Assembly (NCBI RefSeq): GCF_030816115.1
Contig: NZ_JAUSXQ010000001.1
Span: 1,240,001 to 1,304,000, forward strand
DNA length: 64,000 nucleotides
Direction: 5' to 3'
Origin: Chryseobacterium sp. W4I1
GTDB lineage: Bacteria; Bacteroidota; Bacteroidia; Flavobacteriales; Weeksellaceae
Shown: positions 1 to 64,000 of the stretch, piece after piece
Layout of the letters: each line of letters begins with the position of its first letter
Position numbering within the stretch: position 1 is the stretch's first letter
The notes under the pieces: model-generated
Told to the model about the DNA's origin: nothing
The model's database searches: none
What the model saw: the letters and a program-made list of their open reading frames with translations, nothing else
Position numbers and translations under genes: made by a program

Positions 1-1927
1 CTTGGAAAGCAGAAAACCTGAATGATTCATTGGCAACATGCTTATATATCTCTTCTTTGGTTGTAATCCACGCACATAATAAAGCCTCGGGAAGTAAACT
101 GTTTCCATAGGTTAAGTAGCTTTCAAACCAATGCCAGTCTGTATGCTTTTCGTGCTGATACATTTTTACCAGCCTATTAGCCAGTTTTTTCAATAATGGA
201 ATGTTTTTTTCAGATTTCTGATAATGTAACCCTTTGATGATAAAAGCCATCGCACGGGTAGAATGAATGTTCTCTATAAACGGAAGACTTTTTTCAATGA
301 TTGTTTCTGCTTCATCAGAGAACTTTTGAGGTAAGATTGTTTTGATGGAAAGAAGATAACCTAGTGCCCAGATAGCCCTCCCATTGGAATCTTCAAGATT
401 GGTCTCATAATTCTGCTGTGCAAATTCCTGGTATTGATTGATGTAATTAAGAAAACTTCCATCAACTTGCTGGCAAAACTTGATCACGTTCAGATAAGTT
501 GAGATTAAGTCAAGATCAGATTCATCTCTGTTCAGCTCATAATGTCTACAAGCCACGATCATGGCACGGGCGTTATCGTCCAAAGTATACCCGGAATTGA
601 TATCAGGTTTGTTGATTTTTGAAAACTGGATCATCCCAAAATCTGTTGTCATATTTTTGATATGACCGAGATTGATGATGGGAAATGTATAATGTAATGT
701 CATTTGATCTTTGCTGTATTGTTGAAATAATAATGCATGTGAAATAGAGGAATTCTCCCAGGCTGTGGGAGCCATTTTTTCCAAACTGTTTGAACGTAAT
801 TTTTCCTGTGCATTTTCATTTTTTAGTAATGTATTTACGGCAGCAGCAAGCTGTTTTGGAGCTTCAAAATCAATAATAATTCCCAGGTCTTCATTCAATA
901 TTTCCAGGGCGTGTGGAATAGGGGTAGAAACAATGGGACATCCACAGCTGATGGCATAGGAAAAAGTGCCGCTTACCGCCTGATTTCTATCTTTTGAAGT
1001 AAAGAGATAGATATTGGTCAGCTGAAGATAATTCAGCAATTCATCTAATGGCAGATATTGATTGATAAAGCAAGTATGTTTTTCCAAATGCAGCTTTTTA
1101 ATAGTATGCTGCAAAAAATCACGATACTTTTCGCCTTCATAATTAATGATACCAGGATGAGTTGTTCCAATAATCAGAAAGATCACATCCGGATTTTGGG
1201 CGACTATTTCAGGGAGCGCTTCCAAAGTGGTTTCAATATTTTTCCCGGAACCCAGTAAACCAAATGTTGAAAGTACCTTTTTATCTTTGAATCCGTATTT
1301 TGCTTTCAGTGAAGTTTTATCGACAAATGGCAGTAAATGAGTACCATGAGGGATCACTTTAATTTTATTAGACGGAATATCATAATCATTAGACAGGATA
1401 TCTGCAGAAATACCGGTCATTACAATAATAGATTTTACAAAACTGCTGATTTCTTTTACTTTTTCTTTTAATTCCCGATCCGGTTTCGGGAGAACGGTGT
1501 GAAAAGTAACGATGATGTCTTTCTCTAAATTTTGAAGAAAAAGCAGCAATCCGTTCTTGGCTTGAGTGAAAAATCCGAACTCATGCTGGAGCACAACAAG
1601 TTGAACATTATTATTTTTGTTGATTTTATCAGCCAGCGCCAGATAAGAAATAGCATCGGATATATTTAAACGATATTGAGGATTTTCTTCGTATTGATAA
1701 CTTTCATCTTCAGTTTCCATCGGACAGATGATTATGTTAAATGATTCTTTGAATTTTAGCTGAAGAGATTTTATCAAATCCTGACTATACGTCGCAATAC
1801 CGCACACTTTAGGAGGAAAAGTACTTATAAAAATAATTTCACGTTTATGATTAATTGTGCTTTTTTTACTTTGGACATATCGTCTTTTTATCTTTTCCTC
1901 CGTGTCTGGGTTTATGTTTTTATTCAT
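1..1927 (-). CDS. Glycosyltransferase family 4-like protein, 3' end outside window
   Basis: A frame stays open for 642 codons from an ATG at 1927 to the window edge, so the C-terminus is missing. After a charged 30-residue leader the N-terminal fold opens with FISTFPPKVCGIATY, a typical GT-B start. The second Rossmann half carries FGLLGSGKNIETTLEALP and a later SGTFSYAISCGCPIVSTPIPHALE block, the usual nucleotide-sugar site of group 1 glycosyltransferases. Roughly the last 270 visible residues are alpha-helical and lie outside the GT domain, so this is a fusion or carries an added helical domain. It lies 45 nt downstream of the GH130-like gene on the same strand, suggesting one operon for mannose- or glucose-type sugar metabolism. 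The sugar substrate cannot be told from sequence. Confidence 0.82.
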   Translation of the reverse strand, partial: MNKNINPDTEEKIKRRYVQSKKSTINHKREIIFISTFPPKVCGIATYSQDLIKSLQLKFKESFNIIICPMETEDESYQYEENPQYRLNISDAISYLALADKINKNNNVQLVVLQHEFGFFTQAKNGLLLFLQNLEKDIIVTFHTVLPKPDRELKEKVKEISSFVKSIIVMTGISADILSNDYDIPSNKIKVIPHGTHLLPFVDKTSLKAKYGFKDKKVLSTFGLLGSGKNIETTLEALPEIVAQNPDVIFLIIGTTHPGIINYEGEKYRDFLQHTIKKLHLEKHTCFINQYLPLDELLNYLQLTNIYLFTSKDRNQAVSGTFSYAISCGCPIVSTPIPHALEILNEDLGIIIDFEAPKQLAAAVNTLLKNENAQEKLRSNSLEKMAPTAWENSSISHALLFQQYSKDQMTLHYTFPIINLGHIKNMTTDFGMIQFSKINKPDINSGYTLDDNARAMIVACRHYELNRDESDLDLISTYLNVIKFCQQVDGSFLNYINQYQEFAQQNYETNLEDSNGRAIWALGYLLSIKTILPQKFSDEAETIIEKSLPFIENIHSTRAMAFIIKGLHYQKSEKNIPLLKKLANRLVKMYQHEKHTDWHWFESYLTYGNSLLPEALLCAWITTKEEIYKHVANESFRFSAFQ

Positions 1928-1972
1928 GTTGATCTATATTTTAAAGTCTTACATTCTGTATCCAATAGTCAA

Positions 1973-3001
1973 TTATGATGTATACTGTAGTAATTCCTTC
2001 AATAATTCTGAGATACTTAAAGAAGCAACAGCGATTCTTTCATCTGCAGCCCCGTAGTAAATATGGAGCGTATCTCCTTCTACAACGGCTCCGGTAGGGA
2101 AGCAGACATTATTTACCTCACCCTTCTGTTCCCATTGCTCTTCGGGTTTGAAAAGAGGATAAGGAAGTCTTGAAATTTCTTTTTCAGGATGATCAAGATC
2201 CAGTAAAGCGGCGCATGCGCTGTAAACATATCCTTCAATGGTATCGTGTACGCCATGGTATATCAAAAGCCATCCTTGTGCAGTTTCTATCGGGGGGCAT
2301 CCTCCTCCGATATAGCTTACTTCATGCTCATATTGAGGGGATAATAGAATATGATCTTTAAAGTGAAGGAAATAATCTTTCCAGAAATCAGGATTCAAAT
2401 CTTCAATATTTTCTATACCTGCAATTTGAATATCAGGTCTTATGCGATGCAGAAAATAAAGTTTACCGTTAATTCTTCTTGGAAAAAATATCACATTTTT
2501 ATCCCAAAGAAAGACACCTTTATTGTTCTCATAAGTAGGTGGGAGTTTGTTGAAGCGCCTGTACTTTTCTCTTATTTCACCTTGGTATTCTGATAAAAAG
2601 CTAAACTTTTTGTATGGAATTTGGGGAACAATAATACCCCGTTTCTGCCATGATATAAGATCCTCCGATACAGCAAGTGTTCCTAATGCATTAATCCCGT
2701 CATAACTGGTATAGGTAAGATAAAACAAGTGATCAATTTTTACGATTCTTGGATCTTCAATACCATGTTTTTCGTATTCAAACTCAGGGATGAGAACCGG
2801 GCTGCTGAGCCGGGTTTCTATAGTCTTATAATCTGATAATATGCAATATCCGATACTGGAAAAATTATTCTTAGCAACAGCCCTGTAAAATAAATGTATT
2901 TTGCCATTATCCTGAATAACAGCAGGATTTAAAACACCCTCACTCTCAAAGTCTAATGACGTTTTTCTGAGTATAATTCCGCCTTTTTTCAGGGATACCA
3001 T
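1973..3001 (-). CDS. Glycoside hydrolase family 130-like (mannosyl phosphorylase-type) protein
   Basis: The 342-residue product has the five-bladed propeller signatures of GH130: NPAVIQDNGKIHLFYRA near the start, GIEDPRI (the substrate-binding E-D-P-R block) around residue 87, an IYHG strand, and YYGAAD close to the C-terminus. Family members phosphorolyse beta-mannosides or act on mannan oligosaccharides. There is no signal peptide, so it should act in the cytoplasm. The ATG at 3001 abuts the stop of a 43-codon upstream ORF, and the glycosyltransferase follows, so the three are probably co-transcribed. The family is clear, but the exact linkage and whether it is a phosphorylase or a hydrolase are not. 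Confidence 0.85.
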   Translation of the reverse strand: MVSLKKGGIILRKTSLDFESEGVLNPAVIQDNGKIHLFYRAVAKNNFSSIGYCILSDYKTIETRLSSPVLIPEFEYEKHGIEDPRIVKIDHLFYLTYTSYDGINALGTLAVSEDLISWQKRGIIVPQIPYKKFSFLSEYQGEIREKYRRFNKLPPTYENNKGVFLWDKNVIFFPRRINGKLYFLHRIRPDIQIAGIENIEDLNPDFWKDYFLHFKDHILLSPQYEHEVSYIGGGCPPIETAQGWLLIYHGVHDTIEGYVYSACAALLDLDHPEKEISRLPYPLFKPEEQWEQKGEVNNVCFPTGAVVEGDTLHIYYGAADERIAVASLSISELLKELLQYTS

Positions 3002-3133
3002 TTAGTTAGCTGTATTTTGGGCTTCATTTTCCCTGTATTTTCGTTTATTCATTTTATCTTCCCGTTTCTCTTTTGCGGATTTTGCGGGTGGAGTTTTACC
3101 TGACTTCTTTTTTCCGTCTTTTTCTTTTGACAT
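3002..3133 (-). CDS. Small Lys-rich protein, 43 aa
   Basis: An ATG at 3133 opens a 43-codon frame ending TAA at 3002-3004, directly against the ATG of the GH130 gene. The product begins MSKEKDGKKKSGKTPPAKSA and about a third of its residues are lysine or arginine. It has no membrane helix or signal peptide and is probably disordered. The exact abutment with the next gene argues for a real, translationally coupled gene at the head of the operon. I do not recognise a family. It could be a nucleic-acid-binding or ribosome-associated peptide, or simply a leader for coupling. Confidence 0.5.
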   Translation of the reverse strand: MSKEKDGKKKSGKTPPAKSAKEKREDKMNKRKYRENEAQNTAN

Positions 3134-3298
3134 TGTGAAATATTTTTTGTTAACTGTAAATTTCAGTCATTAAAAAAGGAAAGCTTTACAATTGTCTTTC
3201 AATTTGTTGTATAAATCATAGATATTTCCGATTTAATAGGTTAACTTTGGTTAAATGTCTGTTAATGAAATAATTGGCTGATATAAACAATAAGGGTA

Positions 3299-3859
3299 AT
3301 GAAGTTGTATATAAAATATATGGTAAGTTTGCGCTGCAAAATGGTTGTCCATCAGGAACTGGAAAGATTGGGTATTAAAAATGCTGTTGTGGATTTGGGG
3401 ACTATAGAATTATTCGATGATATCAGCCTTGAACAAAGACAAATTCTGAAAGAAAATTTATTTAAAACAGGACTTGAAGTATTAGATGACAAAAAAAGCA
3501 TCTTGATTGAAAAAATAAAAAATGTAGTCATCGAAATGATTCATTATTCAGATGCACTTCCAAAAGAAAATTTCTCGGATTATATAAGTGAAAAATTAGG
3601 ATATGATTATACCTACCTTGCAAATACCTTTTCTGAAGTGAAAGGAATGACGCTGCAACATTTTATCATTATTAATAAAGTAGAAAAGGCAAAAGAACTA
3701 TTACTATATGACGAGCTCAATCTTACAGAAATCTCATATAAACTCAACTACAGCAGTGTGGCCCATCTCTCCAATCAATTTAAAAAAATTACAGGGCTTT
3801 CCCCTTCATTTTATAAGCAGTTGAAACAAAAGCGTCTTGGGAATCTGGAAGACCTATAA
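3299..3859 (+). CDS. AraC-family transcriptional regulator, short Bacteroidota type
   Basis: The 186-residue protein has a beta-rich N-terminal segment starting MKLYIKYMVSLRCKMVV and a C-terminal AraC double helix-turn-helix. The second HTH is readable as LTEISYKLNYSSVAHLSNQFKKITGLSPSFYKQ. A short AraC form with this N-terminus is common in Chryseobacterium and relatives, where it responds to an unknown ligand, so the ATG at 3299 looks like the true start. It is transcribed away from the sugar operon across about 165 nt and may regulate it; that is inference from position only. Confidence 0.85.
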   Translation: MKLYIKYMVSLRCKMVVHQELERLGIKNAVVDLGTIELFDDISLEQRQILKENLFKTGLEVLDDKKSILIEKIKNVVIEMIHYSDALPKENFSDYISEKLGYDYTYLANTFSEVKGMTLQHFIIINKVEKAKELLLYDELNLTEISYKLNYSSVAHLSNQFKKITGLSPSFYKQLKQKRLGNLEDL

Positions 3860-4337
3860 AAGGTGTGATATATGTAAGATTATTTCGGATATATATAGCC
3901 TATTATATATCGAAACCTCTCATATTTGTATTATAATAATCAGGAATTTATAAAATCTATTAGTTTTATATCACTATAAAAGTACTGCAAATATACTGAA
4001 AATTATAGGGAGCACTTGAAAGTATCCATCATACAAAATGCTGTTCTCCGGCAATTTGAAAATATCTTAGTAGTAAATAAAACTGGAAAAAGCCATATAC
4101 TATAATAAAATTAATAGACTTAAGGATTCTCAACTTAGATAATGAGCATATTAAAATCCCTATAAAATAGTAGATCTGTTTTTTATAAGGTTTTAATTAA
4201 ATTAGGATAGGAATCTATGGTTTCTATCCTTTTTATCCTTATTTGATGCTGTATTTTGATTTATAATAAATTTCATTAAATGAATCCACAAAAAGCAGTC
4301 TGGTTAAATATTAATGACTAAACATTTTTTTGCAATA
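3860..4337. other. Gene-free spacer with a hairpin and a terminator-like site
   Basis: No convincing reading frame is present. At about 3881-3913 an A/T palindrome (TTTCGGATATATA paired with TATATATCGAAA) follows the AraC gene but lacks a T-run. At 4205-4234 GGATAGGAA pairs with TTTCTATCC and is followed by five Ts, resembling a plus-strand rho-independent terminator. The rest is AT-rich DNA without recognisable relics. Confidence 0.4.
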
Positions 4338-4363
4338 CCCCCCCCAAAAAAAAAAAAAAAAAA
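4338..4363. repeat. C8-A18 homopolymer tract upstream of an ATG
   Basis: Eight C are followed directly by eighteen A, ending three bases before the start codon at 4367. Such tracts are prone to slipped-strand mispairing and lie where they could alter transcription or translation initiation of the small downstream gene. Confidence 0.7.
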
Positions 4364-4366
4364 GTT

Positions 4367-4636
4367 ATGAAAACAATACACCTTTTTCAGTTTAAGAATT
4401 CCATTTCACTGAAAATTCCTTCTTTTAAGGAAGAATATAGATTAGATAACTTAAATGATTTAATGACCTATGATCTGATGAATACCGAAAAAGTGAGTGA
4501 ATTCATTATTGAAGTTCATGATGATTTTATTTTTGAAGATATGACCAAAGAAGATCTTTTGTCAATGTGCAAAAATGCAAAGGAAATGATTGAACATTAT
4601 TTTGCAACAACAATGAATGATTATGATGTTATCTGA
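4367..4636 (+). CDS. Small acidic hypothetical protein, 89 aa
   Basis: An ATG start and plausible codon use give an 89-residue product rich in Asp and Glu, with a pattern EVHDDFIFEDMTKEDLLSMCKNAKEM that should form helices. No signal peptide, membrane span or metal motif is visible, and I do not recognise a family. It stands alone between the AraC gene and the oxidoreductase pseudogene. The C8A18 tract just before the ATG replaces any ribosome-binding site and could make expression variable. Confidence 0.55.
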   Translation: MKTIHLFQFKNSISLKIPSFKEEYRLDNLNDLMTYDLMNTEKVSEFIIEVHDDFIFEDMTKEDLLSMCKNAKEMIEHYFATTMNDYDVI

Positions 4637-4783
4637 ACATTAACTTTAATAGAATAAAAAGAATTTTATATGTTTTAGATCAATACGAAATAATAGATGC
4701 CATGAAATTTTAGCAAATTTGACTTGATTATATCAGCATTTGACTCATTACAATGAATAAAACAGTTTCTGTAGCAGAAGTTT

Positions 4784-5774
4784 TTAATTTAATTCAATAC
4801 ATATTTTTCCAAAATGTTTTGAACTTTTGAGGTATGCAAATGCTTCTTTTGCATCTTCGAATTGAAATATTTTATCAATAGCAGGTTTAATTTTATGTGT
4901 TGATAATGCAGATAACATTCTTTGATACATTTCTTTTGAGCCTGTTTCTATTCCTTGAATTTTAACTGCTTTTAGCATAATGTTGCTTGTATTTATCATT
5001 CCGTCTGATCCGCCCCAAAATCCCAACCATTTTGACTATTCCCTCGCTTTTTACACATTTTATTGAATCATTCAAATGGCTTCCTCCAACAACATCAATA
5101 ATTTGATCAACACCTTCTCCTGAAGTGTATTCCAAAATATCATTTATCCAATCTTTGTTGGACTTATAATTTAGTGTAAAATGCGCTCCCATTTGTTTTA
5201 ATTTTTCAAGTTTTTTATCACTACTCGAAGTCATTATTATTTTGAGCCCAGAATATTTTGCAAATTTCAAAGCAAATAGAGAAACCCCACCTGTTCCAAC
5301 AATCAGTATTGTATCCCCCAACTTTGCATTTGAATTCTCTACCACTGCATTCCAAGCAGTTAAACCTGCAACCGGTAATGTAGAGGCTTCGGCAAAAGAT
5401 AAGTAATCAGGGAATTTAACAACATCATTTTCATGCATAACAATATACTCCGCCAAAACACCATCTCTTTGTGAGCTTCCTAAAGCACCTTTTAATTTTT
5501 CAGAAGTCAATTTACCATTTTGCCAATTTGGAACTATTAAGGTTGTTACTTTGTCACCTTTTTGTAAACTTCTAACCTCCGATCCAATCTCTATAATTTC
5601 ACCGGCAGCATCAGAAGTAGGTATTCTGTTTTCAATATTCTTTTCCAATAGAATTAAATCCCTAAAATTTAAAGAAACTGCTCTAACTTTAATTAAGACT
5701 TCATTTACTTTAATTTCAGGTAATTGTTGTTCTACTTGAACTAAATTTGAATTCTGAATTTTATATGTCTTCAT
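4784..5774 (-). pseudogene. Zinc-independent quinone oxidoreductase/alcohol dehydrogenase, single frameshift
   Basis: Two overlapping frames together make one MDR-family NAD(P)H-dependent oxidoreductase of about 330 residues. The first (from ATG 5774) has the GroES-like fold with NFRDLILLEKN and the cofactor motif VGTGGVSLFALKFAKYSG. The second supplies the C-terminus ending FEDAKEAFAYLKSSKHFGKIC. The switch is at about 5029-5031, where GTTGGGATTTTGGGG would restore the conserved VGFWGG reading if one G were removed. This is therefore a one-base insertion in a G run, either a recent mutation or an assembly error. If real, the product loses the end of the Rossmann domain. Confidence 0.8.
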
Positions 5775-6126
5775 TGTGATAAAATTTCTGCTAACGTTAA
5801 ACGGCTTTGTACCTAGTACAGGATAAATTAGGGTAAAGGTTCGATTTAGGCGGACATAGCCAATTTGTTTACGTAGATCTCTACCTTTAGATGCAATGCA
5901 AAGCTAATTCATTATAGTTCTAATGGAGTTTATTTAGTAAAACTTTTAAAGTATTTAACAGATTATAACATATTGCAAAGACGGCAATAGAACTAAAGGG
6001 ATAATTTTTAAATATCATAATATAATAAGAGAACGATCCGACGCCTTCCTTATACCATAAGTTTTTTAATAGTTTTATTGCTGATCCATTATATACTTCT
6101 TATCCACAAACTGTTTGACGGGATAA

Positions 6127-6336
6127 AATGTCACCCATACCATCAATTCGTATCTGGCTGAAGCTGTCAAGGCAATGATTCCAAATTCTGAATATGAAAA
6201 TTATAATTTGGTGGCGATGGTATTAGACTCTAGCTTTACTTCAAAAACGACTTTTTATAAAGCTTAAAAAAATTGCCGGCCAGAAACCAAACGAATATAA
6301 AATACCAGCAAATAAGTACCAATATATGCACTTTTA
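6127..6336 (+). pseudogene. AraC-family regulator C-terminal relic
   Basis: Without any start codon, the frame from 6127 reads an AraC second helix-turn-helix (NLVAMVLDSSFTSKTTFYKA) and stops at 6266-6268. Shifting by one base continues as KKIAGQKPNEYK up to a stop near 6336, the normal family ending. Only about 65 codons survive, upstream sequence has stops, and a base is missing in the AAAAAA run. The rest of 5775-6402 holds nothing else I can read. Confidence 0.65.
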
Positions 6337-6402
6337 AGCTTTTGAAACCTCTTCTAATTTTTCTTATGTGAATTTTGCATTTAAATAATTCAATTACATT
6401 TT

Positions 6403-7521
6403 ATGAAAAAGTGTTTATTACTAGCTATTATTATTTTTATCACCTCATGTAGCAATGACGATTCAAACTCTTCACCTGATAGAAAAGCGCTGGCACAGCA
6501 AAAACTTAAGACAGCTTTGTCCAACTTTCCCGGCTTAAGCCTTAGTGTAAAGACAGTTTCCGAGAATTATACTCTTGTTGCAGGAGACGCGGTAATTAAT
6601 GAAAAACCGATGACCACTTCTGCACTTCACTATATGCAGAGTATTTCAAAAACCTTTACCGCAGTTGCTGTCCTAAAACTGAAAGACGAGGGCAAAATTA
6701 ATCTTGATGCCAAAGTAAACACCTATCTTCCTACCATTTGTAATCATCTGCCAAACGGAAATATCATTACGGTAAGGCAACTGCTTAATATGACATCAGG
6801 CCTTCCTGATTATTTAGATAACGATCAGTTTTTGAACGATGTTGTTGCAGGGCCACTGCCTATGATGAGTGAACAGGTATTGAGCTATGTGTACGATCAA
6901 CCTGCAAAATTTGCACCCGGCTCCTCATTTGGGTATTGCAATATAAATTATCACTTGCTGGCTCTTATTATTGATAGTGTTACTCCAAACGGACATCGAA
7001 AGTATATTACGGACAAAATAATTAATGCCATTGGACTTTCCAGAACCTATTATATAGCGGGCTCGGCAAGCACGACGGCTCCCGAAGGGACGACGGCTAA
7101 CTATCTGGAAATAGACGGCACTTTTACCGATATGAGCGAGTTGCAGTTGGGTACAGTACTTACCCTCATTGGAGATGATGGTATTGTTGCTTCCGTTCAG
7201 GATATAGCTGGATTTTACTACAAACTGTTTCATGACAAAACAATACTCTCAGCCGCATCGTTAGCAGAAATGAAGGTTGCGGTTAGTTATCAGGGTACTC
7301 CAATATATGGCTTAGGGCTATATTTTTATAAAACCAATGGTGGCCTGCAGGCAATTGGTCACGAGGGTAGTGGTGTAGGAGCCGGAGCCTATGCTTTTTA
7401 TTTTCCTTCCAAAAATACCAGCGTCATCCTGTGTACAAACGCAGGAACGCTTATCGATGCTATAAAAGAGGAACAGTTACGGGTATTGTATGAAGAAATT
7501 ATAGGTATATTGCTTGAGTAA
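6403..7521 (+). CDS. Beta-lactamase-fold serine hydrolase lipoprotein
   Basis: The 372-residue product starts with a lipoprotein signal ending FITSC, so it should be anchored in the cell envelope. It has all three class C/penicillin-binding motifs: S80-I-S-K83 (SxxK), Y178-C-N180 (YxN) and H320-E-G (KTG equivalent). Members of this Pfam Beta-lactamase family act as esterases, D-aminopeptidases or peptidases, and few are true beta-lactamases. Length and order fit the family. It is monocistronic, flanked by regulator relics. Substrate unknown. Confidence 0.87.
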   Translation: MKKCLLLAIIIFITSCSNDDSNSSPDRKALAQQKLKTALSNFPGLSLSVKTVSENYTLVAGDAVINEKPMTTSALHYMQSISKTFTAVAVLKLKDEGKINLDAKVNTYLPTICNHLPNGNIITVRQLLNMTSGLPDYLDNDQFLNDVVAGPLPMMSEQVLSYVYDQPAKFAPGSSFGYCNINYHLLALIIDSVTPNGHRKYITDKIINAIGLSRTYYIAGSASTTAPEGTTANYLEIDGTFTDMSELQLGTVLTLIGDDGIVASVQDIAGFYYKLFHDKTILSAASLAEMKVAVSYQGTPIYGLGLYFYKTNGGLQAIGHEGSGVGAGAYAFYFPSKNTSVILCTNAGTLIDAIKEEQLRVLYEEIIGILLE

Positions 7522-7553
7522 AAACTAATTTAAACCGTCGCATCGCATTCCTT

Positions 7554-7686
7554 ACTTACGAAGATGTCAGCTAATGATGAACCATCAGTTAGCAGTAAAG
7601 GAAAGAGAAGTAAAGAAATTGCCACCTGTCTCTTCATCAACATTGATACTGTCAATAGGCGTCTACGTGATATAATGGAAAAATGA
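7554..7686 (+). pseudogene. LuxR-type HTH relic
   Basis: A fragment reads KGKRSKEIATCLFINIDTVNRRLRDIMEK before a TGA at 7684-7686. This matches the C-terminal GerE/LuxR helix-turn-helix of two-component or free-standing regulators. The sensory part is absent and the upstream residues are scrambled, so it is a decayed remnant. Confidence 0.6.
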
Positions 7687-7825
7687 GAATTGGAAATACA
7701 ATAAAGCATGTACTATGGCTGAGAAATTAAAATGGATATAATACTCTTAAATAACTAATACCAAAATTTATTGTGATTTTGAAGAAAATAAAATAAGATA
7801 AATAAAATAGCATCAATCTTATAGT

Positions 7826-7926
7826 GCCCCAAAAGTTTAGGCAAAATTAAATAATCTTTTGATAAAGAGTTCGATATTCTATCGGACTCTTTCCTTTTAA
7901 ATTATGTCTAATCCTTTCTTTTTTTA
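7826..7926 (-). mobile_element. IS3-family (IS150 group) transposase 3' remnant
   Basis: On the minus strand the last residues of an IS3-type OrfB are legible: ERIRHNLKGKSPIEYRTLYQK and a stop at 7847-7849. The stretch TGCCCCAAAAGTTTAGG that follows looks like the terminal inverted repeat. The rest of the element is gone, and the DUF5700 gene ends only 13 nt away, so the IS was truncated at that junction. Confidence 0.65.
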
Positions 7927-7938
7927 AATTTTCTGCTT

Positions 7939-9030
7939 CTAATGATGCTTCACAATCTTTACTTTAGACCTGTACTTTTTATCCAGCTCATGAACAATAT
8001 CCATGGTTGTGGATGACAAAACATAAGCATTTTTGTCTTTTTTAGATGCTTTATCATATAGGTATATAAACTCGAAAGGGTCGTAAACATGTTTGATTAG
8101 TGCTTTTTTATATCCTCCCTTTTCGATAATGTCAGACATATAATAACCGGGAATATGTCCGCTAGTATTCCATGAATTAATCAGCTTATTCAACTTTAAT
8201 TTCGATCTGTCTAAAGGCTTTACAGATAATAATGAATCAATATTTTTAATGGCTTTTGCGCCTTCTGTAATGAATTCCGCACCGGTTTCTCTCTGAAATT
8301 CTAACAGATTTACCGCATCTTTTCCCTCATATACCTTGTCTACTAAATCAGCACTTCCTTCATTCAGTATTTTTTGAAGTAGACTTATAATGACCGCATC
8401 TTGATCTTCCACATCAAATACAAGTCGGGGCCTCAATAAGTGATGAAACTCGTGACCTCCTAATGTACCCATTTTATTAATATCATGGAAGTAAGATGCC
8501 ATAAGAGTGTATACTATCCAGCCGTTCTCAATATGGGCATCATTGTGTATCGGAATAATCGTCACTTTATACTCAGGGGCAGTTTTTTGATATTTCTTGG
8601 GGAGCATTTGATATGTGTATTGATAACAGGTTTCAAAATACTTTTTAGGATCATTTTTAATGTTGGTCAGATATTTTTTCATTTGACCTTCGTTTACCTT
8701 ATACTCATTAACAATATAAAACCACCAATTTTTGATAGGGTCTTTCAGTCTTTCCTTTAAGGCAGCACTATTTTTTGGCATATAAACGATCTCCATGATT
8801 TTTCTATAATTGTCAATATATGTACTGTCAACACCCTGATCGTTTAGGTATACCTGTATTGCTTCATTTTTTAAAAATTGATTCCAGATTTTCTTGTTAA
8901 GTGGTTTATCGTTTTTTAAGTCTTCTGTAATTTTAAAATATTCCCAGCAAGAGGTGTCATCAAAGGTTTGAGCAAATGCTATTTGAGAAGATAGAAAGAA
9001 TAATAAAAAGAATATATTTTTTTTAATCAT
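7939..9030 (-). CDS. DUF5700-like putative zinc metalloprotease, secreted
   Basis: The 363-residue protein begins with a Sec signal peptide ending AFAQ. H193-E194-F195-H196-H197 is an HExxH zinc-protease motif in the context GGHEFHHLLRPRL, and a later NEGSADLVDKVYEG may supply the third ligand, as in gluzincin-like enzymes. I associate this layout with the DUF5700 family, whose substrate is unknown. It should act in the periplasm or outside. The stop lies right beside an IS3 remnant, so the 3' neighbourhood was rearranged, but the frame appears complete. Confidence 0.75.
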   Translation of the reverse strand: MIKKNIFFLLFFLSSQIAFAQTFDDTSCWEYFKITEDLKNDKPLNKKIWNQFLKNEAIQVYLNDQGVDSTYIDNYRKIMEIVYMPKNSAALKERLKDPIKNWWFYIVNEYKVNEGQMKKYLTNIKNDPKKYFETCYQYTYQMLPKKYQKTAPEYKVTIIPIHNDAHIENGWIVYTLMASYFHDINKMGTLGGHEFHHLLRPRLVFDVEDQDAVIISLLQKILNEGSADLVDKVYEGKDAVNLLEFQRETGAEFITEGAKAIKNIDSLLSVKPLDRSKLKLNKLINSWNTSGHIPGYYMSDIIEKGGYKKALIKHVYDPFEFIYLYDKASKKDKNAYVLSSTTMDIVHELDKKYRSKVKIVKHH

Positions 9031-9601
9031 TGGGTTTGTTTAGTAATGAAAATTTATGTAAAATACAATTAAAAACAGTTACATCTGATTTAGTTTATAA
9101 GAGTAGAAATTCATAGATATAATTGATTAACAATTTAAAATTTAGCGCAAAGAAGTATAATAAATTTTGTTTCAAAAATAGTTGCAAGCTTACTTTTTTT
9201 TGCTATAATCTATTGCAGTATACCTTTTATTCTTTTTCTTATTAAGATTCTATTTTACATTAAAGTGAATGAATGTAATGTATTTTATTTATTAGTAGTA
9301 CAAAGCTTTACGAAAGATTCAGGCAATATTTCATACTATTCTGATTATAAAGGTAGAAATAGAAATTAAATTCTAGATGGTTATTATTAACCATTTATTA
9401 CTGGATGGGAGAGTATACATTTACTTCAAACAACTATAATCATTACCACCTAAAACAATGATCTTATTTATCATTCACCATCAATTTCTACAAAACTAGA
9501 TCTCAACAGATTTTTCCTCAGCTTACAATGTGCAATCATAGTATTTCAGAATGTGAGAAATTATAAATGATGAAGCCACATTAACTTCATCATTAAATAC
9601 T
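9031..9601. other. Gene-free spacer
   Basis: This AT-rich stretch between two minus-strand genes contains no frame with coding character and no clear hairpin. It presumably carries the promoter of the DUF5700 gene and the terminator of the polymerase operon, but I cannot place either with confidence. Confidence 0.4.
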
Positions 9602-12600
9602 TTACAACATCCTCTGCCTTGGCAATCCTATTTCATGTTCCTGAGGATAAGGTTTTCGCCAGGTCATACTGACATCTTCATGCAGATTACGCTCGGCTTC
9701 CAATGATTTTTCTTTATCCATAGAATATCTTGGATCCGGAATAAAAGGCATTTTTGCCATTTTATGAATGGTAACAGTAGGGAAATGGAAATCTACTTCT
9801 ACGGTTCCTAATAACAGATAACAGCCGCCACCCTGAAAAGGATATCCTTCAAGGCAGTTTGGAAAATGAGCAGTATCAAAATATTCTCCTTCCGCATCAA
9901 TCCAGGTTCCGAAGTACATCGTTCCTTTTTTGGTGGGAACATGCTTTCTAGAAATCAGATAAGCAAGCATCTTCACCTGTTTTTTGTGATACTTGGTAAG
10001 GTCTTTAGCCATTATACTGCCTCTGTATCTGGTTTGTAAAAGATCAAAAGGGCTGAAAGAAACGGGAAAGCCCAATATCTCTATTTCATCAAACGCATCC
10101 TCAAATGGGTTTCTTTCAATCTGGGGAAGTTTATAATTTTTTTGAGGCTCTTCCAATAAAGTCAGATGTCTGAAAGCGACTTTATTATTTCCCAACAGAA
10201 ATCTTGATTCAATTAGTAGTTCATGTTTCTGTTTTCCGGTAAAACGGAATGCTCCAATAAAGATTAAAATTTGTAGTGTTTCAATGCCAATGGGAATTCT
10301 TTTGATAAAGTTTTCTAAAGAAATATATTCTCCATTTTGATTTCTTTCTTCCAAAATCAGCTGTGCTAATCTCGTTTCCAGCCTTTCAATATGCATCAAT
10401 CCCAAGTAAACATCCGAGCTATAAACCGTTGTCTGGTATTGGCTTAAATTAACACAGGGATTGTGGATTGCAGCTCCCGACATCCGGGCTTCATGAATAT
10501 AGACTTCAGTTCTGTAGAATCCTCCACCGTTATTGATGGCAGAAACCATAAACTCAATAGGGTAGTAGACCTTTAAGTATAAACTCTGATAACTTTCCAC
10601 GGCATAGGAAGCAGAATGTGCTTTACAGAAAGAATATCCTGCAAATGATTCGATCTGTCGGTATACTTCCATGGATAATTGTTCAGGATGCCCCAGCTTT
10701 TTACAGGATTCAAAAAAATTATCTTTTACTTTCTGTAAAGCGGATAAAGCCCGGCCTTTACCGCTCATGGCCCTTCTTAGCACGTCACCATCAGGGGCAG
10801 ATAAACCTCCGAAGTGAAGTGCAATTTTAATAACATCCTCCTGATATACCATAATGCCATAGGTTTCACCCAGTTCCTTTTCAAATACCTCATGGAAGTA
10901 CTCAAATTTTGTGGGATTGTTGTGCCTGAAAATATACTCCCGCATCATTCCACTTTGGGCCACTCCGGGCCGGATGATGGAAGAAGCAGCGACCAGGACT
11001 TTGTAATTGTCACATTTTAGCCTTCGGAGTAAGCCCCGCATGGCAGGAGATTCTATGTAAAAGCAGCCGATGGTTTTTCCGGAACTTAAGAATTCATTGC
11101 ACTTCGCTTCATCTTTTGATAGAGATGTATCCCGGATATCGATGTCGATCCCTCTTTTTTCCTTCACCAGCTTTACCGTGTCATTAATAGTGCCTAAACC
11201 TCTCTGTGAGAGAATGTCAAACTTTTCAAGGCCAATCTCTTCAGCGGTATACATATCGAACTGTACAATCGGAAAACCCTTGGGAGGCATTTCGAGTGCA
11301 GAATAATTAGTAATAGGCTCTTCTGAGATCAGAATTCCGCAGGAATGCATGCTTCTCTGGTTAGGAAATTTTTCTAAAAGCTTTCCATAGTAATGAACCT
11401 GTCTGGATACAGAATTATTATCATGTTCTTGGATGGGTTTTGTTGCCAGCGTATCCAATTCATCTTTTGGAAGTCCGAATACTTTTCCTACTTCCCGAAA
11501 TATAGACCGGTATTTAAATTCTACATTGGTCCCACAGAAGGCAACATGGTCTTTACCATATTTACCAAAAATATATTCAAGGATGATATCCCTGGTCTGC
11601 CAGCTCCAGTCGATGTCAAAATCAGGAGGCGTTTTACGGTTGAGGTTTAAAAACCTCTCAAAATAGAGATCCAGTTCCAGGGGGCATATATCAGTTATTC
11701 CGATGCAGTAGCTGACAATAGAATTGGCACCGCTTCCTCTTCCTATGTGCATAAAACCCATGCGGTTACTGTATTGGATAATATCCCAGGTGATCAGGAA
11801 GTAGGAACAGAAATTAAGCTGCTTAATAACCCCTAACTCTTTATCCACTCTTGTTTTTGCATGTAGGTTATCCTCAGCATACCTTTTTGAAAGTCCCTGA
11901 TACGCTAACTTTTTTAAAAGTTCAAAATCATTTTCTTTGCTGTCCGTGAAATGTTTTTTGTTTTTAGGCGTTGAAAAATCAAAATCAAAATGGCAGTTAT
12001 TGACCATGTATTGTGTATTCTCAATAATTTGACTCTCATTTTTAAATTCTTCCAGAAGCTGTTTTTTACAGGTGAATATCTCGTTGTCTTTACAGTAATC
12101 AGCTTCTGTAAGCTTACTGATCAATGTATTGTGATCAATTGCCCTTAATATTTTATGAAGTTCATATTCTTCAGAGGTGGTAAAGGTAACCGGATGTAGG
12201 ATAACCATTTTATGGATTAACGATTTTAATTCCGGCTTGATTAAAAAGTTTAATTGATCCTGCCTGATGCCTATAAATTCATGATCTGATAATCTTTCAG
12301 GAATATTTTCCAGTGGATAAATAACAAAAGTATCTGTAAGATCAGGATTTGCTTTAGGAATTTCAATGCCTTCACAGTTATAAGCCGTTAAAAGCCTGTT
12401 GATCTCTCCGATGCTTTTTTGATTTTTAGCCAGACATATATAATACAGTCCATCTTGAACCCGTATTTCAACTCCGACGATTGGTTTGATATTGTGATCC
12501 TGGCAGATTTTATAGAAATCATAGATCCCGGTAACGGTATTGATATCCGTAAGGGCCAGAGTTTTAATATTAAAATGTACAGCCTGCTGAACCAGTTCTT

Positions 12601-12655
12601 TAATAGAAATAGTTCCATACCGCAGGCTGTGATAGGAATGGCAATTCAGAAACAT
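9602..12655 (-). CDS. dnaE: DNA polymerase III alpha-like subunit (DnaE family, mutagenesis-cassette type)
   Basis: At 1017 residues this is a C-family polymerase, shorter than the replicative DnaE (about 1150-1500 in this phylum). The N-terminal PHP domain starts with NCHSYHSLRYG. The palm shows the catalytic acidic run PPDFDIDW with D345, D347 and D349. A fingers/HhH region and a C-terminal OB-type part (GTMYFGTWIDAEG) follow. It lies 7 nt behind a Y-family polymerase and the pair is divergent from a LexA-like repressor, the same logic as imuA-imuB-dnaE2 damage-mutagenesis cassettes. I infer that it is a damage-inducible translesion partner rather than the replicase. Confidence 0.88.
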   Translation of the reverse strand: MFLNCHSYHSLRYGTISIKELVQQAVHFNIKTLALTDINTVTGIYDFYKICQDHNIKPIVGVEIRVQDGLYYICLAKNQKSIGEINRLLTAYNCEGIEIPKANPDLTDTFVIYPLENIPERLSDHEFIGIRQDQLNFLIKPELKSLIHKMVILHPVTFTTSEEYELHKILRAIDHNTLISKLTEADYCKDNEIFTCKKQLLEEFKNESQIIENTQYMVNNCHFDFDFSTPKNKKHFTDSKENDFELLKKLAYQGLSKRYAEDNLHAKTRVDKELGVIKQLNFCSYFLITWDIIQYSNRMGFMHIGRGSGANSIVSYCIGITDICPLELDLYFERFLNLNRKTPPDFDIDWSWQTRDIILEYIFGKYGKDHVAFCGTNVEFKYRSIFREVGKVFGLPKDELDTLATKPIQEHDNNSVSRQVHYYGKLLEKFPNQRSMHSCGILISEEPITNYSALEMPPKGFPIVQFDMYTAEEIGLEKFDILSQRGLGTINDTVKLVKEKRGIDIDIRDTSLSKDEAKCNEFLSSGKTIGCFYIESPAMRGLLRRLKCDNYKVLVAASSIIRPGVAQSGMMREYIFRHNNPTKFEYFHEVFEKELGETYGIMVYQEDVIKIALHFGGLSAPDGDVLRRAMSGKGRALSALQKVKDNFFESCKKLGHPEQLSMEVYRQIESFAGYSFCKAHSASYAVESYQSLYLKVYYPIEFMVSAINNGGGFYRTEVYIHEARMSGAAIHNPCVNLSQYQTTVYSSDVYLGLMHIERLETRLAQLILEERNQNGEYISLENFIKRIPIGIETLQILIFIGAFRFTGKQKHELLIESRFLLGNNKVAFRHLTLLEEPQKNYKLPQIERNPFEDAFDEIEILGFPVSFSPFDLLQTRYRGSIMAKDLTKYHKKQVKMLAYLISRKHVPTKKGTMYFGTWIDAEGEYFDTAHFPNCLEGYPFQGGGCYLLLGTVEVDFHFPTVTIHKMAKMPFIPDPRYSMDKEKSLEAERNLHEDVSMTWRKPYPQEHEIGLPRQRML

Positions 12656-12662
12656 ATTGTAA

Positions 12663-13805
12663 TTATTTTAATAAACCGGAAGCTCTTCCTACGCTGGAAG
12701 TGCCAAATCTGTTCTTGATTGTATCCATTGTCTGGTACAGTGAGATCAGTTCTTCCGTATCTTCAAAGAGATCCATTTGATGGCATCCGTGAACCAATCC
12801 GGTAAACTTTACTCCCACCAGTCTTATTCTCATCCGTCGGGTATATACTTTTTTGAATAACTCCAAAACATACCTCAGTAGGGTGTGATCGGCCGAGGTA
12901 TAAGGGATCCTGCATTGCTTGGTTTCCGTATCAAAATTGGAATACCGGACTTTAATGACCACTACCGATACCAGCCATTTCTCTGCACGGAGCTGATAAC
13001 AGAGCTTTTCAACCATTCCGGAAAGTATGCTTTTGATCCCCTCAATATCTATAGTGTCTTGAGTAAAAGTATCTTCTGTAGAAATAGATTTTCGTTCCGA
13101 ATAGGGAACCACAGGAGCCTCATCAATTCCGTGTGCCTTTTTCCAGAGCTCATTTCCGTTTTTACCGATCAGCTGCCCGAGTACCTCAATAGGCATTTCA
13201 GAAAGAGTCTGTATGGTTCTTATGCCCAGTCTTGAAAGCAGCTGAAAGGTAACATCCCCGACCATAGGAATCTTCTTTACGGAAAGCGGATTTAAAAAAG
13301 GTCGGATATCAGACTGTTTAACTTCAAATCTTCCTGTTGGTTTTGATTCTCCGGTTCCGATTTTGGAAACTGTTTTATTGGTAGATAAGGCAAAACTTAT
13401 CGGTAATCCTGTGTTTTTCTGTACGCTTTCTGCTATTTCATGAGTCCACTTATAACATCCAAAAAATTGATCCATTCCTGAAAGGTCAAGATAAAATTCA
13501 TCAATACTTGCCTTTTCCAGAACGGGTACTTTTTCCTGAATAATCTCCGTTACCATATGGGACATATTGGAATACATTTCCATATCTCCCTTGATTACTT
13601 TTGCTTCGGGACACAGCCGCAAAGCCATTTTGATGGGCATCGCACTCCTTACTCCGAAAAAGCGGGTTTCATAAGAGCAGGACGCCACTACACCACGGTC
13701 TCCACCTCCGATGATCACAGGCTTTTTCTCCAATTCGGAGTTTTTCAGCCTTTCACAGGAAACAAAGAACGTATCCAAATCCATATGTACAATTGCTCTT
13801 TCCAT
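12663..13805 (-). CDS. dinB: Y-family DNA polymerase (Pol IV/ImuB-like)
   Basis: I choose ATG 13805 (MERAIVHMDLDTFF), 84 nt inside the longest frame, because the family starts here and the promoter lies between. The product is then about 380 residues. Catalytic acids are all present: D9 in HMDLDTFF and D102-E103 in SIDEFYLDLS. The YETRFFGVRSAMP substrate loop, helix-hairpin-helix and little-finger domains follow. Near the C-terminus QMDLFED is a good beta-clamp binding motif. Intact catalytic residues argue for an active translesion enzyme, unlike classic ImuB. It is the first gene of a two-polymerase operon and should be controlled by the divergent S24 repressor. Confidence 0.88.
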   Translation of the reverse strand: MERAIVHMDLDTFFVSCERLKNSELEKKPVIIGGGDRGVVASCSYETRFFGVRSAMPIKMALRLCPEAKVIKGDMEMYSNMSHMVTEIIQEKVPVLEKASIDEFYLDLSGMDQFFGCYKWTHEIAESVQKNTGLPISFALSTNKTVSKIGTGESKPTGRFEVKQSDIRPFLNPLSVKKIPMVGDVTFQLLSRLGIRTIQTLSEMPIEVLGQLIGKNGNELWKKAHGIDEAPVVPYSERKSISTEDTFTQDTIDIEGIKSILSGMVEKLCYQLRAEKWLVSVVVIKVRYSNFDTETKQCRIPYTSADHTLLRYVLELFKKVYTRRMRIRLVGVKFTGLVHGCHQMDLFEDTEELISLYQTMDTIKNRFGTSSVGRASGLLK

Positions 13806-13822
13806 GTGACAAAAATAGTCAC
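13806..13822. promoter_or_regulatory. Palindromic operator candidate GTGAC-N7-GTCAC
   Basis: GTGAC (13806-13810) and GTCAC (13818-13822) form a perfect inverted repeat with a 7-nt spacer. It covers the minus-strand -7 box TATTTTTG (13810-13817) and touches the dinB start codon. The position between a LexA-like gene and its polymerase operon makes it the likely repressor site; binding is inference. Confidence 0.6.
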
Positions 13823-13840
13823 GTTTTGAAACAAATTTTG

Positions 13841-13848
13841 TATTTTTG
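13841..13848 (+). promoter_or_regulatory. -7 box of the S24 repressor gene
   Basis: TATTTTTG fits the Bacteroidota consensus TAnnTTTG and lies 18 nt before the ATG at 13867, leaving a leader of only about a dozen nucleotides. A TTTTG at 13824-13828 could be part of the upstream element, but its spacing is shorter than consensus. Confidence 0.5.
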
Positions 13849-13866
13849 TTGTCTAAAATTGTAACA

Positions 13867-14643
13867 ATGTCAAAATTCTCTGATAACATCGTGTTCCTGA
13901 GGGGTAAGAAAAATATGACCCAGCAAGAGCTGGCAGATCTGTTAATTCTTACCCGATCCAGATATGTCGCCTATGAATATGGAAGGACAGAACCTCCTAT
14001 TGAAATATTGCTTAGAATTTCAAAATTCTATAACATCAGCATCGACCTATTGTTGACTGTAGATGTCAGAAAATTTTCTATTGATGAAATAATGGAGCTT
14101 CCTGCCAATAGAATCGTTCTGCCTATAAGGGTTGATCAAGATGGAAACAACCAGATTGAGATTATTCCCCAAAAAGCTTCTATGGGCTACTTGAATGGCT
14201 ACGGAGATCCGGAATACATAGAAAGTCTGGAGACCATATCATTACCTTTTTTAAAAGGTGGTAAGTTTAGGGCATTTCCAGCTGACGGAGATTCAATGCC
14301 CCCCTATAAGAACGGCACCTATATCGTTGGAAAATATGTTGAAAATCTTTCGGACTTAAAAACCGACAGAACTTATGTTTTTATTACCACCAATGATGGT
14401 ATCAGTTACAAAAGGTTTCAGTTTCATGAAGCTGATGGTATCTGGGTAAAAGCTGACAATCAATTTTATGAGCCTTATAAAATACCATTGACTGAAATTA
14501 AAGAGATCTGGGAATTTGCCTGTAGTATTAATACAAAAGAATATGAGCCTGATGAATTTGCAGAACACCATATTCAAAATTTTATCACAGAGATTAAAAC
14601 TGATATTAAACAGATCAAAGAAAGAATGGGAGATAAGAATTGA
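13867..14643 (+). CDS. LexA-like repressor: XRE-type HTH plus S24 peptidase
   Basis: From ATG 13867 (MSKFSDNIVFLRGKKNMTQQELADLL) the 258-residue product has an N-terminal XRE helix-turn-helix (residues about 5-60) and a C-terminal LexA/UmuD fold. The serine-lysine dyad is visible as S143 in DGDSMPP and K182 in SYKRF. Self-cleaving relatives usually have Ala-Gly in the linker; here the equivalent stretch reads KASMGYLNGYGDPEY with M106-G107. The longer frame from 13846 would run over the promoter, so I reject it. It is divergent from the polymerase operon and is probably its damage-responsive repressor. Confidence 0.85.
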   Translation: MSKFSDNIVFLRGKKNMTQQELADLLILTRSRYVAYEYGRTEPPIEILLRISKFYNISIDLLLTVDVRKFSIDEIMELPANRIVLPIRVDQDGNNQIEIIPQKASMGYLNGYGDPEYIESLETISLPFLKGGKFRAFPADGDSMPPYKNGTYIVGKYVENLSDLKTDRTYVFITTNDGISYKRFQFHEADGIWVKADNQFYEPYKIPLTEIKEIWEFACSINTKEYEPDEFAEHHIQNFITEIKTDIKQIKERMGDKN

Positions 14644-14672
14644 ATCCATTTTGAGTAAATGGCATAATCAAA

Positions 14673-14694
14673 AAACTTCCCCGAAGGGAAGTAA
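14673..14694. terminator. Small GC hairpin after the repressor gene
   Basis: ACTTCCC pairs with GGGAAGT around a CGAA loop. The flanking run is A on the plus strand, hence T on the minus strand, so by sequence it terminates leftward transcripts better than rightward ones, although both neighbours are plus-strand genes. Confidence 0.4.
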
Positions 14695-14766
14695 AAAACA
14701 CAAATGATGAAAAAAATCCCATAGTAATGAGACATTGCTAAGATAGATATTTTATATATAATTACA

Positions 14767-15372
14767 ATGAACCAATTGAGCTTATTTGATGCAGAAGAAT
14801 TTTATGAGTTTCCAAAAGACCTTTTGGAATACAAGGAAAACTTCCTGAGCAGGGAAGAAGCCGACCTGCTTAAAAACAAATTATTGAAAACCGCTCCCTG
14901 GGAGCAGCGTACTCAAAAAATGTATGATAGGATGGTTCTCACCCCACGTTTAACAGCTTGGTATGGTGATTCAAAATATAATGACTCAGAAGAAGATAAA
15001 AAGCCAACTAATCCATGGACTACTGAATTGTTTTCATTAAAACAAAGAATTGAGAAGGAATTTGACTGTAAGTTTAATGGTGTCCTATTAAACCTGTATC
15101 GTGACCATCATGACTCCGTCGCCTGGCACCGAGATAAAGAAAGAAGATATGGAAAACGTCCTGTCATTGCATCCATCAGCCTTGGACAAACCAGAAACTT
15201 TGATTTCAGAAAAAAAGATCATCATTCAAGTAAATATAGCTTACCACTTCCTCATGGCTCACTGCTCATTATGAAAGGAAATTTACAAGAGCATTGGGAA
15301 CATCGGATAGCAAAATCTATAGTACCTATGAAAGAGCGGATTAATCTTACGTTTCGATTGATTATTAGGTAG
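14767..15372 (+). CDS. alkB: AlkB-like 2-oxoglutarate/Fe(II) dioxygenase
   Basis: The 201-residue protein matches the AlkB/ALKBH2-3 type in length and motifs. The iron ligands H121-R-D123 occur in AWHRDKERRYG, the distal histidine is H176 or H179 in QEHWEHRI, and the 2-oxoglutarate arginine lies in RINLTFR at the end. The central strand FNGVLLNLYRDHHDSV is characteristic. AlkB enzymes repair alkylated bases by oxidative demethylation. Its place next to the damage repressor and the polymerases supports a repair role, although it is separated from the repressor by a hairpin. Confidence 0.9.
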   Translation: MNQLSLFDAEEFYEFPKDLLEYKENFLSREEADLLKNKLLKTAPWEQRTQKMYDRMVLTPRLTAWYGDSKYNDSEEDKKPTNPWTTELFSLKQRIEKEFDCKFNGVLLNLYRDHHDSVAWHRDKERRYGKRPVIASISLGQTRNFDFRKKDHHSSKYSLPLPHGSLLIMKGNLQEHWEHRIAKSIVPMKERINLTFRLIIR

Positions 15373-15489
15373 TATAAGGTTTGTTTTCAATGTTTATAAA
15401 ACTTCATTATCACACTTTAGAATTATTATTAAAAAAATTGTAGTAACATTTTTGCAATAGCTGCCTGACATCTGCCGAAAATGAAACAA

Positions 15490-15591
15490 TGTCGCTTGTC
15501 AGTCTTCGGAAAATACCGCAATATCTGCTCCAGCTGAATCCGGATGACAGTAAGTGGCTGCTAAAATGTCAGATGCTAAATATCAAATAAT
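15490..15591 (+). other. 33-codon open frame, possible gene relic
   Basis: In the otherwise empty spacer 15373-15659 an ATG opens a short frame with the plausible protein-like string SLRKIPQYLLQLNPDDSKW. It has no recognisable family and is too short for a domain. On the opposite strand at about 15608-15660 a lysine-rich tail (FYQQFKKIEEYKKKE) is also legible. Both look like decayed ends rather than genes. Confidence 0.2.
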
Positions 15592-15659
15592 AAGAGGAAC
15601 TTTTCTGTTATTCTTTCTTTTTATATTCTTCAATTTTCTTAAACTGCTGATAAAATTTC

Positions 15660-16502
15660 TTAATGACGATAAGATGCACCAATGAAATAATGTTTTGCTG
15701 CGGTATCCTGTATTCCGTAATTCACTCCGGCATCCAATTTAAAATCTCTGGCGACTTCTATTTGAATTGCTGCATTGATATAATTTGATAATTGATGAGC
15801 CTTAAAATCGTAAGTATAATAAGTTTCAGCTATTCCATCAATCCCTTTAAATAATGGATGACTTATCGTCAATGTCTGCAAAAATTCGGTATGCATTGCC
15901 GATTGATCCAGATCTTTTAGCCGATCAACTTCCACTTGCAGCCCAATTTTCCATTCACCGGGCAATTTATATGACATGGGCACAATCAGGCCTCCTTCGA
16001 AACGACTTTCCTTATCATATGCAGAAGTCGGAAATTTGACGTAGGGTAGTATTGCCAACGCAAAGTTTCCATTATCATTTCCTATTAAGTTCTGTTTGAT
16101 CCTAAGTGTCACATCACCAATCCCATCTGTTTTTACTACAGAACCTGAACTACGTTCAATCTCTTTTTGCCGACCATAGGTCTGCCAACCGATTTGTATT
16201 GCTGTGCTACCTGTAATTCCAATCTTGAGGTTCGCTTGATTAATTAATAATGTGCTTGTCTTCAGTAAGTCTGATTTCTCCTTTTTAAGCCTGACTAAGT
16301 CTGTTTCATACTGGAAATGTCCTGCATCTACAGTATATGGAGATTCAGTTACATCCGGGCGGTCGGTTTCCATTTCTCTCATGAGCGCGCGCGGAACCGG
16401 ATTAAAAAGGGAGTATCTAACCGAGTCCTTTTGTGCAAAACATAATGCGGGCAATAATATCGCACCAAAAAATAGTTTAAAAAAAGATTGATATATATTC
16501 AT
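15660..16502 (-). CDS. Outer-membrane channel-like protein (Phenol_MetA_deg/transporter type)
   Basis: The 280-residue product has a Sec signal peptide ending LCFAQ, then the block METDRPDVTESPYTVDAGHFQYETDL, the signature of the MetA-pathway phenol degradation/transporter-like family of outer-membrane beta-barrels. Alternating strands with aromatic girdles run to the C-terminus (GASYRH). The cargo of these proteins is unknown. It follows the YihY gene by 36 nt on the same strand, so the two are probably co-transcribed. Confidence 0.75.
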   Translation of the reverse strand: MNIYQSFFKLFFGAILLPALCFAQKDSVRYSLFNPVPRALMREMETDRPDVTESPYTVDAGHFQYETDLVRLKKEKSDLLKTSTLLINQANLKIGITGSTAIQIGWQTYGRQKEIERSSGSVVKTDGIGDVTLRIKQNLIGNDNGNFALAILPYVKFPTSAYDKESRFEGGLIVPMSYKLPGEWKIGLQVEVDRLKDLDQSAMHTEFLQTLTISHPLFKGIDGIAETYYTYDFKAHQLSNYINAAIQIEVARDFKLDAGVNYGIQDTAAKHYFIGASYRH

Positions 16503-16538
16503 GATTTTAATTTAATGTCTTTGAAAAACTTACATGGT

Positions 16539-17489
16539 CTAACTACTGGTTCTATGCGATGGCTCTGCACCGGTGACTACCTCTGTGGAATCTTCCTTAG
16601 ACACTACTTGAGGGCTCCATTTGGCATGCTTTGAGGGAGTAAGCTGGTGACCCTTCTTTTTGGCATACACCTTGGTAAATTCTGCACCAAAGAAAATAAT
16701 CTGGCAGGTATAATTAATCCACAGTAAAAGTAGAATGACCGTCCCCGCTGTACCGAAGGCTGAACTTGGATTGAACGTATCAAAATAAAAAGTCAGTATA
16801 TATTTTCCAAGAGTGAATAAAGCTGCTGTTACTGCAGCGCCTATCCAAACGGATTTCCATTGTATCTGGACATCCGGCAAAATTTTGAACATGGCTGCAA
16901 AAAGGAAGAGCGTAACCAGAAAACCTACCAGGATATTTATGATATTCACAAGAATTAGAGTTTCGAGACCAAAACGACGGATAACCCAGTCATTCGCAAG
17001 ACCGATAAAAGAGCTTAATAGCAGTGTAATGAGCATAAGAAATGCAATTACGATAATCATTCCCAAAGAATTTGCTCGGTCGAGGATGTATTTTTTCCAT
17101 GCCTTTTTAGGTGCTGCAACAACATCCCAAAGCTTATTAAGTGATTTTTGAAATTGAAAAAAGAGTGAGGTTGCACCAAAGATTAATGTGACGATTCCGA
17201 CAATTTTCATGACAATGTTCTTTTTGTCAACCATTCCGGCTATTACCATTTCTTCGAGGCTTTTTCCAACATCTCTTCCCATCATACTGCCGATAAGTTT
17301 TGTTATTTCACCACGTACTGCTTCTTCACCAAAGAAAATTCCCGTAAACCAAATAACAATAATTAAAAGTCCTGGGATCGAAAAAATTGCATTATAAGCT
17401 AAGCTGGCGGCTTCAGTTCCTAAGTCCCGTGCACTCCAGTCTTTATAAGTTTCTTTAAGTGTTTCCCAAAAATTATTTAATATTTTCAT
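16539..17489 (-). CDS. YihY/BrkB family inner-membrane protein
   Basis: The 316-residue protein opens with NNFWETLKETYKDWSARDLGTEAASLAYNAIFSIPGLL, the classic YihY start, and shows about six hydrophobic segments (for example SLGMIIVIAFLMLITLLLSSF and IINILVGFLVTLFLFAAMF). A charged tail of about 45 residues is cytoplasmic. The family was once called ribonuclease BN in error; its function is unknown, with transport or envelope roles proposed. It heads a two-gene unit with the channel-like protein. Confidence 0.88.
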   Translation of the reverse strand: MKILNNFWETLKETYKDWSARDLGTEAASLAYNAIFSIPGLLIIVIWFTGIFFGEEAVRGEITKLIGSMMGRDVGKSLEEMVIAGMVDKKNIVMKIVGIVTLIFGATSLFFQFQKSLNKLWDVVAAPKKAWKKYILDRANSLGMIIVIAFLMLITLLLSSFIGLANDWVIRRFGLETLILVNIINILVGFLVTLFLFAAMFKILPDVQIQWKSVWIGAAVTAALFTLGKYILTFYFDTFNPSSAFGTAGTVILLLLWINYTCQIIFFGAEFTKVYAKKKGHQLTPSKHAKWSPQVVSKEDSTEVVTGAEPSHRTSS

Positions 17490-18030
17490 GTTTTATCCAT
17501 TAATAAAGTATGGGTATTATGTTTGACCTTCTAAGAGATCATTGTATTCTATCACAACTTATGAATTTACAAACAACTAATGCCAACGTGTTTTTCATAA
17601 AGGATATTGTTGAGAATTATTTAGAGATTATCCAATAATGGGACCAATTTAATGGAAAAATGCATTTGTGGTATCTTTAATCATATACCTAAATTCAAGC
17701 ATTTTCCATATATTTTATTTCTTTTTAGCTTGGAAAATATTAAGCTTGATTATGATTTGATGGAGTGAAACTTTTAGAAACCTATAGGTATTTATGTGGC
17801 AAAAATGGAGCAGGCTTAATCAATTCCTAACTGCCATACTTTGCCACACACTTTAGCTGGCTGCAGCTCAAGCTGGTCTGAATTTTGTAGTTTAAATAAG
17901 ACCTATTTTTTTGCTAAAATACAACCATTCTAATACAACCTATATTAAAGGTATAAACTGCAAGACAATTTATTATAGCGATAAATTAAAATTATTTTCG
18001 CTTCAGCTTAACTCAAAAAATATTCAGGTT
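17490..18030. other. Gene-free spacer
   Basis: No frame with protein-like character is seen on either strand. The segment must contain the promoters of the leftward YihY operon and the rightward DUF3606 gene, but no clean TTTG/TAnnTTTG pair stands out. Confidence 0.35.
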
Positions 18031-18222
18031 ATGGCAGACAATAAATCAAAAAAAGGGCAACAGGACCGAAAAAAAGTAAGTGGATCTGAAAATTATGAGA
18101 TCCAATATTTTAAGGACAAGATGGGTGTTACTTCTCAGGCCGTTAGTGGTGCTATCCGTGCAACGGGTTCCAATGACCGGAAAACTCTGGAGGATTATCT
18201 GAAGAAACGACACAAAAAGTAA
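18031..18222 (+). CDS. DUF3606 domain protein, 63 aa
   Basis: I start at ATG 18031 (MADNKSKKGQQDRKKVSGSENYE), 120 nt inside the longest frame, because the DUF3606 family begins there. The compact domain continues with EIQYFKDKMGVTSQAVSGAIRATGSNDRKTLEDYLKK. These small proteins are of unknown function and occur widely in soil and plant-associated bacteria. It lies 88 nt before ligD on the same strand and could share its transcript. Confidence 0.75.
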   Translation: MADNKSKKGQQDRKKVSGSENYEIQYFKDKMGVTSQAVSGAIRATGSNDRKTLEDYLKKRHKK

Positions 18223-18310
18223 AACAACAATACTTTATCACAGCTAATTTCTCTTCATTTCGGAGAGAAATTATTCACCTCTATGCCAAACCTCAAAAAA
18301 ATCCTGTACT

Positions 18311-21018
18311 ATGGCTTTAGATAAATACCGCGAAAAGCGATCGGCAGAAAAAACACCTGAACCTTTTGGAGGAAAACCTTCAGGGAAGGAATTAAGATTT
18401 GTAGTTCAAAAACATGACGCATCGCATCTGCATTATGATTTTAGGCTCGAAATGGACGGCGTTCTGAAAAGCTGGGCTGTTCCAAAGGGGCCTTCCCTTG
18501 ATCCCGATGTTAAGCGTCTGGCAATGATGGTTGAGGATCATCCTTACGATTATAGGGATTTTGAAGGTGTTATTCCAAAAGGGCAGTATGGAGGGGGTAC
18601 CGTGATCGTCTGGGATGAAGGAACCTACGAACCGGCTGAACCCCTCGAAGGAGATCTTAAGAAAAAAGAAAAAAATCTTTTACATCAATTACATTCCGGT
18701 AAATTGAAAATTACACTCAAGGGGAAAAAGCTCAATGGAGAATTTGCCTTGGTGAAAGCTTATGGAAGGGGAGAGAATGGATGGTTGTTGATGAAACTTG
18801 ATGATCAGTATGCCAGTACGACAGATATAACATTAAAGGATAAATCAGTGATCTCAAAGAAGACAATTACGCAAATGGAAAAGTCTCCGGATCAGGTATA
18901 TGGTAAGAAACCGAAAAAAACTGTTGGGACTACTAAAGCCAAAAAAAGCAAAGAGCCGGAAGCGGAAGAAATTGTTGAAGATCAGGTAGATCAGGTGCCA
19001 CAGGTAAAGCGTAAATCAAAAACTCAACTAAGTAAATTACTCAAAGATACACCTACCCAAAAGTTTTATAACCATGTTGAACCGATGTTGGCCACATTGG
19101 TCGACCAACCATTTGACAATGCCGATTGGTTGTACGAGGTGAAGTGGGACGGCTATCGTGCAATATCCTTTATGAATGAAGGGACGGTGGAGATAAAATC
19201 GCGTAATAACAAAAGTTTCACAGAAAAATTTTATCCTATTCATGAAGCATTGAGTAAACTAAAATTTAATGCTATTCTGGACGGGGAGATCGTTGTCGTT
19301 GGGGAAGAAGGAAAGTCAAACTTTGGAGCACTTCAAAATTGGCGTAGTGAATCGGATGGAGACCTTGTTTATTATGTTTTTGATGTGTTATGGTATGAAG
19401 GAAAAGATTTAAAAAATCTGCCACTAATAGAGCGAAAAGCGATTTTAGAACAAATCCTGCCTGCCAGCCAAACTATCCTGCTCAGTCAGGATTTTGATAC
19501 CTCAGGCATTGAATTTCTTGAAGCTGCAAAAAAAATGGGACTTGAAGGGATTATGGCAAAAAGGAAAGATAGTTTGTACTATTCCAAGGTGAGGACCAAA
19601 GACTGGCTTAAAATAAAATCCAACAAACGGCAGGAAGTTGTCATAGGTGGATATACGATAAACGATGATTCAAGTAAATTGTTCAGCAGTCTTCTTGTCG
19701 GTGTGTACGAGGGCAAAGAGCTTGTTTATACCGGAAAGGTCGGTACAGGGTTTAATAATGAGGATCAACGTGAGATGATGACTATTTTTAAACCATTGAT
19801 CACTAAAAAAGTTCCGTTTTCAGAAGAACCGGATGTTAACAAACCATCAAGATTCCGGCATAACCCACCGCACGCTAGCGTAACCTGGCTTAAACCCGAA
19901 CTTTTATGTGAAGTGAGTTTTACGGAGATACCAGTGACGGTGTTATGCGCCATCCGTCTTTTCAAGGTATGCGGACCGATAAAAGTGCGAAGAAGGTTGT
20001 GTTGGAAAAGGAAAATATGGTATCAGAAATTGTTGATCAAGGCGGTCCTACTATTTTAACGAACAGGGGCAAGGCTGAGCGTAAAACGTTGTTGAATCCG
20101 AAAGATAAAACGCAGGTTAAAAAGGTTAATGGACATGAACTCAAATTTACCAATCTGGACAAAATTTTTTGGCCCAACGAGAAGATTACTAAGCGTGATC
20201 TTATCAATTACTACTATCAGGTGGCACCTTATATCCTCCCATATCTTAAAGACCGGCCACAAAGTATGAATCGCTTTCCTAACGGAATAGAAGGTAAAGG
20301 ATTTTATTTTAAAAATGTGACAGATACTGCGCCAGACTGGGCTGAGACCTATTTGTATAAAAGTGAAACGGACAATGGAGATAAACGCTATCTTGTTGGA
20401 AAAGATGAAGCCACACTTCTTTATATGGCAAACCTGGGTTGTATTGAAATGAATCCATGGAGTAGTACGGTAAAGAAACCTGACCATCCCACATTTTGTA
20501 TCATTGATCTTGATCCGGATAAAAACTCCTTCGACCAGGTGATCGAAGCTGCCCAGGTTACCAAAGCAGTTTTAGATGATATGGGAATAGATTGTTACTG
20601 CAAAACAAGTGGGTCTACGGGTCTTCATATTTACATCCCGCTAGGAAATAAGTATACCTACGAACAATCCAAAGAATTTGCACGAGTTGTTGTTACCCTT
20701 GTCAATCGTGAGTTACCCAAATTCACAAGCCTGGAACGTGCAATTAAAGACCGGAAGGGTAAAATGTATCTTGATTTTCTTCAGAACCGTCCGCATGCTA
20801 CCATTGCTGCTGCTTATTCTGTACGTCCAAAACTCGGTGCTACAGTTTCAATGCCTCTGCATTGGGACGAAGTAAAGAAGGGCTTAAAAATGAGTGACTT
20901 TCATATCTTTAATGTGCTTGAAAGATTAAAAAGCGAAGGAGATTTATTTAAGGCAGTACTAGGAAAAGGAATTGATCTCAATGCTGCTATAACCAAATAT
21001 TCCGAAAAATCCCAGTAA
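18311..21018 (+). pseudogene. ligD: DNA ligase D, split by one frameshift
   Basis: Two overlapping frames (18311-20059 and 19945-21018) together encode the full NHEJ enzyme of about 900 residues. The order is 3'-phosphoesterase (HDASHLHYDFRLEMDG), then ATP-dependent ligase with adenylation lysine K278 in EVKWDGYR, then an archaeo-eukaryotic primase-type polymerase (DKIFWPNEKITKRDL, DLDPD). The break is at 19930-19932: adding one base after GAGATA joins FTEI to SDGVMRHP. If real, the first product keeps phosphoesterase and most of the ligase, and the polymerase could be made separately from ATG 19945. If not, it is an assembly error. No Ku gene is in the window. Confidence 0.88.
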
Positions 21019-21120
21019 TGTATTACATTTTGAAGTTTTTTATATTAATAGATAAACTGGCTCCAAAGTATGAAGCATCCGTATGAAAGAGATATGAGTA
21101 ATTGGTAAAATATAAAGCCT

Positions 21121-21315
21121 TCAGGTATGTGCAGTGCCCATATTTTCTGCTGGTGGTTTTTTTGTTTTGGAATTATCCAGGCTGTCCGGTTTAGCATCTA
21201 ACGTATGTTTTACTGCTTTTTTGTAGATCTTGAAGTATGACTTTAAGTCTGTTTTCAACTTCCTCTGCTTAGAATCAAGATCACAATGTTTCAGGAAAGT
21301 ACCTCGACATTTCAT
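21121..21315 (-). CDS. Possible small basic protein, 64 aa
   Basis: An ATG-started frame gives a lysine-rich product (KQRKLKTDLKSYFKIYKKAVKHTLDAK) between ligD and the CDF gene. No family, signal or membrane segment is visible. Its codon use is not clearly better than that of neighbouring non-coding DNA, so this may be a chance frame. Confidence 0.3.
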   Translation of the reverse strand: MKCRGTFLKHCDLDSKQRKLKTDLKSYFKIYKKAVKHTLDAKPDSLDNSKTKKPPAENMGTAHT

Positions 21316-21406
21316 TTTAGATCACAGCTGCAATAGCACTTCCTCACCGGTTACGATCGCCGTACAGTGTAAAATTTCCAATTAGTGACCATGAAAGACT
21401 CTTACG

Positions 21407-22300
21407 TTATTCAGGCTGAATAATAACAAACCTGACCAAAGGAAACTCAGCTTTTATATTATCCCGAATGCGTTGTATCGCTTCGGTGATCTCTGTCGTA
21501 TCAAGATGTTCTTCAAAATCTATAATAAGCATCAATACAACTTCTTCCGGTGATTGATAAGTAGACAGTATACTTTTTGTTTTGACCACGGCAGCATCTT
21601 TTTCAGCCAGTTTGGCAATCTTTTCTTTTGTTTCAGGCGCTATTCCCTCGCCCATCAACAGGCTCCTGCTCTCCCTGGCCAGGATAAGAGAGACAAAAAC
21701 CAGTATCAACCCTATTATTACCGATGCAAGGCCATCTAATTCCGGGATTTGAAACGAATGGCTGATTCCCATCAGTATCATGACAATGATCAAACCGGCC
21801 ACTGCGGCACCATCTTCAAAAACCACAAGAAAGCTTCCCGGATCTTTGCTTTTGATGATGGCATCCCACCATTTCAACCCGTTACGGGTTCTATTAAATT
21901 CTTTTACGGCGATAAACAAAGAAGTTCCCTCGAAAATAAGGGAAAGTATCAATACAATATAGTTCCAGAATGGATCTTTCATCACTTCAGGTTCTATAAT
22001 GTGTAAAATCCCCTGATAGATTGATAGAGCACCACCTAAACCAAATATCAGAATCGAAACCACGAAGGACCAGAAATAGAGCTCCTTGCCATATCCAAAT
22101 GGATGAGACTCATCTGCAGGCTTCCTGCTCCTTTTAATCCCATATAAAAGCAGCAGCTGATTCGCGGTATCTACCGTTGAATGGATTCCTTCGGATATCA
22201 TGGAAGAACTATTGGTAAATGCCCCTGCAATAAACTTTGTTAGAGCGATCAGTAGGTTAGCGGCAAGTGCACTGTAAATTGATTTGCGATTATTGGCCAT
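21407..22300 (-). CDS. Cation diffusion facilitator (CDF) metal transporter
   Basis: The 297-residue protein has the CDF layout: six membrane helices, the first starting SIYSALAANLLIALTKFIAGAF; a helix-2 metal site in EGIHSTVDTANQLLLLYG; and FGYGKELYFWSFVVSILIFGLGGALSIYQG. A short cytoplasmic C-terminal domain contains VVLMLIIDFEEHLDTTEITEAI. It resembles the group that exchanges Zn, Mn or Fe(II) for protons at the inner membrane. Metal specificity cannot be assigned. It appears monocistronic. Confidence 0.88.
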   Translation of the reverse strand: MANNRKSIYSALAANLLIALTKFIAGAFTNSSSMISEGIHSTVDTANQLLLLYGIKRSRKPADESHPFGYGKELYFWSFVVSILIFGLGGALSIYQGILHIIEPEVMKDPFWNYIVLILSLIFEGTSLFIAVKEFNRTRNGLKWWDAIIKSKDPGSFLVVFEDGAAVAGLIIVMILMGISHSFQIPELDGLASVIIGLILVFVSLILARESRSLLMGEGIAPETKEKIAKLAEKDAAVVKTKSILSTYQSPEEVVLMLIIDFEEHLDTTEITEAIQRIRDNIKAEFPLVRFVIIQPE

Positions 22301-22631
22301 TAATGATGGATATTAATAAGAGAACAATAAAATTACTTCAATACATTAAAACAGATAGATTTCCTATATGAGCTGATGTATTTAAATCAGTAATAAAATT
22401 ATGGCTTTTGTTTCAAAATAAAAAATATATGAGCAGATACTAGAATTGAATTTTCGAATTAAAACAATTTTATCTCTTCCATTTTTATCTTATGGATCAA
22501 CAGATCTATCATTCTTAAAAGCTATTTAAAAAAAAATCAGTAAAAATCTTTCGGTACTACGATAAAGTAGTGATTTTATATGATTTCTGTTGATCAATTT
22601 TACATCACCAATAATCATAAAAATCACAGTT
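22301..22631. other. Spacer with a short inverted repeat before the excision-like module
   Basis: Nothing coding is visible. ACTAC and GTAGT form a small inverted repeat at about 22555-22570, just ahead of the HTH gene, which could be a regulator or excisionase site. Confidence 0.3.
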
Positions 22632-22913
22632 ATGAATATCGAAAGAACAGAATTTATAGTCTGGATGGAGAGAATCATGGAAAGATTTGACCTACTAAAA
22701 GAGCAGATGCTCAAGAACCAATCCAAATTTATAGAAATAGACGGAGAGCAGCTTCTGGACAACCAGGATGTTTTACAGCTTTTAAAAATAAGTTCCCGAT
22801 CATTACAAAGGTACCGGACTGATAAAAAACTGCCTTACTATACCATCAGCGGAAAGCTTTACTATAAGCTTTCCGATGTCCATCAATTGATCAGAGAGTG
22901 CTTAAACTCTTGA
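22632..22913 (+). CDS. Helix-turn-helix (excisionase-type) protein
   Basis: From ATG 22632 the 93-residue product has a helical N-terminus (ERTEFIVWMERIMERFDLL) and a C-terminal winged HTH of the HTH_17/Xis type, LLDNQDVLQLLKISSRSLQRYRTDKKLPYYTISGKLYYKLSDVHQLIRE. Such proteins in Bacteroidota conjugative transposons (Xis2c/Xis2d of CTnDOT) are recombination directionality factors. It precedes DUF3945 and topoisomerase III in the order seen in those excision operons, so I infer the same ancestry. No integrase is nearby. Confidence 0.78.
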   Translation: MNIERTEFIVWMERIMERFDLLKEQMLKNQSKFIEIDGEQLLDNQDVLQLLKISSRSLQRYRTDKKLPYYTISGKLYYKLSDVHQLIRECLNS

Positions 22914-23000
22914 TAGTAAAGACATCTACAGCCAACTCATTCATCACTATTCCAATCTCTACCAGTATCTTAATTGAGCCTATACCTTGGTTCCATTAAA

Positions 23001-23120
23001 ATGAGAAATGAATTGATAAACTCGCAGGAAACGCTACCTGCCTTGAACATTAATACCCATCATGCCAGGAATCTTCAAAGTATGTTGATCAGGCATTCCC
23101 CGAAGAAAAATAAAAGCTGA
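23001..23120 (+). other. 39-codon open frame between HTH and DUF3945 genes
   Basis: An ATG opens a short frame beginning MRNELINSQETLPALN, in the same direction as the flanking genes. It has no recognisable domain; the 260-nt gap otherwise shows nothing. It may be a small excision-module gene or chance. Confidence 0.2.
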
Positions 23121-23173
23121 AAGGCTATGAAGATTTTACCTAAAAATAACAACAATCCAAAAATCAAAATACA

Positions 23174-24220
23174 ATGGAAAACAACACAGAAAATCAGGAA
23201 TATCGTTTTCAGCCTGAACAGATCGACTGGAAAACGATGGAAAAGTTCGGACTTAATCAGGAGAAGCTTGAAAAAATGAATGCCATGGAACCATTACTCA
23301 GAGGTTTTAAAACCAATACACTAATTCCTATCACCATTAATCTTGGAACGGCAGTCAGTAAAATGGATGTCCGATTATCTCTTCAGACTGGAGATACCGG
23401 ACAGGTTGCCGTTCATCTTCACGGTATCCGAAAAGAACCCAACCTCAATAATAAATTCCTGGGTCATCAGTTCAGCGATGAGGATAAAGATAATCTCAGA
23501 GAAACCGGGAATATGGGCAGGGTAGTGGATCTTGTCAATCCTAAGACAGATGAAATCATTCCTTCAGTGATCAGCCGTGACCGGCTTACCAATGAGCTGG
23601 TGGCCTATAGAGCCGAATACATGAAAGTTCCTGATGAAATCAAAGGAGTCAAGCTCGATGACCATCAGAAACAAATCTTACTGGAAGGAAAACCACTGTA
23701 TCTTGAAGGAATGACTTCTAAAAAAGGCGAACCTTTCGATGCCACGGTACAGTTCAATGCGGATAAACGGTATGTAGAATTTCTGTTTGGCAATACCCAG
23801 ACACCGCAACAAAGCAAGCAACAGAATCAACAGCAGACTCACTATACGGATCAAGGAGCCCCAAGAATATTCAGAGGAAGAGAACTGGACGATTCACAAT
23901 ACGAGAAATTCAAAGCCGGACAAACCATTTACGTTGATGGTCTGGAAGATTCGAAAGGTAAAGCTTATCAGGGCTATATTACCTTCAATAAGGAAACATC
24001 CAAAACCGAATTTTCCTTTACCCATCCTAATAAGCTTAAAGAGCAGGCAAAACCTACGGAGGAGCATAAAACCCAAACAGCAGTTAATTCTCAGGGTAAA
24101 ACCAATGAAGCTACTAAAATGATCAAAGCGCCTTTGGAATCAAAACAGCAGCAGCCTGCCAACAAACAACAGGAAGACCAGCAAAAAAAGGTAAGAAAAC
24201 CAAGAGGACCAAAACTATAA
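23174..24220 (+). CDS. DUF3945/DUF4099 domain protein
   Basis: The 348-residue protein begins with a DUF4099-like part (QPEQIDWKTMEKFGLNQEKLEKMNAMEPLLRGFKT). Two repeats of the DUF3945 type follow, each with an EGKPLYLEGMTSKKGEPFDATVQFNADKRYVEF-like strand block (about 155-200 and 225-270). The tail is lysine/glutamine-rich and disordered. The family belongs to conjugative elements of Bacteroidota and sits next to topB here, 19 nt away. The biochemical role is unknown. A longer paralogue lies at 52514-53818. Confidence 0.8.
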   Translation: MENNTENQEYRFQPEQIDWKTMEKFGLNQEKLEKMNAMEPLLRGFKTNTLIPITINLGTAVSKMDVRLSLQTGDTGQVAVHLHGIRKEPNLNNKFLGHQFSDEDKDNLRETGNMGRVVDLVNPKTDEIIPSVISRDRLTNELVAYRAEYMKVPDEIKGVKLDDHQKQILLEGKPLYLEGMTSKKGEPFDATVQFNADKRYVEFLFGNTQTPQQSKQQNQQQTHYTDQGAPRIFRGRELDDSQYEKFKAGQTIYVDGLEDSKGKAYQGYITFNKETSKTEFSFTHPNKLKEQAKPTEEHKTQTAVNSQGKTNEATKMIKAPLESKQQQPANKQQEDQQKKVRKPRGPKL

Positions 24221-24239
24221 AAACATCTAAATCTATCAT

Positions 24240-26222
24240 ATGAAAGCCATTATTGCAGAAAAACCCAGTGTTGCAAGAGAAATCGCAAAGTTGTTAGGGG
24301 CTACTGAAAAGAAAGAAGGTTACCTGTCAGGTAACGGATATGGTGTTACCTGGGCATTAGGACATTTAATAGCATTAGGAATGCCGGAAGATTATGGTAT
24401 AAGAGGCTTTAACAAAGCTTCTTTGCCTATCTTTCCGAAACCTTTTATCCTGACTCCCAAAAAACTAAAGAAAGCAAACGGCTACGGGCCTGATCCTTCG
24501 GCTTTAAAACAGCTCAATATCATAAAGCAGCTTTTCAATCAATGCAGCAGTATTATTGTAGCAACAGATGCGGGAAGGGAAGGAGAACTAATCTTCCGTT
24601 ATATTTATCACTATCTCAACTGCCAAAAACCTTTTGAAAGACTCTGGATCAGTTCTCTTACCGAAAAAGCAATACAGGGAGGCTTTAAGAACCTTCAGCC
24701 AGGTTCATCCTTTGACGGCTTATATCAAGCAGCAAAAGCCAGAAGCGAGGCGGACTGGCTGGTAGGAATCAATGCTACCCAGGCACTAACCATAGCTGGA
24801 AACCAAGATGTTTACTCTTTAGGCAGAGTGCAGACACCAACCCTTGCTCTCATCTGTCAACGGTTTCTCCAGCATCAAAACTTCACCAGGCAAAAATATT
24901 TTCAGATTCAGCTGAGCCACAGAAAAGAATATCTCAATTTTAACAGCCTCTCCCTATTACAGTGGGAAGAAAAGAAACAGGCAGAACAAGTCCAGAAATC
25001 CATAGAGCGGGAGGGAAGAGCTATTGTAGAAGATGTATCCATTACAACAGTACAGGAACAATCGCCGTTACTTTTCGACCTTACAGAATTACAGAAAGAA
25101 GCCAACAGGAAGCTTGGTCTTTCCGCCGATGAGGTTTTACAAATTGCCCAAAGCTTGTATGAAAAAAAATTCATTACCTATCCCAGAACCGGCAGCAAGT
25201 ATATTCCTGAAGACTTATGGCCTGAGATTCCTGAACTGGTCAGAATCCTCAATACAACTGACCAATTTAAATCAGCCGTATCTCATTTGAAATTCGGAAA
25301 CTTCAACAAACGAATCGTGAATGACTTAAAGGTGACCGATCATCATGGTTTACTCATCACCACAAAAATTCCTTCTGCGCTTACTGCCACAGAAAAAGCC
25401 ATTTATGAAATGATTGCCTACCGCTTACTGGAATCACTCTCACATACTTGTACAAAACAAGTCAGCCATATTACCATCAAAGTCCATCATTATGAATTCC
25501 AGATCAAAGGCTCTATAATACTGGAGAAAGGCTGGCGAGCGATAAAAGGAATTCTCACTGATAGTGATAATACCAGTAATAAAACTGATGAAAACCTTAC
25601 TGAGCTTCCAGAACTCAAGATCGGAGATGAACTCAAGATCTCAAAAACCCAATTGCTGGAAAAAACAACCCAGCCACCCCAACTTTTTACAGAAGCTGAT
25701 CTCTTATCAGCCATGGAAAATGCAGGAAGATCTATTGAAAACAAAGAAAAACAGCAGGCACTATCCAATATAGGCATCGGAACACCTGCCACCAGAGCTT
25801 CCATTATTGAAACCCTGCTCAGCAGAAACTATATCATCAGAAAAAGTAAAACACTGCATCCCACCGGTAAAGGCTTACAAGTTTATGACCTTGTCAAAGA
25901 CAAAAAAATAGCCAATGTCCAAATGACCGCAGAATGGGAAATGGCACTGGACAACATTGAAAAAGGTGAACTCAACAAAAACCAATTCATCGATGACATC
26001 CGACACTTCACAACTGAAATCACCAAAGAGCTTTTATCACTTAATATTCCCCAGGAAAACATACCTGAATTCAAATGTCCAAAGTGCCAACAGCATCATC
26101 TAATCATCAGAGAGAAAATCGTCAAATGTCCAGATGAGCAATGCAATTGGATTCTATTCAGAACCATAGGCGGAGTACAACTCACCATACAAGATCTTAC
26201 CTTACTATTCACCCAAGGTTAA
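24240..26222 (+). CDS. topB: DNA topoisomerase III (type IA)
   Basis: The 660-residue enzyme has the Toprim start MKAIIAEKPSVAREIAKLLG, the acidic TDAGREGELIFRYIYHY motif, and the catalytic tyrosine Y314 in ITYPRTGSKYI. A single C-terminal zinc-binding segment (FKCPKCQQHHLIIREKIVKCPDEQC) closes it. Topoisomerase III relaxes negatively supercoiled DNA via single-strand passage. The plasmid/transposon form (Exc of CTnDOT) belongs to the excision region. Its position behind an Xis-like HTH and DUF3945 fits that role rather than the housekeeping copy. Confidence 0.9.
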   Translation: MKAIIAEKPSVAREIAKLLGATEKKEGYLSGNGYGVTWALGHLIALGMPEDYGIRGFNKASLPIFPKPFILTPKKLKKANGYGPDPSALKQLNIIKQLFNQCSSIIVATDAGREGELIFRYIYHYLNCQKPFERLWISSLTEKAIQGGFKNLQPGSSFDGLYQAAKARSEADWLVGINATQALTIAGNQDVYSLGRVQTPTLALICQRFLQHQNFTRQKYFQIQLSHRKEYLNFNSLSLLQWEEKKQAEQVQKSIEREGRAIVEDVSITTVQEQSPLLFDLTELQKEANRKLGLSADEVLQIAQSLYEKKFITYPRTGSKYIPEDLWPEIPELVRILNTTDQFKSAVSHLKFGNFNKRIVNDLKVTDHHGLLITTKIPSALTATEKAIYEMIAYRLLESLSHTCTKQVSHITIKVHHYEFQIKGSIILEKGWRAIKGILTDSDNTSNKTDENLTELPELKIGDELKISKTQLLEKTTQPPQLFTEADLLSAMENAGRSIENKEKQQALSNIGIGTPATRASIIETLLSRNYIIRKSKTLHPTGKGLQVYDLVKDKKIANVQMTAEWEMALDNIEKGELNKNQFIDDIRHFTTEITKELLSLNIPQENIPEFKCPKCQQHHLIIREKIVKCPDEQCNWILFRTIGGVQLTIQDLTLLFTQG

Positions 26223-26609
26223 ACTTCACTCATCAAAAATATGAAAAGTAAAAACGGTAAAAAGTTTGATGCTTTTATTATAATACACGAAGATCACAAA
26301 ACAATTTTTGATTTTCCTAAATGATAGATTATAAAAATACAAAGAATAAAATACTAAAGATCTTAAATAAAAGTTAGTTGTGGCTATTACAGCTAACCCT
26401 ACAACTATATCATAAATATTAGTATTTTTATCTTATTAATCTGTAACGATTATTTAGGACTAGTCATAATGTCAAATACAATTAAATAAATACAGTTACC
26501 AAAAATATAAGCACTATTAATTGGTTCGATGTGTTTGATGGAAAATATAAGTTAACTTCACGACCTCTATAACCTACAACACAGATTTAATTCACACAAA
26601 ATATAAATT
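26223..26609. other. Gene-free spacer after topB
   Basis: The AT-rich DNA contains no readable frame. It marks the end of the excision-like module; no attachment-site repeat can be recognised by eye. Confidence 0.35.
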
Positions 26610-26816
26610 ATGTCAGATATCAGTATATTTAATGAAAGAGATATCTATTATCTTTTAGTGATTTGTGCCATCGTTGCTGGGCTTTTTCTCACTCTCGCCC
26701 TCTTTGTTATCAATGTTTTGGTCAAGAAGAAAAAGAAATTCTCATATTATATTTTGATGTATTTTATTTGTAGCATCTTATCTCTCATTGTACTTTGGTT
26801 TTTAGAAAATGTTTAG
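26610..26816 (+). CDS. Small two-helix membrane protein, 68 aa
   Basis: The product has two strong hydrophobic segments, YYLLVICAIVAGLFLTLALF and YILMYFICSILSLIVLWFL, separated by a basic VLVKKKKKFS turn, so both termini should face outward. No family is recognised. Its stop overlaps the beginning of the GLPGLI relic frame. It could be a small membrane toxin or an accessory protein; nothing in the context decides. Confidence 0.5.
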   Translation: MSDISIFNERDIYYLLVICAIVAGLFLTLALFVINVLVKKKKKFSYYILMYFICSILSLIVLWFLENV

Positions 26817-26849
26817 ATACATTAGGTTTTTAAACGATATGAATGATGG

Positions 26850-27380
26850 AAAAATTTACAAAAGAAGAAGACCTATTTTGAAAAATCTTCCGATCATTCC
26901 AGGACACCCAAAATTTAACATAGATTCTATGAAAATAGTGCACAAATTGAATTTTTTTTTATTTTTTCACTACTGCCAACATCTTTTTTTTCACAGAAGT
27001 TTAGTTTTATTTATGATTGCTTGGTTTACGACAGAATTGCCTTTTAATGATGGCTCTATATTTTCAATGGATTACCTGGTTTAATCATTTCCATTGAAGA
27101 TACAGAACATGTTTACTCATTCAATTTAATACAGGTAAAAAAAGGCAACAATTGGTTTGATGTAAGGACAAAAACCATTACAATTGACTGGACACAATAT
27201 GATCAGCTAGGAAAATCATATTATAATGACCCTTGGAATACCAAAACCGGCAAAAAAGTTACATTTACAGATCCACAGGGAAATGAAAAAGATATGAATG
27301 AAATGATCAGAGAAGCGCAAAAATCTATTCTTGAAGAAAATAATCCTTTAGAGTTGAATCACAAAATCAATTATAAATAA
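26850..27380 (+). pseudogene. GLPGLI family protein, decayed
   Basis: A degenerate N-terminal part leads to IAWFTTELPFNDGS. One base is then missing in a T run at about 27060-27066, and the next frame reads FNGLPGLIISIEDTEHVYSFNL, the name-giving motif, and continues to a natural stop at 27378-27380 (ELNHKINYK). GLPGLI proteins are periplasmic or secreted Bacteroidota proteins of unknown role. The signal peptide region is lost, so the gene is dead. Confidence 0.75.
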
Positions 27381-27479
27381 AAACTTCTGCCGGAATGGTA
27401 TCGCCATTTTGAAACTGTCAATGGTTTCATTAATGTCATGAAAGCAAACCTAAAAATTTTATATAATATCAAAAATAAG

Positions 27480-27494
27480 TCTCAAAAAATGATA
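27480..27494 (+). repeat. Cassette leader motif, copy 1
   Basis: TCTCAAAAAATGATA differs by one base from the consensus TCTCAAAAAACGATA. It follows the GLPGLI pseudogene; after it comes a short coding relic ending in KLLERQLELTKEQAHF and a stop near 27576. Confidence 0.5.
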
Positions 27495-27667
27495 AATTAC
27501 TGTAATCCTATTAGGAGAACAACAAGCTATTAGAACGCCAATTGGAATTGACAAAAGAACAGGCTCATTTTTGAACCCTCTTAGACATAGTGTTTAAGAG
27601 GGTTTTTGTTTTCAGCAATGGATAGAGTAGTTACCTGTTAAGCTGAATTAAACAGGACTTGTATCTT

Positions 27668-27952
27668 TTAATGTATCCATACTTTTTTGTTTTTAAAATC
27701 AATCGTAAAAATATATTTGCGGATGATTTCATAATTTAGAACACCATCGTAAATGATATCCCGTGTAAACGATTTTATTTTAAAATAATTTTTCCCAAGG
27801 TTAAACAATGTTTCAGAATTCATATCATCTTTATCTTTTTGTAGATTCCAGGTTTCTGCAGTTTCAGATGAAAAAAGCAAAGGTCCACCATTTCCTGAGT
27901 CAAATAAAAACCAGTACAAAAGATCATCCTTTTGAATACCAAGGAAAATGTT
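27668..27952 (-). pseudogene. Retropepsin-like aspartyl protease, C-terminal fragment
   Basis: The frame reads LYWFLFDSGNGGPLLFSS near its start, a D-S-G catalytic motif of retropepsin-like proteases. It ends with GVLNYEIIRKYIFTIDFKNKKVWIH, the usual final strands. The N-terminus has no start codon and runs into the broken IS481 element, which evidently removed it. Confidence 0.6.
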
Positions 27953-28790
27953 TAACCTGTATGGGTTCTTTCATTGTTGTAATACGACAGCCAACTGTTT
28001 AGATCTAATTGCAGTTCCTCAATGCTTCTGTAAATTTTCTTTCTGAAAGCTATGGCATAGAACTCCTCTTGTATCGTTCTATGGAAACGTTCACAGATAC
28101 CGTTGGTTTGGGGACTTTTAGCTTTGGTTTTCGTGTGATCAATGTCTTCAATAGCTAAGTAAAGCTGATATTCATGCTGTTCTCTTATTCCACAATATTC
28201 AGTTCCCCTGTCTGTTAAAATTCTAAGTAAACAAGCTCCTGCTGTTCAAAAAAAGGAACGACCTGATCATTGAACATATCAGCTGCTTTTTTTTCTCTTC
28301 CTTCGCTCTTTCTAATGCTGAAAGTTGAGATTCAGTAAGAACAATACCATCCTGAGCGGATTTTGCTTCCAACGCTTTTAACCTCAATTTAAAAGTATGC
28401 AGATCATGTCTGAGCCAAATACTTCTAACTCCTTCTGGTGACACTATTTTTAAGCTCGTTGCTTACTCTAAGCTGTCCCAAAGCAGGGTTATCAATGGCT
28501 ATATCAACAACAGCCTTTTCTATAGCTTCAACTACACGATTTTTTAATACAGGCCTTCTTCTGGATATTTCCTGTAAAGCAAGTTCCCCGCCTTGTTCAT
28601 ACAATTCTTTAAATCGATAGAAACTGTCTCGGGAATAACCCATTACTTTACACGCTTTAGATACATTTCCTACATGTTGTGCTAATTCAAGTACACCTAA
28701 TTTATTTTTGATGATTTTTTGTTGTGTTGTCATACTACTTAATCTATTTTAAAGTTATTCAATTTGTTGATAACTGTCAGATTAAGTATT
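27950..28790 (-). mobile_element. IS481-family insertion sequence, transposase broken by frameshifts
   Basis: Starting at ATG 28733 the transposase N-terminal HTH is clear ([29 protein letters not shown]). The frame shifts near 28430 and again near 28223. The DDE core is then legible (DRGTEYCG, KSPQTNGICERFHRTIQEEFYAIAF) and stops after NNERTHTG. At least two frameshifts and a missing end make it inactive. The DNA upstream of the ATG (TGTCAGATTAAGTATTGAC) is probably its terminal inverted repeat. It truncates the aspartyl protease gene. Confidence 0.8.
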
Positions 28791-28832
28791 GACTAATTCA
28801 GTTAAAGACAAAAGTGAAAATCACATTTACTT

Positions 28833-30341
28833 CTAGAAATATGAAGTTTTCGAAACATCTTTTAAAAAAAGGATTATTTCGCTGTAGTTATACAGTTCGG
28901 CAAATTCCAAGGGTGTAAGTCCAGAATGAGAGGTTAAGCTTAGATCTGCCCCTTTATCAACTAAAATTTTTACTGCTCCCATGTTATTCTGCCATACTGC
29001 ATCGTGAAGAGCAGTCATGCCGTTATACAAACCTTGCGCATTTATATCTATTCCCTTTATTGAATTTTTTTCAATATACTGCATCAGTATTTCAATTACT
29101 TTCACATGACCTGCATACGCAGCTTCGTGTAATACGGTAGCTCCCATTAATCCGCTGAGCATTGTAATGTCAGCTCCAGAATCGAGCAGCAATCTAACAA
29201 TTTTATCATAACCTTTGCTTGCGGCCAAACTTAGTGGCGTAAAATCGTCATTGTAATTCCCCATTTTTGGTATTCGCTCATTGATATCGATACCTCCGTC
29301 GATAAGTACCTTTATATTTTTGATGTCATATTGTGTAATGGCCTTAACTAGTTTCTGAGATTGGATTTTTTTTTCCAGATTATTCTTATATTCATTAATG
29401 ACGCTGATCATTGATGCGTTATCAAGCTGATGAGCCATATCCAATACACTTTCATTAAAGTTATTTCTAAGTTCAATTCTGGCATTGTGTTCTAAAAGTA
29501 TTTTAACCGATGCTTCCTGTTTATAAAGTATTGCATCCATTAGCGGTGAATTTCCAACAATCGGACTCTGCATATCAATAAAAGCTCCTTCTTCCAATAG
29601 CAGTTCTATGATTTTTGGATGCCCTGATTGAGAAGCTTTATGTAAAGCCGTAGCTCCCATGTTAGGATCAACTGCTAAAATATCTGCTCCATGGGTAATT
29701 AATAGCTTAACTATTTCAATATGTCCAAGACCGGAAGCTAACATCAATGGAGTAAGTCCCTTAGAATTTGGTAAATCTGCATTTACGCCATTTTTCAAGA
29801 GGGATTCTACTAGACACAAATCATTTTTATCAACAGCGTCGCCCAAAAGATTAAACTGGTTTTGATGTAAATATTGCGCAGTCGATATTTTCTTTTCTAT
29901 GACATATGCTTTCACGCCTGCCATCTTTCCATTTTCAAATCGCCAAACATCACAGTATTGATAATGGTTAAGAATACCATCTTTCGTTTTTAAGCTTATT
30001 TCACCTGTTACTGTTACAAAATTACCCTCTTCAATTGTCGTTTCGACGGTAAAAACAGGCGGTTCCCAGTAGAACTCTTTCATATACTTCCGCACTTCTT
30101 CTTTTCCCTTAAGAATACGTTCACCTATAAAAGTCCATTGGGAATCTTCTGTACAATAGGCCAGAAAACTTTCGTAATCTCCTTTTTTTACAAATTCATT
30201 GGCTTGATGTAATACTTTTGCGTTGCTCATTTTGATTTGTTTTTTGATTTGACGATTTTTATTTTTTCCATACACGATGGAATTGCTTATTATGAATATT
30301 ATCGTGATAAATAATCGAAGCATATTAGTTGCTTGGTTCAT
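28833..30341 (-). CDS. Secreted NTF2-like plus ankyrin-repeat protein
   Basis: The 502-residue product starts with a likely signal peptide (MLRLFITIIFIISNSIVYG). Residues about 38-155 are a SnoaL/NTF2-like domain (HQANEFVKKGDYESFLAYCTEDSQWTFIGERILKG). About nine ankyrin repeats follow, with typical units such as GLTPLMLASGLGHIEIVKLLITHGAD and GATALHKASQSGHPKIIELLLEEGA. A second possible start at codon 38 (MSNAKV) would give a cytoplasmic form. It begins 2 nt after the hydrolase stop, so the two form an operon. The combination of domains is unusual; a ligand-binding scaffold is the simplest guess. Confidence 0.82.
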   Translation of the reverse strand: MNQATNMLRLFITIIFIISNSIVYGKNKNRQIKKQIKMSNAKVLHQANEFVKKGDYESFLAYCTEDSQWTFIGERILKGKEEVRKYMKEFYWEPPVFTVETTIEEGNFVTVTGEISLKTKDGILNHYQYCDVWRFENGKMAGVKAYVIEKKISTAQYLHQNQFNLLGDAVDKNDLCLVESLLKNGVNADLPNSKGLTPLMLASGLGHIEIVKLLITHGADILAVDPNMGATALHKASQSGHPKIIELLLEEGAFIDMQSPIVGNSPLMDAILYKQEASVKILLEHNARIELRNNFNESVLDMAHQLDNASMISVINEYKNNLEKKIQSQKLVKAITQYDIKNIKVLIDGGIDINERIPKMGNYNDDFTPLSLAASKGYDKIVRLLLDSGADITMLSGLMGATVLHEAAYAGHVKVIEILMQYIEKNSIKGIDINAQGLYNGMTALHDAVWQNNMGAVKILVDKGADLSLTSHSGLTPLEFAELYNYSEIILFLKDVSKTSYF

Positions 30342-30342
30342 A

Positions 30343-31335
30343 TTATTTAAAATCTATCTCATGTAAAAAGGCTAATATTTCATTGTTTACGGTTTCTGCA
30401 GCTTCATGTTGTGGCCAATGACCAACATTTTTAAGTGCAACCTGTTTTATTAACCCAGGATGATTTTTTTGAAGTTCCTCCAGGGTGGGAACTTCAGGGT
30501 GGAAAAACTTACATAAACCATCTTCTCTGCCCCAGATATACAAGCTTGGATGTTCGATCTTTTTACCTTTTAATGACGAAGTTTCATCAAATGTAATTTG
30601 ATTGGCTCTGTAATGATTTATCCCTGTTTGAAAACCGGTCTTTTCAAACCAGCCCACTGTTTTTTCTATATACTCTTTTGTTGTCCACTCAGGTATTTCA
30701 ATGGGTGAAGATCTAAACATATTTCTTGTTTCATCAATAGGATCCCAACCTGTGCCTGATGCCGGACTTGCGGAAAGCCAATAAAAAACATTTTTAATTG
30801 TTTTTTCTGCTGGCAGATAATCTTCTTCCAGTTCATGCTGCATCATTTCCAAAGCATAGTATTTTTTACCAAGACCATTTTTCCGCAAGGCATCCCATTG
30901 ACTCATTTCTGCTCTGGTGAAAAACGGAATGCTTAAACTTACCAAACCCTTAAAACGATCTGGGCATAGCAAGATTGCCTTTTGTGTATGATCTGCTCCC
31001 CAATCGTGACCTACTAAAACTGCCGATTCAACATCAAGGTAATCCAAAATGTCTGTTATGTCACTAACGATATGTTGACCACTGTAAAGCTTGTAATCTG
31101 CAGGTGCGTAGCTGCCTCCAAAACCACGTAAATCAAACGCAATTGTATGATAACCCTCATCGGATAGACTTTTCATTTGCTGCTTCCAGGTTTCTGCAGT
31201 GTCTGGAAAACCGTGAAGAAATAATATTGCGGGTCCTTCTCCCTGTTCTAATATTCGAAAATAATGTTCATTAATACATAGCTGTCTTTCGATCAATGGT
31301 AAATCCTTTTTTTTATTCAAATTCTTAATTTTCAT
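30343..31335 (-). CDS. Alpha/beta hydrolase, epoxide hydrolase-like
   Basis: The 330-residue protein shows the oxyanion motif LFLHGFPDTAETW, a nucleophile elbow VGHDWGAD with aspartate D111 as expected for epoxide hydrolases and haloalkane dehalogenases, a cap domain, an acid strand IWGREDGLC, and the catalytic histidine in VGHWPQHEAAE. It should hydrolyse an epoxide or halide by a covalent ester intermediate. It shares an operon with the ankyrin protein and is divergent from an HxlR regulator about 100 nt away, which probably controls it. Confidence 0.85.
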   Translation of the reverse strand: MKIKNLNKKKDLPLIERQLCINEHYFRILEQGEGPAILFLHGFPDTAETWKQQMKSLSDEGYHTIAFDLRGFGGSYAPADYKLYSGQHIVSDITDILDYLDVESAVLVGHDWGADHTQKAILLCPDRFKGLVSLSIPFFTRAEMSQWDALRKNGLGKKYYALEMMQHELEEDYLPAEKTIKNVFYWLSASPASGTGWDPIDETRNMFRSSPIEIPEWTTKEYIEKTVGWFEKTGFQTGINHYRANQITFDETSSLKGKKIEHPSLYIWGREDGLCKFFHPEVPTLEELQKNHPGLIKQVALKNVGHWPQHEAAETVNNEILAFLHEIDFK

Positions 31336-31432
31336 ATGAGATTTCTTTTAAATACTTGTACAAAAGTATAGCAATTACATGCATTTTTGTATATTAGCAG
31401 CTAATTGTATGGTACTGTAAAAAACGTAAGTA

Positions 31433-31792
31433 ATGGGAAAAATAAAGGAAACTTCGACAAATTTTGAGAATAAAAAAATTTTAGCTGATGAATGTTCTGA
31501 AGTTTATGCAGCAAATATTATTGGTGGACAATGGTCACTTGTGATCTGTTCATGGTTAACAAACGGTAAAATGCGGTTTGGAGAATTAAAGAAATCAATT
31601 CCCAATATTACAGAACGTATGCTGACCACACAGCTTCGTAAACTTGAAGAACATAATATTATTACAAGAACTGTTTATGCAGAAGTTCCCCCTAAAGTTA
31701 TATACGAATTAACTGATATAGGCTATGAACTTAAGCCAATCATTCTTCAAATGGAACAATGGGGAGAGCGGCATAAAAAATTAAAGTTATAA
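31433..31792 (+). CDS. HxlR-family transcriptional regulator
   Basis: The 119-residue winged-helix protein contains the family core IIGGQWSLVICSWLTNGKMRFGELKKSIPNITERMLTTQLRKLEEHNIITRTVYAEVPPKVIYELTDIGYEL. A single cysteine (C18, in ADECSEVY) sits at the position that often senses electrophiles or oxidants. It is divergent from the hydrolase-ankyrin operon, so control of that operon is the natural inference. Confidence 0.88.
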   Translation: MGKIKETSTNFENKKILADECSEVYAANIIGGQWSLVICSWLTNGKMRFGELKKSIPNITERMLTTQLRKLEEHNIITRTVYAEVPPKVIYELTDIGYELKPIILQMEQWGERHKKLKL

Positions 31793-31877
31793 TATAAGAA
31801 ATTAGTTAAATTAAATATACTAATTATATAACTCATAAAACTATCATAATAAATTTTAAAGCATTACTGGAAATAAA

Positions 31878-31918
31878 TTTACGAAAGTATATAATCATTA
31901 ACGCAATGCGTAAATTTG
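31878..31918 (+). promoter_or_regulatory. Conserved promoter block, copy 1 (before the Crp-like gene)
   Basis: TTTACGAAA is followed 33 bp later (start to start) by the -7 box TAAATTTG at 31911-31918. The palindrome ACGCAATGCGT overlaps the box. The same block with the same spacing precedes the lipoprotein gene at 38596, and part of it a third relic. Confidence 0.55.
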
Positions 31919-31959
31919 AAGTTATCCCATCAAATTAAACAAAAATCTACAAAATTACA

Positions 31960-32529
31960 GTGTACAGACAATTAGAACAATATATTAAAGCAAGAACTGA
32001 AATTGACGATCAGACACTTTCGAACATTTCTTCATACTTCAAATTTATAAAGACCCCGCGGAATAAATTTCTTTTGAAAGAAGGCGAAATTTGCAAACAT
32101 TACTATTTTGTTAATAAAGGATGCATAAGACTTTTTAGTATTAATAAGGACGGAGAAGAAAAAACAAGATATTTTCATTTTGAAGATGCATTTGGAACTG
32201 CATTGCAAAGTCTAATAAATCAAAAGCCTGCATTTGAATTCATGCAGACTATAGAACCTTCGGAGTTGTTGGTAATTAACCGTGACGACTATTTTCATCT
32301 GGTAGAAACAGTTCCACAGTTTGGTTTTGTTTACAGACAAATTTTAGAATTAGCTTACATCAAATCACAAGAACGTATTTATTGTTTTCAAAGCTTCGAA
32401 GCAATAGATAAAGTTCGTTGGGCTTTGACAAATCAAAGTAAATGGCTGACAAGATTATCAAATAAGATGGTGGCATCATATTTAGGGATTACACCTCAAA
32501 CATTAAGCAGATTAAAATCAAAGATTTGA
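31960..32529 (+). CDS. Crp/Fnr-family regulator
   Basis: The 189-residue protein starts at a GTG (YRQLEQYIKARTEIDDQTL) that sits 42 nt after the -7 box. The cyclic-nucleotide-binding jelly roll includes FLLKEGEICKHYYFVNKGCIRLFSINKDGEEKTRYFHFEDAFG. The C-terminal HTH ends NKMVASYLGITPQTLSRLKSKI. The phosphate-binding cassette of true cAMP receptors is not evident, as in most Bacteroidota members. The NmrA-type gene follows and may be its target. Confidence 0.85.
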   Translation: MYRQLEQYIKARTEIDDQTLSNISSYFKFIKTPRNKFLLKEGEICKHYYFVNKGCIRLFSINKDGEEKTRYFHFEDAFGTALQSLINQKPAFEFMQTIEPSELLVINRDDYFHLVETVPQFGFVYRQILELAYIKSQERIYCFQSFEAIDKVRWALTNQSKWLTRLSNKMVASYLGITPQTLSRLKSKI

Positions 32530-32606
32530 AAATGTGAACATAGGACAATGTTTACAAAATTTACTCTTATCATCTTTGTACTTCACTAAACAATTTAAGT
32601 TCAATT

Positions 32607-33485
32607 ATGATTTTAGTAACAACGCCAACAGGCAATACGGGTTCAATGGTTCTTCAACAATTGGTAGAGCGGGGACAAAAGGTTAGAATTTTTTTGAGAG
32701 ACCCTAAAAAAATATCAGCTGAAATTTTAGAAAAAGTGGAAGTTGCAACAGGCTCCTTGCTGAATGAGGATGAATTCACAGAAGCATTGCAAGGATGTGA
32801 TACTCTTTATTTTTGTGTTCCTCAAAGCAATACCCAAGAAGATGTAAATGCCTATTATGAAGAATTTGCAACAGTGGCTTCACAAGCAATTAAAAATGCT
32901 GGTACAAGCAGAGTTATTTATTTATCTAGTGGCGGCAAAGAAAACAACCTTCAGGCAGGCCTTATAACAGCACTCCACAAGGGCGAAGATATAATCATCC
33001 GATCAGGAGCATCAGTAAGGTCATTGCGGTGTCCGGTATTCTTTGAAACCCTTTTGTATCAGATTGCATCTCTAAAAAAATCAGGAACGTTTTTCTTACC
33101 TATTGACGGAAATTACAAGTCGCCACAAATCGCCGTAAAAGACATCGCAGCAAAAGCAGTAGAATTACTAACTGATAAAACCTGGAAAGGCGTTGAAGGA
33201 GTTACAATACAAGGTCCGGCAGACATAAGCTACAATGAAATCGCATTTCAAGTGAGTGAATTAACCGGCAAGCCTTTTCATTTTCAACAAGTTTCAAAAG
33301 AGGACTATATAGAAACACTATTGGTAGAACATCATACGAGTGAAGCTTTTGCAATCTCTTTAACAGAAATGTTGACAGCAATTGGCAATGGCCTTTATGA
33401 CACGGAACCGAGAACAGAAGAAAGCACAACAAGTACAACCATTAGAGAGTGGTTAAAAGAAAATTTAGTTTCTAAAATAAATTAA
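32607..33485 (+). CDS. NmrA/SDR-type NAD(P)-binding protein
   Basis: The 292-residue protein begins with a Rossmann motif TTPTGNTGSMVLQQLVERGQKVRIFLRD and the continuation GCDTLYFCVPQSN, typical of atypical SDR proteins of the NmrA/azoreductase (QOR2) group. The tyrosine/lysine pair of classical SDRs is not clear, so it may be a redox-sensing or quinone-reducing protein. It follows a Crp-like regulator by 77 nt, the usual regulator/target layout for such pairs in this phylum. Confidence 0.82.
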   Translation: MILVTTPTGNTGSMVLQQLVERGQKVRIFLRDPKKISAEILEKVEVATGSLLNEDEFTEALQGCDTLYFCVPQSNTQEDVNAYYEEFATVASQAIKNAGTSRVIYLSSGGKENNLQAGLITALHKGEDIIIRSGASVRSLRCPVFFETLLYQIASLKKSGTFFLPIDGNYKSPQIAVKDIAAKAVELLTDKTWKGVEGVTIQGPADISYNEIAFQVSELTGKPFHFQQVSKEDYIETLLVEHHTSEAFAISLTEMLTAIGNGLYDTEPRTEESTTSTTIREWLKENLVSKIN

Positions 33486-33634
33486 AGCCAACCAATCAAT
33501 ATAAACCGGTGAAATGGCATTAATGAAAGATTATATATATTTATAGTTTTTAGTCTTCAAACATTCTGCAAATACGACTAGATTGTAAATAGCTGGATGT
33601 TTGGTATATTCTTAAAGTTGTAAAACGTCAAAAG

Positions 33635-33649
33635 TCTCAAAAAACGATA
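33635..33649 (+). repeat. Cassette leader motif, copy 2
   Basis: TCTCAAAAAACGATA, an exact consensus copy. It lies after the NmrA-type gene in a 356-nt spacer and ahead of a broken lipoprotein start. Confidence 0.55.
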
Positions 33650-33723
33650 TGTTGATCAGTAAAATAATAAGAAATAATATCTATTAAACTATCCGAATAT
33701 TCAAAATAACTAAAAAAATAAAT

Positions 33724-33808
33724 ATGAGAAAAATAATATTGAGTCAATTTGCTTGGTTTTAATATGCTGTTTATCGTATTCTAGTTGCTTTCCCCAATTT
33801 AAACCTTA
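33724..33808 (+). pseudogene. Lipoprotein signal-peptide relic
   Basis: ATG at 33724 starts MRKIILSQF. After a one-base shift the frame reads CLVLICCLSYSSCFPQFKP and stops. This looks like a lipoprotein leader whose mature part is lost. It may be the missing front of the DUF4440-like fragment that follows. Confidence 0.4.
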
Positions 33809-33841
33809 AAATCCGGTTTCAAAAGAATTATTAACACGATT

Positions 33842-34126
33842 ATGAAGAATGACAGTTTGTTTTTGAGTGCTGCCAATCATGAAGAGACCATTGATCATTT
33901 TACGAGAGTGGCGAAAAACTATGAATATACCCGCAGGGTTCCTGTGGCAGAGAGTGTGGAAATATATCCGATTAAATATTACGGAGCCATCCAAACCGGA
34001 ATCCATCAATTTTGCCGTTTGGAAAATAAAGTTCTTATTAATTGTGGAACATTTAAGCTTGTAAACATTTGGAAACAAACTCCTGATGGTTGGAAAATAT
34101 CAAGAGTAGCTAGCTATGGATATTAA
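33842..34126 (+). pseudogene. DUF4440/NTF2-like fragment
   Basis: The 94 codons from ATG 33842 read ANHEETIDHFTRVAKNYEYTRRVPVAESVEIYPIKYYGAIQTG, then FKLVNIWKQTPDGWKISRVASYGY, the C-terminal two thirds of a DUF4440/SnoaL-like cone fold. Normal members are about 130-160 residues with a signal peptide, so this is N-terminally truncated. The relic leader at 33724 is a possible former start. Confidence 0.6.
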
Positions 34127-34263
34127 ATGTATTTTTACTGTAATAGTGAGTAAATAGTACCAATGACTTGTATCCAGTTTGTAAATGGTTTTGTATTTAG
34201 TACTGTAATTACTGTGATTGCAGTTGTTGGTTTATTATAAAATATAACTAATGCCATTCATAT

Positions 34264-34270
34264 AAGGAGA
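34264..34270 (+). promoter_or_regulatory. Strong Shine-Dalgarno sequence, unusual here
   Basis: AAGGAGA lies 5 nt before the ATG at 34276. Almost no other gene in the window has such a site, as expected in Bacteroidota, so this gene may be foreign. A near copy (TATAAGGAGAATTC) precedes the relic at about 36955. Confidence 0.5.
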
Positions 34271-34275
34271 ATCTA

Positions 34276-34827
34276 ATGAGAAAAAGAAATTACATTATCA
34301 TCGGAGTTTTGACATTCGTATTAATAGTTGCGTTCGGTGTATGGTACTTCCTTTTACTAAGCGGATTGAGCGGTATGGGAAGCCCGACAGGAGGGAGGGG
34401 GTCTAACTACCCTTATTTTATTACAACAGAAACTATGGTAGTTAAAAAAATAGTGTTGCCTAAAGGAACAAAGCTGATCTATGAAGAACAGTTTTTTAAG
34501 AAAGGGCAACAAGACAGAATAATGAATGAACAAAAGCTTACCAATATAGAGTTACCAAAAGGAAAAACAATAGATTGGGGTGGAGTACCTGTTTATATGA
34601 TTATAAAATTCTTTAATCCTGAAATGAAGGGATTTTCGGTCTATTCAGATTTTAGCCAATTAAAAGATGGCAAAAAAACTAAGTTTTCCGAAATATGGCA
34701 AAGTTGTGGTAGTGATTTAGGGGTTTTAGTGAAAAATCAGGATGATTGGACTTTTAACACAAAAAACATTGCTAATGTTTTGGATTGCAGTGTGAACTTT
34801 CAGCGCTATTTTAAGGAAGATCCCTAA
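34276..34827 (+). CDS. Membrane-anchored hypothetical protein, 183 aa
   Basis: An N-terminal helix (YIIIGVLTFVLIVAFGVWYFLLLSG) is followed by a Gly-rich linker and a beta-rich extracytoplasmic domain with IVLPKGTKLIYEEQFFKKGQQDR and LPKGKTIDWGGVPVYMIIKFFN. I do not recognise the family. Two cysteines near the end (SCGSDLG, LDCSV) could form a disulphide. The Shine-Dalgarno site is atypical for this genome. The surroundings are decayed, so this may be recently imported cargo. Confidence 0.55.
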   Translation: MRKRNYIIIGVLTFVLIVAFGVWYFLLLSGLSGMGSPTGGRGSNYPYFITTETMVVKKIVLPKGTKLIYEEQFFKKGQQDRIMNEQKLTNIELPKGKTIDWGGVPVYMIIKFFNPEMKGFSVYSDFSQLKDGKKTKFSEIWQSCGSDLGVLVKNQDDWTFNTKNIANVLDCSVNFQRYFKEDP

Positions 34828-34889
34828 CAGCAGCAGTTTCTTGATAAACTTTATAACGAGTCCAAAAAAGTGGACAAAGCCAAATGAAG

Positions 34890-34980
34890 TGAAAAATTCT
34901 GTTTCTCTATTTTTTTATTTACAGTGCTAATAGCTTGCAAAAATGATAAAAGTAAAGAACTGAAAATAAGTAATCAGTAG
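34890..34980 (+). pseudogene. Lipoprotein leader relic
   Basis: The frame reads KFCFSIFLFTVLIACKNDKSKELKISNQ before a stop. It is a lipoprotein signal with lipobox LIAC but no start codon in frame and no mature domain. Confidence 0.4.
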
Positions 34981-35018
34981 CCTTTAAGATTTTTTTAGGA
35001 TAGGATTAAAAAAAATAG

Positions 35019-35059
35019 TGCAATTGCATATACTATAGATTATGCAATACGTAAATTTG
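35019..35059 (+). promoter_or_regulatory. Conserved promoter block, copy 2 (degenerate)
   Basis: The segment ends in ATGCAATACGTAAATTTG with the -7 box TAAATTTG at 35052-35059. It aligns with the blocks at 31878 and 38519, although the upstream TTTACG element is altered. It precedes the DUF2625 pseudogene. Confidence 0.45.
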
Positions 35060-35089
35060 GATAATAGCGGCAATTTTAGAAGCCCATAC

Positions 35090-35541
35090 AATATGACAAA
35101 ACTTTTGACAATTATTATATTATCCCGTACTCCCATTAACAGCTTATGGACAAACAAATATGCGTTCTATTGATGAATTAATAAGAGGTAAAGATCCAGG
35201 TTGGGCTCTTGTAAAGAATGGATAGACTCTGTCAAAAACAAAGTGGAAATCTTGCCTGTTGATACAAATAAAGCAAAGGATGCCTTATATAAGACCCAAG
35301 TTACAACCCGCTCTCCAATGGGCCAATTGTATATATGACAGGCGGACTTTTAGTTGACAATGGTTGGATAAGAATTCTTGGCTCGGGTAGTAACAAGTTA
35401 AACAGGTCACTGCCAGAATGGAATAAGGGAAAAGTATTTAAGGATTTTGGACAATCGGCACCCTATCTTTTAATTGCTGACGATGCAGTGGGTGGTATTT
35501 TTATTCTTAATGGAGGTGGACTTGGTATTACGGAAAATTAA
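35090..35541 (+). pseudogene. DUF2625-like protein, frameshifted
   Basis: Spread over two or three frames one can read RSIDELIRGKDPGWALV, then WIDSVKNKVEILPVDTNKAKDALYKTQVTTRSPMG. From 35335 an intact stretch follows: TGGLLVDNGWIRILGSGSNKLNRSLPEWNKGK and DDAVGGIFILNGGGLG. This is the DUF2625 pattern. Frameshifts near 35215 and 35330 and loss of the C-terminus show it is dead. Confidence 0.65.
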
Positions 35542-35877
35542 AAGAGACAATGAGACTTATTTATGGAAAAGGTTGCATCTTCATTTAACAAATTATGAAT
35601 ACTCAAAGTGCGTTGAAAATGTTGTGATTTATCTTGAAGGACATAAAAAATCTCCGCTTCAACTTTCGTTTCGAAAAGAGGGTAATTTAACCCTTAAAAC
35701 AGATATAGAAAAAGAAAAATGGCGGTAGGTTATCCCGATGATGGAGTAATTTGGTTGTATAAGTATGAATCTCCTTTACCTAATAATAAACCATACCCAG
35801 TTAATGAGCAACAAACTGTTGATGTCAATTTGACGGCCAACTGTTATAGCCCAGCTAGTTCGATATTTTCCTTATAA
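35542..35877 (+). pseudogene. Unidentified coding relic
   Basis: Two consecutive frames carry protein-like sequence: NYEYSKCVENVVIYLEGHKKSPLQLSFRKEGNL (to 35728), then from 35719 MAVGYPDDGVIWLYKYESPLPNNKPYPVNEQQTVDVNLTANC. They look like pieces of one frameshifted gene of unknown family. Up to 36240 nothing else is legible. Confidence 0.35.
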
Positions 35878-36240
35878 AGATTGGAACCAAAAGAAAGTAC
35901 AAGGCCATACATTATTGAAGATGTGTTGAGATTCCTTGAGATAATTGCATTGCCTAAAGGTATAAAATGAGTAACGAGAAACCTTATTTTATATTATTGT
36001 AACCTGGATGATAGAATAAATGGCTTACTTATATGTAGTGATTAGAAATGTGATGCCCTAATCGTTACATTTATCTAATAAATAAATCATGAATAGAGTC
36101 AACTTCTTGCAGCTGAAAAACGTATGATAGACAAAAATACATCTCAGAAAAGGATAGTGTAATAATTCATATTAAAATGTTGGTTTCTATTATTAATAAA
36201 CTACCTTGTTACAGTTATTTATTCAAGAACACTTTCTAAT

Positions 36241-36837
36241 ATGTTAATTAACGAAGAATTATTATATCAATACGGTGCAGTCACACAAAGCCTCCAAAAA
36301 CAAGAATATCTTTTCCATGAGGGCGATGTACCAAAAAGCTATTACCAGATTATTGAAGGCAGAGTAAAGTTATCTCACAATAACGAAGAGGGAAAAGAGT
36401 TTATTCAAACTATCTTAACAGAGGGGCAAAGTGCCTGTGAGCTCTTGCTTTTTATTGACTACAATTATCCCGTTAGTTGTGTTGCGCTTGAGAATAGTAC
36501 AATTTTAAAACTCTCGAAACCTAACTTTGAAAAACTGCTAGACGATCATCCTACAATTTCTCGGGATCTCAATGTTTTTTTTTCGGGTAGATTATATCAA
36601 AAGCTTATCATGCTCCAGAATAATGCATCATTAAACCCTGAAATTAGGCTTAAAGGTATTATGAGCTATTACAAGAGTTTTAATCAAAGTGACAAAAAAT
36701 ATTCTTTCGAAATACCTTTTACAAGACAGGAATTAGCTTCATTTACAGGTTTACGCGTAGAAACAGTCATTCGGGCTTTTAAAAAGATGGAGGTGGATAA
36801 AATTGTTAGGATCGAGAACAGAAAAATTTACTATTGA
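36241..36837 (+). CDS. Crp/Fnr-family regulator, second copy
   Basis: The 198-residue protein has a cyclic-nucleotide-binding fold (KQEYLFHEGDVPKSYYQIIEGRVKLSHNNEEGKEFIQTILTEGQSACE) and a C-terminal HTH with FTRQELASFTGLRVETVIRAFKKMEVDKIVRIENRKIYY, so a real Crp-type DNA-binding helix. It is only distantly similar to the regulator at 31960. No intact neighbouring target gene is visible; it sits between pseudogenes. Confidence 0.85.
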   Translation: MLINEELLYQYGAVTQSLQKQEYLFHEGDVPKSYYQIIEGRVKLSHNNEEGKEFIQTILTEGQSACELLLFIDYNYPVSCVALENSTILKLSKPNFEKLLDDHPTISRDLNVFFSGRLYQKLIMLQNNASLNPEIRLKGIMSYYKSFNQSDKKYSFEIPFTRQELASFTGLRVETVIRAFKKMEVDKIVRIENRKIYY

Positions 36838-36928
36838 TAAATGAAGATTTAGAGCTAGATTTTCTAATTGTATTGCTGGCGAAGATGGAAAAACTTATCA
36901 AATAGACAATTAATAAGTCAATACAAAA

Positions 36929-36943
36929 TCTCAAAAACTGATG
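36929..36943 (+). repeat. Cassette leader motif, copy 3 (degenerate)
   Basis: TCTCAAAAACTGATG matches the consensus at 12 of 15 positions. It lies just before the DUF2971-like pseudogene, as the better copies do before intact genes. Confidence 0.4.
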
Positions 36944-36949
36944 ATTGAA

Positions 36950-37711
36950 AAACTATAAGGAGAATTCTTAAAGTTGGAAAATTTGAACACATTCATTCAT
37001 TGTACGAAGATGGTTTAGTTTATTGCAATCCAATGGAATTTTTTAAAATATGTGAGAAGGAAGATGCCCGATTTGATAAATCTAAAGCTGCAACAAATAT
37101 TACGTAAGTTTCTCAAATTATCTTGCAAGGACATAATGGTCAATAATTTAGATTTTCTAAAGAACCAAAAGAAAGGAGAAATAAAATTAAAATCGGCTTT
37201 TAAATATGATCAATATACGTGATTTCAATGAAAATTTGTTTTGTTGTACAGCGGTCTATCAAGATAATACAAAGATTTTATTGAATTTGATGAAAGATTT
37301 GATGACTTCGGGTATACAATCTTGTTAATCAAAAAACCAATGAAATTAGTTCTCGCTTTACAAGATTGTCTAAAAAGCATGAATCTAGGTTATAAATGAT
37401 ATTGTAAAATATTACGATAAGAAAAGCCATGATGGAAAGCTTGATTTTTTTTCAAAACATAACGAGTATTCATTTCAAAATGAATTGAGGTTATTTATCG
37501 AAAATGATCATCATAAGCCTATAACTTTACAGCTTCCACTTTAATATCTAAATATCAATTGGAAATAGACCTTCTTAGTGAAATGAAGGAGGAATCCACT
37601 AATGAACTTCATCAGGCAGAAGTGATATTAATTACATACTTTGAGCAACAAATTAAGGAGATACAAGATGTCATAGAATCTTTAGAAGGAAAAGGAAAAA
37701 TTAAAAAATAA
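36950..37711 (+). pseudogene. DUF2971-like protein, multiply frameshifted
   Basis: Protein-like sequence jumps between frames: LKVGKFEHIHSLYEDGLVYCNPMEFFKICEKEDARFDKS at the start, FCCTAVYQDNTKILLNLMKDLM in the middle, YDKKSHDGKLDFFSKHNEYSFQNELRLFIENDHHKP, and a helical tail ending LEGKGKIKK. The layout resembles DUF2971 or related defence-island proteins. At least four indels separate the pieces. Confidence 0.5.
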
Positions 37712-37712
37712 A

Positions 37713-37727
37713 TCTCAAAAAACGATC
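37713..37727 (+). repeat. Cassette leader motif, copy 4
   Basis: TCTCAAAAAACGATC matches the consensus at 14 of 15 positions. It starts 2 nt after the DUF2971-like pseudogene. No gene follows it; 37728-38595 is mostly empty DNA. Confidence 0.5.
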
Positions 37728-37776
37728 CGCTGAGTAAGGGTTGTTTTAATAAGTGATAATTGGAGAATTAGGTTTT

Positions 37777-37902
37777 CTATGGGTTGATAATGGGTAACAG
37801 TAAGTAACATTGCGTTATTCTTAATTCTTGCCATTCATCTTCCCAATAGTTACTCGTTTCTTTTGGTTTCCCCTTAATCCAATTACTGTTTTGATTACTC
37901 AT
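37777..37902 (-). pseudogene. 41-codon open frame, probable N-terminal relic
   Basis: An ATG at 37902 starts MSNQNSNWIKGKPKETSNYWEDEWQELR, which looks like a real protein start, then ends after a hydrophobic stretch. I do not recognise it; it may be the front of a lost gene. Confidence 0.3.
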
Positions 37903-38048
37903 ATTTAATCCAATTCTTTTTGTAAATTTTTAATTTTTACAAATCTTTAATCTTTCCTAAAATAGTTCCAAAATAAAATGTTTATTAATTAACAGCTACT
38001 GCAAAATCACGTGCGATCATTATATTTTTTCATACCGATTTGATTAGA

Positions 38049-38076
38049 GAAGCTCGGCATACATATGCCGAGCTTC
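38049..38076. terminator. Long perfect hairpin
   Basis: GAAGCTCGGCATA and TATGCCGAGCTTC form a 13-bp stem around two bases, followed by TTTGTTG. It works as a terminator in either direction by structure, yet lies in a gene-free stretch (37903-38518), so it probably belonged to a lost gene or is an RNA hairpin of another kind. Confidence 0.55.
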
Positions 38077-38518
38077 TTTGTTGAGATAAAATTCTCAGTT
38101 TGAAAATGTTTTTTTCATGGTTTTTAGAATCATGTCAAATATAGTAAAATATTTTCACTATTGAGTGTTATATTTAATTAAAATTAAATATAATTCATTA
38201 TTTATCAATTAAATGTAACATATTATTAAATTTCGTGGTAGCCATAGCAGTATCTTTAATTAACATCTAACGCTTTTTTGTTTCATTTTACATATTGTTG
38301 ATATGCTAGTTATCATTATCTTTTACGTTTCATTTTTTCCCTTGATAAAGATTAAAAAAACACTATAGATTTTATTCGAATAATGATTATATTTTATCTC
38401 TATGTATTTATAGAAAAAATAAAACATTCGTCAAGGCAAAGAAAAATTAAGATGAAAAATATTTATAATCACTTAATAATAAATCTTAAAATAAATTTAA
38501 ATTAGGGGCAGAAATAGC

Positions 38519-38559
38519 TTTACGAAAATTATATTGGATTGACGTAATGTGTAAATTTG
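38519..38559 (+). promoter_or_regulatory. Conserved promoter block, copy 3 (before the 38596 lipoprotein)
   Basis: TTTACGAAA at 38519 and the -7 box TAAATTTG at 38552-38559 have exactly the 33-bp spacing of copy 1, with ACGTAATGTGT overlapping the box. Downstream sequence (GAATGTTATC) is also shared with copy 1. Confidence 0.55.
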
Positions 38560-38595
38560 AATGTTATCTGAAATCTTAATAAATACTATCATACA

Positions 38596-39330
38596 ATGAA
38601 ATTATCGTTTATCATAATTTTACTTTTATCTTTCATTTTTGTTAATTCTTGTAAAAACAAAAGTATAAATCCAACTTCTCAAATTGAGCAAGAAAGCATA
38701 AACTATGTTCTTGACAAATTCCCATTTATTGACAAAAAGTTAGAAAAAATAAAAAAAGTAGAATTTGATTCACTAGCAATTTCTTTGTATCGAAACGTAG
38801 ACAAAACAGATTATGATGAAATTTTAGTTTTTCAGAAAGGAAATAACTCTTATGCAATTCCTTTTTTTTCAAATATGTATTATGACTTTTGGAATTTTAA
38901 AAATGAAAATGAAAAAAGTCAATTTCCTACGACAAATACAACTTTTGAAAAAGAACTCGAAAAATCTGCAAGCTACTTGAATCTAAATTCAGACGAAAAA
39001 CAACAAATTTTTATTCAGCTAATCACTAGTATTTTAAATACAGAAGATATGCTGGAAAAGAAGCCACAAATGTTCGAAGATTTTGTTCTATTTTCTCCAA
39101 GAAAATCAAAATATAAAGATGAAGAAGCAAATGATTGCCTTAAAAAAACCAAGGAATTATATAAACAAATAATTGAAGACAGAATAAATGGTATTAGACC
39201 ATCTTACATTTTAGATAAAGAAAATGGACGAGTTTACAAATTATTCAACGAATCCAAAAATAGTAATGAATATATTTTGAGGATTGAAACATATAGAGTT
39301 GATTGTTACACAACACTTTATGAAATGTAA
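38596..39330 (+). CDS. Lipoprotein of unknown function, 244 aa
   Basis: The signal peptide ends at a lipobox cysteine (SFIFVNSCKN). The mature part is charged and mostly helical, with FEKELEKSASYLNLNSDEKQQIFIQLITSILN in the middle and ENGRVYKLFNESKNSNEYILRIETYRVDCYTTL at the end. I do not recognise the family. It has its own promoter block and is followed by an attC-like palindrome and a leader motif, so it may be the cargo of a mobile cassette. Confidence 0.6.
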   Translation: MKLSFIIILLLSFIFVNSCKNKSINPTSQIEQESINYVLDKFPFIDKKLEKIKKVEFDSLAISLYRNVDKTDYDEILVFQKGNNSYAIPFFSNMYYDFWNFKNENEKSQFPTTNTTFEKELEKSASYLNLNSDEKQQIFIQLITSILNTEDMLEKKPQMFEDFVLFSPRKSKYKDEEANDCLKKTKELYKQIIEDRINGIRPSYILDKENGRVYKLFNESKNSNEYILRIETYRVDCYTTLYEM

Positions 39331-39344
39331 AAAACTGCAATAAC

Positions 39345-39477
39345 ATTTGGATTTGGCAATAGAGGGGGCGGAAAGTTTATAATTCAAGTTTTGTGTTTCA
39401 GTTGAAGTTGTATTTAGTAGAAAGTTTCTGCTTCGATTTGCCCGCAATTGCCAATCCCGAAACGAGGCAGATTTTGG
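39345..39477. repeat. Imperfect long palindrome, attC-like, degenerate
   Basis: The left arm TTTGGATTTGGCAAT is matched by a right arm whose complement reads TTCGGGATTGGCAAT, about 130 bp apart. A TAACA lies at the left edge, but the matching TGTTA on the right is lost. It follows the 38596 gene directly and precedes a leader motif, as the better site at 59354 does. Confidence 0.4.
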
Positions 39478-39522
39478 ACATATTTCACGACAGATTTTAG
39501 ATTGAAAATAGATATAAAAAAA

Positions 39523-39538
39523 TCTCACAAAATGATTA
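39523..39538 (+). repeat. Cassette leader motif, copy 5
   Basis: TCTCACAAAATGATTA resembles the consensus and is closest to the copy at 59499 (TCTCACAAAAAGATAA). It follows the attC-like palindrome; a minus-strand gene now occupies the next stretch. Confidence 0.45.
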
Positions 39539-39614
39539 GTAAATCCCCGACCGTAGTCGAGGATAAAAGTAAACCAGGAAAACTGAAAATTAGCATGGTT
39601 AATATCTATATTGC

Positions 39615-39914
39615 TCAATGTAATGGAGGTGTTTTTGGAATTCCATCATTGAAAACATTACTTTTAATTATAGCAACAAAATTTCTTGCAGATACTTTTT
39701 TATCTTTAATAAGTTGTAGAATTTCAGATAAATCTTCAGTATCTTTTAGCTTTTTCAATTCTCGTCCAATTGGAAAACCTATATGTAATAACCTATCGAA
39801 ATCTTCCATGTTCATGAAATTCTTTTCATCTATTTGCTCTTGAACTTTTACGAATTCTGTTTGATCTAATAAACCATTTTCGCAAGTCAATCGTATGTGT
39901 TGATTTAAAGTCAT
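39615..39914 (-). CDS. Hypothetical helical protein, 99 aa
   Basis: The product is soluble and helical: NHIRLTCENGLLDQTEFVKVQEQIDEKN-like start, then LKKLKDTEDLSEILQLIKDKKVSARNFVAIIKSNVFNDG. No family is recognised. The overlapping plus-strand frame has no protein-like pattern, so I keep the minus strand. A TATCTTTA sequence about 25 nt upstream is close to the -7 consensus. It ends the minus-strand series of the Rhs locus and could be a further immunity or cargo gene. Confidence 0.5.
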   Translation of the reverse strand: MTLNQHIRLTCENGLLDQTEFVKVQEQIDEKNFMNMEDFDRLLHIGFPIGRELKKLKDTEDLSEILQLIKDKKVSARNFVAIIKSNVFNDGIPKTPPLH

Positions 39915-40092
39915 TTTATTATTTATGATTGTAAAGATACTAAACTCCGCTCAGCCATTTAAGCAAACATTTTCCGCAGAAGTTTTCTGATTTGAAAGCA
40001 GAATTCGGTAAGTTCAGTATTGAATGATTTAACTTTTGCCGTTATACTTATAATTATTATATGAACCATTTCCAAAATAGGCACTACCAATT

Positions 40093-40518
40093 TTAGAGAA
40101 ACTTCGGGTATGTAGATTTTTTGAATAATTTCTCATTTATATATCGCCAAGGAAAAAAAGAGATTAATAAAAATATTCCTAGGAGAACAATATTTGTTAA
40201 ATACTTAGGATTCTTAACTCTATATATAAATTTGTCATGATTCTTATTATACAAAACCTTTACATTATCCCCAACAGGATAATTTACACATTCGTTATAA
40301 GGAATTCCAACACTATATACTTTTTTATTAAAATTAATCCATATAGTTGATTTCATTCTTGGCGCAGCATGACAGTTTTGTTTTATGACTTTTATAATAA
40401 AAATATTATCTTCATTTACAGTCTCATTATATTCTACAAACTGTTTTATAGTAAATAATAATCCTAAAATAATTATACCTATAATTAGAATTTGATTTTT
40501 ATAATATTTCTGTATCAT
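40093..40518 (-). CDS. Two-helix membrane protein, orphan immunity candidate
   Basis: Hydrophobic segments at the N-terminus (ILIIGIIILGLLFTIKQF) and C-terminus (YLTNIVLLGIFLLISFFPWRYI) frame a 70-residue beta-type domain with two cysteines (QNCHAAPRMKSTIWINF, YNECVNYPVGDNVKVLYNKNHDKF), an arrangement like DUF3592 proteins. It starts 7 nt after the end of a 31-codon remnant that resembles a toxin tail. Position and pattern suggest an immunity protein left behind after toxin exchange; this is inference. Confidence 0.55.
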   Translation of the reverse strand: MIQKYYKNQILIIGIIILGLLFTIKQFVEYNETVNEDNIFIIKVIKQNCHAAPRMKSTIWINFNKKVYSVGIPYNECVNYPVGDNVKVLYNKNHDKFIYRVKNPKYLTNIVLLGIFLLISFFPWRYINEKLFKKSTYPKFL

Positions 40519-40525
40519 TATTATT

Positions 40526-40621
40526 TTATTGATTAGGAAGTCTTCCTTCAGATATTACTGTACCAACTGTTAATTTCCCTTCTTTTTTGTTTTTCTTCTT
40601 TATTAGTACTTCTATTTTCAT
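40526..40621 (-). pseudogene. Toxin-tip remnant, 31 codons
   Basis: ATG 40621 to TAA 40526 reads MKIEVLIKKKNKKEGKLTVGTVISEGRLPNQ. Without a domain of its own, and ending 7 nt before a small membrane-protein gene, it fits the last codons of a displaced polymorphic toxin. Confidence 0.4.
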
Positions 40622-40649
40622 ATACAAAAAGAACGTTTTTATAGTACAA

Positions 40650-40669
40650 AACCCTCCTTTAGGAGGGTT
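40650..40669. terminator. Bidirectional terminator-like hairpin
   Basis: AACCCTCC and GGAGGGTT pair around a TTTA loop, with T-rich flanks on both sides (TTCTTCTT on plus, TTGTACT on minus). It separates the 40.0-40.6 kb module from the lipoprotein genes upstream. Confidence 0.6.
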
Positions 40670-40886
40670 CTTCTTATCAAAGTTATAATTGTTTATCTTT
40701 TTAACCTTTTTCCCAACATCTATCCATGAAACTTATTTAAAACTTCCTGTCCTATATTATGGTTTGATGTTGTACCTGTTTAAATTTGTACTTACATTCG
40801 TAATAACATGATTAATTGGGTTGCCATTTTTTGACTCCCCAAATACGAGTCTGCCACGTATATAGATGTGGGCAGATACTTTTGTT

Positions 40887-41351
40887 TTATTTAATAAAAA
40901 ATTTTTTAAGTTCTCCTTTCTTTATTAAATTGATATTGTTAGGAGTTATCATTTTATAAATATATCCATATTGAACATCCTCGTCAAATGACCCTCTATT
41001 TTTTTTATCCTTTATAAAATCATTATCAAGAGCATTCTTTTTTTTAACAATATTATATTTGGGGTTATAAGATTCTGCTATAATAACTTTATTGTCTTTA
41101 TATTTAAATGCTCCTAACTTACTAATTCGATCAATAGGAAAAACTTCATTTTCTCTTGACGTAGCTAAAACAACTAATGTATCATGTTTTGTAAAAACGT
41201 AAAAAAAATTTAAGTTTTTATTTTCTTTATTTTCTTTCTGAATACTTCCTAATATAGTAGTATATATTTCATCCGATACAAAAAATTTATTGCTGTTTTC
41301 TTTACAAGAATGGAGAAATAAGAATAGTATAATTAGAGTGATTTTTTTCAT
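40887..41351 (-). CDS. Small lipoprotein, orphan immunity candidate
   Basis: The 154-residue product has a lipobox (FLFLHSC) and a charged beta-rich mature part (NLNFFYVFTKHDTLVVLATSRENEVFPIDRISKLGAFKYKDNKVIIAE). No known family is recognised. Its ATG overlaps, as ATGA, the stop of an open frame that ends MIITGNLNLKSLER. Such an overlap with a short tail is repeated along this locus and suggests toxin-tip/immunity pairs. Confidence 0.6.
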   Translation of the reverse strand: MKKITLIILFLFLHSCKENSNKFFVSDEIYTTILGSIQKENKENKNLNFFYVFTKHDTLVVLATSRENEVFPIDRISKLGAFKYKDNKVIIAESYNPKYNIVKKKNALDNDFIKDKKNRGSFDEDVQYGYIYKMITPNNINLIKKGELKKFFIK

Positions 41352-41489
41352 CTTTCTAATGATTTAAGATTTAAATTACCAGTGATAATCATTCCTTTAT
41401 TTTTAGAGTTAATTAAAAAAATAGCGTTGAAATTAACGCTATTTTTATTATCAATATGTTTGGAACATGATCCAGACTTCTTATAACAG
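41348..41489 (-). pseudogene. Open toxin-tail remnant before a lipoprotein
   Basis: A frame without a proper start runs open for about 47 codons from just after one gene to the TGA that overlaps the next ATG. It includes KSGSCSKHIDNKNSVNFNAIF and NKGMIITGNLNLKSLER. It also spans a hairpin at 41417-41448 (AATAGCGTT/AACGCTATT). Confidence 0.35.
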
Positions 41490-41493
41490 GGGA

Positions 41494-41889
41494 TTAATCA
41501 ATTATTCTGATAAGCTCCCCTAAGTACAGTTTTTTATTACTCAAATTATAATTTGAAGGAACATTTAATAAATATTCATTTTTATTTTTTAATTTTCCTT
41601 TTCTCAAAACTATGGCTGTGTTTTCTATTCCATTATAATTCTTAATAAAATCAGATACAGGAAGGCTATCTTTATCAACAACATACAATGTATCATTAGT
41701 ATGGATATCTTTTACAAGATAAAAATTTGATTGCTTTTTATCTTTTGCTGGATAATAGTACAATAGCTCAATATAAATATTTTTTTGTGGTTCAGTTAAA
41801 TTTGAAAAAAATATTTTTTTTTCAGTTAAATTATCTTTTTCTTTACAAGAAAAAGCAATTAAAAATAGTGTTAAAATTATGTTTTTCAT
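41494..41889 (-). CDS. Small lipoprotein, orphan immunity candidate
   Basis: The 131-residue product starts MKNIILTLFLIAFSCKEKDN with a clear lipobox. The mature part contains LLYYYPAKDKKQSNFYLVKDIHTNDTLYVVDKDSLPVSDF and resembles its neighbour at 40887 in style (lipobox, then YVV/DTLVV strands). Its start overlaps by four bases the end of an Rhs core remnant, the clearest hint that it was the immunity partner of a former Rhs toxin. Confidence 0.65.
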   Translation of the reverse strand: MKNIILTLFLIAFSCKEKDNLTEKKIFFSNLTEPQKNIYIELLYYYPAKDKKQSNFYLVKDIHTNDTLYVVDKDSLPVSDFIKNYNGIENTAIVLRKGKLKNKNEYLLNVPSNYNLSNKKLYLGELIRIID

Positions 41890-42120
41890 TTTTCAAGTCT
41901 AGGTTCAATTTTTCTATTATTTAATTTACCTGCCTTATATAACTTATACATTCCGGTTTCTTGCAGCTCTTTACCATTATATATATATGCCTTGTACGAA
42001 CCCGCCCCAAAATAAACTGTTGCCAGATTTCAGATGATTCATCCTAAAGGGATAATAATCGTTGCTTTCTACAATTTCAAGAGCTCCTGCACTGGTTCTT
42101 CCAAAGCTTACCCTTACATC
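41886..42120 (-). pseudogene. Rhs core remnant with displaced tail
   Basis: The end of an Rhs core is legible: VRVSFGRTSAGALEIVESNDYYPF, then after a shift KAYIYNGKELQETGMYKLYKAG, followed by a short unique tail NNRKIEPRLEK. The intact Rhs gene upstream has the equivalent NNYYPFGLMHNY and YKYNGKELQETGMYDYGARF. The remnant therefore derives from the same core, cut after GMY, and its stop overlaps the next lipoprotein start. Confidence 0.75.
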
Positions 42121-42170
42121 CTAAATAATTTTTTATTGTAAATCACCGCAATTGCAGTGGTTTATTTAAT

Positions 42171-42197
42171 CTGCGCAAAGTCACAGACTTTGCGCAG
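42171..42197. terminator. Perfect 12-bp hairpin
   Basis: CTGCGCAAAGTC and GACTTTGCGCAG pair around ACA. A near-palindrome CACCGCAATTGCAGTG sits 10 nt to the left. It lies just after the 42232 gene on the minus strand and probably terminates it, although there is no strong T-run. Confidence 0.55.
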
Positions 42198-42231
42198 CGG
42201 GGTTCTTGTTGTTAGTTTTTAAGTTATGCAA

Positions 42232-42792
42232 TCATAATGTTTTGTTCTCAATTTCATACTCATCATTTCCGTTCAAATACCTATATAACACAATCTTATC
42301 ATTAGGATTTCCGCATAATTTCAAACTAGTTGTATGTGTATTATAATAAGATTTTGTCATTTGCAAAACAATAATAATCACATTTTTAAGCTTATTTTCA
42401 GATAAAATATAGTTCGATTTCTTCTTTAATACTTCTTGACTAGCAACCAACTTGTTCAGATAATCATTCATATAAGGTTTTACATTTCCTAGTTTGTTTT
42501 TTATATCGAGCGAGCTTGGCAAAATAAAATCACTGCTTACTATTGTGTCGTTAACCATCTTTGTATAACATTTGCTATTGCTACATTTTGATAAATTTTT
42601 AATATCCATATTTGTAGTAATCAATGATATATTTTTAGATGTATCTATTTCATCGTGATTTACTGTTTTTTTATGGTTTATATTCAAAAATTTAAAATCG
42701 GCATTGTGTATTATTTTGACAACTTCTATATCCTGCGCAAAAGAAAAGAGTGAGCAAAACAAAGATAATATGAAATAAATTTTATTGTACAT
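42232..42792 (-). CDS. Secreted protein, orphan immunity candidate
   Basis: The 186-residue protein has a Sec signal peptide (IYFILSLFCSLFSFAQ) and an unfamiliar mature part with LSKCSNSKCYTKMVNDTIVSSDFILPSSLDIKNKLGNVKPYMNDYLNKL. It starts 2 nt after the stop of a toxin-tail remnant. It shares with the other small genes of this locus the export signal and this tight linkage. Function is inferred from position only. Confidence 0.6.
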   Translation of the reverse strand: MYNKIYFILSLFCSLFSFAQDIEVVKIIHNADFKFLNINHKKTVNHDEIDTSKNISLITTNMDIKNLSKCSNSKCYTKMVNDTIVSSDFILPSSLDIKNKLGNVKPYMNDYLNKLVASQEVLKKKSNYILSENKLKNVIIIVLQMTKSYYNTHTTSLKLCGNPNDKIVLYRYLNGNDEYEIENKTL

Positions 42793-42794
42793 TT

Positions 42795-42962
42795 TTATTT
42801 TTGTTTTAAGGTTTTAGGTTTTAAAAAATTTCCTTTTCCAGTATAATCTCCTGTAACAATTATCCTAAATTGAGATTTACCTATCGTTCCTGAAGCAGAA
42901 GCACCACCCAAAAGGTCTCCTCTTTTATTTCCGGTATCTTTTATGGCTAATAAAAACCTCTC
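42795..42962 (-). pseudogene. Toxin-tip remnant
   Basis: A start-less frame reads AIKDTGNKRGDLLGGASASGTIGKSQFRIIVTGDYTGKGNFLKPKTLKQK and stops 2 nt before the ATG of the 42232-42792 gene. This looks like the extreme C-terminus of a toxin domain that was replaced by the present JAMM tip. Confidence 0.5.
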
Positions 42963-43085
42963 TTAGTTTGTAGCAAATCTATTGTTATAGCACAAAATAT
43001 ACAGCTGCTATTTTGTAGGACTAAACTCAGAATGATTGGCTTTACCTGTTTGCGGTAGAACCAATCATTTTTTAGTTTCAATGGG

Positions 43086-43580
43086 TTAATTATTACTTTG
43101 ACATTTCTTCTGATCTTTAGTAAAAGTCTTCTGAGTTCTTTTCATTGTTCCTCCTGGATACTCATAATCATATGTATAGCTTTTTCCTTGCAAAGGTTTA
43201 TAAATATTTTTATAATTCTTATTATCTGTATTATAAATGTAAAGAATGACATAAGGCTGCTCCAACCAGCTTAATTTAAAATCCTCTATTTCATACATCT
43301 TTGAGACTAGGTCATCTTTACATTGTGAGTTACTACTCAAAACTAATTTTAAAGAAGATGAATTATCCTTACTCAACAAATCCAGATAATCTGATTCTTT
43401 TATTACAAACTTTCCAGGAAAATAACTTATGTAATATTTTTTTTCCCCTTTCAAAATATACATATTACTAAGAGAGGGATGAACGTTTTGATCTATTGTT
43501 ATGATTATATTTCCTTCTTTATTCTGAGATAAAATTTTAGATGATAAAAGGAATATTATTATTAATATAATGTTTCTCAT
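43086..43580 (-). CDS. Secreted protein, probable immunity to the JAMM-tip Rhs toxin
   Basis: The 164-residue product has a Sec signal peptide (NIILIIIFLLSSKILSQ) and a beta-rich mature domain (GNIIITIDQNVHPSLSNMYILKGEKKYYISYFPGKF) with two cysteines. Its ATG at 43580 overlaps the TGA of the Rhs gene as ATGA, so the two are translationally coupled, the usual arrangement for toxin and immunity. Export implies protection outside the cytoplasm. No known immunity family is recognised, so the role is inference. Confidence 0.65.
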   Translation of the reverse strand: MRNIILIIIFLLSSKILSQNKEGNIIITIDQNVHPSLSNMYILKGEKKYYISYFPGKFVIKESDYLDLLSKDNSSSLKLVLSSNSQCKDDLVSKMYEIEDFKLSWLEQPYVILYIYNTDNKNYKNIYKPLQGKSYTYDYEYPGGTMKRTQKTFTKDQKKCQSNN

Positions 43581-46500
43581 TGTTCTAATATTTTTTCAAC
43601 GGCTTTTTTAGTAAGATTTATAGATGGTGTTGTATTAGCTCCACTATAAATTGAGATTCCATTTGGATTAGCATTAGTTGTTGTTTCCATTCTTCCCGTA
43701 GAAGTATTGACACCAGTTTGTCCTGTAGAATAACCTAAGGGCCCAACAATAATATTAGTATCATATTGAGCAAAGGTTGTTGTATCTGTAGCTGAGGGCT
43801 CTTGAGCGTTACCACTATAAACTTTTTCTCCTACAACTTCTGTTTTTGTAGGATGAGAGTGTATTGAAGCTTCAGCATCTGCTGTTGTTTTTCCTTGTGG
43901 AAAATCAGGTAATGTTGCACTTGCATAAGCATCTTTTCCGTATTGTACTTCCGGGCCTTGTCCCCCCCTTAAAACAGAACCGTCTCTCATTACAATAGAA
44001 CTTTCTTCTTTCTTACCACCATTGCTTACGGTTCTATCCAGAACACTTAAGCTTTCTTTTAATACGGCAGTGCTTGGAAGCGTAACACCAGCTCTTATAG
44101 AAGATGCATCGACATTTCCCTTTATTTTAGAAATTGTCCTGGCTTCTTTACTATCTGTAACTACAACTCTTACTCCATTATTCACTCCATCTGTTCCAAT
44201 TTTCTTTCCACTTAAATTGTAAAAATCAGTAAGAGGTGATCTTCCATCTGGGTCAATAAAACGTATTGGGTTATCAAATGCATAATTGTATGGAGACCAT
44301 CGGCGCATTAGTTCTGCTTTAGGGTCCGCAGCCCCCCATCTTCCAATATCTGGCATATAAAATCTGGCTCCATAATCATACATCCCTGTCTCCTGAAGCT
44401 CCTTTCCATTGTACTTGTACTGATAAGCATTCTTCGTGGTAGCAGTATAATTATGCATTAATCCAAAAGGATAATAATTGTTAACTTCTACAATTTCCCC
44501 TGGTTTCCAGCCATCAATACAATTAACGGGTACCCATGGGCCTGATGGTTCATCACATTGTTTCCAATAATATTGTCTTGGTTGGATAATTCCATCTTTA
44601 TTAGTATCAGTATAGCTTAACCTTACGTTGCCTAAATGATCAGTGAAATTATAAATATACTGATTGCCAAGGGCATCATAATATCCCTCTGATGTAGGAA
44701 TAATTCTCAGCTTTATTACAGGAATTTCATTAGGATCAGTATGATAAATTCCTTCACCATTCCAGGATTCTACTTGGGATGTTGACTTATATTGAAACCC
44801 ATCCAGATAATTGGTTTCTATATCTCCAAAGAGCTTTTTCACTTTTACGCCATCTGCTCTGTAGACGTAATTTGTTACCTGAGCATTCTGGGTAATCTGT
44901 TTGGGTAAATTTAAATAATTATATTGAATTGATAAAATCCCTTTATCTTTATGATTCAGCATGTTTCCGTTCAGATCATACCCTATGGCTGTGGGAGTTG
45001 CTACATAAGGATAACCTTTACTGTTTCCAATCTGTTCTTCGGTAACTTTTGCGAGTTGGTTTCCAACATAGTCATATTTAAGATTGTCTATCATCAAAGC
45101 TGTAGTGCTACCTGGCAGTAATCCTTCCGATCTTTTTAATCGGCTGATGTTTCCATTAAGATCATATTCCAGCTTTTCAAAATATTCCCTTCCTGTCTCA
45201 TTTCCTGAGCTCTGATAAAAACCTGCTGTCAGCCTGTTTATAGGATCATACACATAACCATATCTTTTCAAAGGCTCATTTTCCTGAGTCAGAGTTTTCC
45301 AGGCTACTTCAGCTATATTTCCGTTATATTTGGGCTTTACTTTCAGTCCGCTGTCAGAAGCATCAGGAACTTCCAGCCCTTCAACCTGGTTGTAATTAAT
45401 TTTATAGCCAAACAAATCGCTTCCTAGGGTAGAAGGATCATTGATCTGTGTCATCCAGCCACGGATGTTGTACTTATAATCGATAGTCTGTAAAGGAGAT
45501 GCTAACGATATTCCGCCAACTTTTTTTGATTCCAGCTGGGAAAGCTCATTGTATTTGTTTTGAGCCAGAATCTCAACGGGATTACTATCTACCTGGTGCT
45601 TATGAACAAGCAATCTGTTTTGATTGTCATACTCAAATACTTCGGTGATGATTCTTTCCGTATCAGTAGTTAGTCTTTTATGTTTGGTAACTGTAGTTTG
45701 CGGAATGCCGGCAAAATCAAGTTTCGATTCTGTTTGCGTATAGCCTCCCAGATGATTGATAGAATAGCTTCCAACATGCCTGCCTTTGGTGTCATAATAC
45801 ATATAATTCTTTGTCCAGCTGTCATCTTCGATATTCTTAACCAAACTCATTACAGGTAATCCTTTGGTGCTTCTCCCATCAGCTGAAGGGGTTTGAGTCA
45901 AAACGGGTTCTCCCTGAATTGTGGAAGGAAAAGCCGGATTGAAGCCGTAAGCAGGGTAGGTGTCGTAATAGTTGACACTTAACAATTTAGTGATAGAACT
46001 TGGATAACTGGCAGAACCATTATCATAATATACATCCAATCCACTGTTGGTGAATCCTGCAGTAGAGGCTCTGGTTACATTGTTACTGCCTTTTGCATCT
46101 GCTAAGGCCTGTTCTGCTGCTCTTCCTGCTACACCATAAGCCTGAGAACTGGTATATATTCCTGTATAGGCTACTCTTCCAAACTGGTCATATTTGGTAA
46201 ACAGCCACTGTTTTGAGGCTCCCATTACAACGTCCTGGGTCATGATCAGGCGGTCCTGTTTATCATAAACCATATATTCCCAGCCTTTTCCCGGAAGTTT
46301 TTTAAGTACCAGCCTGTTTCTTCCGTCATACCGGTACATATAGCACAAGCTCCCGAGTACCGTGCTGAGATCTGTAACAGCAGAGGCCTTAGGTGGAATT
46401 ACAAAAGCCAGTTGGTTGTATTCATTGTATACATAGTAAGTGTCTGCATTTTCTGTACTGCTTATCACTTTCCTCACCAATAATACCTGTCCCTGTCCGT

Positions 46501-47110
46501 TTTTAAATTCTATGCTTTTATTGCCGTCTTCATCACTTATAGTATTTTTATACAGTTGGCTGGCTCCGTAAGTTCCTGACAATGTTATACCGGAAGAAGT
46601 GGCACCCGCAGAAGTAGCGATATATTTCTTTACTTCACCAGCTATATTGGTATCATAATCAAATTTTACGGGCTTTCCCGTCCAGTCGTTACCTACCTGA
46701 ATCTGTTGTTGGATTCTATCCAGTGGTGAACTTTCCAAGATCTTTTCTGAATAGATCTTTTCTGATCCGTAAATCCCAGGCTGGGTAGCATTGGCAAGGG
46801 GAGTAGGGGTAATGGCGCCATTCAGGGTTCCTGCCTGCGGAACGGGTAAGTAGTCATTTACCTGTCTCCCAAACTGGTCATATTCGATATGGGTAACAAC
46901 GTCTCTTCCAAGAGGTGATGCTTTTACGTTGACTATTTGTTTTGGTCTCCCGAGTCCATCAAAATATTGAACGGTTTCGGAGGTTTTAGTAGGGGTAGTT
47001 CCGTTGTAGTCTAAATAGGTTTTGGATTGGATATAGTTTTCTGTATTGGATACCTGTGCTTGTAGAGTACTCATGACCAAGAAGCCTATAGGAATAATTA
47101 TCTTTTTCAT
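43577..47110 (-). CDS. Rhs repeat polymorphic toxin with JAMM (JAB-like) tip
   Basis: The 1177-residue protein has a Sec signal ([16 protein letters not shown]) and a DUF6443-like start ([9 protein letters not shown]-type, here [14 protein letters not shown]). Many YD repeats follow, then the Rhs core end [49 protein letters not shown] (about residue 955). The 220-residue tip differs completely and carries H1084-S-H1086-P, then S1106-A-T-D1109, the HxH...SxxD metal site of JAMM peptidases (JAB-like toxin families). It would cleave isopeptide or peptide bonds. It is fourth-to-last in a secreted-toxin operon and overlaps its immunity candidate. Confidence 0.85.
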   Translation of the reverse strand: [1177 protein letters not shown]

Positions 47111-47115
47111 CGTTT

Positions 47116-50100
47116 TTAGTTTTTGTAATTGTATTTGAATTCCTTCAATACCTTTCCATTCATATCAATTATTTTTTCAAGCCTGCCTACTGAATCATAG
47201 ATATAATTTTCTCTGATACCAGAAGCAGGAGTGATACTTCTTACCCCTATCAACGGATCATAACTATAGGTAGTAATCAGATAATTAGGTAAGCTAGCCC
47301 TAAATGTTTCAAATACAGTTAATAAAGCTGTTTCATCATTATTAACTTCTGCTGATGCATCTGTATTAGATGCGTTTACAATAGCATCAATAAATGACTG
47401 TTGAATATCTGAAAGTTTTGCTCCTTCTATTTTGGCAATAGGCTGGGTTTTATTATACCCCCAGATGATAGTTACTGGAACTCCAATTCCAACCGTATCA
47501 GGATTTATAGTGTATTGAATAAGATTACCAACTCCGTCATATTTATTATAGATGACTTTTTTTTCCATAACACCGGATTGTAGATCTTTGCCAAGTAATT
47601 CATAGGGGAGAGGAAGGCCTCCTGTTTTTGAATCTGCATCAGCCTGAGATAATGGATATTTTTTTTCAACTTTGGAAATAGTCTGGCCATTCTTTTGTAG
47701 TTCAGTCTCCAATGGAATTCCAGTAATTCCTTTATCAAATAAATAAGGATTATTGCTGCCTTCTGAATACTTATAATTTATGATAGTAGTCTGGTCAGAA
47801 TTTATTAATTCATGCTTCTGAACTGATCCGAGATTATTATAAGAGAAGTGTTCTTTGGTCTCAATTACTTTATTGTTAAAATATTGTTTTGATATTGTAG
47901 AATCAATTTTATGAAATTCTGCCATCATAGGAGTCGCATAAAAATGATATTTTGCGATGCCATCGTATTCCCCCGTTGAAGCAATCAAAGGATCTTTTCC
48001 ACTCAATAAAAATTTCTTTTCAGCTCTAACACTGTAAAATTGATTAAAGGGCAATAGATTCTTATATTTATATGTAACAGATTCAATAATATTGTTACCT
48101 GCATCTTTAATTACTTTTTCCTCTAAAAGTCCATTAAGTTGATTTTTAATTACAGGAAAATAATCTGCTACAGTATTTTCTAAATTATTATAAAGATATT
48201 CTGTTTTTCCTTTTACCTGTGATGGATTATTAACATCCACTGTACTCTCTATAACTTTACTATAGCCCACCGCATCATACTCACCAGAAGAAATCTGATC
48301 GGTAATTGACCAAAAACTGTTATAGGAATAAGAGTCAGAACAGCTTGTTGCTTGTTCACAACTAAAGCAATAATAGTCCTTTTGCCTTAAAGGACTTATT
48401 CTATTTTGAAGAATACCTCTTCCATATTCATATTGTTTCCATTCGGATAAAATTCCTTGGCTGGAATAGTTTTTTAAGGATTTTATTCTAGGTCCATGGC
48501 CATAAGAAGTAAAATCACTACCTATATTTGGTTTTTTAACGATGGTAAAAGATGTCTGTATTCCTGCGGAATGGTAAATATCCGCCGCTTGATACATGCT
48601 GTTATCAATATTTAGTACCACTCTGTTTTTAATTGTAGGATCATTAGAACCAACAAGTTCAAATACTCCGTCAATTTGAAAATTATAGGCCTGGCTGAAA
48701 TCTGTAGCATTAGTAAGTTCACCAAATTTCCATTCTTTAATAACTTCTAATATAGTTTCTCCACCATCTGCATTCTTTTTTATTTTTAGTAATTTAATAT
48801 TTGCATTTGCATTAGCCATCTGATAATAGTTATATCTCTTAGACTGAGGGCCAGTAGGTCCACCATCAAATCCGCCTGAAAATTCAGCATGGAAATTTAA
48901 AGACCCTCCAATATCGTTTGAAAAATCATATATATTGTTTAATGGGCTATATCCTCCTATACCATTATTATTAAGGTGGATTGTCTCGGTGAGGTTGAAT
49001 ATCTGGTCGTGGCTGGGAATAAACTGATTATTAAAGGAATTAAGTTCATATTCATAGTCAGTATAACCCTTAGTAGGATATTCAATTCGTCTAAGCATAT
49101 AAGAGCTGACATAGTCTTTATTAGAATATCTGTTATTTCCTTCATAATACACAGGCACTCCCATAGCAGGAGTAAGATAAAATCCTAAATCTGGTAATAA
49201 ATTATTATTAGAGTGTCCATTATAATATCCCCAGAAATCTTTAGCAAAAGACACTTTTGGAGGCAATGTATTAGAAAGATAATAGTCAAATTTAAATTCG
49301 TTATTGCTATTTATCTTGTTACCGCTATTATCATAAGTAAAAGAGGAAACTTTATCCAGTTTTAACCTTTTACCCAATGCATCTTTCATCTGATTAAAGT
49401 TTTGCAGCTCGGTAATGACGGATGGAAAATCATCCTGATAAGGAAAATAGGTATAAATAAAATCTAATGATTTGAATTTTTTATTACTTCTTATATTTAT
49501 AAAGTCAATAGATTCAAGTCTTTTAAGATTGTTCCAACTGTATAGATTTATATCCTGTCTATCTCCAAGGTTAAAAATTATTTCTAGTTCATCTGTTTTA
49601 ATTTTCTTTAAAATTTTAACATTACTATTATGTAATGTAGCTTGTGCGGGCTCAAACTGATAATTTATTTTTCCATAGCACATATCAACAGGTCCTAAAC
49701 TATAGGCTGAAGTTCTAATATTTCTCTGCTGGGTAAAAGAATAAAAATTATAATTTGCATCCTGATACTCAAATGAGATCTGCTTGGTATTTGGCAATAC
49801 TATTTTACTGATTTTATAGCTTCTACTTGAAAATTCTTCTGATAAAGATGTCCCATTGTAGCTTAGAAATATTTCTTTTTGTCCAAAGTAATATTTTATT
49901 CCATTATTGTCGGTAGCTATAATTTGATCATTATAAACTTCAAATTTTATATTTTCACTTTTCTCCAACTGAACAATTTCACGGGTTTGAAGATTAATAA
50001 AAAAACTTCCACTGTGCCCAAAGAAATTAAATCTGAAAGTATCAACATCAGCATTTTTCCTATACACTATATCATTTACAACTGTATTTCCGTCAGAATT

Positions 50101-50601
50101 GTTTGGAGATGAAGGTGGGAAGCATCCAGGATTTTGTTGATTTCCGATAGTACACCAGTTATAGTCGACAAAGCCTCTTTGCTTTACAACTTTAAATCTT
50201 CCTGTTCCTCCCGGATATGCTTCAAGCCTGTTATAAAATGGTGTATATTCGTTTGGTGTTGCATAGCTTACGTCATTCTGATCTGCTTTCCCTTTAACAT
50301 CTTGATAGATTGTGCCTTCAGGCATCAGATCCCAGCCTAATCCCACCCATGTAGCCTGATCATCTACCTTAATACCTGAAGCATTATAATTCATCGTAAT
50401 AGGTAGTTCAAAACCTGATTCCTGAATTGTATAGATAGGAATATTAGTGTGTGCTACGCCTGTATATGTACCGACAGGAATATCTCCAAAACGTTTAAAC
50501 ATTGCCACTTCAGGTGAAGTAGGAAAGCTAACATTAATTTGATTTTGCGCGTTTAAGATAACTAAATTTAAAAGGCACAGTATACCAAATATCTTTTTCA
50601 T
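47116..50601 (-). CDS. Large secreted Rhs/YD-type partner protein
   Basis: The 1161-residue protein has a signal peptide (ILCLLNLVILNAQ) and a beta-sandwich start typical of Bacteroidota SpvB/Rhs-like proteins: FPTSPEVAMFKRFGDIPVGTYTGVAHTNIPIYTI, then ELPITMNYNASGIKVDDQATWVGLGWDL. A long, irregular beta-strand body follows. The end has YD motifs (ENYIYDSVGRLEKIIDMNGKVLKEFKYNY). It lacks the Rhs core end and a toxin tip. It is 5 nt upstream of the toxin gene, so it probably forms part of the shell or delivery complex. Confidence 0.75.
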   Translation of the reverse strand: MKKIFGILCLLNLVILNAQNQINVSFPTSPEVAMFKRFGDIPVGTYTGVAHTNIPIYTIQESGFELPITMNYNASGIKVDDQATWVGLGWDLMPEGTIYQDVKGKADQNDVSYATPNEYTPFYNRLEAYPGGTGRFKVVKQRGFVDYNWCTIGNQQNPGCFPPSSPNNSDGNTVVNDIVYRKNADVDTFRFNFFGHSGSFFINLQTREIVQLEKSENIKFEVYNDQIIATDNNGIKYYFGQKEIFLSYNGTSLSEEFSSRSYKISKIVLPNTKQISFEYQDANYNFYSFTQQRNIRTSAYSLGPVDMCYGKINYQFEPAQATLHNSNVKILKKIKTDELEIIFNLGDRQDINLYSWNNLKRLESIDFINIRSNKKFKSLDFIYTYFPYQDDFPSVITELQNFNQMKDALGKRLKLDKVSSFTYDNSGNKINSNNEFKFDYYLSNTLPPKVSFAKDFWGYYNGHSNNNLLPDLGFYLTPAMGVPVYYEGNNRYSNKDYVSSYMLRRIEYPTKGYTDYEYELNSFNNQFIPSHDQIFNLTETIHLNNNGIGGYSPLNNIYDFSNDIGGSLNFHAEFSGGFDGGPTGPQSKRYNYYQMANANANIKLLKIKKNADGGETILEVIKEWKFGELTNATDFSQAYNFQIDGVFELVGSNDPTIKNRVVLNIDNSMYQAADIYHSAGIQTSFTIVKKPNIGSDFTSYGHGPRIKSLKNYSSQGILSEWKQYEYGRGILQNRISPLRQKDYYCFSCEQATSCSDSYSYNSFWSITDQISSGEYDAVGYSKVIESTVDVNNPSQVKGKTEYLYNNLENTVADYFPVIKNQLNGLLEEKVIKDAGNNIIESVTYKYKNLLPFNQFYSVRAEKKFLLSGKDPLIASTGEYDGIAKYHFYATPMMAEFHKIDSTISKQYFNNKVIETKEHFSYNNLGSVQKHELINSDQTTIINYKYSEGSNNPYLFDKGITGIPLETELQKNGQTISKVEKKYPLSQADADSKTGGLPLPYELLGKDLQSGVMEKKVIYNKYDGVGNLIQYTINPDTVGIGVPVTIIWGYNKTQPIAKIEGAKLSDIQQSFIDAIVNASNTDASAEVNNDETALLTVFETFRASLPNYLITTYSYDPLIGVRSITPASGIRENYIYDSVGRLEKIIDMNGKVLKEFKYNYKN

Positions 50602-50611
50602 TATTTATATT

Positions 50612-52156
50612 TTATTTCTTAATTAATTTTGCGCTAGCTGTTTTATTCATATCCGTTTTTATAGTTACCAGATAAGCTCCCTGAATCAAATTCTGAGTAT
50701 TGATTTTGGTTACTTTATTCTTAGTTTTCACGGTCTGCAGCTGTCTACCTCCCATATCATACAATATAATGTCTGCTTCTTTAAAATCAAAACCTATTTC
50801 TACATAAGCATAATCTGATACAGGATTAGGATAGATTTTAATATCCTGTTTTTCAATCAGCTGATCAAGCTGCTTGTCTCCCAGCTTCACAATTTTCCAG
50901 TTTTCTTTTCCAAGTTCTTCTGCACTGGTTCCAGCTAGGATAATGGAGCCATCCCTGTTGAGTTTAATATCAGACAATCTTTCCTCACGTTTTCTGGATT
51001 CTCCTTTTACGTGTTTTCTCCACTGCTCATTGCCATCAGCACTGAGATAAAGCATCCAAAAAGTTTCATCATCAGTCTCAATTCTTCCTTCTGCCTGGGT
51101 ATAACCTCCTAATAAAATTCCTTTTGAAGATTGAGCATCTGCTGAATGAAGCACACTTGCTCCCATCAGGATATCTCTGTTCCCAAAATTGTAGGATTTC
51201 TGCCATATTTCTTCACCTCTTTCGTTTAAGGAAATCAACCACAAATCTGTTCCTTCTTCTATTTCAGCAGTCTTATTCCCTGATCTCTCGGATCTGGATT
51301 CGCCACCAATCAAATAGCCTGCTGATGTCAATGACAGTGTTCTGATGTGATCATCTCCTTTTCCACCAAAATTCTTTTCCCATTCTACTTTTCCATCTTT
51401 ACCCAGTTTGATGATCCAGTAGTCACCTTCGCCATAATTTTCGGTCTTTTTTGCTCCTCCAATATTGCTTCTGGAATAAATTCCCAACAAAGCTCCGCCA
51501 TCTTTCGTGGGGATCATTTTCTCTACTTCATCCAAGCCTTTTCCACCTAAAACAAATTGAGAAAGTTCTTTCCCGTTTTTATCGAGTTTTACAATCAGAA
51601 TATCTTTTGAACCATATCCTTTAGCTGAGTTCTGGACGTTTCCGGCTACAAAAAATCCAAGATCAGTTGCTTGGATAACAGATCTTGCTTCTTCATCGGA
51701 AGAAGTTCCGAGTGTTTTCTGCCATAATTCATCCCCGAATTCATTCAATCTGATGAGCCAGATGTCCGCTCCTCCTTTTGAATCTTCTTTTTTATCAAGA
51801 CCTTTTCCGGAATAAGAAGTTCCTGCGAGAAGAAATCCTCCTTCCTGGGTAGCAATGGAAGAAGAAAGATAGTCATGGTTATTTCCAGATATGTATTTTT
51901 TCCAGACCTCTTCGCCCCGCTGATTGAGCTTTACTAAATGGAAATCATAGCCATTGTTTTGTTTACCAGCTTCTGTCTGAAGTTTACCACTTTGAATGGA
52001 GCTTCCCGTGATCAGATACTGCTGATCTATTGTTGTGGTCACCTGGCTTAAGAAATCCTGTGTAGAGGATTTGATGTCTTTCTGCCATAATATTTCCTGA
52101 GCAGAAAACCCCAGAACCGTGCATAGAATACATGCACTGGAGTAGAATTTCTTCAT
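50612..52156 (-). CDS. T9SS-sorted beta-propeller-like protein
   Basis: The 514-residue protein begins with a signal peptide (SSACILCTVLGFSAQ). Repeats of about 55 residues follow, with GGDYWIIKL or ADIWLIRLNEFGDELWQK blocks, as in delta-60-type propellers. The C-terminal 75 residues form a type A T9SS sorting domain, starting IKIYPNPVSDYAYVEI and ending KLIKK. It would cross the outer membrane by the type IX system and stay on the surface. It heads the Rhs operon, 10 nt from the next gene. Confidence 0.85.
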   Translation of the reverse strand: MKKFYSSACILCTVLGFSAQEILWQKDIKSSTQDFLSQVTTTIDQQYLITGSSIQSGKLQTEAGKQNNGYDFHLVKLNQRGEEVWKKYISGNNHDYLSSSIATQEGGFLLAGTSYSGKGLDKKEDSKGGADIWLIRLNEFGDELWQKTLGTSSDEEARSVIQATDLGFFVAGNVQNSAKGYGSKDILIVKLDKNGKELSQFVLGGKGLDEVEKMIPTKDGGALLGIYSRSNIGGAKKTENYGEGDYWIIKLGKDGKVEWEKNFGGKGDDHIRTLSLTSAGYLIGGESRSERSGNKTAEIEEGTDLWLISLNERGEEIWQKSYNFGNRDILMGASVLHSADAQSSKGILLGGYTQAEGRIETDDETFWMLYLSADGNEQWRKHVKGESRKREERLSDIKLNRDGSIILAGTSAEELGKENWKIVKLGDKQLDQLIEKQDIKIYPNPVSDYAYVEIGFDFKEADIILYDMGGRQLQTVKTKNKVTKINTQNLIQGAYLVTIKTDMNKTASAKLIKK

Positions 52157-52198
52157 ATGTTTGTATATTGAGTTTTACGATTAGTTTAAATAAAGTTG

Positions 52199-52228
52199 CA
52201 AATTTAACACTTTTTAACGTACTTCAAA
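52199..52228 (-). promoter_or_regulatory. Promoter of the Rhs operon
   Basis: On the minus strand TAAATTTG (52199-52206) is a perfect -7 box with a TTTG element about 18 bp upstream (52225-52228), the consensus Bacteroidota spacing. It lies 43 nt before the ATG at 52156. Confidence 0.65.
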
Positions 52229-52513
52229 TCTCATTACAGAGATTTAATAGATAATTTATCTCTTGCCGGTGTTTTAATGTTTTACTATTGATACAACAAA
52301 GATATTCAGGCGAAACGACAGAACTTGTCGTATTATAATTTCTTTGATGTAATGTTTTATTGATTTAAAACATGAATACTTATTCTGGATCTAAAGAAGG
52401 TATTGCGCTACGCGGCATATAACAGACAGTCAATGCCAAGAGAAGCCGCAGCCTGCCACTTATCTGTAGAAAGCTCACTTCCTGATAACTTAATCTTAAT
52501 CTGAGATTGAATC
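52229..52513. other. Gene-free spacer between the Rhs operon and DUF3945
   Basis: Both flanking genes are read outward. Apart from the minus-strand promoter no feature can be supported; no SD-like site precedes the DUF3945 start. Confidence 0.35.
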
Positions 52514-53818
52514 ATGGAAAAAGAAAGAAACAATGAGCTAGATACTGTAGAAAAGTTAGGGGATACGCTGCTTGTCCTTCATCATAGCAGCAGTACCATA
52601 GGGCTAGTACAGGGTATTGACAAGGAAGGCAATCTTAAAGAGACTAAGCCTGAAGAAAAGCATGACGGGAATTTTGTCAGAATAGAACCAAAGGAAGATT
52701 CCTTTACCCGTTTCTTTGCTGACTTTTACCGGCAGCTCAAAAATCCCTCTGAGTTTTCATTTTTTAAGGTCACCGAATATGAAGCCGTTCAAACGGCTAA
52801 AGAACTACAGCAGTATGTTACGAATGCTTCGGAACATGAAAAGAAAGAACTCAGAGCATATGAAGTGTCCATAGATAGGATAGAAGCCCATCAAAATCAA
52901 TCTCTAACGAATAGGATGGCTGGTAAAGAAAAAACAGTCTCCTATCGCTACCAAGAAGAGCAGATTGATTGGAATGTGATGCGAAAGATCGGGCTTACTA
53001 AGGAAATGCTTAAGGAGATGGATGCGTTAGATCCCTTACTCAGGGGTTTTAAAACCCCTACGCTTATTCCGGTACGGATGGATCTGGGAACCGGAATTGC
53101 GACCATCCAAGTCAGGCTTTCCCTTAAAGAAACTTATACGGGAGGAGTTGGCGTCTACCTGCACGGTGTCCGTAAAGAGCCTGACCTGGATTCAGAGTTC
53201 CTGGGTCATCAGTTTACCCCGGAAGATAAAAGAAACCTTCTTGAAACCGGTAATATGGGAAGGGTAGTGGATCTGGTCTATCCCATTACCGGAGAAAAGA
53301 TTCCCTCACTCATCAGCAGGGACCGGCTTACCAACGAGCTGATTCCTTACCGGACAGAATATATCAGAATTCCTGAAGAGATAAAGGGAATAAAACTAAG
53401 CGATGATCAGAAGCAGATTCTCAGAGAAGGGAAAGCGTTATACCTTGAAAATATGCTTTCTACTAAAGGAAGACTATTTAATGCTTCGGTTCAGTTTAAT
53501 GCGGATAAGAGGTATGTAGAGTTTTTGTTTAAGAAAAATGTCAAGAGCTTGACTATTGATGATCTGAAAGACCGGATTAAGGCAGAGGTTCCCGCAATGT
53601 TCAGAGGAAAAAAGCTTAAGGTCTGGCAACTGGAAAAACTAAAAGCAGGCGATACCGCATATATTGATGGACTGGCAGACAGGAACGGGAAGAAGTATCA
53701 GGGGTATGTAAGGTTTGATAAGGAAGTGGGCAAGCTTGAGTTTTCGTTTAAGAATATATGGAAGAATGAGGAAAATCTTAAGAAGATTTCCGGCAAATCG
53801 AAAGGGAGGAAGTTGTGA
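52514..53818 (+). CDS. DUF3945/DUF4099 protein, longer paralogue
   Basis: The 434-residue protein has about 135 extra N-terminal residues (LVLHHSSSTIGLVQGIDKEGNLKETKP and a helical FFADFYRQLKNPSEFSFF block). The same modules as at 23174 follow: EEQIDWNVMRKIGLTKEMLKEMDALDPLLRGFKT and two DUF3945 strand blocks (ALYLENMLSTKGRLFNASVQFNADKRYVEFLF). It lacks a topB neighbour here. The family marks conjugative elements, so an integrated remnant is likely. Confidence 0.8.
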   Translation: MEKERNNELDTVEKLGDTLLVLHHSSSTIGLVQGIDKEGNLKETKPEEKHDGNFVRIEPKEDSFTRFFADFYRQLKNPSEFSFFKVTEYEAVQTAKELQQYVTNASEHEKKELRAYEVSIDRIEAHQNQSLTNRMAGKEKTVSYRYQEEQIDWNVMRKIGLTKEMLKEMDALDPLLRGFKTPTLIPVRMDLGTGIATIQVRLSLKETYTGGVGVYLHGVRKEPDLDSEFLGHQFTPEDKRNLLETGNMGRVVDLVYPITGEKIPSLISRDRLTNELIPYRTEYIRIPEEIKGIKLSDDQKQILREGKALYLENMLSTKGRLFNASVQFNADKRYVEFLFKKNVKSLTIDDLKDRIKAEVPAMFRGKKLKVWQLEKLKAGDTAYIDGLADRNGKKYQGYVRFDKEVGKLEFSFKNIWKNEENLKKISGKSKGRKL

Positions 53819-53892
53819 GGAGGAATTTTCAATTTATATTTTATTACGACACATTCTGTCGCATTACCGTTATAGCTTTGAAAAAATATATT

Positions 53893-54162
53893 ATGAAACT
53901 TAAAGCGACTATAAGGGAAGAAATTCATCCAGATGATAAAAGTGTCATCGTAGAATTTCGGGGTGATGAAAATAAACGGCATTTCGAGTTGAACTGTACA
54001 TTCGATCCGTATCAACAAGGGCTTCGCAAATGGGATACCTGGGAGTTTAAAATACGCCTTGAATCAGAAATATTTATAGACCCTAAGACAGAGGTTAAAT
54101 CTTATTTTACCCATTTATTCTGCGATCAGGTCACCGAAGTAAATTCACCCTATATTAAATAA
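53893..54162 (+). CDS. Hypothetical protein, 89 aa
   Basis: I use ATG 53893 (MKLKATIREEIHPDDKSVIVEFRG) rather than the earlier frame start inside the DUF3945 stop. The product is a beta-rich soluble protein with DPYQQGLRKWDTWEFKIRLESE. Family unknown. It follows DUF3945 by 74 nt and ends at a hairpin terminator. Confidence 0.55.
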   Translation: MKLKATIREEIHPDDKSVIVEFRGDENKRHFELNCTFDPYQQGLRKWDTWEFKIRLESEIFIDPKTEVKSYFTHLFCDQVTEVNSPYIK

Positions 54163-54164
54163 AA

Positions 54165-54192
54165 AGAGCCTATCTGTGGATAGATAAGCTCT
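54165..54192. terminator. Terminator-like hairpin
   Basis: AGAGC and TATCT pair with AGATA and GCTCT around GTGGAT with single bulged bases. Located 2 nt after the small gene's stop and before a convergent helicase, it probably ends both transcripts. Confidence 0.5.
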
Positions 54193-54275
54193 AAAACAAA
54201 AATAGTTGAAGTAAAATTCAACTCCGTAAAAGTATACTAAAAGTTCATTATTAAGGATATTCTTGTATGGGTAGT

Positions 54276-57200
54276 TTAAGAACTGCTGGTTTGAATTTTA
54301 TGATTATACACGAGAAATTTTGAAAGTATTCCCGAAGGTGTTTTAGCTTTGTTATTAAGTATTCCTGTATTTGCAAAGACGATGAAATTATCCTTGGCTC
54401 TTGAAACAGCCACATTAAGCATATTGGGTTTATGATCTCTGTCAAAAAACATGGTGCCTTTATCCTCATCTCCATATACCATTGAAAATAGTACGAGAGA
54501 TCTTTCCGCGCCCTGTAGAGCATGAACAGTCCCAATTTTAAAATCATCTGTTTTAAACCCTGCCTGTTTTAATGCGGTTTTTAAATTGTTTTTCTGTCCG
54601 GTAAAGGGAGTTATAATGCCAACAGCTTCTTCAACCGGACCATATTTTTGTTCAATATCTTCTCTGTTTTTTACTAGCCAATTCACAATTTCTCTGACCT
54701 CATTGATATTAAATCTACTGCCATTTTCATTCTTTGTAGACTGGCCATCCACATGAATACAGTACATGGGAGGAAACAGCAGATCCTTCTTTGCTTTGCC
54801 TCTCAGGGGTATGAGCTGCCCGTCATAAGCCAGTACGTTGCAGTAATTAATAATTTCATCATAGCATCTCCTGTGTTCTGTTAGAAGAACTCCTTTTTCA
54901 TGTAAATTAGGCTCCTTAAACCCGCAGGCATTTTGAGCCATTTTCATAATACTTCCTGTTGAAGAAAGAAAGCCTTTAGGATCAAATTCTTTCTCATAAA
55001 TGGTATCATCATAATCCTGTATGATTCCACTCTTTTTAAGGTTACCGATATCAATTTTATGGGTTACGTTCCATACCGGCTCGATCTGCTTTACATCTCC
55101 CACAATAACCGCCTGTTTGGCCAAAGCAAATGTTGCGATGCCTACTTCAGGAGAAACCTGACCCGCTTCATCGACAATTAAAAGATCAATAAAATCAAAA
55201 AGTGGGGGATTATCATACAGGTTCTTACCATCATTGGCTTTTTTGAAAAACTTAAAAAAACTGAAAAACTTGGGTGCCATATAGAAGGTGCTTACAAAAC
55301 AAGGGGTAAGCATGGCATGCCTTTGCCATCTCGTCATCATAGGATCTTTTCCTTTTCCCTCAAAAGATGAGCCTAAAAGACTGCTTTCAAGTTCCAAAAG
55401 ATATCTTCCCTCCCAATAATGCAAAGCGAGCTGAAAGGCTTTATGACGTAGTGAAATATCGAGTTCGTCATAAAAACAGTTAGCGTTTACTTTTTCACTT
55501 TTTAAGAGTTCGAAATCCCAGTATTCCTCTTCTGATCGTGGAGGATTGCCTTTAATCTGATTTTTGTTTTTCCATTCTTTCCAATTCTCTATGGACCTGA
55601 CAATACTTTTAGCCATATTAATTTTAGAATCTATTTTTTCAAGAAGTAAGTCCTTCTTGAATACCAAAGTTTCAGGGAGTACAATCAGGGAGTCTCTTAA
55701 AATTATTTTTATCTCAGAAGACCGGCTTTTTAATGCAGATTTTATTCCCAGAAAGCAAAAGAATTTTCTAAAGAAGGGCTCATTGTCAAAGTATGAAATA
55801 ATGTCCTTTTCATTTTTCATAAGATCCTCAATATCATTCTTGAGAATATTGTCATTTAATATCCCTTCTCTATAGTAATTTGAAAGTTTCGGGTTACTGA
55901 GAAGATAGTCGAATATAAAGACATTTTCAGATTGTAAATAGGCTTTCCACTTAATTCGAGAGTCTTTAAGGCTCTGTTCGATTGTAGAAATCTCTGATCG
56001 CAGTTTCTGTGTTACAGTACTAATGTTAAGTATAGACGAATTAAAGTAAGCCTTGCTTTTTTCCAAAAAATAGTCTTTAGCCTTTTGCAGAAACTCTACA
56101 TTCTCTATAGCATCAAAAAGGCCGCCTCCGTTTAACTTTTTGTAGTTGATTCCTTTTAATTCAGCTTCTTTTTTTCTTGTGGAGGGTAAATAGGTAGCGT
56201 AGCCATCAACATCGGGAATCCATCTGCCTTGCAGTTTCCCTTCTCTGGTATTAGACCTAGAAAAGCTGTCTATGATATTGGTGACCGCCTGGTTGTTGGT
56301 AGAGCAGGCAAGAATAACTGGCGCCTCTTTACCTCGGACTGCACTTTCAACCATTTTATTGGCTACAATACTTTGTAAGAGGGTCGTTTTTCCTGTGCCT
56401 GGAGGGCCATTAACCGCAAAAACTGTATCGCTCGTGGTTAAGAGTGTATTGAGACTTTTTCTTTGTGAAATTGATATAGGGAAATCAAAGCCCATCTGTC
56501 CGAGATGAAGCTCATTGGAATCAATTAAATCAGGAACTGCAACGGGTAGTTTTTGATGATCGTTTTTTAAGGTGATAAGCGATTGTAAAAGCTGTGGAAT
56601 ATTCTTTTGATGTAGAATTTTCTCATAGAGTTCTATAATTCCCATAGCTGCATTCATTTCGTCTTGTGGAAGAAGTACGAGGGCATTAAGAATCGTTTCA
56701 TAAGATTCTGTGTGGTAGTGGGAGAGTTCCTGATGGACGACGCTTTTAAATATATCTTGTATATAATTTATGTATTCAGCATATTTTGTATAGTTCTCCT
56801 TTCCTAAAGTTGTTACCTGGTCAACCTCTTCAACGGTACCAAATATAAATTCAGTTCTTTCATCAGCAAGAGGTTCAAGATATTTCCGCTGAAATAAGGG
56901 AAACATTTCATCAGGAATGTAAAGCTTACCATTTCTGTCCAGGTATGCGGAAAACCAAAAAGGAAATTTAGGCTTTTTATCTTTTAAATGAACAAGATGA
57001 TCGGATGCAGGTTTAAGCTTGAAAGGAGCCATCACTACGAATACATGATTTATAGTTATCCACTCTTCATTATCTTTACTTTTAATTCCTTTCTTTTCAT
57101 TGATCCTTTTTTCTTCAAAATCAATGAGTGCATTGACTTTTTGAAGATCAGTAATAGATTCATGTTCTATTTTAAAATTCTCAATTTCAAAATGTTGGTT

Positions 57201-57284
57201 GCTGTCAATTTCAATATCGGTATTAAGAGAGTCTGATAAATTCTTTTTCCAGTAGGTCAGCCATTTAATATATTCCTGATTCAT
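54276..57284 (-). CDS. SF1 (Upf1/DNA2-type) helicase, possible defence gene
   Basis: The 1002-residue protein has a 260-residue N-terminal part, a Walker A GPPGTGKTTLLQSIVA with K299, and a very long insertion (about 330-560) with coiled-coil character. Walker B DEAGQVSPEVG, motif III GDVKQIEPV, and the C-terminal motifs TPFTGQKNNLKTAL, GTVHALQGAERSLVLFSMVYGDED and AVSRAKDNFIVF complete the set of an SF1B helicase. It should unwind or remodel nucleic acid with ATP. Such stand-alone large helicases often belong to defence or mobile-element islands. It lies upstream of a recombinase and the HEPN series, oriented away. Confidence 0.85.
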   Translation of the reverse strand: MNQEYIKWLTYWKKNLSDSLNTDIEIDSNQHFEIENFKIEHESITDLQKVNALIDFEEKRINEKKGIKSKDNEEWITINHVFVVMAPFKLKPASDHLVHLKDKKPKFPFWFSAYLDRNGKLYIPDEMFPLFQRKYLEPLADERTEFIFGTVEEVDQVTTLGKENYTKYAEYINYIQDIFKSVVHQELSHYHTESYETILNALVLLPQDEMNAAMGIIELYEKILHQKNIPQLLQSLITLKNDHQKLPVAVPDLIDSNELHLGQMGFDFPISISQRKSLNTLLTTSDTVFAVNGPPGTGKTTLLQSIVANKMVESAVRGKEAPVILACSTNNQAVTNIIDSFSRSNTREGKLQGRWIPDVDGYATYLPSTRKKEAELKGINYKKLNGGGLFDAIENVEFLQKAKDYFLEKSKAYFNSSILNISTVTQKLRSEISTIEQSLKDSRIKWKAYLQSENVFIFDYLLSNPKLSNYYREGILNDNILKNDIEDLMKNEKDIISYFDNEPFFRKFFCFLGIKSALKSRSSEIKIILRDSLIVLPETLVFKKDLLLEKIDSKINMAKSIVRSIENWKEWKNKNQIKGNPPRSEEEYWDFELLKSEKVNANCFYDELDISLRHKAFQLALHYWEGRYLLELESSLLGSSFEGKGKDPMMTRWQRHAMLTPCFVSTFYMAPKFFSFFKFFKKANDGKNLYDNPPLFDFIDLLIVDEAGQVSPEVGIATFALAKQAVIVGDVKQIEPVWNVTHKIDIGNLKKSGIIQDYDDTIYEKEFDPKGFLSSTGSIMKMAQNACGFKEPNLHEKGVLLTEHRRCYDEIINYCNVLAYDGQLIPLRGKAKKDLLFPPMYCIHVDGQSTKNENGSRFNINEVREIVNWLVKNREDIEQKYGPVEEAVGIITPFTGQKNNLKTALKQAGFKTDDFKIGTVHALQGAERSLVLFSMVYGDEDKGTMFFDRDHKPNMLNVAVSRAKDNFIVFANTGILNNKAKTPSGILSKFLVYNHKIQTSSS

Positions 57285-57448
57285 TTGTGATGGGTTGGTT
57301 ATTAAAAATCATATCCAACTAAATTAAAACATTTATATTAAATAGTTTTATGGGATTCCGTAAAAATTCACTTTATGATGAATTAGTTGTGATTTATCTT
57401 TCCCCTTTGAAATTTATTTTTTAAAATGGTGGTATTTTGAGGTCTTAC

Positions 57449-57480
57449 AAGGTGTGAATTTTTACACCTTATTTTTTTTA
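57449..57480 (+). terminator. Rho-independent terminator, plus strand
   Basis: AAGGTGT pairs with ACACCTT, followed by ATTTTTTTT. It faces the recombinase direction but has no intact gene upstream on that strand, so it may stop read-through or be a relic. Confidence 0.6.
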
Positions 57481-57556
57481 CATTGTTTTCTCAAAATCTC
57501 GTATCATTAAACAAAGTTTTATAAATTTATAATGTATGAGTTTAATGTGACAAAAT

Positions 57557-57943
57557 ATGAAAATAGGATATGCAAGGGTTTCGACCAAAGATCAAAATTT
57601 GGATTTATAAATTGAAGCGTTAGAAAAAGCAGGTTGTGAGAAAATTTATCAGGAGAAAATTTCAGGCGCAACAAAGAATCGTCCTGAACTTGATAAGGTG
57701 ATTGAACAGGCAGGATTGCAGTCTGCGAGAGCGAGAGGAAGAGCCGGAGGAAGACCAAAGGGCTACACAGCGGAGACAATATCCAAGCTGTTAATTTTGC
57801 GCTCCATTTATAAAGATCCTACAAAACGCCCGGAAGATATTTATAGGCCTTTGGGACTGACCAGGGCAACATTTTATAGGTATGCTAAGATTCTGGATAA
57901 TCATACGGATGAAGAAATAAAGAAAATGGCAAATAAAAAATAA
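57557..57943 (+). pseudogene. Serine recombinase/resolvase with nonsense codon and internal deletion
   Basis: From ATG 57557 the resolvase start MKIGYARVSTKDQNLDL keeps the catalytic serine. An in-frame TAA then replaces the expected Gln codon (IEALEKAGC follows). After RPELDKVIEQ about 90 residues of the catalytic domain are missing, and the frame continues AGLQSARARGRAGGRPKGYTAETISKL with the complete DNA-binding HTH and tail (DEEIKKMANKK). It resembles a Tn3/Hin-type resolvase; it cannot catalyse recombination. A second copy of its last codons occurs at 62527. Confidence 0.8.
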
Positions 57944-58217
57944 ACAGGTTCATTTTATTTCATCTTAAAAAAATTGCTAAAGATTGTCTCAACAAAAAAC
58001 AAGAAGTGGAATTTGTAATTTTATTTTTGTCATTTATGTTAATCCGCAATTGATAACAGATTATATTAATTATATTTGATTAGGTCACATAGAAATGAAA
58101 AAAGCATATGTTTTATCGCGTATCCAGTCTAATTTTGGAAGCTATGTTATAATGTATCTTTTATTAACAAGCTCCAGCAAATTTTAAAAACCCGCCAAAA
58201 ACCATGAAACAAACCAA
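57944..58217. other. Spacer at the left edge of the cassette series
   Basis: Nothing coding is visible. A weak leader-like string GTCTCAACAAAAAAC occurs at 57986-58000. The segment joins the recombinase pseudogene to the first plus-strand gene of the series. Confidence 0.3.
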
Positions 58218-58619
58218 ATGAAAATAGAAATTGATATATCTGATGATAAACTTCAAAATCTCAGTATTACAGCAAAAACTGAGATAAGCAAAGTTTCAAA
58301 ATCCTACATAGAAGATGTTCTTGATGAAGCAAGTCGAATTGAAGAAAGTCGAAGAACTTCTAACGGCAATCCTGAAATTACAGCAGCTATAATTAATGAT
58401 GCTGTGGTTTTTGCTAAGAATTATGGCATTAGAAAAAAGAAACCAAAGAAACAGATATTTATGCAAATCCTTGCATTTGTAGCTTCAACTTTCACTGGAG
58501 GATTGTTTGATACAGATAAGTTTAAAGATACTGGTTATGTTTTACTTTTTCTTGTAATTTTCTTAGTTGCAGTAGTTGCAACAGTTTACTTAATTCTTAA
58601 CGACAACAACAATGAATAA
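58218..58619 (+). CDS. Membrane protein with histone-fold-like N-terminus, 133 aa
   Basis: The first 70 residues are predicted helix-strand-helix: SKVSKSYIEDVLDEASRIEESRRTSNG, then PEITAAIINDAVVFAK. This is the spacing of a histone fold (long helix, loop with a short strand, EITxxxI-type final helix). A basic stretch RKKKPKKQ follows, and one or two membrane segments (FMQILAFVASTFTGG, YVLLFLVIFLVAVVATVYLIL). Its last 8 nt overlap the next gene, which has the same plan, so both act together. I know no named family; the fold assignment is inference by eye. Confidence 0.6.
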   Translation: MKIEIDISDDKLQNLSITAKTEISKVSKSYIEDVLDEASRIEESRRTSNGNPEITAAIINDAVVFAKNYGIRKKKPKKQIFMQILAFVASTFTGGLFDTDKFKDTGYVLLFLVIFLVAVVATVYLILNDNNNE

Positions 58620-59349
58620 CGAAAATATTAATTCAAAACTAACTCCGTCTGCTAAAGAAGCACTGAACGAGTTAACAGAAGACTTTAAAGAGAATTTAAT
58701 CGAAAAAGCATACACAATTGCTAAAGAAAGAAATACTGCTAATCGTGAAATTTCGCTTAGAGATATTTTAGAAGCTCAACAACCTTCTCAAAATATTATT
58801 GAAAAGCAAAAGTATACAGACTACCGAAGAAAAAGATGGACAATGCTAATTTCATTTAGTGGTGCTATTTATGCAATCGCTGGTATATTATTATATTTAT
58901 TTCAAAACAAAAAATTTTCAATTGAAAACGATTTAGGTTTGATAATAGCAGTTATTGGAATACTGCTAACATTATTAGCTTTTATATACGGGCAATTAAT
59001 AAATAAGAGACAATATCTCTACACTACTACAACGACGACTACAAACAATTTTTCTGAAATTGATAGTTTTGAAATTGTAAAAAGATGGCAGATTATAGAG
59101 CAATTAACTGTTTCTGTAATGAAAGAGAAGAACATAAGTGATTCTAAATCTAATTCTGTTAGCCAAGTAATAAAATATTTAACCGAAAATTTCACAAAGT
59201 CCGAAGTTGATTATCTCAATATTAAACAATTGCTACAATCAAGGAATAAAATTTTACATGAAGGTTATAGCTTAAGTGATGCCGAAAAGAAAAAATATAT
59301 TGAAATTGCTGACAATCTAATTGAAAAACTTGAACATGCAAAAAAATAA
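58612..59349 (+). CDS. Membrane HEPN protein with histone-fold-like N-terminus, 245 aa
   Basis: Residues about 8-55 read LTPSAKEALNELTEDFKENLIEKAYTIAKERNTANREISLRDILEA, again a histone-fold pattern. Two membrane helices follow (76-97, 108-130), then a TTTTTTTNN linker and a cytosolic helical domain. The latter contains R211-N-K-I-L-H216, the RxxxxH motif of HEPN domains (LLQSRNKILHEGYSL), whose members are often RNases in toxin-antitoxin, abortive infection and CRISPR-associated systems. Overlap with the 58218 gene indicates a two-gene system. An attC-like palindrome follows directly. Function as a membrane-bound RNase effector is inference. Confidence 0.65.
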   Translation: MNNENINSKLTPSAKEALNELTEDFKENLIEKAYTIAKERNTANREISLRDILEAQQPSQNIIEKQKYTDYRRKRWTMLISFSGAIYAIAGILLYLFQNKKFSIENDLGLIIAVIGILLTLLAFIYGQLINKRQYLYTTTTTTTNNFSEIDSFEIVKRWQIIEQLTVSVMKEKNISDSKSNSVSQVIKYLTENFTKSEVDYLNIKQLLQSRNKILHEGYSLSDAEKKKYIEIADNLIEKLEHAKK

Positions 59350-59353
59350 ATCT

Positions 59354-59490
59354 GCTGGTAACAGCCGTTTGGCGAGGTTGTGAATTTTGTGATAAATTCA
59401 CGTTTTCGTTCCGCAAGAAATTTTATCCATAACGGAAAATAAAGGTTACGAAGTTCGCAATCTCGCCAAGCGGCGGAATGTTATAATTGC
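59354..59490. repeat. Integron attC-like palindrome
   Basis: The left arm contains TAACAGCCG and TTGGCGAGGTTGTGAA. The complement of the right arm contains TAACATTCCG and TTGGCGAGATTGCGAA. The arms are about 130 bp apart, with mismatches and extra bases on one side and a second, inner pair (CGTTTTCGTT / AACGGAAAAT). Outer TAAC and GTTA resemble the core sites of attC. It sits directly after a stop codon and before a leader motif. Confidence 0.6.
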
Positions 59491-59498
59491 TACTAAAA

Positions 59499-59514
59499 TC
59501 TCACAAAAAGATAA
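59499..59514 (+). repeat. Cassette leader motif, copy 6
   Basis: TCTCACAAAAAGATAA lies 8 nt after the palindrome and 6 nt before the ATG at 59521. It is thus located where a ribosome-binding site would be. Confidence 0.5.
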
Positions 59515-59520
59515 CTAACA

Positions 59521-60189
59521 ATGCTTCCAATAGATATATTTAAAATCATAAATTCTGATGAATATAATAATTTAAATAATTATTTAATGTCATTTGAAAA
59601 TTTTTTAAATATTGAGTTAAAAAAAATTAGCGATAATCAAGAAAAATTAATAAAAGGAGAGCAAGAAAATTTAGAAAATAATAATTATTCGAACGAAATT
59701 GAATTGTTTAATGAACGGCACTATTATTATGGTACAATATTCACTAGCAATTTTAGAATTACACTTTTAAGTCTAATAATTTCCTCACTTGAAAATATAT
59801 TAAAAGATATTTGTTATCAATATAAAATAATTAAATATTCTCCTTTTGATATTAATGACCTAAAAGGAAATAGTGACATTGAAAAAGCTAAATTATATCT
59901 GACTAAAGTTTCAAATAAAAATATTGGAAAAATTCCTAAATGGTCAGAAATAAATGATTATAAATTTATAAGAAATAAATTCACTCATCAAAATGGGAGA
60001 GTTTCTAGCAAATCAAGTGATGTGGCTCAACTTAGGGCAATTTCAGCTAAATATAATGGAATCAAACTATTTGAATCAAATGATGAAATTAGAATTTGGA
60101 TAAGTGATAAAATTTTTTGTAAGAACGCACTAAATGATTCATATAGTTTTATAAACCACCTCATTGATGCTTTAAAAGATGATCAATAA
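59521..60189 (+). CDS. HEPN-like protein, 222 aa
   Basis: The helical soluble protein has TLLSLIISSLENILKDICYQYKIIKY in the middle, as in HEPN four-helix bundles, and then WSEINDYKFIRNKFTHQNGRV with R151-N-K-F-T-H156 (RxxxxH). HEPN proteins of this size include cryptic RNases of abortive infection systems and RiboL-PSP-type toxins. It is flanked on both sides by leader motifs and has no antitoxin-like partner other than the small proteins that follow. Nuclease activity is inference. Confidence 0.65.
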   Translation: MLPIDIFKIINSDEYNNLNNYLMSFENFLNIELKKISDNQEKLIKGEQENLENNNYSNEIELFNERHYYYGTIFTSNFRITLLSLIISSLENILKDICYQYKIIKYSPFDINDLKGNSDIEKAKLYLTKVSNKNIGKIPKWSEINDYKFIRNKFTHQNGRVSSKSSDVAQLRAISAKYNGIKLFESNDEIRIWISDKIFCKNALNDSYSFINHLIDALKDDQ

Positions 60190-60235
60190 GTTCTTATAAT
60201 ATCAGCAAGCCGAGAACATTTCAGAATCAATCAAG

Positions 60236-60250
60236 TCTCAAAAAACGATA
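60236..60250 (+). repeat. Cassette leader motif, copy 7
   Basis: TCTCAAAAAACGATA is an exact consensus copy that ends two bases before the ATG at 60253. A short stretch with GCAAGCCGAGAACATTTC before it may be a collapsed palindrome. Confidence 0.6.
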
Positions 60251-60252
60251 AT

Positions 60253-60558
60253 ATGACAGAAAATTATATTCAATATGCAGGAGGCTATCAAAAAGACAAT
60301 ATTGAAAAAAAGGATATAGTAAAAGCTATAGCAGACATTCAATTAATGGATGACGAACATGGAGCATTCTGGGTTTCAGTTATAACCAATGATGAAAATG
60401 TTATTGAAGTAAATAAAGATTTATCACTTTCTGTAATTTTAGAAGGACAACAAACCAACTATCAGGCTAAAGATTGGACCGAAGTCACAGAAATTTTTAA
60501 GCTATTATTAATTGAAAAATTTGATGAAATAGCCGAGAGAGTAAATAGAAATAAGTAA
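60253..60558 (+). CDS. Small hypothetical protein, 101 aa
   Basis: The soluble product has alternating strands (GAFWVSVITNDENVIEVNKDLSLSVILEG) and a C-terminal helix (WTEVTEIFKLLLIEKFDEIAERV). This shape is common among small immunity proteins. No family is recognised. Leader motifs lie on both sides, so it is a cassette of its own. Whether it neutralises a neighbouring HEPN protein is unknown. Confidence 0.55.
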   Translation: MTENYIQYAGGYQKDNIEKKDIVKAIADIQLMDDEHGAFWVSVITNDENVIEVNKDLSLSVILEGQQTNYQAKDWTEVTEIFKLLLIEKFDEIAERVNRNK

Positions 60559-60560
60559 AG

Positions 60561-60577
60561 ATCAATAAACGATAAAA
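60561..60577 (+). repeat. Cassette leader motif, copy 8 (shortened)
   Basis: ATCAATAAACGATAAAA keeps the AAACGATA half of the consensus. It lies between the stop at 60558 and the ATG at 60587. Confidence 0.4.
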
Positions 60578-60586
60578 TATAAATCA

Positions 60587-60883
60587 ATGCACTACAATGA
60601 GAAAACAATAATTGATACAATAAAAAATTACTATCCTATTGAGATGGAAATTGAATACAAAAATTTACCTCTTAAATTTTTTGTGAAAAAAAATAAACAA
60701 CATTTTTTAGCAGTTGAATTTTTTAAAGCCTCAGAACTATCTGCAATTTATTTATTTCGTTCAGATAATATAGAAAATGCGACAGAATTTAGTGAGGATT
60801 TTAATAATAGAGATGTTGCATTTCAAATCGATGATTTAAAGACTTTAGAAACAATTTTGAATGCAAATAGTTTAGTTGGCTAA
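60587..60883 (+). CDS. Small hypothetical protein, 98 aa
   Basis: The soluble product contains EIEYKNLPLKFFVKKNKQHFLAVEFFKASELSAIYLF and ends FQIDDLKTLETILNANSLVG. No family is recognised. It has no signal or membrane segment. The tight position between two leader motifs makes it a compact cassette of about 300 bp. Confidence 0.5.
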   Translation: MHYNEKTIIDTIKNYYPIEMEIEYKNLPLKFFVKKNKQHFLAVEFFKASELSAIYLFRSDNIENATEFSEDFNNRDVAFQIDDLKTLETILNANSLVG

Positions 60884-60887
60884 TTAA

Positions 60888-60902
60888 TTTCAAAAAACGA
60901 TA
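60888..60902 (+). repeat. Cassette leader motif, copy 9
   Basis: TTTCAAAAAACGATA differs from consensus only in one base. It precedes by about 50 nt a -7 box TAAATTTG (60949-60956) for the DUF4468 relic. Confidence 0.5.
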
Positions 60903-60969
60903 CTATTCCTAAATATGGATAACCGTAAAATTTCTTTCAGGTTATGCTTAAATTTGCAAAAAAATAAAT

Positions 60970-61564
60970 ATGAAGAAAATCTTTACACTTTCATTAATAG
61001 CTATTTCATCTGTTTGTTAGTGCGCAAAACGCGTCATATGACACAATTGTAAATAATAATCTAGCAAAAAAAGATAATTTTATAAATGCTGTAAATTGGT
61101 CTTCTATAAAAAATAAGGAGTTAAATCAAAAAGAGATTATTAGTAAAGACCAGGATTTAGGCTTTGTAAACACTAACATTTTGGCAAAAATACATGAGGA
61201 AGCTACAGTTGAATACTATTACAGTAATACAATAAAGATCGACAGTAAAGATAAAAAATATAAAATATCCATAATTAATCCTGTTATTCGTGTTAGAATG
61301 GGCAACGCTGATTTATCAGCGCTTTCAATTGATATCTTAAAAAAATATAGGAATTATATCACGAGCTTGTTAGACCTAATGAAAGACCAATTTGATAGTA
61401 AGATGGAATGGAGTTATGATGACATGGTCAAGATCTCTAAAATACAAAACTTACCAATTGAGCAAAAACAAATTCTAAAGACACTGATTGATAATGCTGT
61501 AAATTTAGATAAGAAATTATTTAGTGATTGTATAAAAACAATGAAAAATGACAATAACTGGTAG
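60970..61564 (+). pseudogene. DUF4468-like secreted protein, frameshifted in the signal peptide
   Basis: ATG 60970 starts the signal MKKIFTLSLIAISS and soon stops at TAG. Shifted by one base near 61009 the frame reads FVSAQNASYDTIVNNNLAKKDNFINAVNWSSIKNKELNQKEI and continues through YYYSNTIKIDSKDKKYKISIINPVIRVRMG to a natural end at 61564. These strands match DUF4468 proteins, periplasmic and of unknown role. Only the leader is broken, so this may be a recent change or an assembly error. Confidence 0.7.
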
Positions 61565-61612
61565 CTCTTTGGTTTAAAACCAGTTATAAAACAAATCCAA
61601 AACGAAGTAATT

Positions 61613-62476
61613 ATGCTCGATATTGAAAATCCAAATGAATCCTTAAAAGAAATTAAAGAAAAATTTTTAAGATTACATAATAGGTTTTTAGCTATTGCTA
61701 TGGATTACAAATATTATATAAATTCTAATATTTCTGACCAAGAAATTTATAAGCTTAGAGATAATGTCATTTTTAGATTACAAAGTGCCAGATTTCATTT
61801 TGAGTTACTTTTAAACCATCATCACTATATAGATCATAACATAAAAGAGATACATAAAAGTCAGGATCCGATTTTGGGCGGAGGTATTGAGCTTCAAGTT
61901 TATCAAATTAGAGCAACTGAAGAAATTTATTCTCTTTTTGATAGTTTAGTTTACCACTTATGCTCAAATTTTGATTATTTATTTAGACTGATTAATTTTA
62001 TTCATGGAAAAACTGACCTTGTCCAACCAAAGTGGAATCTATTTAAGTCAGACAAAAACGTAAAAAATAATATTTATTGCAGTAAAGAACTTATTGAAGC
62101 TTTAGATATTCATGACGAAAAATTTGTTTATCCTTTGATAAAACATCGCTCATTTCTTATTCATAATGAGTATGCGATCGGAGGTCATCAAATCTTTCTC
62201 AATGATTTAAAAACAAGGTTTCTAGTCACCGAAACGCTGAAAAATCATTTTCCAGAATTAACTGTAGAGTTTGAGGAAAAAGAAATGAGTATAAGTTTTG
62301 CAGCCAAATGGTTAATTGACAAGACTTTTGAAACTATAACCGAAGTTTTATTTGAGATTCGTGATGATATTGTCAGAAACCGTAAAGAGGTATTACCATT
62401 GTTTTTTTCTATAAGTTCAGACAATACAATGGAATCAACATCAGTTTATTATTGGGGAGACAGAAAACAAATTTAA
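61613..62476 (+). CDS. HEPN protein, Cthe_2314-like, 287 aa
   Basis: The helical protein has RATEEIYSLFDSLVYHLCSNFDYLFRLINFIHG and later KFVYPLIKHRSFLIHNEYAIGGHQIF with R179-S-F-L-I-H184, the HEPN RxxxxH. The whole layout resembles what I know as Cthe_2314-type HEPN proteins, but I cannot confirm that without a search. It lies 48 nt after the DUF4468 relic, in the same direction. An RNase role in stress or phage defence is inference. Confidence 0.65.
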   Translation: MLDIENPNESLKEIKEKFLRLHNRFLAIAMDYKYYINSNISDQEIYKLRDNVIFRLQSARFHFELLLNHHHYIDHNIKEIHKSQDPILGGGIELQVYQIRATEEIYSLFDSLVYHLCSNFDYLFRLINFIHGKTDLVQPKWNLFKSDKNVKNNIYCSKELIEALDIHDEKFVYPLIKHRSFLIHNEYAIGGHQIFLNDLKTRFLVTETLKNHFPELTVEFEEKEMSISFAAKWLIDKTFETITEVLFEIRDDIVRNRKEVLPLFFSISSDNTMESTSVYYWGDRKQI

Positions 62477-62512
62477 GAGCCAGTTACAATAGTGAACAAT
62501 AGATAAAGTAAG

Positions 62513-62527
62513 TCTCACTAAACGATA
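62513..62527 (+). repeat. Cassette leader motif, copy 10, fused to a recombinase tail
   Basis: TCTCACTAAACGATA joins directly to the last codons of a second serine recombinase copy. This junction marks the right edge of the cassette series. Confidence 0.55.
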
Positions 62528-62565
62528 CAAATGAAGAAATAAAGAAGATGGCAGTTAAAAAATAA
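62527..62565 (+). pseudogene. Serine recombinase C-terminal fragment
   Basis: Twelve codons TNEEIKKMAVKK and a stop repeat the end of the resolvase pseudogene at 57943 (TDEEIKKMANKK) with few base differences. The homology begins right at the leader motif, so the rest of this copy was replaced or deleted there. Confidence 0.65.
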
Positions 62566-62632
62566 TATTTACGCAAATAGGCTGCGTAGTAGGGGTGTAT
62601 TTTTGTATTAAATAAATTATAATTCCCGCAAA

Positions 62633-63970
62633 ATGACAGACAAAGATAAAATTGAAGATAATTCTTCGTTTGAAGAATTTAGAAATAATTTAAAGGGGGG
62701 AAAGTCAGTAAAAAAAATTGTATCACTCTTAGCACCTTTTAGTTCACGAGCTAAAGAAATTTTGGATGCTTTTGAAAATTTTGATGAGATTGAAAAACAA
62801 TTCGACGAGATTTCCAAAAGTCCTGACCAATTTAATAATTATTTCAGCGGACTTGGATGGATTGCTCACGAGTCAGGTAATCACGATCTGATTATGGAAT
62901 GCATTAATTTGGCAGAATCTGACAATATAAAAGCTGCTGAGGAGAAACTAGCGGATCACTATACTTCCGAGGAAATACAATGGCTGGTAACTTCAACATA
63001 CGGTGTTCCTGAGTTTAGAAAGCGAAATAATTTAATTAATGCAGCCTTTGAAGATACAAAAGCCCAAAGATTTCACTCTGCCATCCCATTACTGTTAATG
63101 ATTATTGATGGTACTGTCAATGACATCAGTAAGAGCAAAGGCTTTTTTGCGGAAAATACTGATCTTACTGCGTGGGATTCTATTGCTGCGCATAGTACAG
63201 GTCTCTCCAAGCTTAGAGACATTTTAAATGTGACACGAAAGTCGACAACTACTGAAGAGATATTTTTCCCCTACAGAAATGGAATATTGCATGGGAGAGA
63301 TATTTCTTATGCTAATAAATATGTTGCTGGCAAAGCATGGTTAACATTATTTGCTATTAATGATTGGGCAAAAGCTTTGCAAAAAAATAAAGAAAACTCA
63401 CCCAAGGAGACTAAGAAGCCTACACTGAAAGAGGCACTATCAAACTTGAAAGAAACTACTGATAAATACAAACTGCAGAAAGAAAAAAGAGCGGAAACTG
63501 ATAAATTCATGAATCATTGGAAATCCAGGAAACCTATCGCAAATATAGATTTTCCGGCTCAGGGAACAGAGGAAGAATATACAGAATTTACGCCAGAGCG
63601 AGATGCTGTTTACTTTTTAACAAATTGGCAGAAAGGCAATTACGGTCAAATGGCTAAACAGATTTGTTTATTTTCCGATGAATTTAATATGGGTAAAGAA
63701 GCTGGAAGAGTTCGAAAAGTTTTTGACCAAAAGAATCTGAAAACCTTTGAAATACTATCAGTTGAACATCAAGCGCCTGCAATTGCAGAAGTAAAGGTAA
63801 AAGTAATTGTATTATTTAACGAAATAGAATATGCAAAAGAAATAATGTTGCGAATGCTTTATCAGAATGAGCAACGAGAAAATATGGTGTATGGCCAAAG
63901 CGGAGGTGTTTGGAGGTATATGGATTCTTTCTTTTTTCATAAAATCGAAATGCTGGATTGGGATTATTAA
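62633..63970 (+). CDS. HEPN protein with NTF2-like C-terminal domain, 445 aa
   Basis: The N-terminal 100 residues are helical (KIVSLLAPFSSRAKEILDAFENFDEIEKQ). A HEPN-like bundle covers about 135-250, with RFHSAIPLLLMIIDGTVNDISKSKG and EIFFPYRNGILHGRDISYANKYVAGKAW, where R215-N-G-I-L-H220 is the RxxxxH motif. A charged linker leads to a C-terminal NTF2/cystatin-type domain (ERDAVYFLTNWQKGNYGQMAKQI to AEVKVKVIVLFNE). It follows the recombinase fragment and is the longest of the four HEPN genes. A ligand-sensing effector is plausible but unproven. Confidence 0.65.
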   Translation: MTDKDKIEDNSSFEEFRNNLKGGKSVKKIVSLLAPFSSRAKEILDAFENFDEIEKQFDEISKSPDQFNNYFSGLGWIAHESGNHDLIMECINLAESDNIKAAEEKLADHYTSEEIQWLVTSTYGVPEFRKRNNLINAAFEDTKAQRFHSAIPLLLMIIDGTVNDISKSKGFFAENTDLTAWDSIAAHSTGLSKLRDILNVTRKSTTTEEIFFPYRNGILHGRDISYANKYVAGKAWLTLFAINDWAKALQKNKENSPKETKKPTLKEALSNLKETTDKYKLQKEKRAETDKFMNHWKSRKPIANIDFPAQGTEEEYTEFTPERDAVYFLTNWQKGNYGQMAKQICLFSDEFNMGKEAGRVRKVFDQKNLKTFEILSVEHQAPAIAEVKVKVIVLFNEIEYAKEIMLRMLYQNEQRENMVYGQSGGVWRYMDSFFFHKIEMLDWDY

Positions 63971-64000
63971 AAATTGATAATTATATTAAAGAATTTACTG

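Follow-up and report, generated by a model that had tools for sequence, protein, structure and literature searches.

Unrelated HEPN-type genes in Chryseobacterium sp. W4I1 probably form part of a directional gene-cassette array associated with a small serine recombinase

Results

Layout of the HEPN locus

The DNA analyzed here, from now on referred to as the window, is a stretch of 64,000 nucleotides from Chryseobacterium sp. W4I1. An earlier note had placed RxxxxH motifs typical of HEPN domains in four genes starting at 58612 (RNKILH), 59521 (RNKFTH), 61613 (RSFLIH) and 62633 (RNGILH), and all four were found there in plus-strand open reading frames (ORFs). Small genes are interleaved with them as described, so that the wording "four in a row" applies only loosely. 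The motif TCTCANNAAACGATA repeats along the locus in a single orientation, with 5 sites at no more than one mismatch in 11.5 kb compared with 0.02 expected. The features of the locus, together with a second array in the window and a gene just past its end, are as follows.

57432..57445, minus strand: inverted half-site upstream of the recombinase gene, 2 mismatches to GTNTTNTGAGATTT
57557..57943, plus strand: broken serine recombinase gene, residues 1-51 and 125-201 matched
58218..58619, plus strand: small membrane protein of 133 aa, gene 1 of a conserved pair, with a Lactococcus plasmid counterpart
58612..59349, plus strand: 245-aa protein with RNKILH, putative C-terminal HEPN domain
59496..59512, plus strand: cassette site 1, AAATCTCACAAAAAGAT, left edge of a cassette common to three genomes
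59521..60189, plus strand: HEPN cassette gene with RNKFTH, 222 aa, motif invariant in aligned relatives
60233..60249, plus strand: cassette site 2, exact
60253..60558, plus strand: 101-aa cassette gene (ORF), no known family
60557..60573, plus strand: degenerate site with 2 mismatches, possible boundary
60587..60883, plus strand: 98-aa cassette gene (ORF), no known family
60885..60901, plus strand: cassette site 3, 1 mismatch
61181..61564, plus strand: 127-aa cassette gene (ORF), no known family
61613..62476, plus strand: 287-aa cassette gene with RSFLIH, motif alone
62510..62526, plus strand: cassette site 4, exact
62525..62565, plus strand: 41-bp copy (88%) of the recombinase gene 3' end directly after site 4, same junction in locus L071
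62633..63970, plus strand: 445-aa HEPN-type cassette gene with RNGILH; the DUF4209 gene past the window end lies in the same cassette
27477..39536, plus strand: second array with the same sites, at 27477 (1 mismatch), 33632 (0), 36139 (1), 37710 (1) and 39520 (2)
L003:9189-11012, just past the window end: DUF4209 gene (PF13910), 607 aa, RNNIAH

The cassette structure of the locus is well supported, and we consider it likely that a gene-cassette array carries the HEPN genes as its cargo, which would explain why they lie side by side. A third array is found elsewhere in the same genome (L026) and has ends in common with the second array of the window. A search of six loci against Rfam at the gathering threshold gave no match.

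HEPN-type genes

The assignment to HEPN is supported for the proteins encoded at 59521 and 62633 and, more tentatively, at 58612; for 61613 it is undecided. When the residues of each protein were shuffled, R[NDHS]xxxH arose by chance with a frequency of 0.011 for 58612, 0.021 for 59521, 0.139 for 61613 and 0.078 for 62633. RSFLIH is thus weak as the sole evidence for 61613, since shuffling yields the motif 14% of the time.

The protein encoded at 58612 matches PF18735 (HEPN_RiboL-PSP) with an E-value of 7e-4 and its Lactococcus relative, which carries RNKIVH, does so at 1e-5, both under the curated cut-off. Structure prediction, a check the earlier note had proposed, gave a low-confidence model of 58612 in which the final 100 residues align best with HEPN structures. 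The protein is predicted to have a histone-fold or AAA-lid-like N-terminus, two transmembrane helices and a putative C-terminal HEPN domain containing RNKILH. The gene is paired with the small membrane protein gene at 58218, whose Lactococcus plasmid counterpart is 27% identical, with gene order and 8-bp overlap kept. Searches of 197 genomes of the family and 395 of the phylum matched 58612 nowhere but in W4I1 itself. No relatives of 58612 were found in genome_contigs, nor did queries A1 and A2 find any in viral_contigs. Phage matches were likewise absent for 58612, its Lactococcus relative and 62633.

In 59521, R151, N152 and H156 are invariant in 5 of 5 aligned sequences (the query plus 4 relatives, out of 5 detected) at identities down to 25%, corresponding to the conserved RNxxxH expected of a HEPN protein. 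It also matches PADLOC RTasHEPN weakly (E-value 0.012), and copies with 92-93% DNA identity are present on a plasmid of C. shandongense and in a further genome of this genus (G116). Similarly, 62633 has R215 and H220, the conserved RxxxxH of a candidate HEPN domain, invariant in 6 of 6 aligned sequences (the query plus 5 relatives, out of 11 detected) at identities down to 22%; its relatives come from Bacteroidota, Actinomycetota and Pseudomonadota. Profile searches gave no HEPN family match for 62633 or for 61613. For the latter, the 197 genomes of the family gave a match only in W4I1 itself, and its structure model is too poor to use (pLDDT 51), so that a Foldseek list without a HEPN entry is no evidence against HEPN.

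The DUF4209 protein matches PF13910, which we take to be a HEPN family, with an E-value of 1e-8 (35.4 bits, cut-off 22.3) and represents a fifth HEPN-type gene just past the window end. In a blastp clustering, 59521, 61613, 62633 and the DUF4209 protein each fell into a family of their own; 58612 was outside this clustering. The HEPN cassettes may encode RNases acting in abortive infection or as toxins.

A 17-bp directional site closes the cassettes

Across 111 sites, taken from 20 regions and from stretches of the W4I1 genome and of plasmids, the consensus is AARTCTCA(A/C)AAAACGAT, a directional sequence of 17 bp beyond which, on average, nothing is conserved. It should be noted that positions within TCTCANNAAACGAT served as the selection criterion, while the flanking AAR and the second A are independent of selection. 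Of 118 genomes in the genus, 34 contain the exact 18-base site AARTCTCANNAAACGATA, with 61 copies in total, compared with a single occurrence of the reversed pattern. At one mismatch, the W4I1 genome has 19 sites versus 7 for the reversed pattern.

The sites are aligned with gene layout, as judged from loci mostly picked for holding sites. Only 2 of the 111 lie inside ORFs of at least 120 aa, and coding in the direction of the site amounts to 30,283 aa compared with 5,127 aa on the opposite strand. The 95 cassettes delimited in 27 loci have a median length of 1,213 bp and contain 131 forward and 22 reverse ORFs.

A slightly narrower pattern was found in 98 stretches of genome_contigs, 53 of them from Chryseobacterium and 45 scattered across many groups; by simple arithmetic about 30 would be expected in random DNA, and the occurrences outside the genus look like chance. 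The pattern also occurs in 5 viral contigs. Further, a hairpin-like stretch of about 150 bp before several sites was considered as attC-like, but it is absent before most sites, and the one stretch folded, of about 136 nt, did no better than its shuffles (z -0.64).

Shared DNA begins and ends at the sites

Pairwise comparison of 26 stretches, again mostly picked for holding sites, gave 189 local matches, in which sites present in both partners coincide with 7 starts and 24 ends of shared DNA. In controls with the sites shifted by 54 offsets, starts coincided 0.19 times on average (maximum 5) and ends never (mean and maximum 0). Because pairwise events overlap, these are not independent and amount, by eye, to about 6 start and 9 end families. 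One shifted control gave 5 starts, compared with the 7 observed. On one side, homology extends as far as the site; on the other, it starts just after GAT. The cassette containing 59521 is found in three copies with three different upstream flanks, all of which part at the same base pair, AAATCTCA. Two of the end matches join arrays within the W4I1 genome, at 97% and 94% identity. The idea of a mobile store in the earlier note fits these data, as the genes lie in separate cassettes and shared DNA breaks at recurrent sites.

The same breakpoints bear on the reading of the locus as an ordinary defense island, in which selection and homologous recombination would have brought the HEPN genes together, with the motif serving as a promoter or regulatory element before defense genes. 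Relatives of the HEPN genes do adjoin type I restriction genes in other genomes, and 18 of 105 sites lie no more than 50 bp ahead of a start codon. However, sites are separated from the following ORF by a median of 204 bp, without a promoter-like constant; on either side of the motif homology gives way to unrelated flanks, and the cargo is not confined to defense. We regard a defense island of this kind as very improbable. Alternatively, the conserved sequence found on only one side of each unit, and its directionality, could indicate one-ended transposon or rolling-circle products that have one conserved end in common. No transposase common to the units was found in a search not specific to HUH transposases, and the recurrent partner is instead a PF00239 recombinase, making this explanation extremely improbable. 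Exchange of cassettes at the sites by a recombinase is the reading followed below.

A serine recombinase heads many arrays

Many arrays are headed by a gene for a 201-aa serine recombinase (PF00239). Compared with its 201-aa plasmid relative, the window recombinase retains residues 1-51 and 125-201, lacks about 73 codons in between and is the sole PF00239 match in its genome. As the gene is broken and no other PF00239 gene was found, the array is probably static in this strain unless helped in trans. Intact relatives exceed the PF00239 cut-off, for example in G142, G584 and G657.

Sites downstream of this gene are strictly polar. Downstream of 24 recombinase genes (242 kb in total), 70 forward sites, no reverse site and no control match were found, with 19 of the 24 loci containing a site, 13 loci having been known or expected beforehand to hold sites. 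In the 11 loci chosen by recombinase alone, 6 have sites, with 21 forward and none in reverse. Genus-wide, of 52 places with a close recombinase, 13 are followed by an exact site on the same strand no more than 25 kb downstream and 3 have one upstream, while the opposite strand has none; the count of 52 leaves out 2 of 93 recombinase places (60% and 68% identity). Two of the three places with an upstream site are C-terminal fragments behind an array and the third is the W4I1 copy, behind the other array of the window. Of the 34 genomes that have the exact site, 21 encode a close recombinase, versus 14 of the 84 without it (Fisher p 3e-6). A point against the enzyme acting on the sites is the distance from the recombinase to the first recognizable site, which ranges from 1 to 10 kb.

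An inverted half-site is located about 125 bp upstream of the recombinase gene in 23 of 23 cases, compared with 3 of 23 for the reversed-pattern control. To the right of AAAC, however, the inverted site ends in CACCG in place of the GAT of cassette sites, so that the two differ across the presumed crossover, which also counts against the enzyme acting on the cassette sites. The same upstream half-site is found, without an array, beside related recombinases on Sphingobacterium, Rhizosphaericola and Emticicia plasmids, which have no forward site at up to one mismatch (Emticicia has one reverse site). This suggests that the enzyme may be no more than a plasmid resolvase, or that plasmid resolution may have been its original role. 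Further, recombinase 3' ends recur directly after sites, at 62513 in the window and 8858 in L071, suggesting an entry site there.

The arrays could be real and yet be moved by another recombinase, such as a XerC/D-like tyrosine recombinase or a serine paralog of about 46% identity, the close serine recombinase then being a mere resolvase of the host plasmid or element. Arrays without a close recombinase in 13 of 34 genomes with the exact site, the array-less plasmid relatives and the occurrence of the ~46% paralog upstream of sites in G661 and G188 would all be compatible with this, as would the finding that, in 13 chosen genomes, 4 have an array with a PF00589 gene no more than 25 kb away. 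Both the 70 to 0 polarity downstream of the close recombinase and the half-site upstream of it in all 23 cases argue against it. In the same 13 genomes, partly chosen for the recombinase, 11 have PF00239 on the contig of the array at a distance of up to 25 kb, upstream of sites in 10, whereas PF00589 has no fixed place. Another recombinase as the mover is thus unlikely.

The site recurs with one polarity, coincides with breakpoints and is co-located with the close serine recombinase, which we infer to be the enzyme that moves the cassettes.

Proposed mechanism and comparison with known systems

In the reading that we consider likely, a cassette consists of one or a few genes, mostly in the same orientation, closed by the 17-bp directional site, and crossover would take place inside this site. 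The head of the array would be a small serine recombinase of the resolvase/invertase type with an inverted half-site copy upstream of its own gene. Most likely, this enzyme recombines site with site to insert and excise cassettes, which would accrete downstream of it in an integron-like manner, with a non-homologous enzyme. The entry site may be located at the 3' end of the recombinase gene. Cassettes may circularize, and circles, if formed, would be joined within AARTCTCAMAAAACGAT. Neither circular forms of a cassette nor excision nor changes between strains were seen in the genome sequences compared here.

To our knowledge, integrons are the textbook cassette-assembling system and all rest on one tyrosine integrase family. 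The Chryseobacterium arrays resemble them in that a recombinase gene heads a one-orientation array of tandem exchangeable cassettes, mostly of one to few genes and each ending in a recombination site, in their mixed accessory cargo and in that some arrays have no adjacent recombinase. They differ in their head gene, a PF00239 serine recombinase instead of the tyrosine integrase IntI; the scarce PF00589 genes near arrays vary in position. The 17-bp site also lacks attC-like conserved ends and fold, as judged from the consensus and the folding test on one stretch. We therefore consider that a serine-recombinase system probably works here like an integron without being one. More specifically, we lean towards a second, independently evolved kind of integron, in which a small serine recombinase, probably a former plasmid resolvase, would capture and shuffle Chryseobacterium cassettes at a 17-bp double-stranded site, and the arrays thus assembled, some reaching a dozen cassettes or more, would contain anti-phage genes besides other accessory ones.

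Plasmid and transposon serine resolvases and invertases, such as Tn3 resolvase and Hin/Gin, act on one or two fixed sites. The 201-aa PF00239 protein is similar to them, with a conserved upstream sequence resembling a recombination region of its own, whereas here dozens of minimal sites bound exchangeable genes. Accretion of cargo in tandem at repeated short sites is shared with SCC elements and pdif modules; the former are large and encode their own large serine recombinase (Ccr), while the latter depend on the tyrosine recombinases XerC/D and dif-like sites. Among HEPN toxins (MntA-HepT and the RiboL-PSP and DUF4209 families), the likeness lies in the putative C-terminal HEPN domain of 58612 with RNxxxH and in DUF4209 in the gene past the window. 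58612 differs in its predicted histone-fold or AAA-lid-like N-terminus and two transmembrane helices and in its pairing with a small membrane protein. Prokaryotic transmembrane histones have a histone-like fold joined to transmembrane helices (Schwab et al. 2024, PMC11390915); 58612 can be likened to them by description, and the word HEPN is absent from the main text of that article. IntegronFinder, as used in a 2026 Chryseobacterium genome paper, reportedly found no integron (PMC13063519). No description of serine-recombinase cassette arrays was recognized in the literature searched, which included PMC8618304 and had most subscription papers and preprints outside its scope.

If true, an array with integron logic built on a serine recombinase would represent an independent invention and would account for unrelated defense genes, such as the HEPN genes, lying side by side. 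Integron finders built on IntI and attC would miss such arrays.

Cargo of the arrays

R[NDHS]xxxH was found in 14 of 113 cassette protein families, compared with a mean of 3.6 and a maximum of 8 in shuffles and 2 in reversed sequences; 4 of the 14 belong to the HEPN locus of the window. The excess over shuffles suggests that HEPN-like proteins are favored cargo, though not the sole cargo. Altogether, the 115 cassette proteins searched gave matches to 96 families in Pfam and 59 in PADLOC, so that a store "of RNase effectors", as initially proposed, is too narrow a description. A definition of the island by HEPN genes alone was dropped, the cargo being mixed. The cassette genes, most of them without a family, form a set worth screening for anti-phage function. 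The Pfam families listed (25 of the 96) have 1-2 members each, AbiTii, Abi_alpha, YhcG, HxlR, AraC, beta-lactamase and phytochrome domains among them. Among the PADLOC and Pfam matches listed (25 of each), SoFic, PD-T4-9 A and C, PDC-S02 and PDC-S47 are found together with many non-defense families.

Conserved sequences flanking sites and recombinase genes

About 150 bp preceding several of the 17-bp sites are conserved between cassettes carrying different genes and are partly palindromic. Downstream of recombinase ends or sites, a stretch resembling TACGCnAATAGATTGCGTA and then TATATTTTTG is found repeatedly; it is perhaps a promoter or regulator site. Among the compared DNA stretches (L numbers) and in the window, these sequences lie as follows:

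L025:13757-13911, L061:11345-11500 region, L060, L065, L073 and L059: conserved stretch of about 150 bp before sites
L189/L077, L061 and L191: TACGCnAATAGATTGCGTA/TATATTTTTG-like sequence after the recombinase
L059 14492, L071 10606 and L072 8894: the same after sites
Window 62565-62620: the same

A different repeat family of about 800-1000 bp, found in and near arrays (L026, the third array of the host genome, L062, L063 and L067), has, as far as seen, no relation to the sites.

Genomic setting of the arrays and related genes

The Chryseobacterium shandongense plasmid array (L025 7873-19506, NZ_CP033916.1) contains two Abi-family genes and is preceded by a Gabija-like pair of AAA ATPase and UvrD helicase. 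In another genome of the genus, a tyrosine integrase gene is found 2 kb away from the head of one array (G584:C2:4949970), and some arrays may therefore ride on integrated elements. At 43577-50601, upstream of the array that holds the HEPN genes, the window encodes two long proteins of the RHS type (DUF6443, RHS repeat) together with one sorted by the T9SS. At 52514-53818 lies a DUF3945/DUF4099 gene of a type known from Bacteroidota mobile elements.

Further HEPN-type genes (Cthe2314-like HEPN; motifs RNSYIH, RNADIH and RNKIVH) are clustered in genomes of the host's own family (L014, L016), adjoining type I restriction genes in L014. Across phyla, an overlapping two-gene unit as in window 58218/58612 occurs on Lactococcus plasmid NZ_PP589708.1 (L017:4568-5657).
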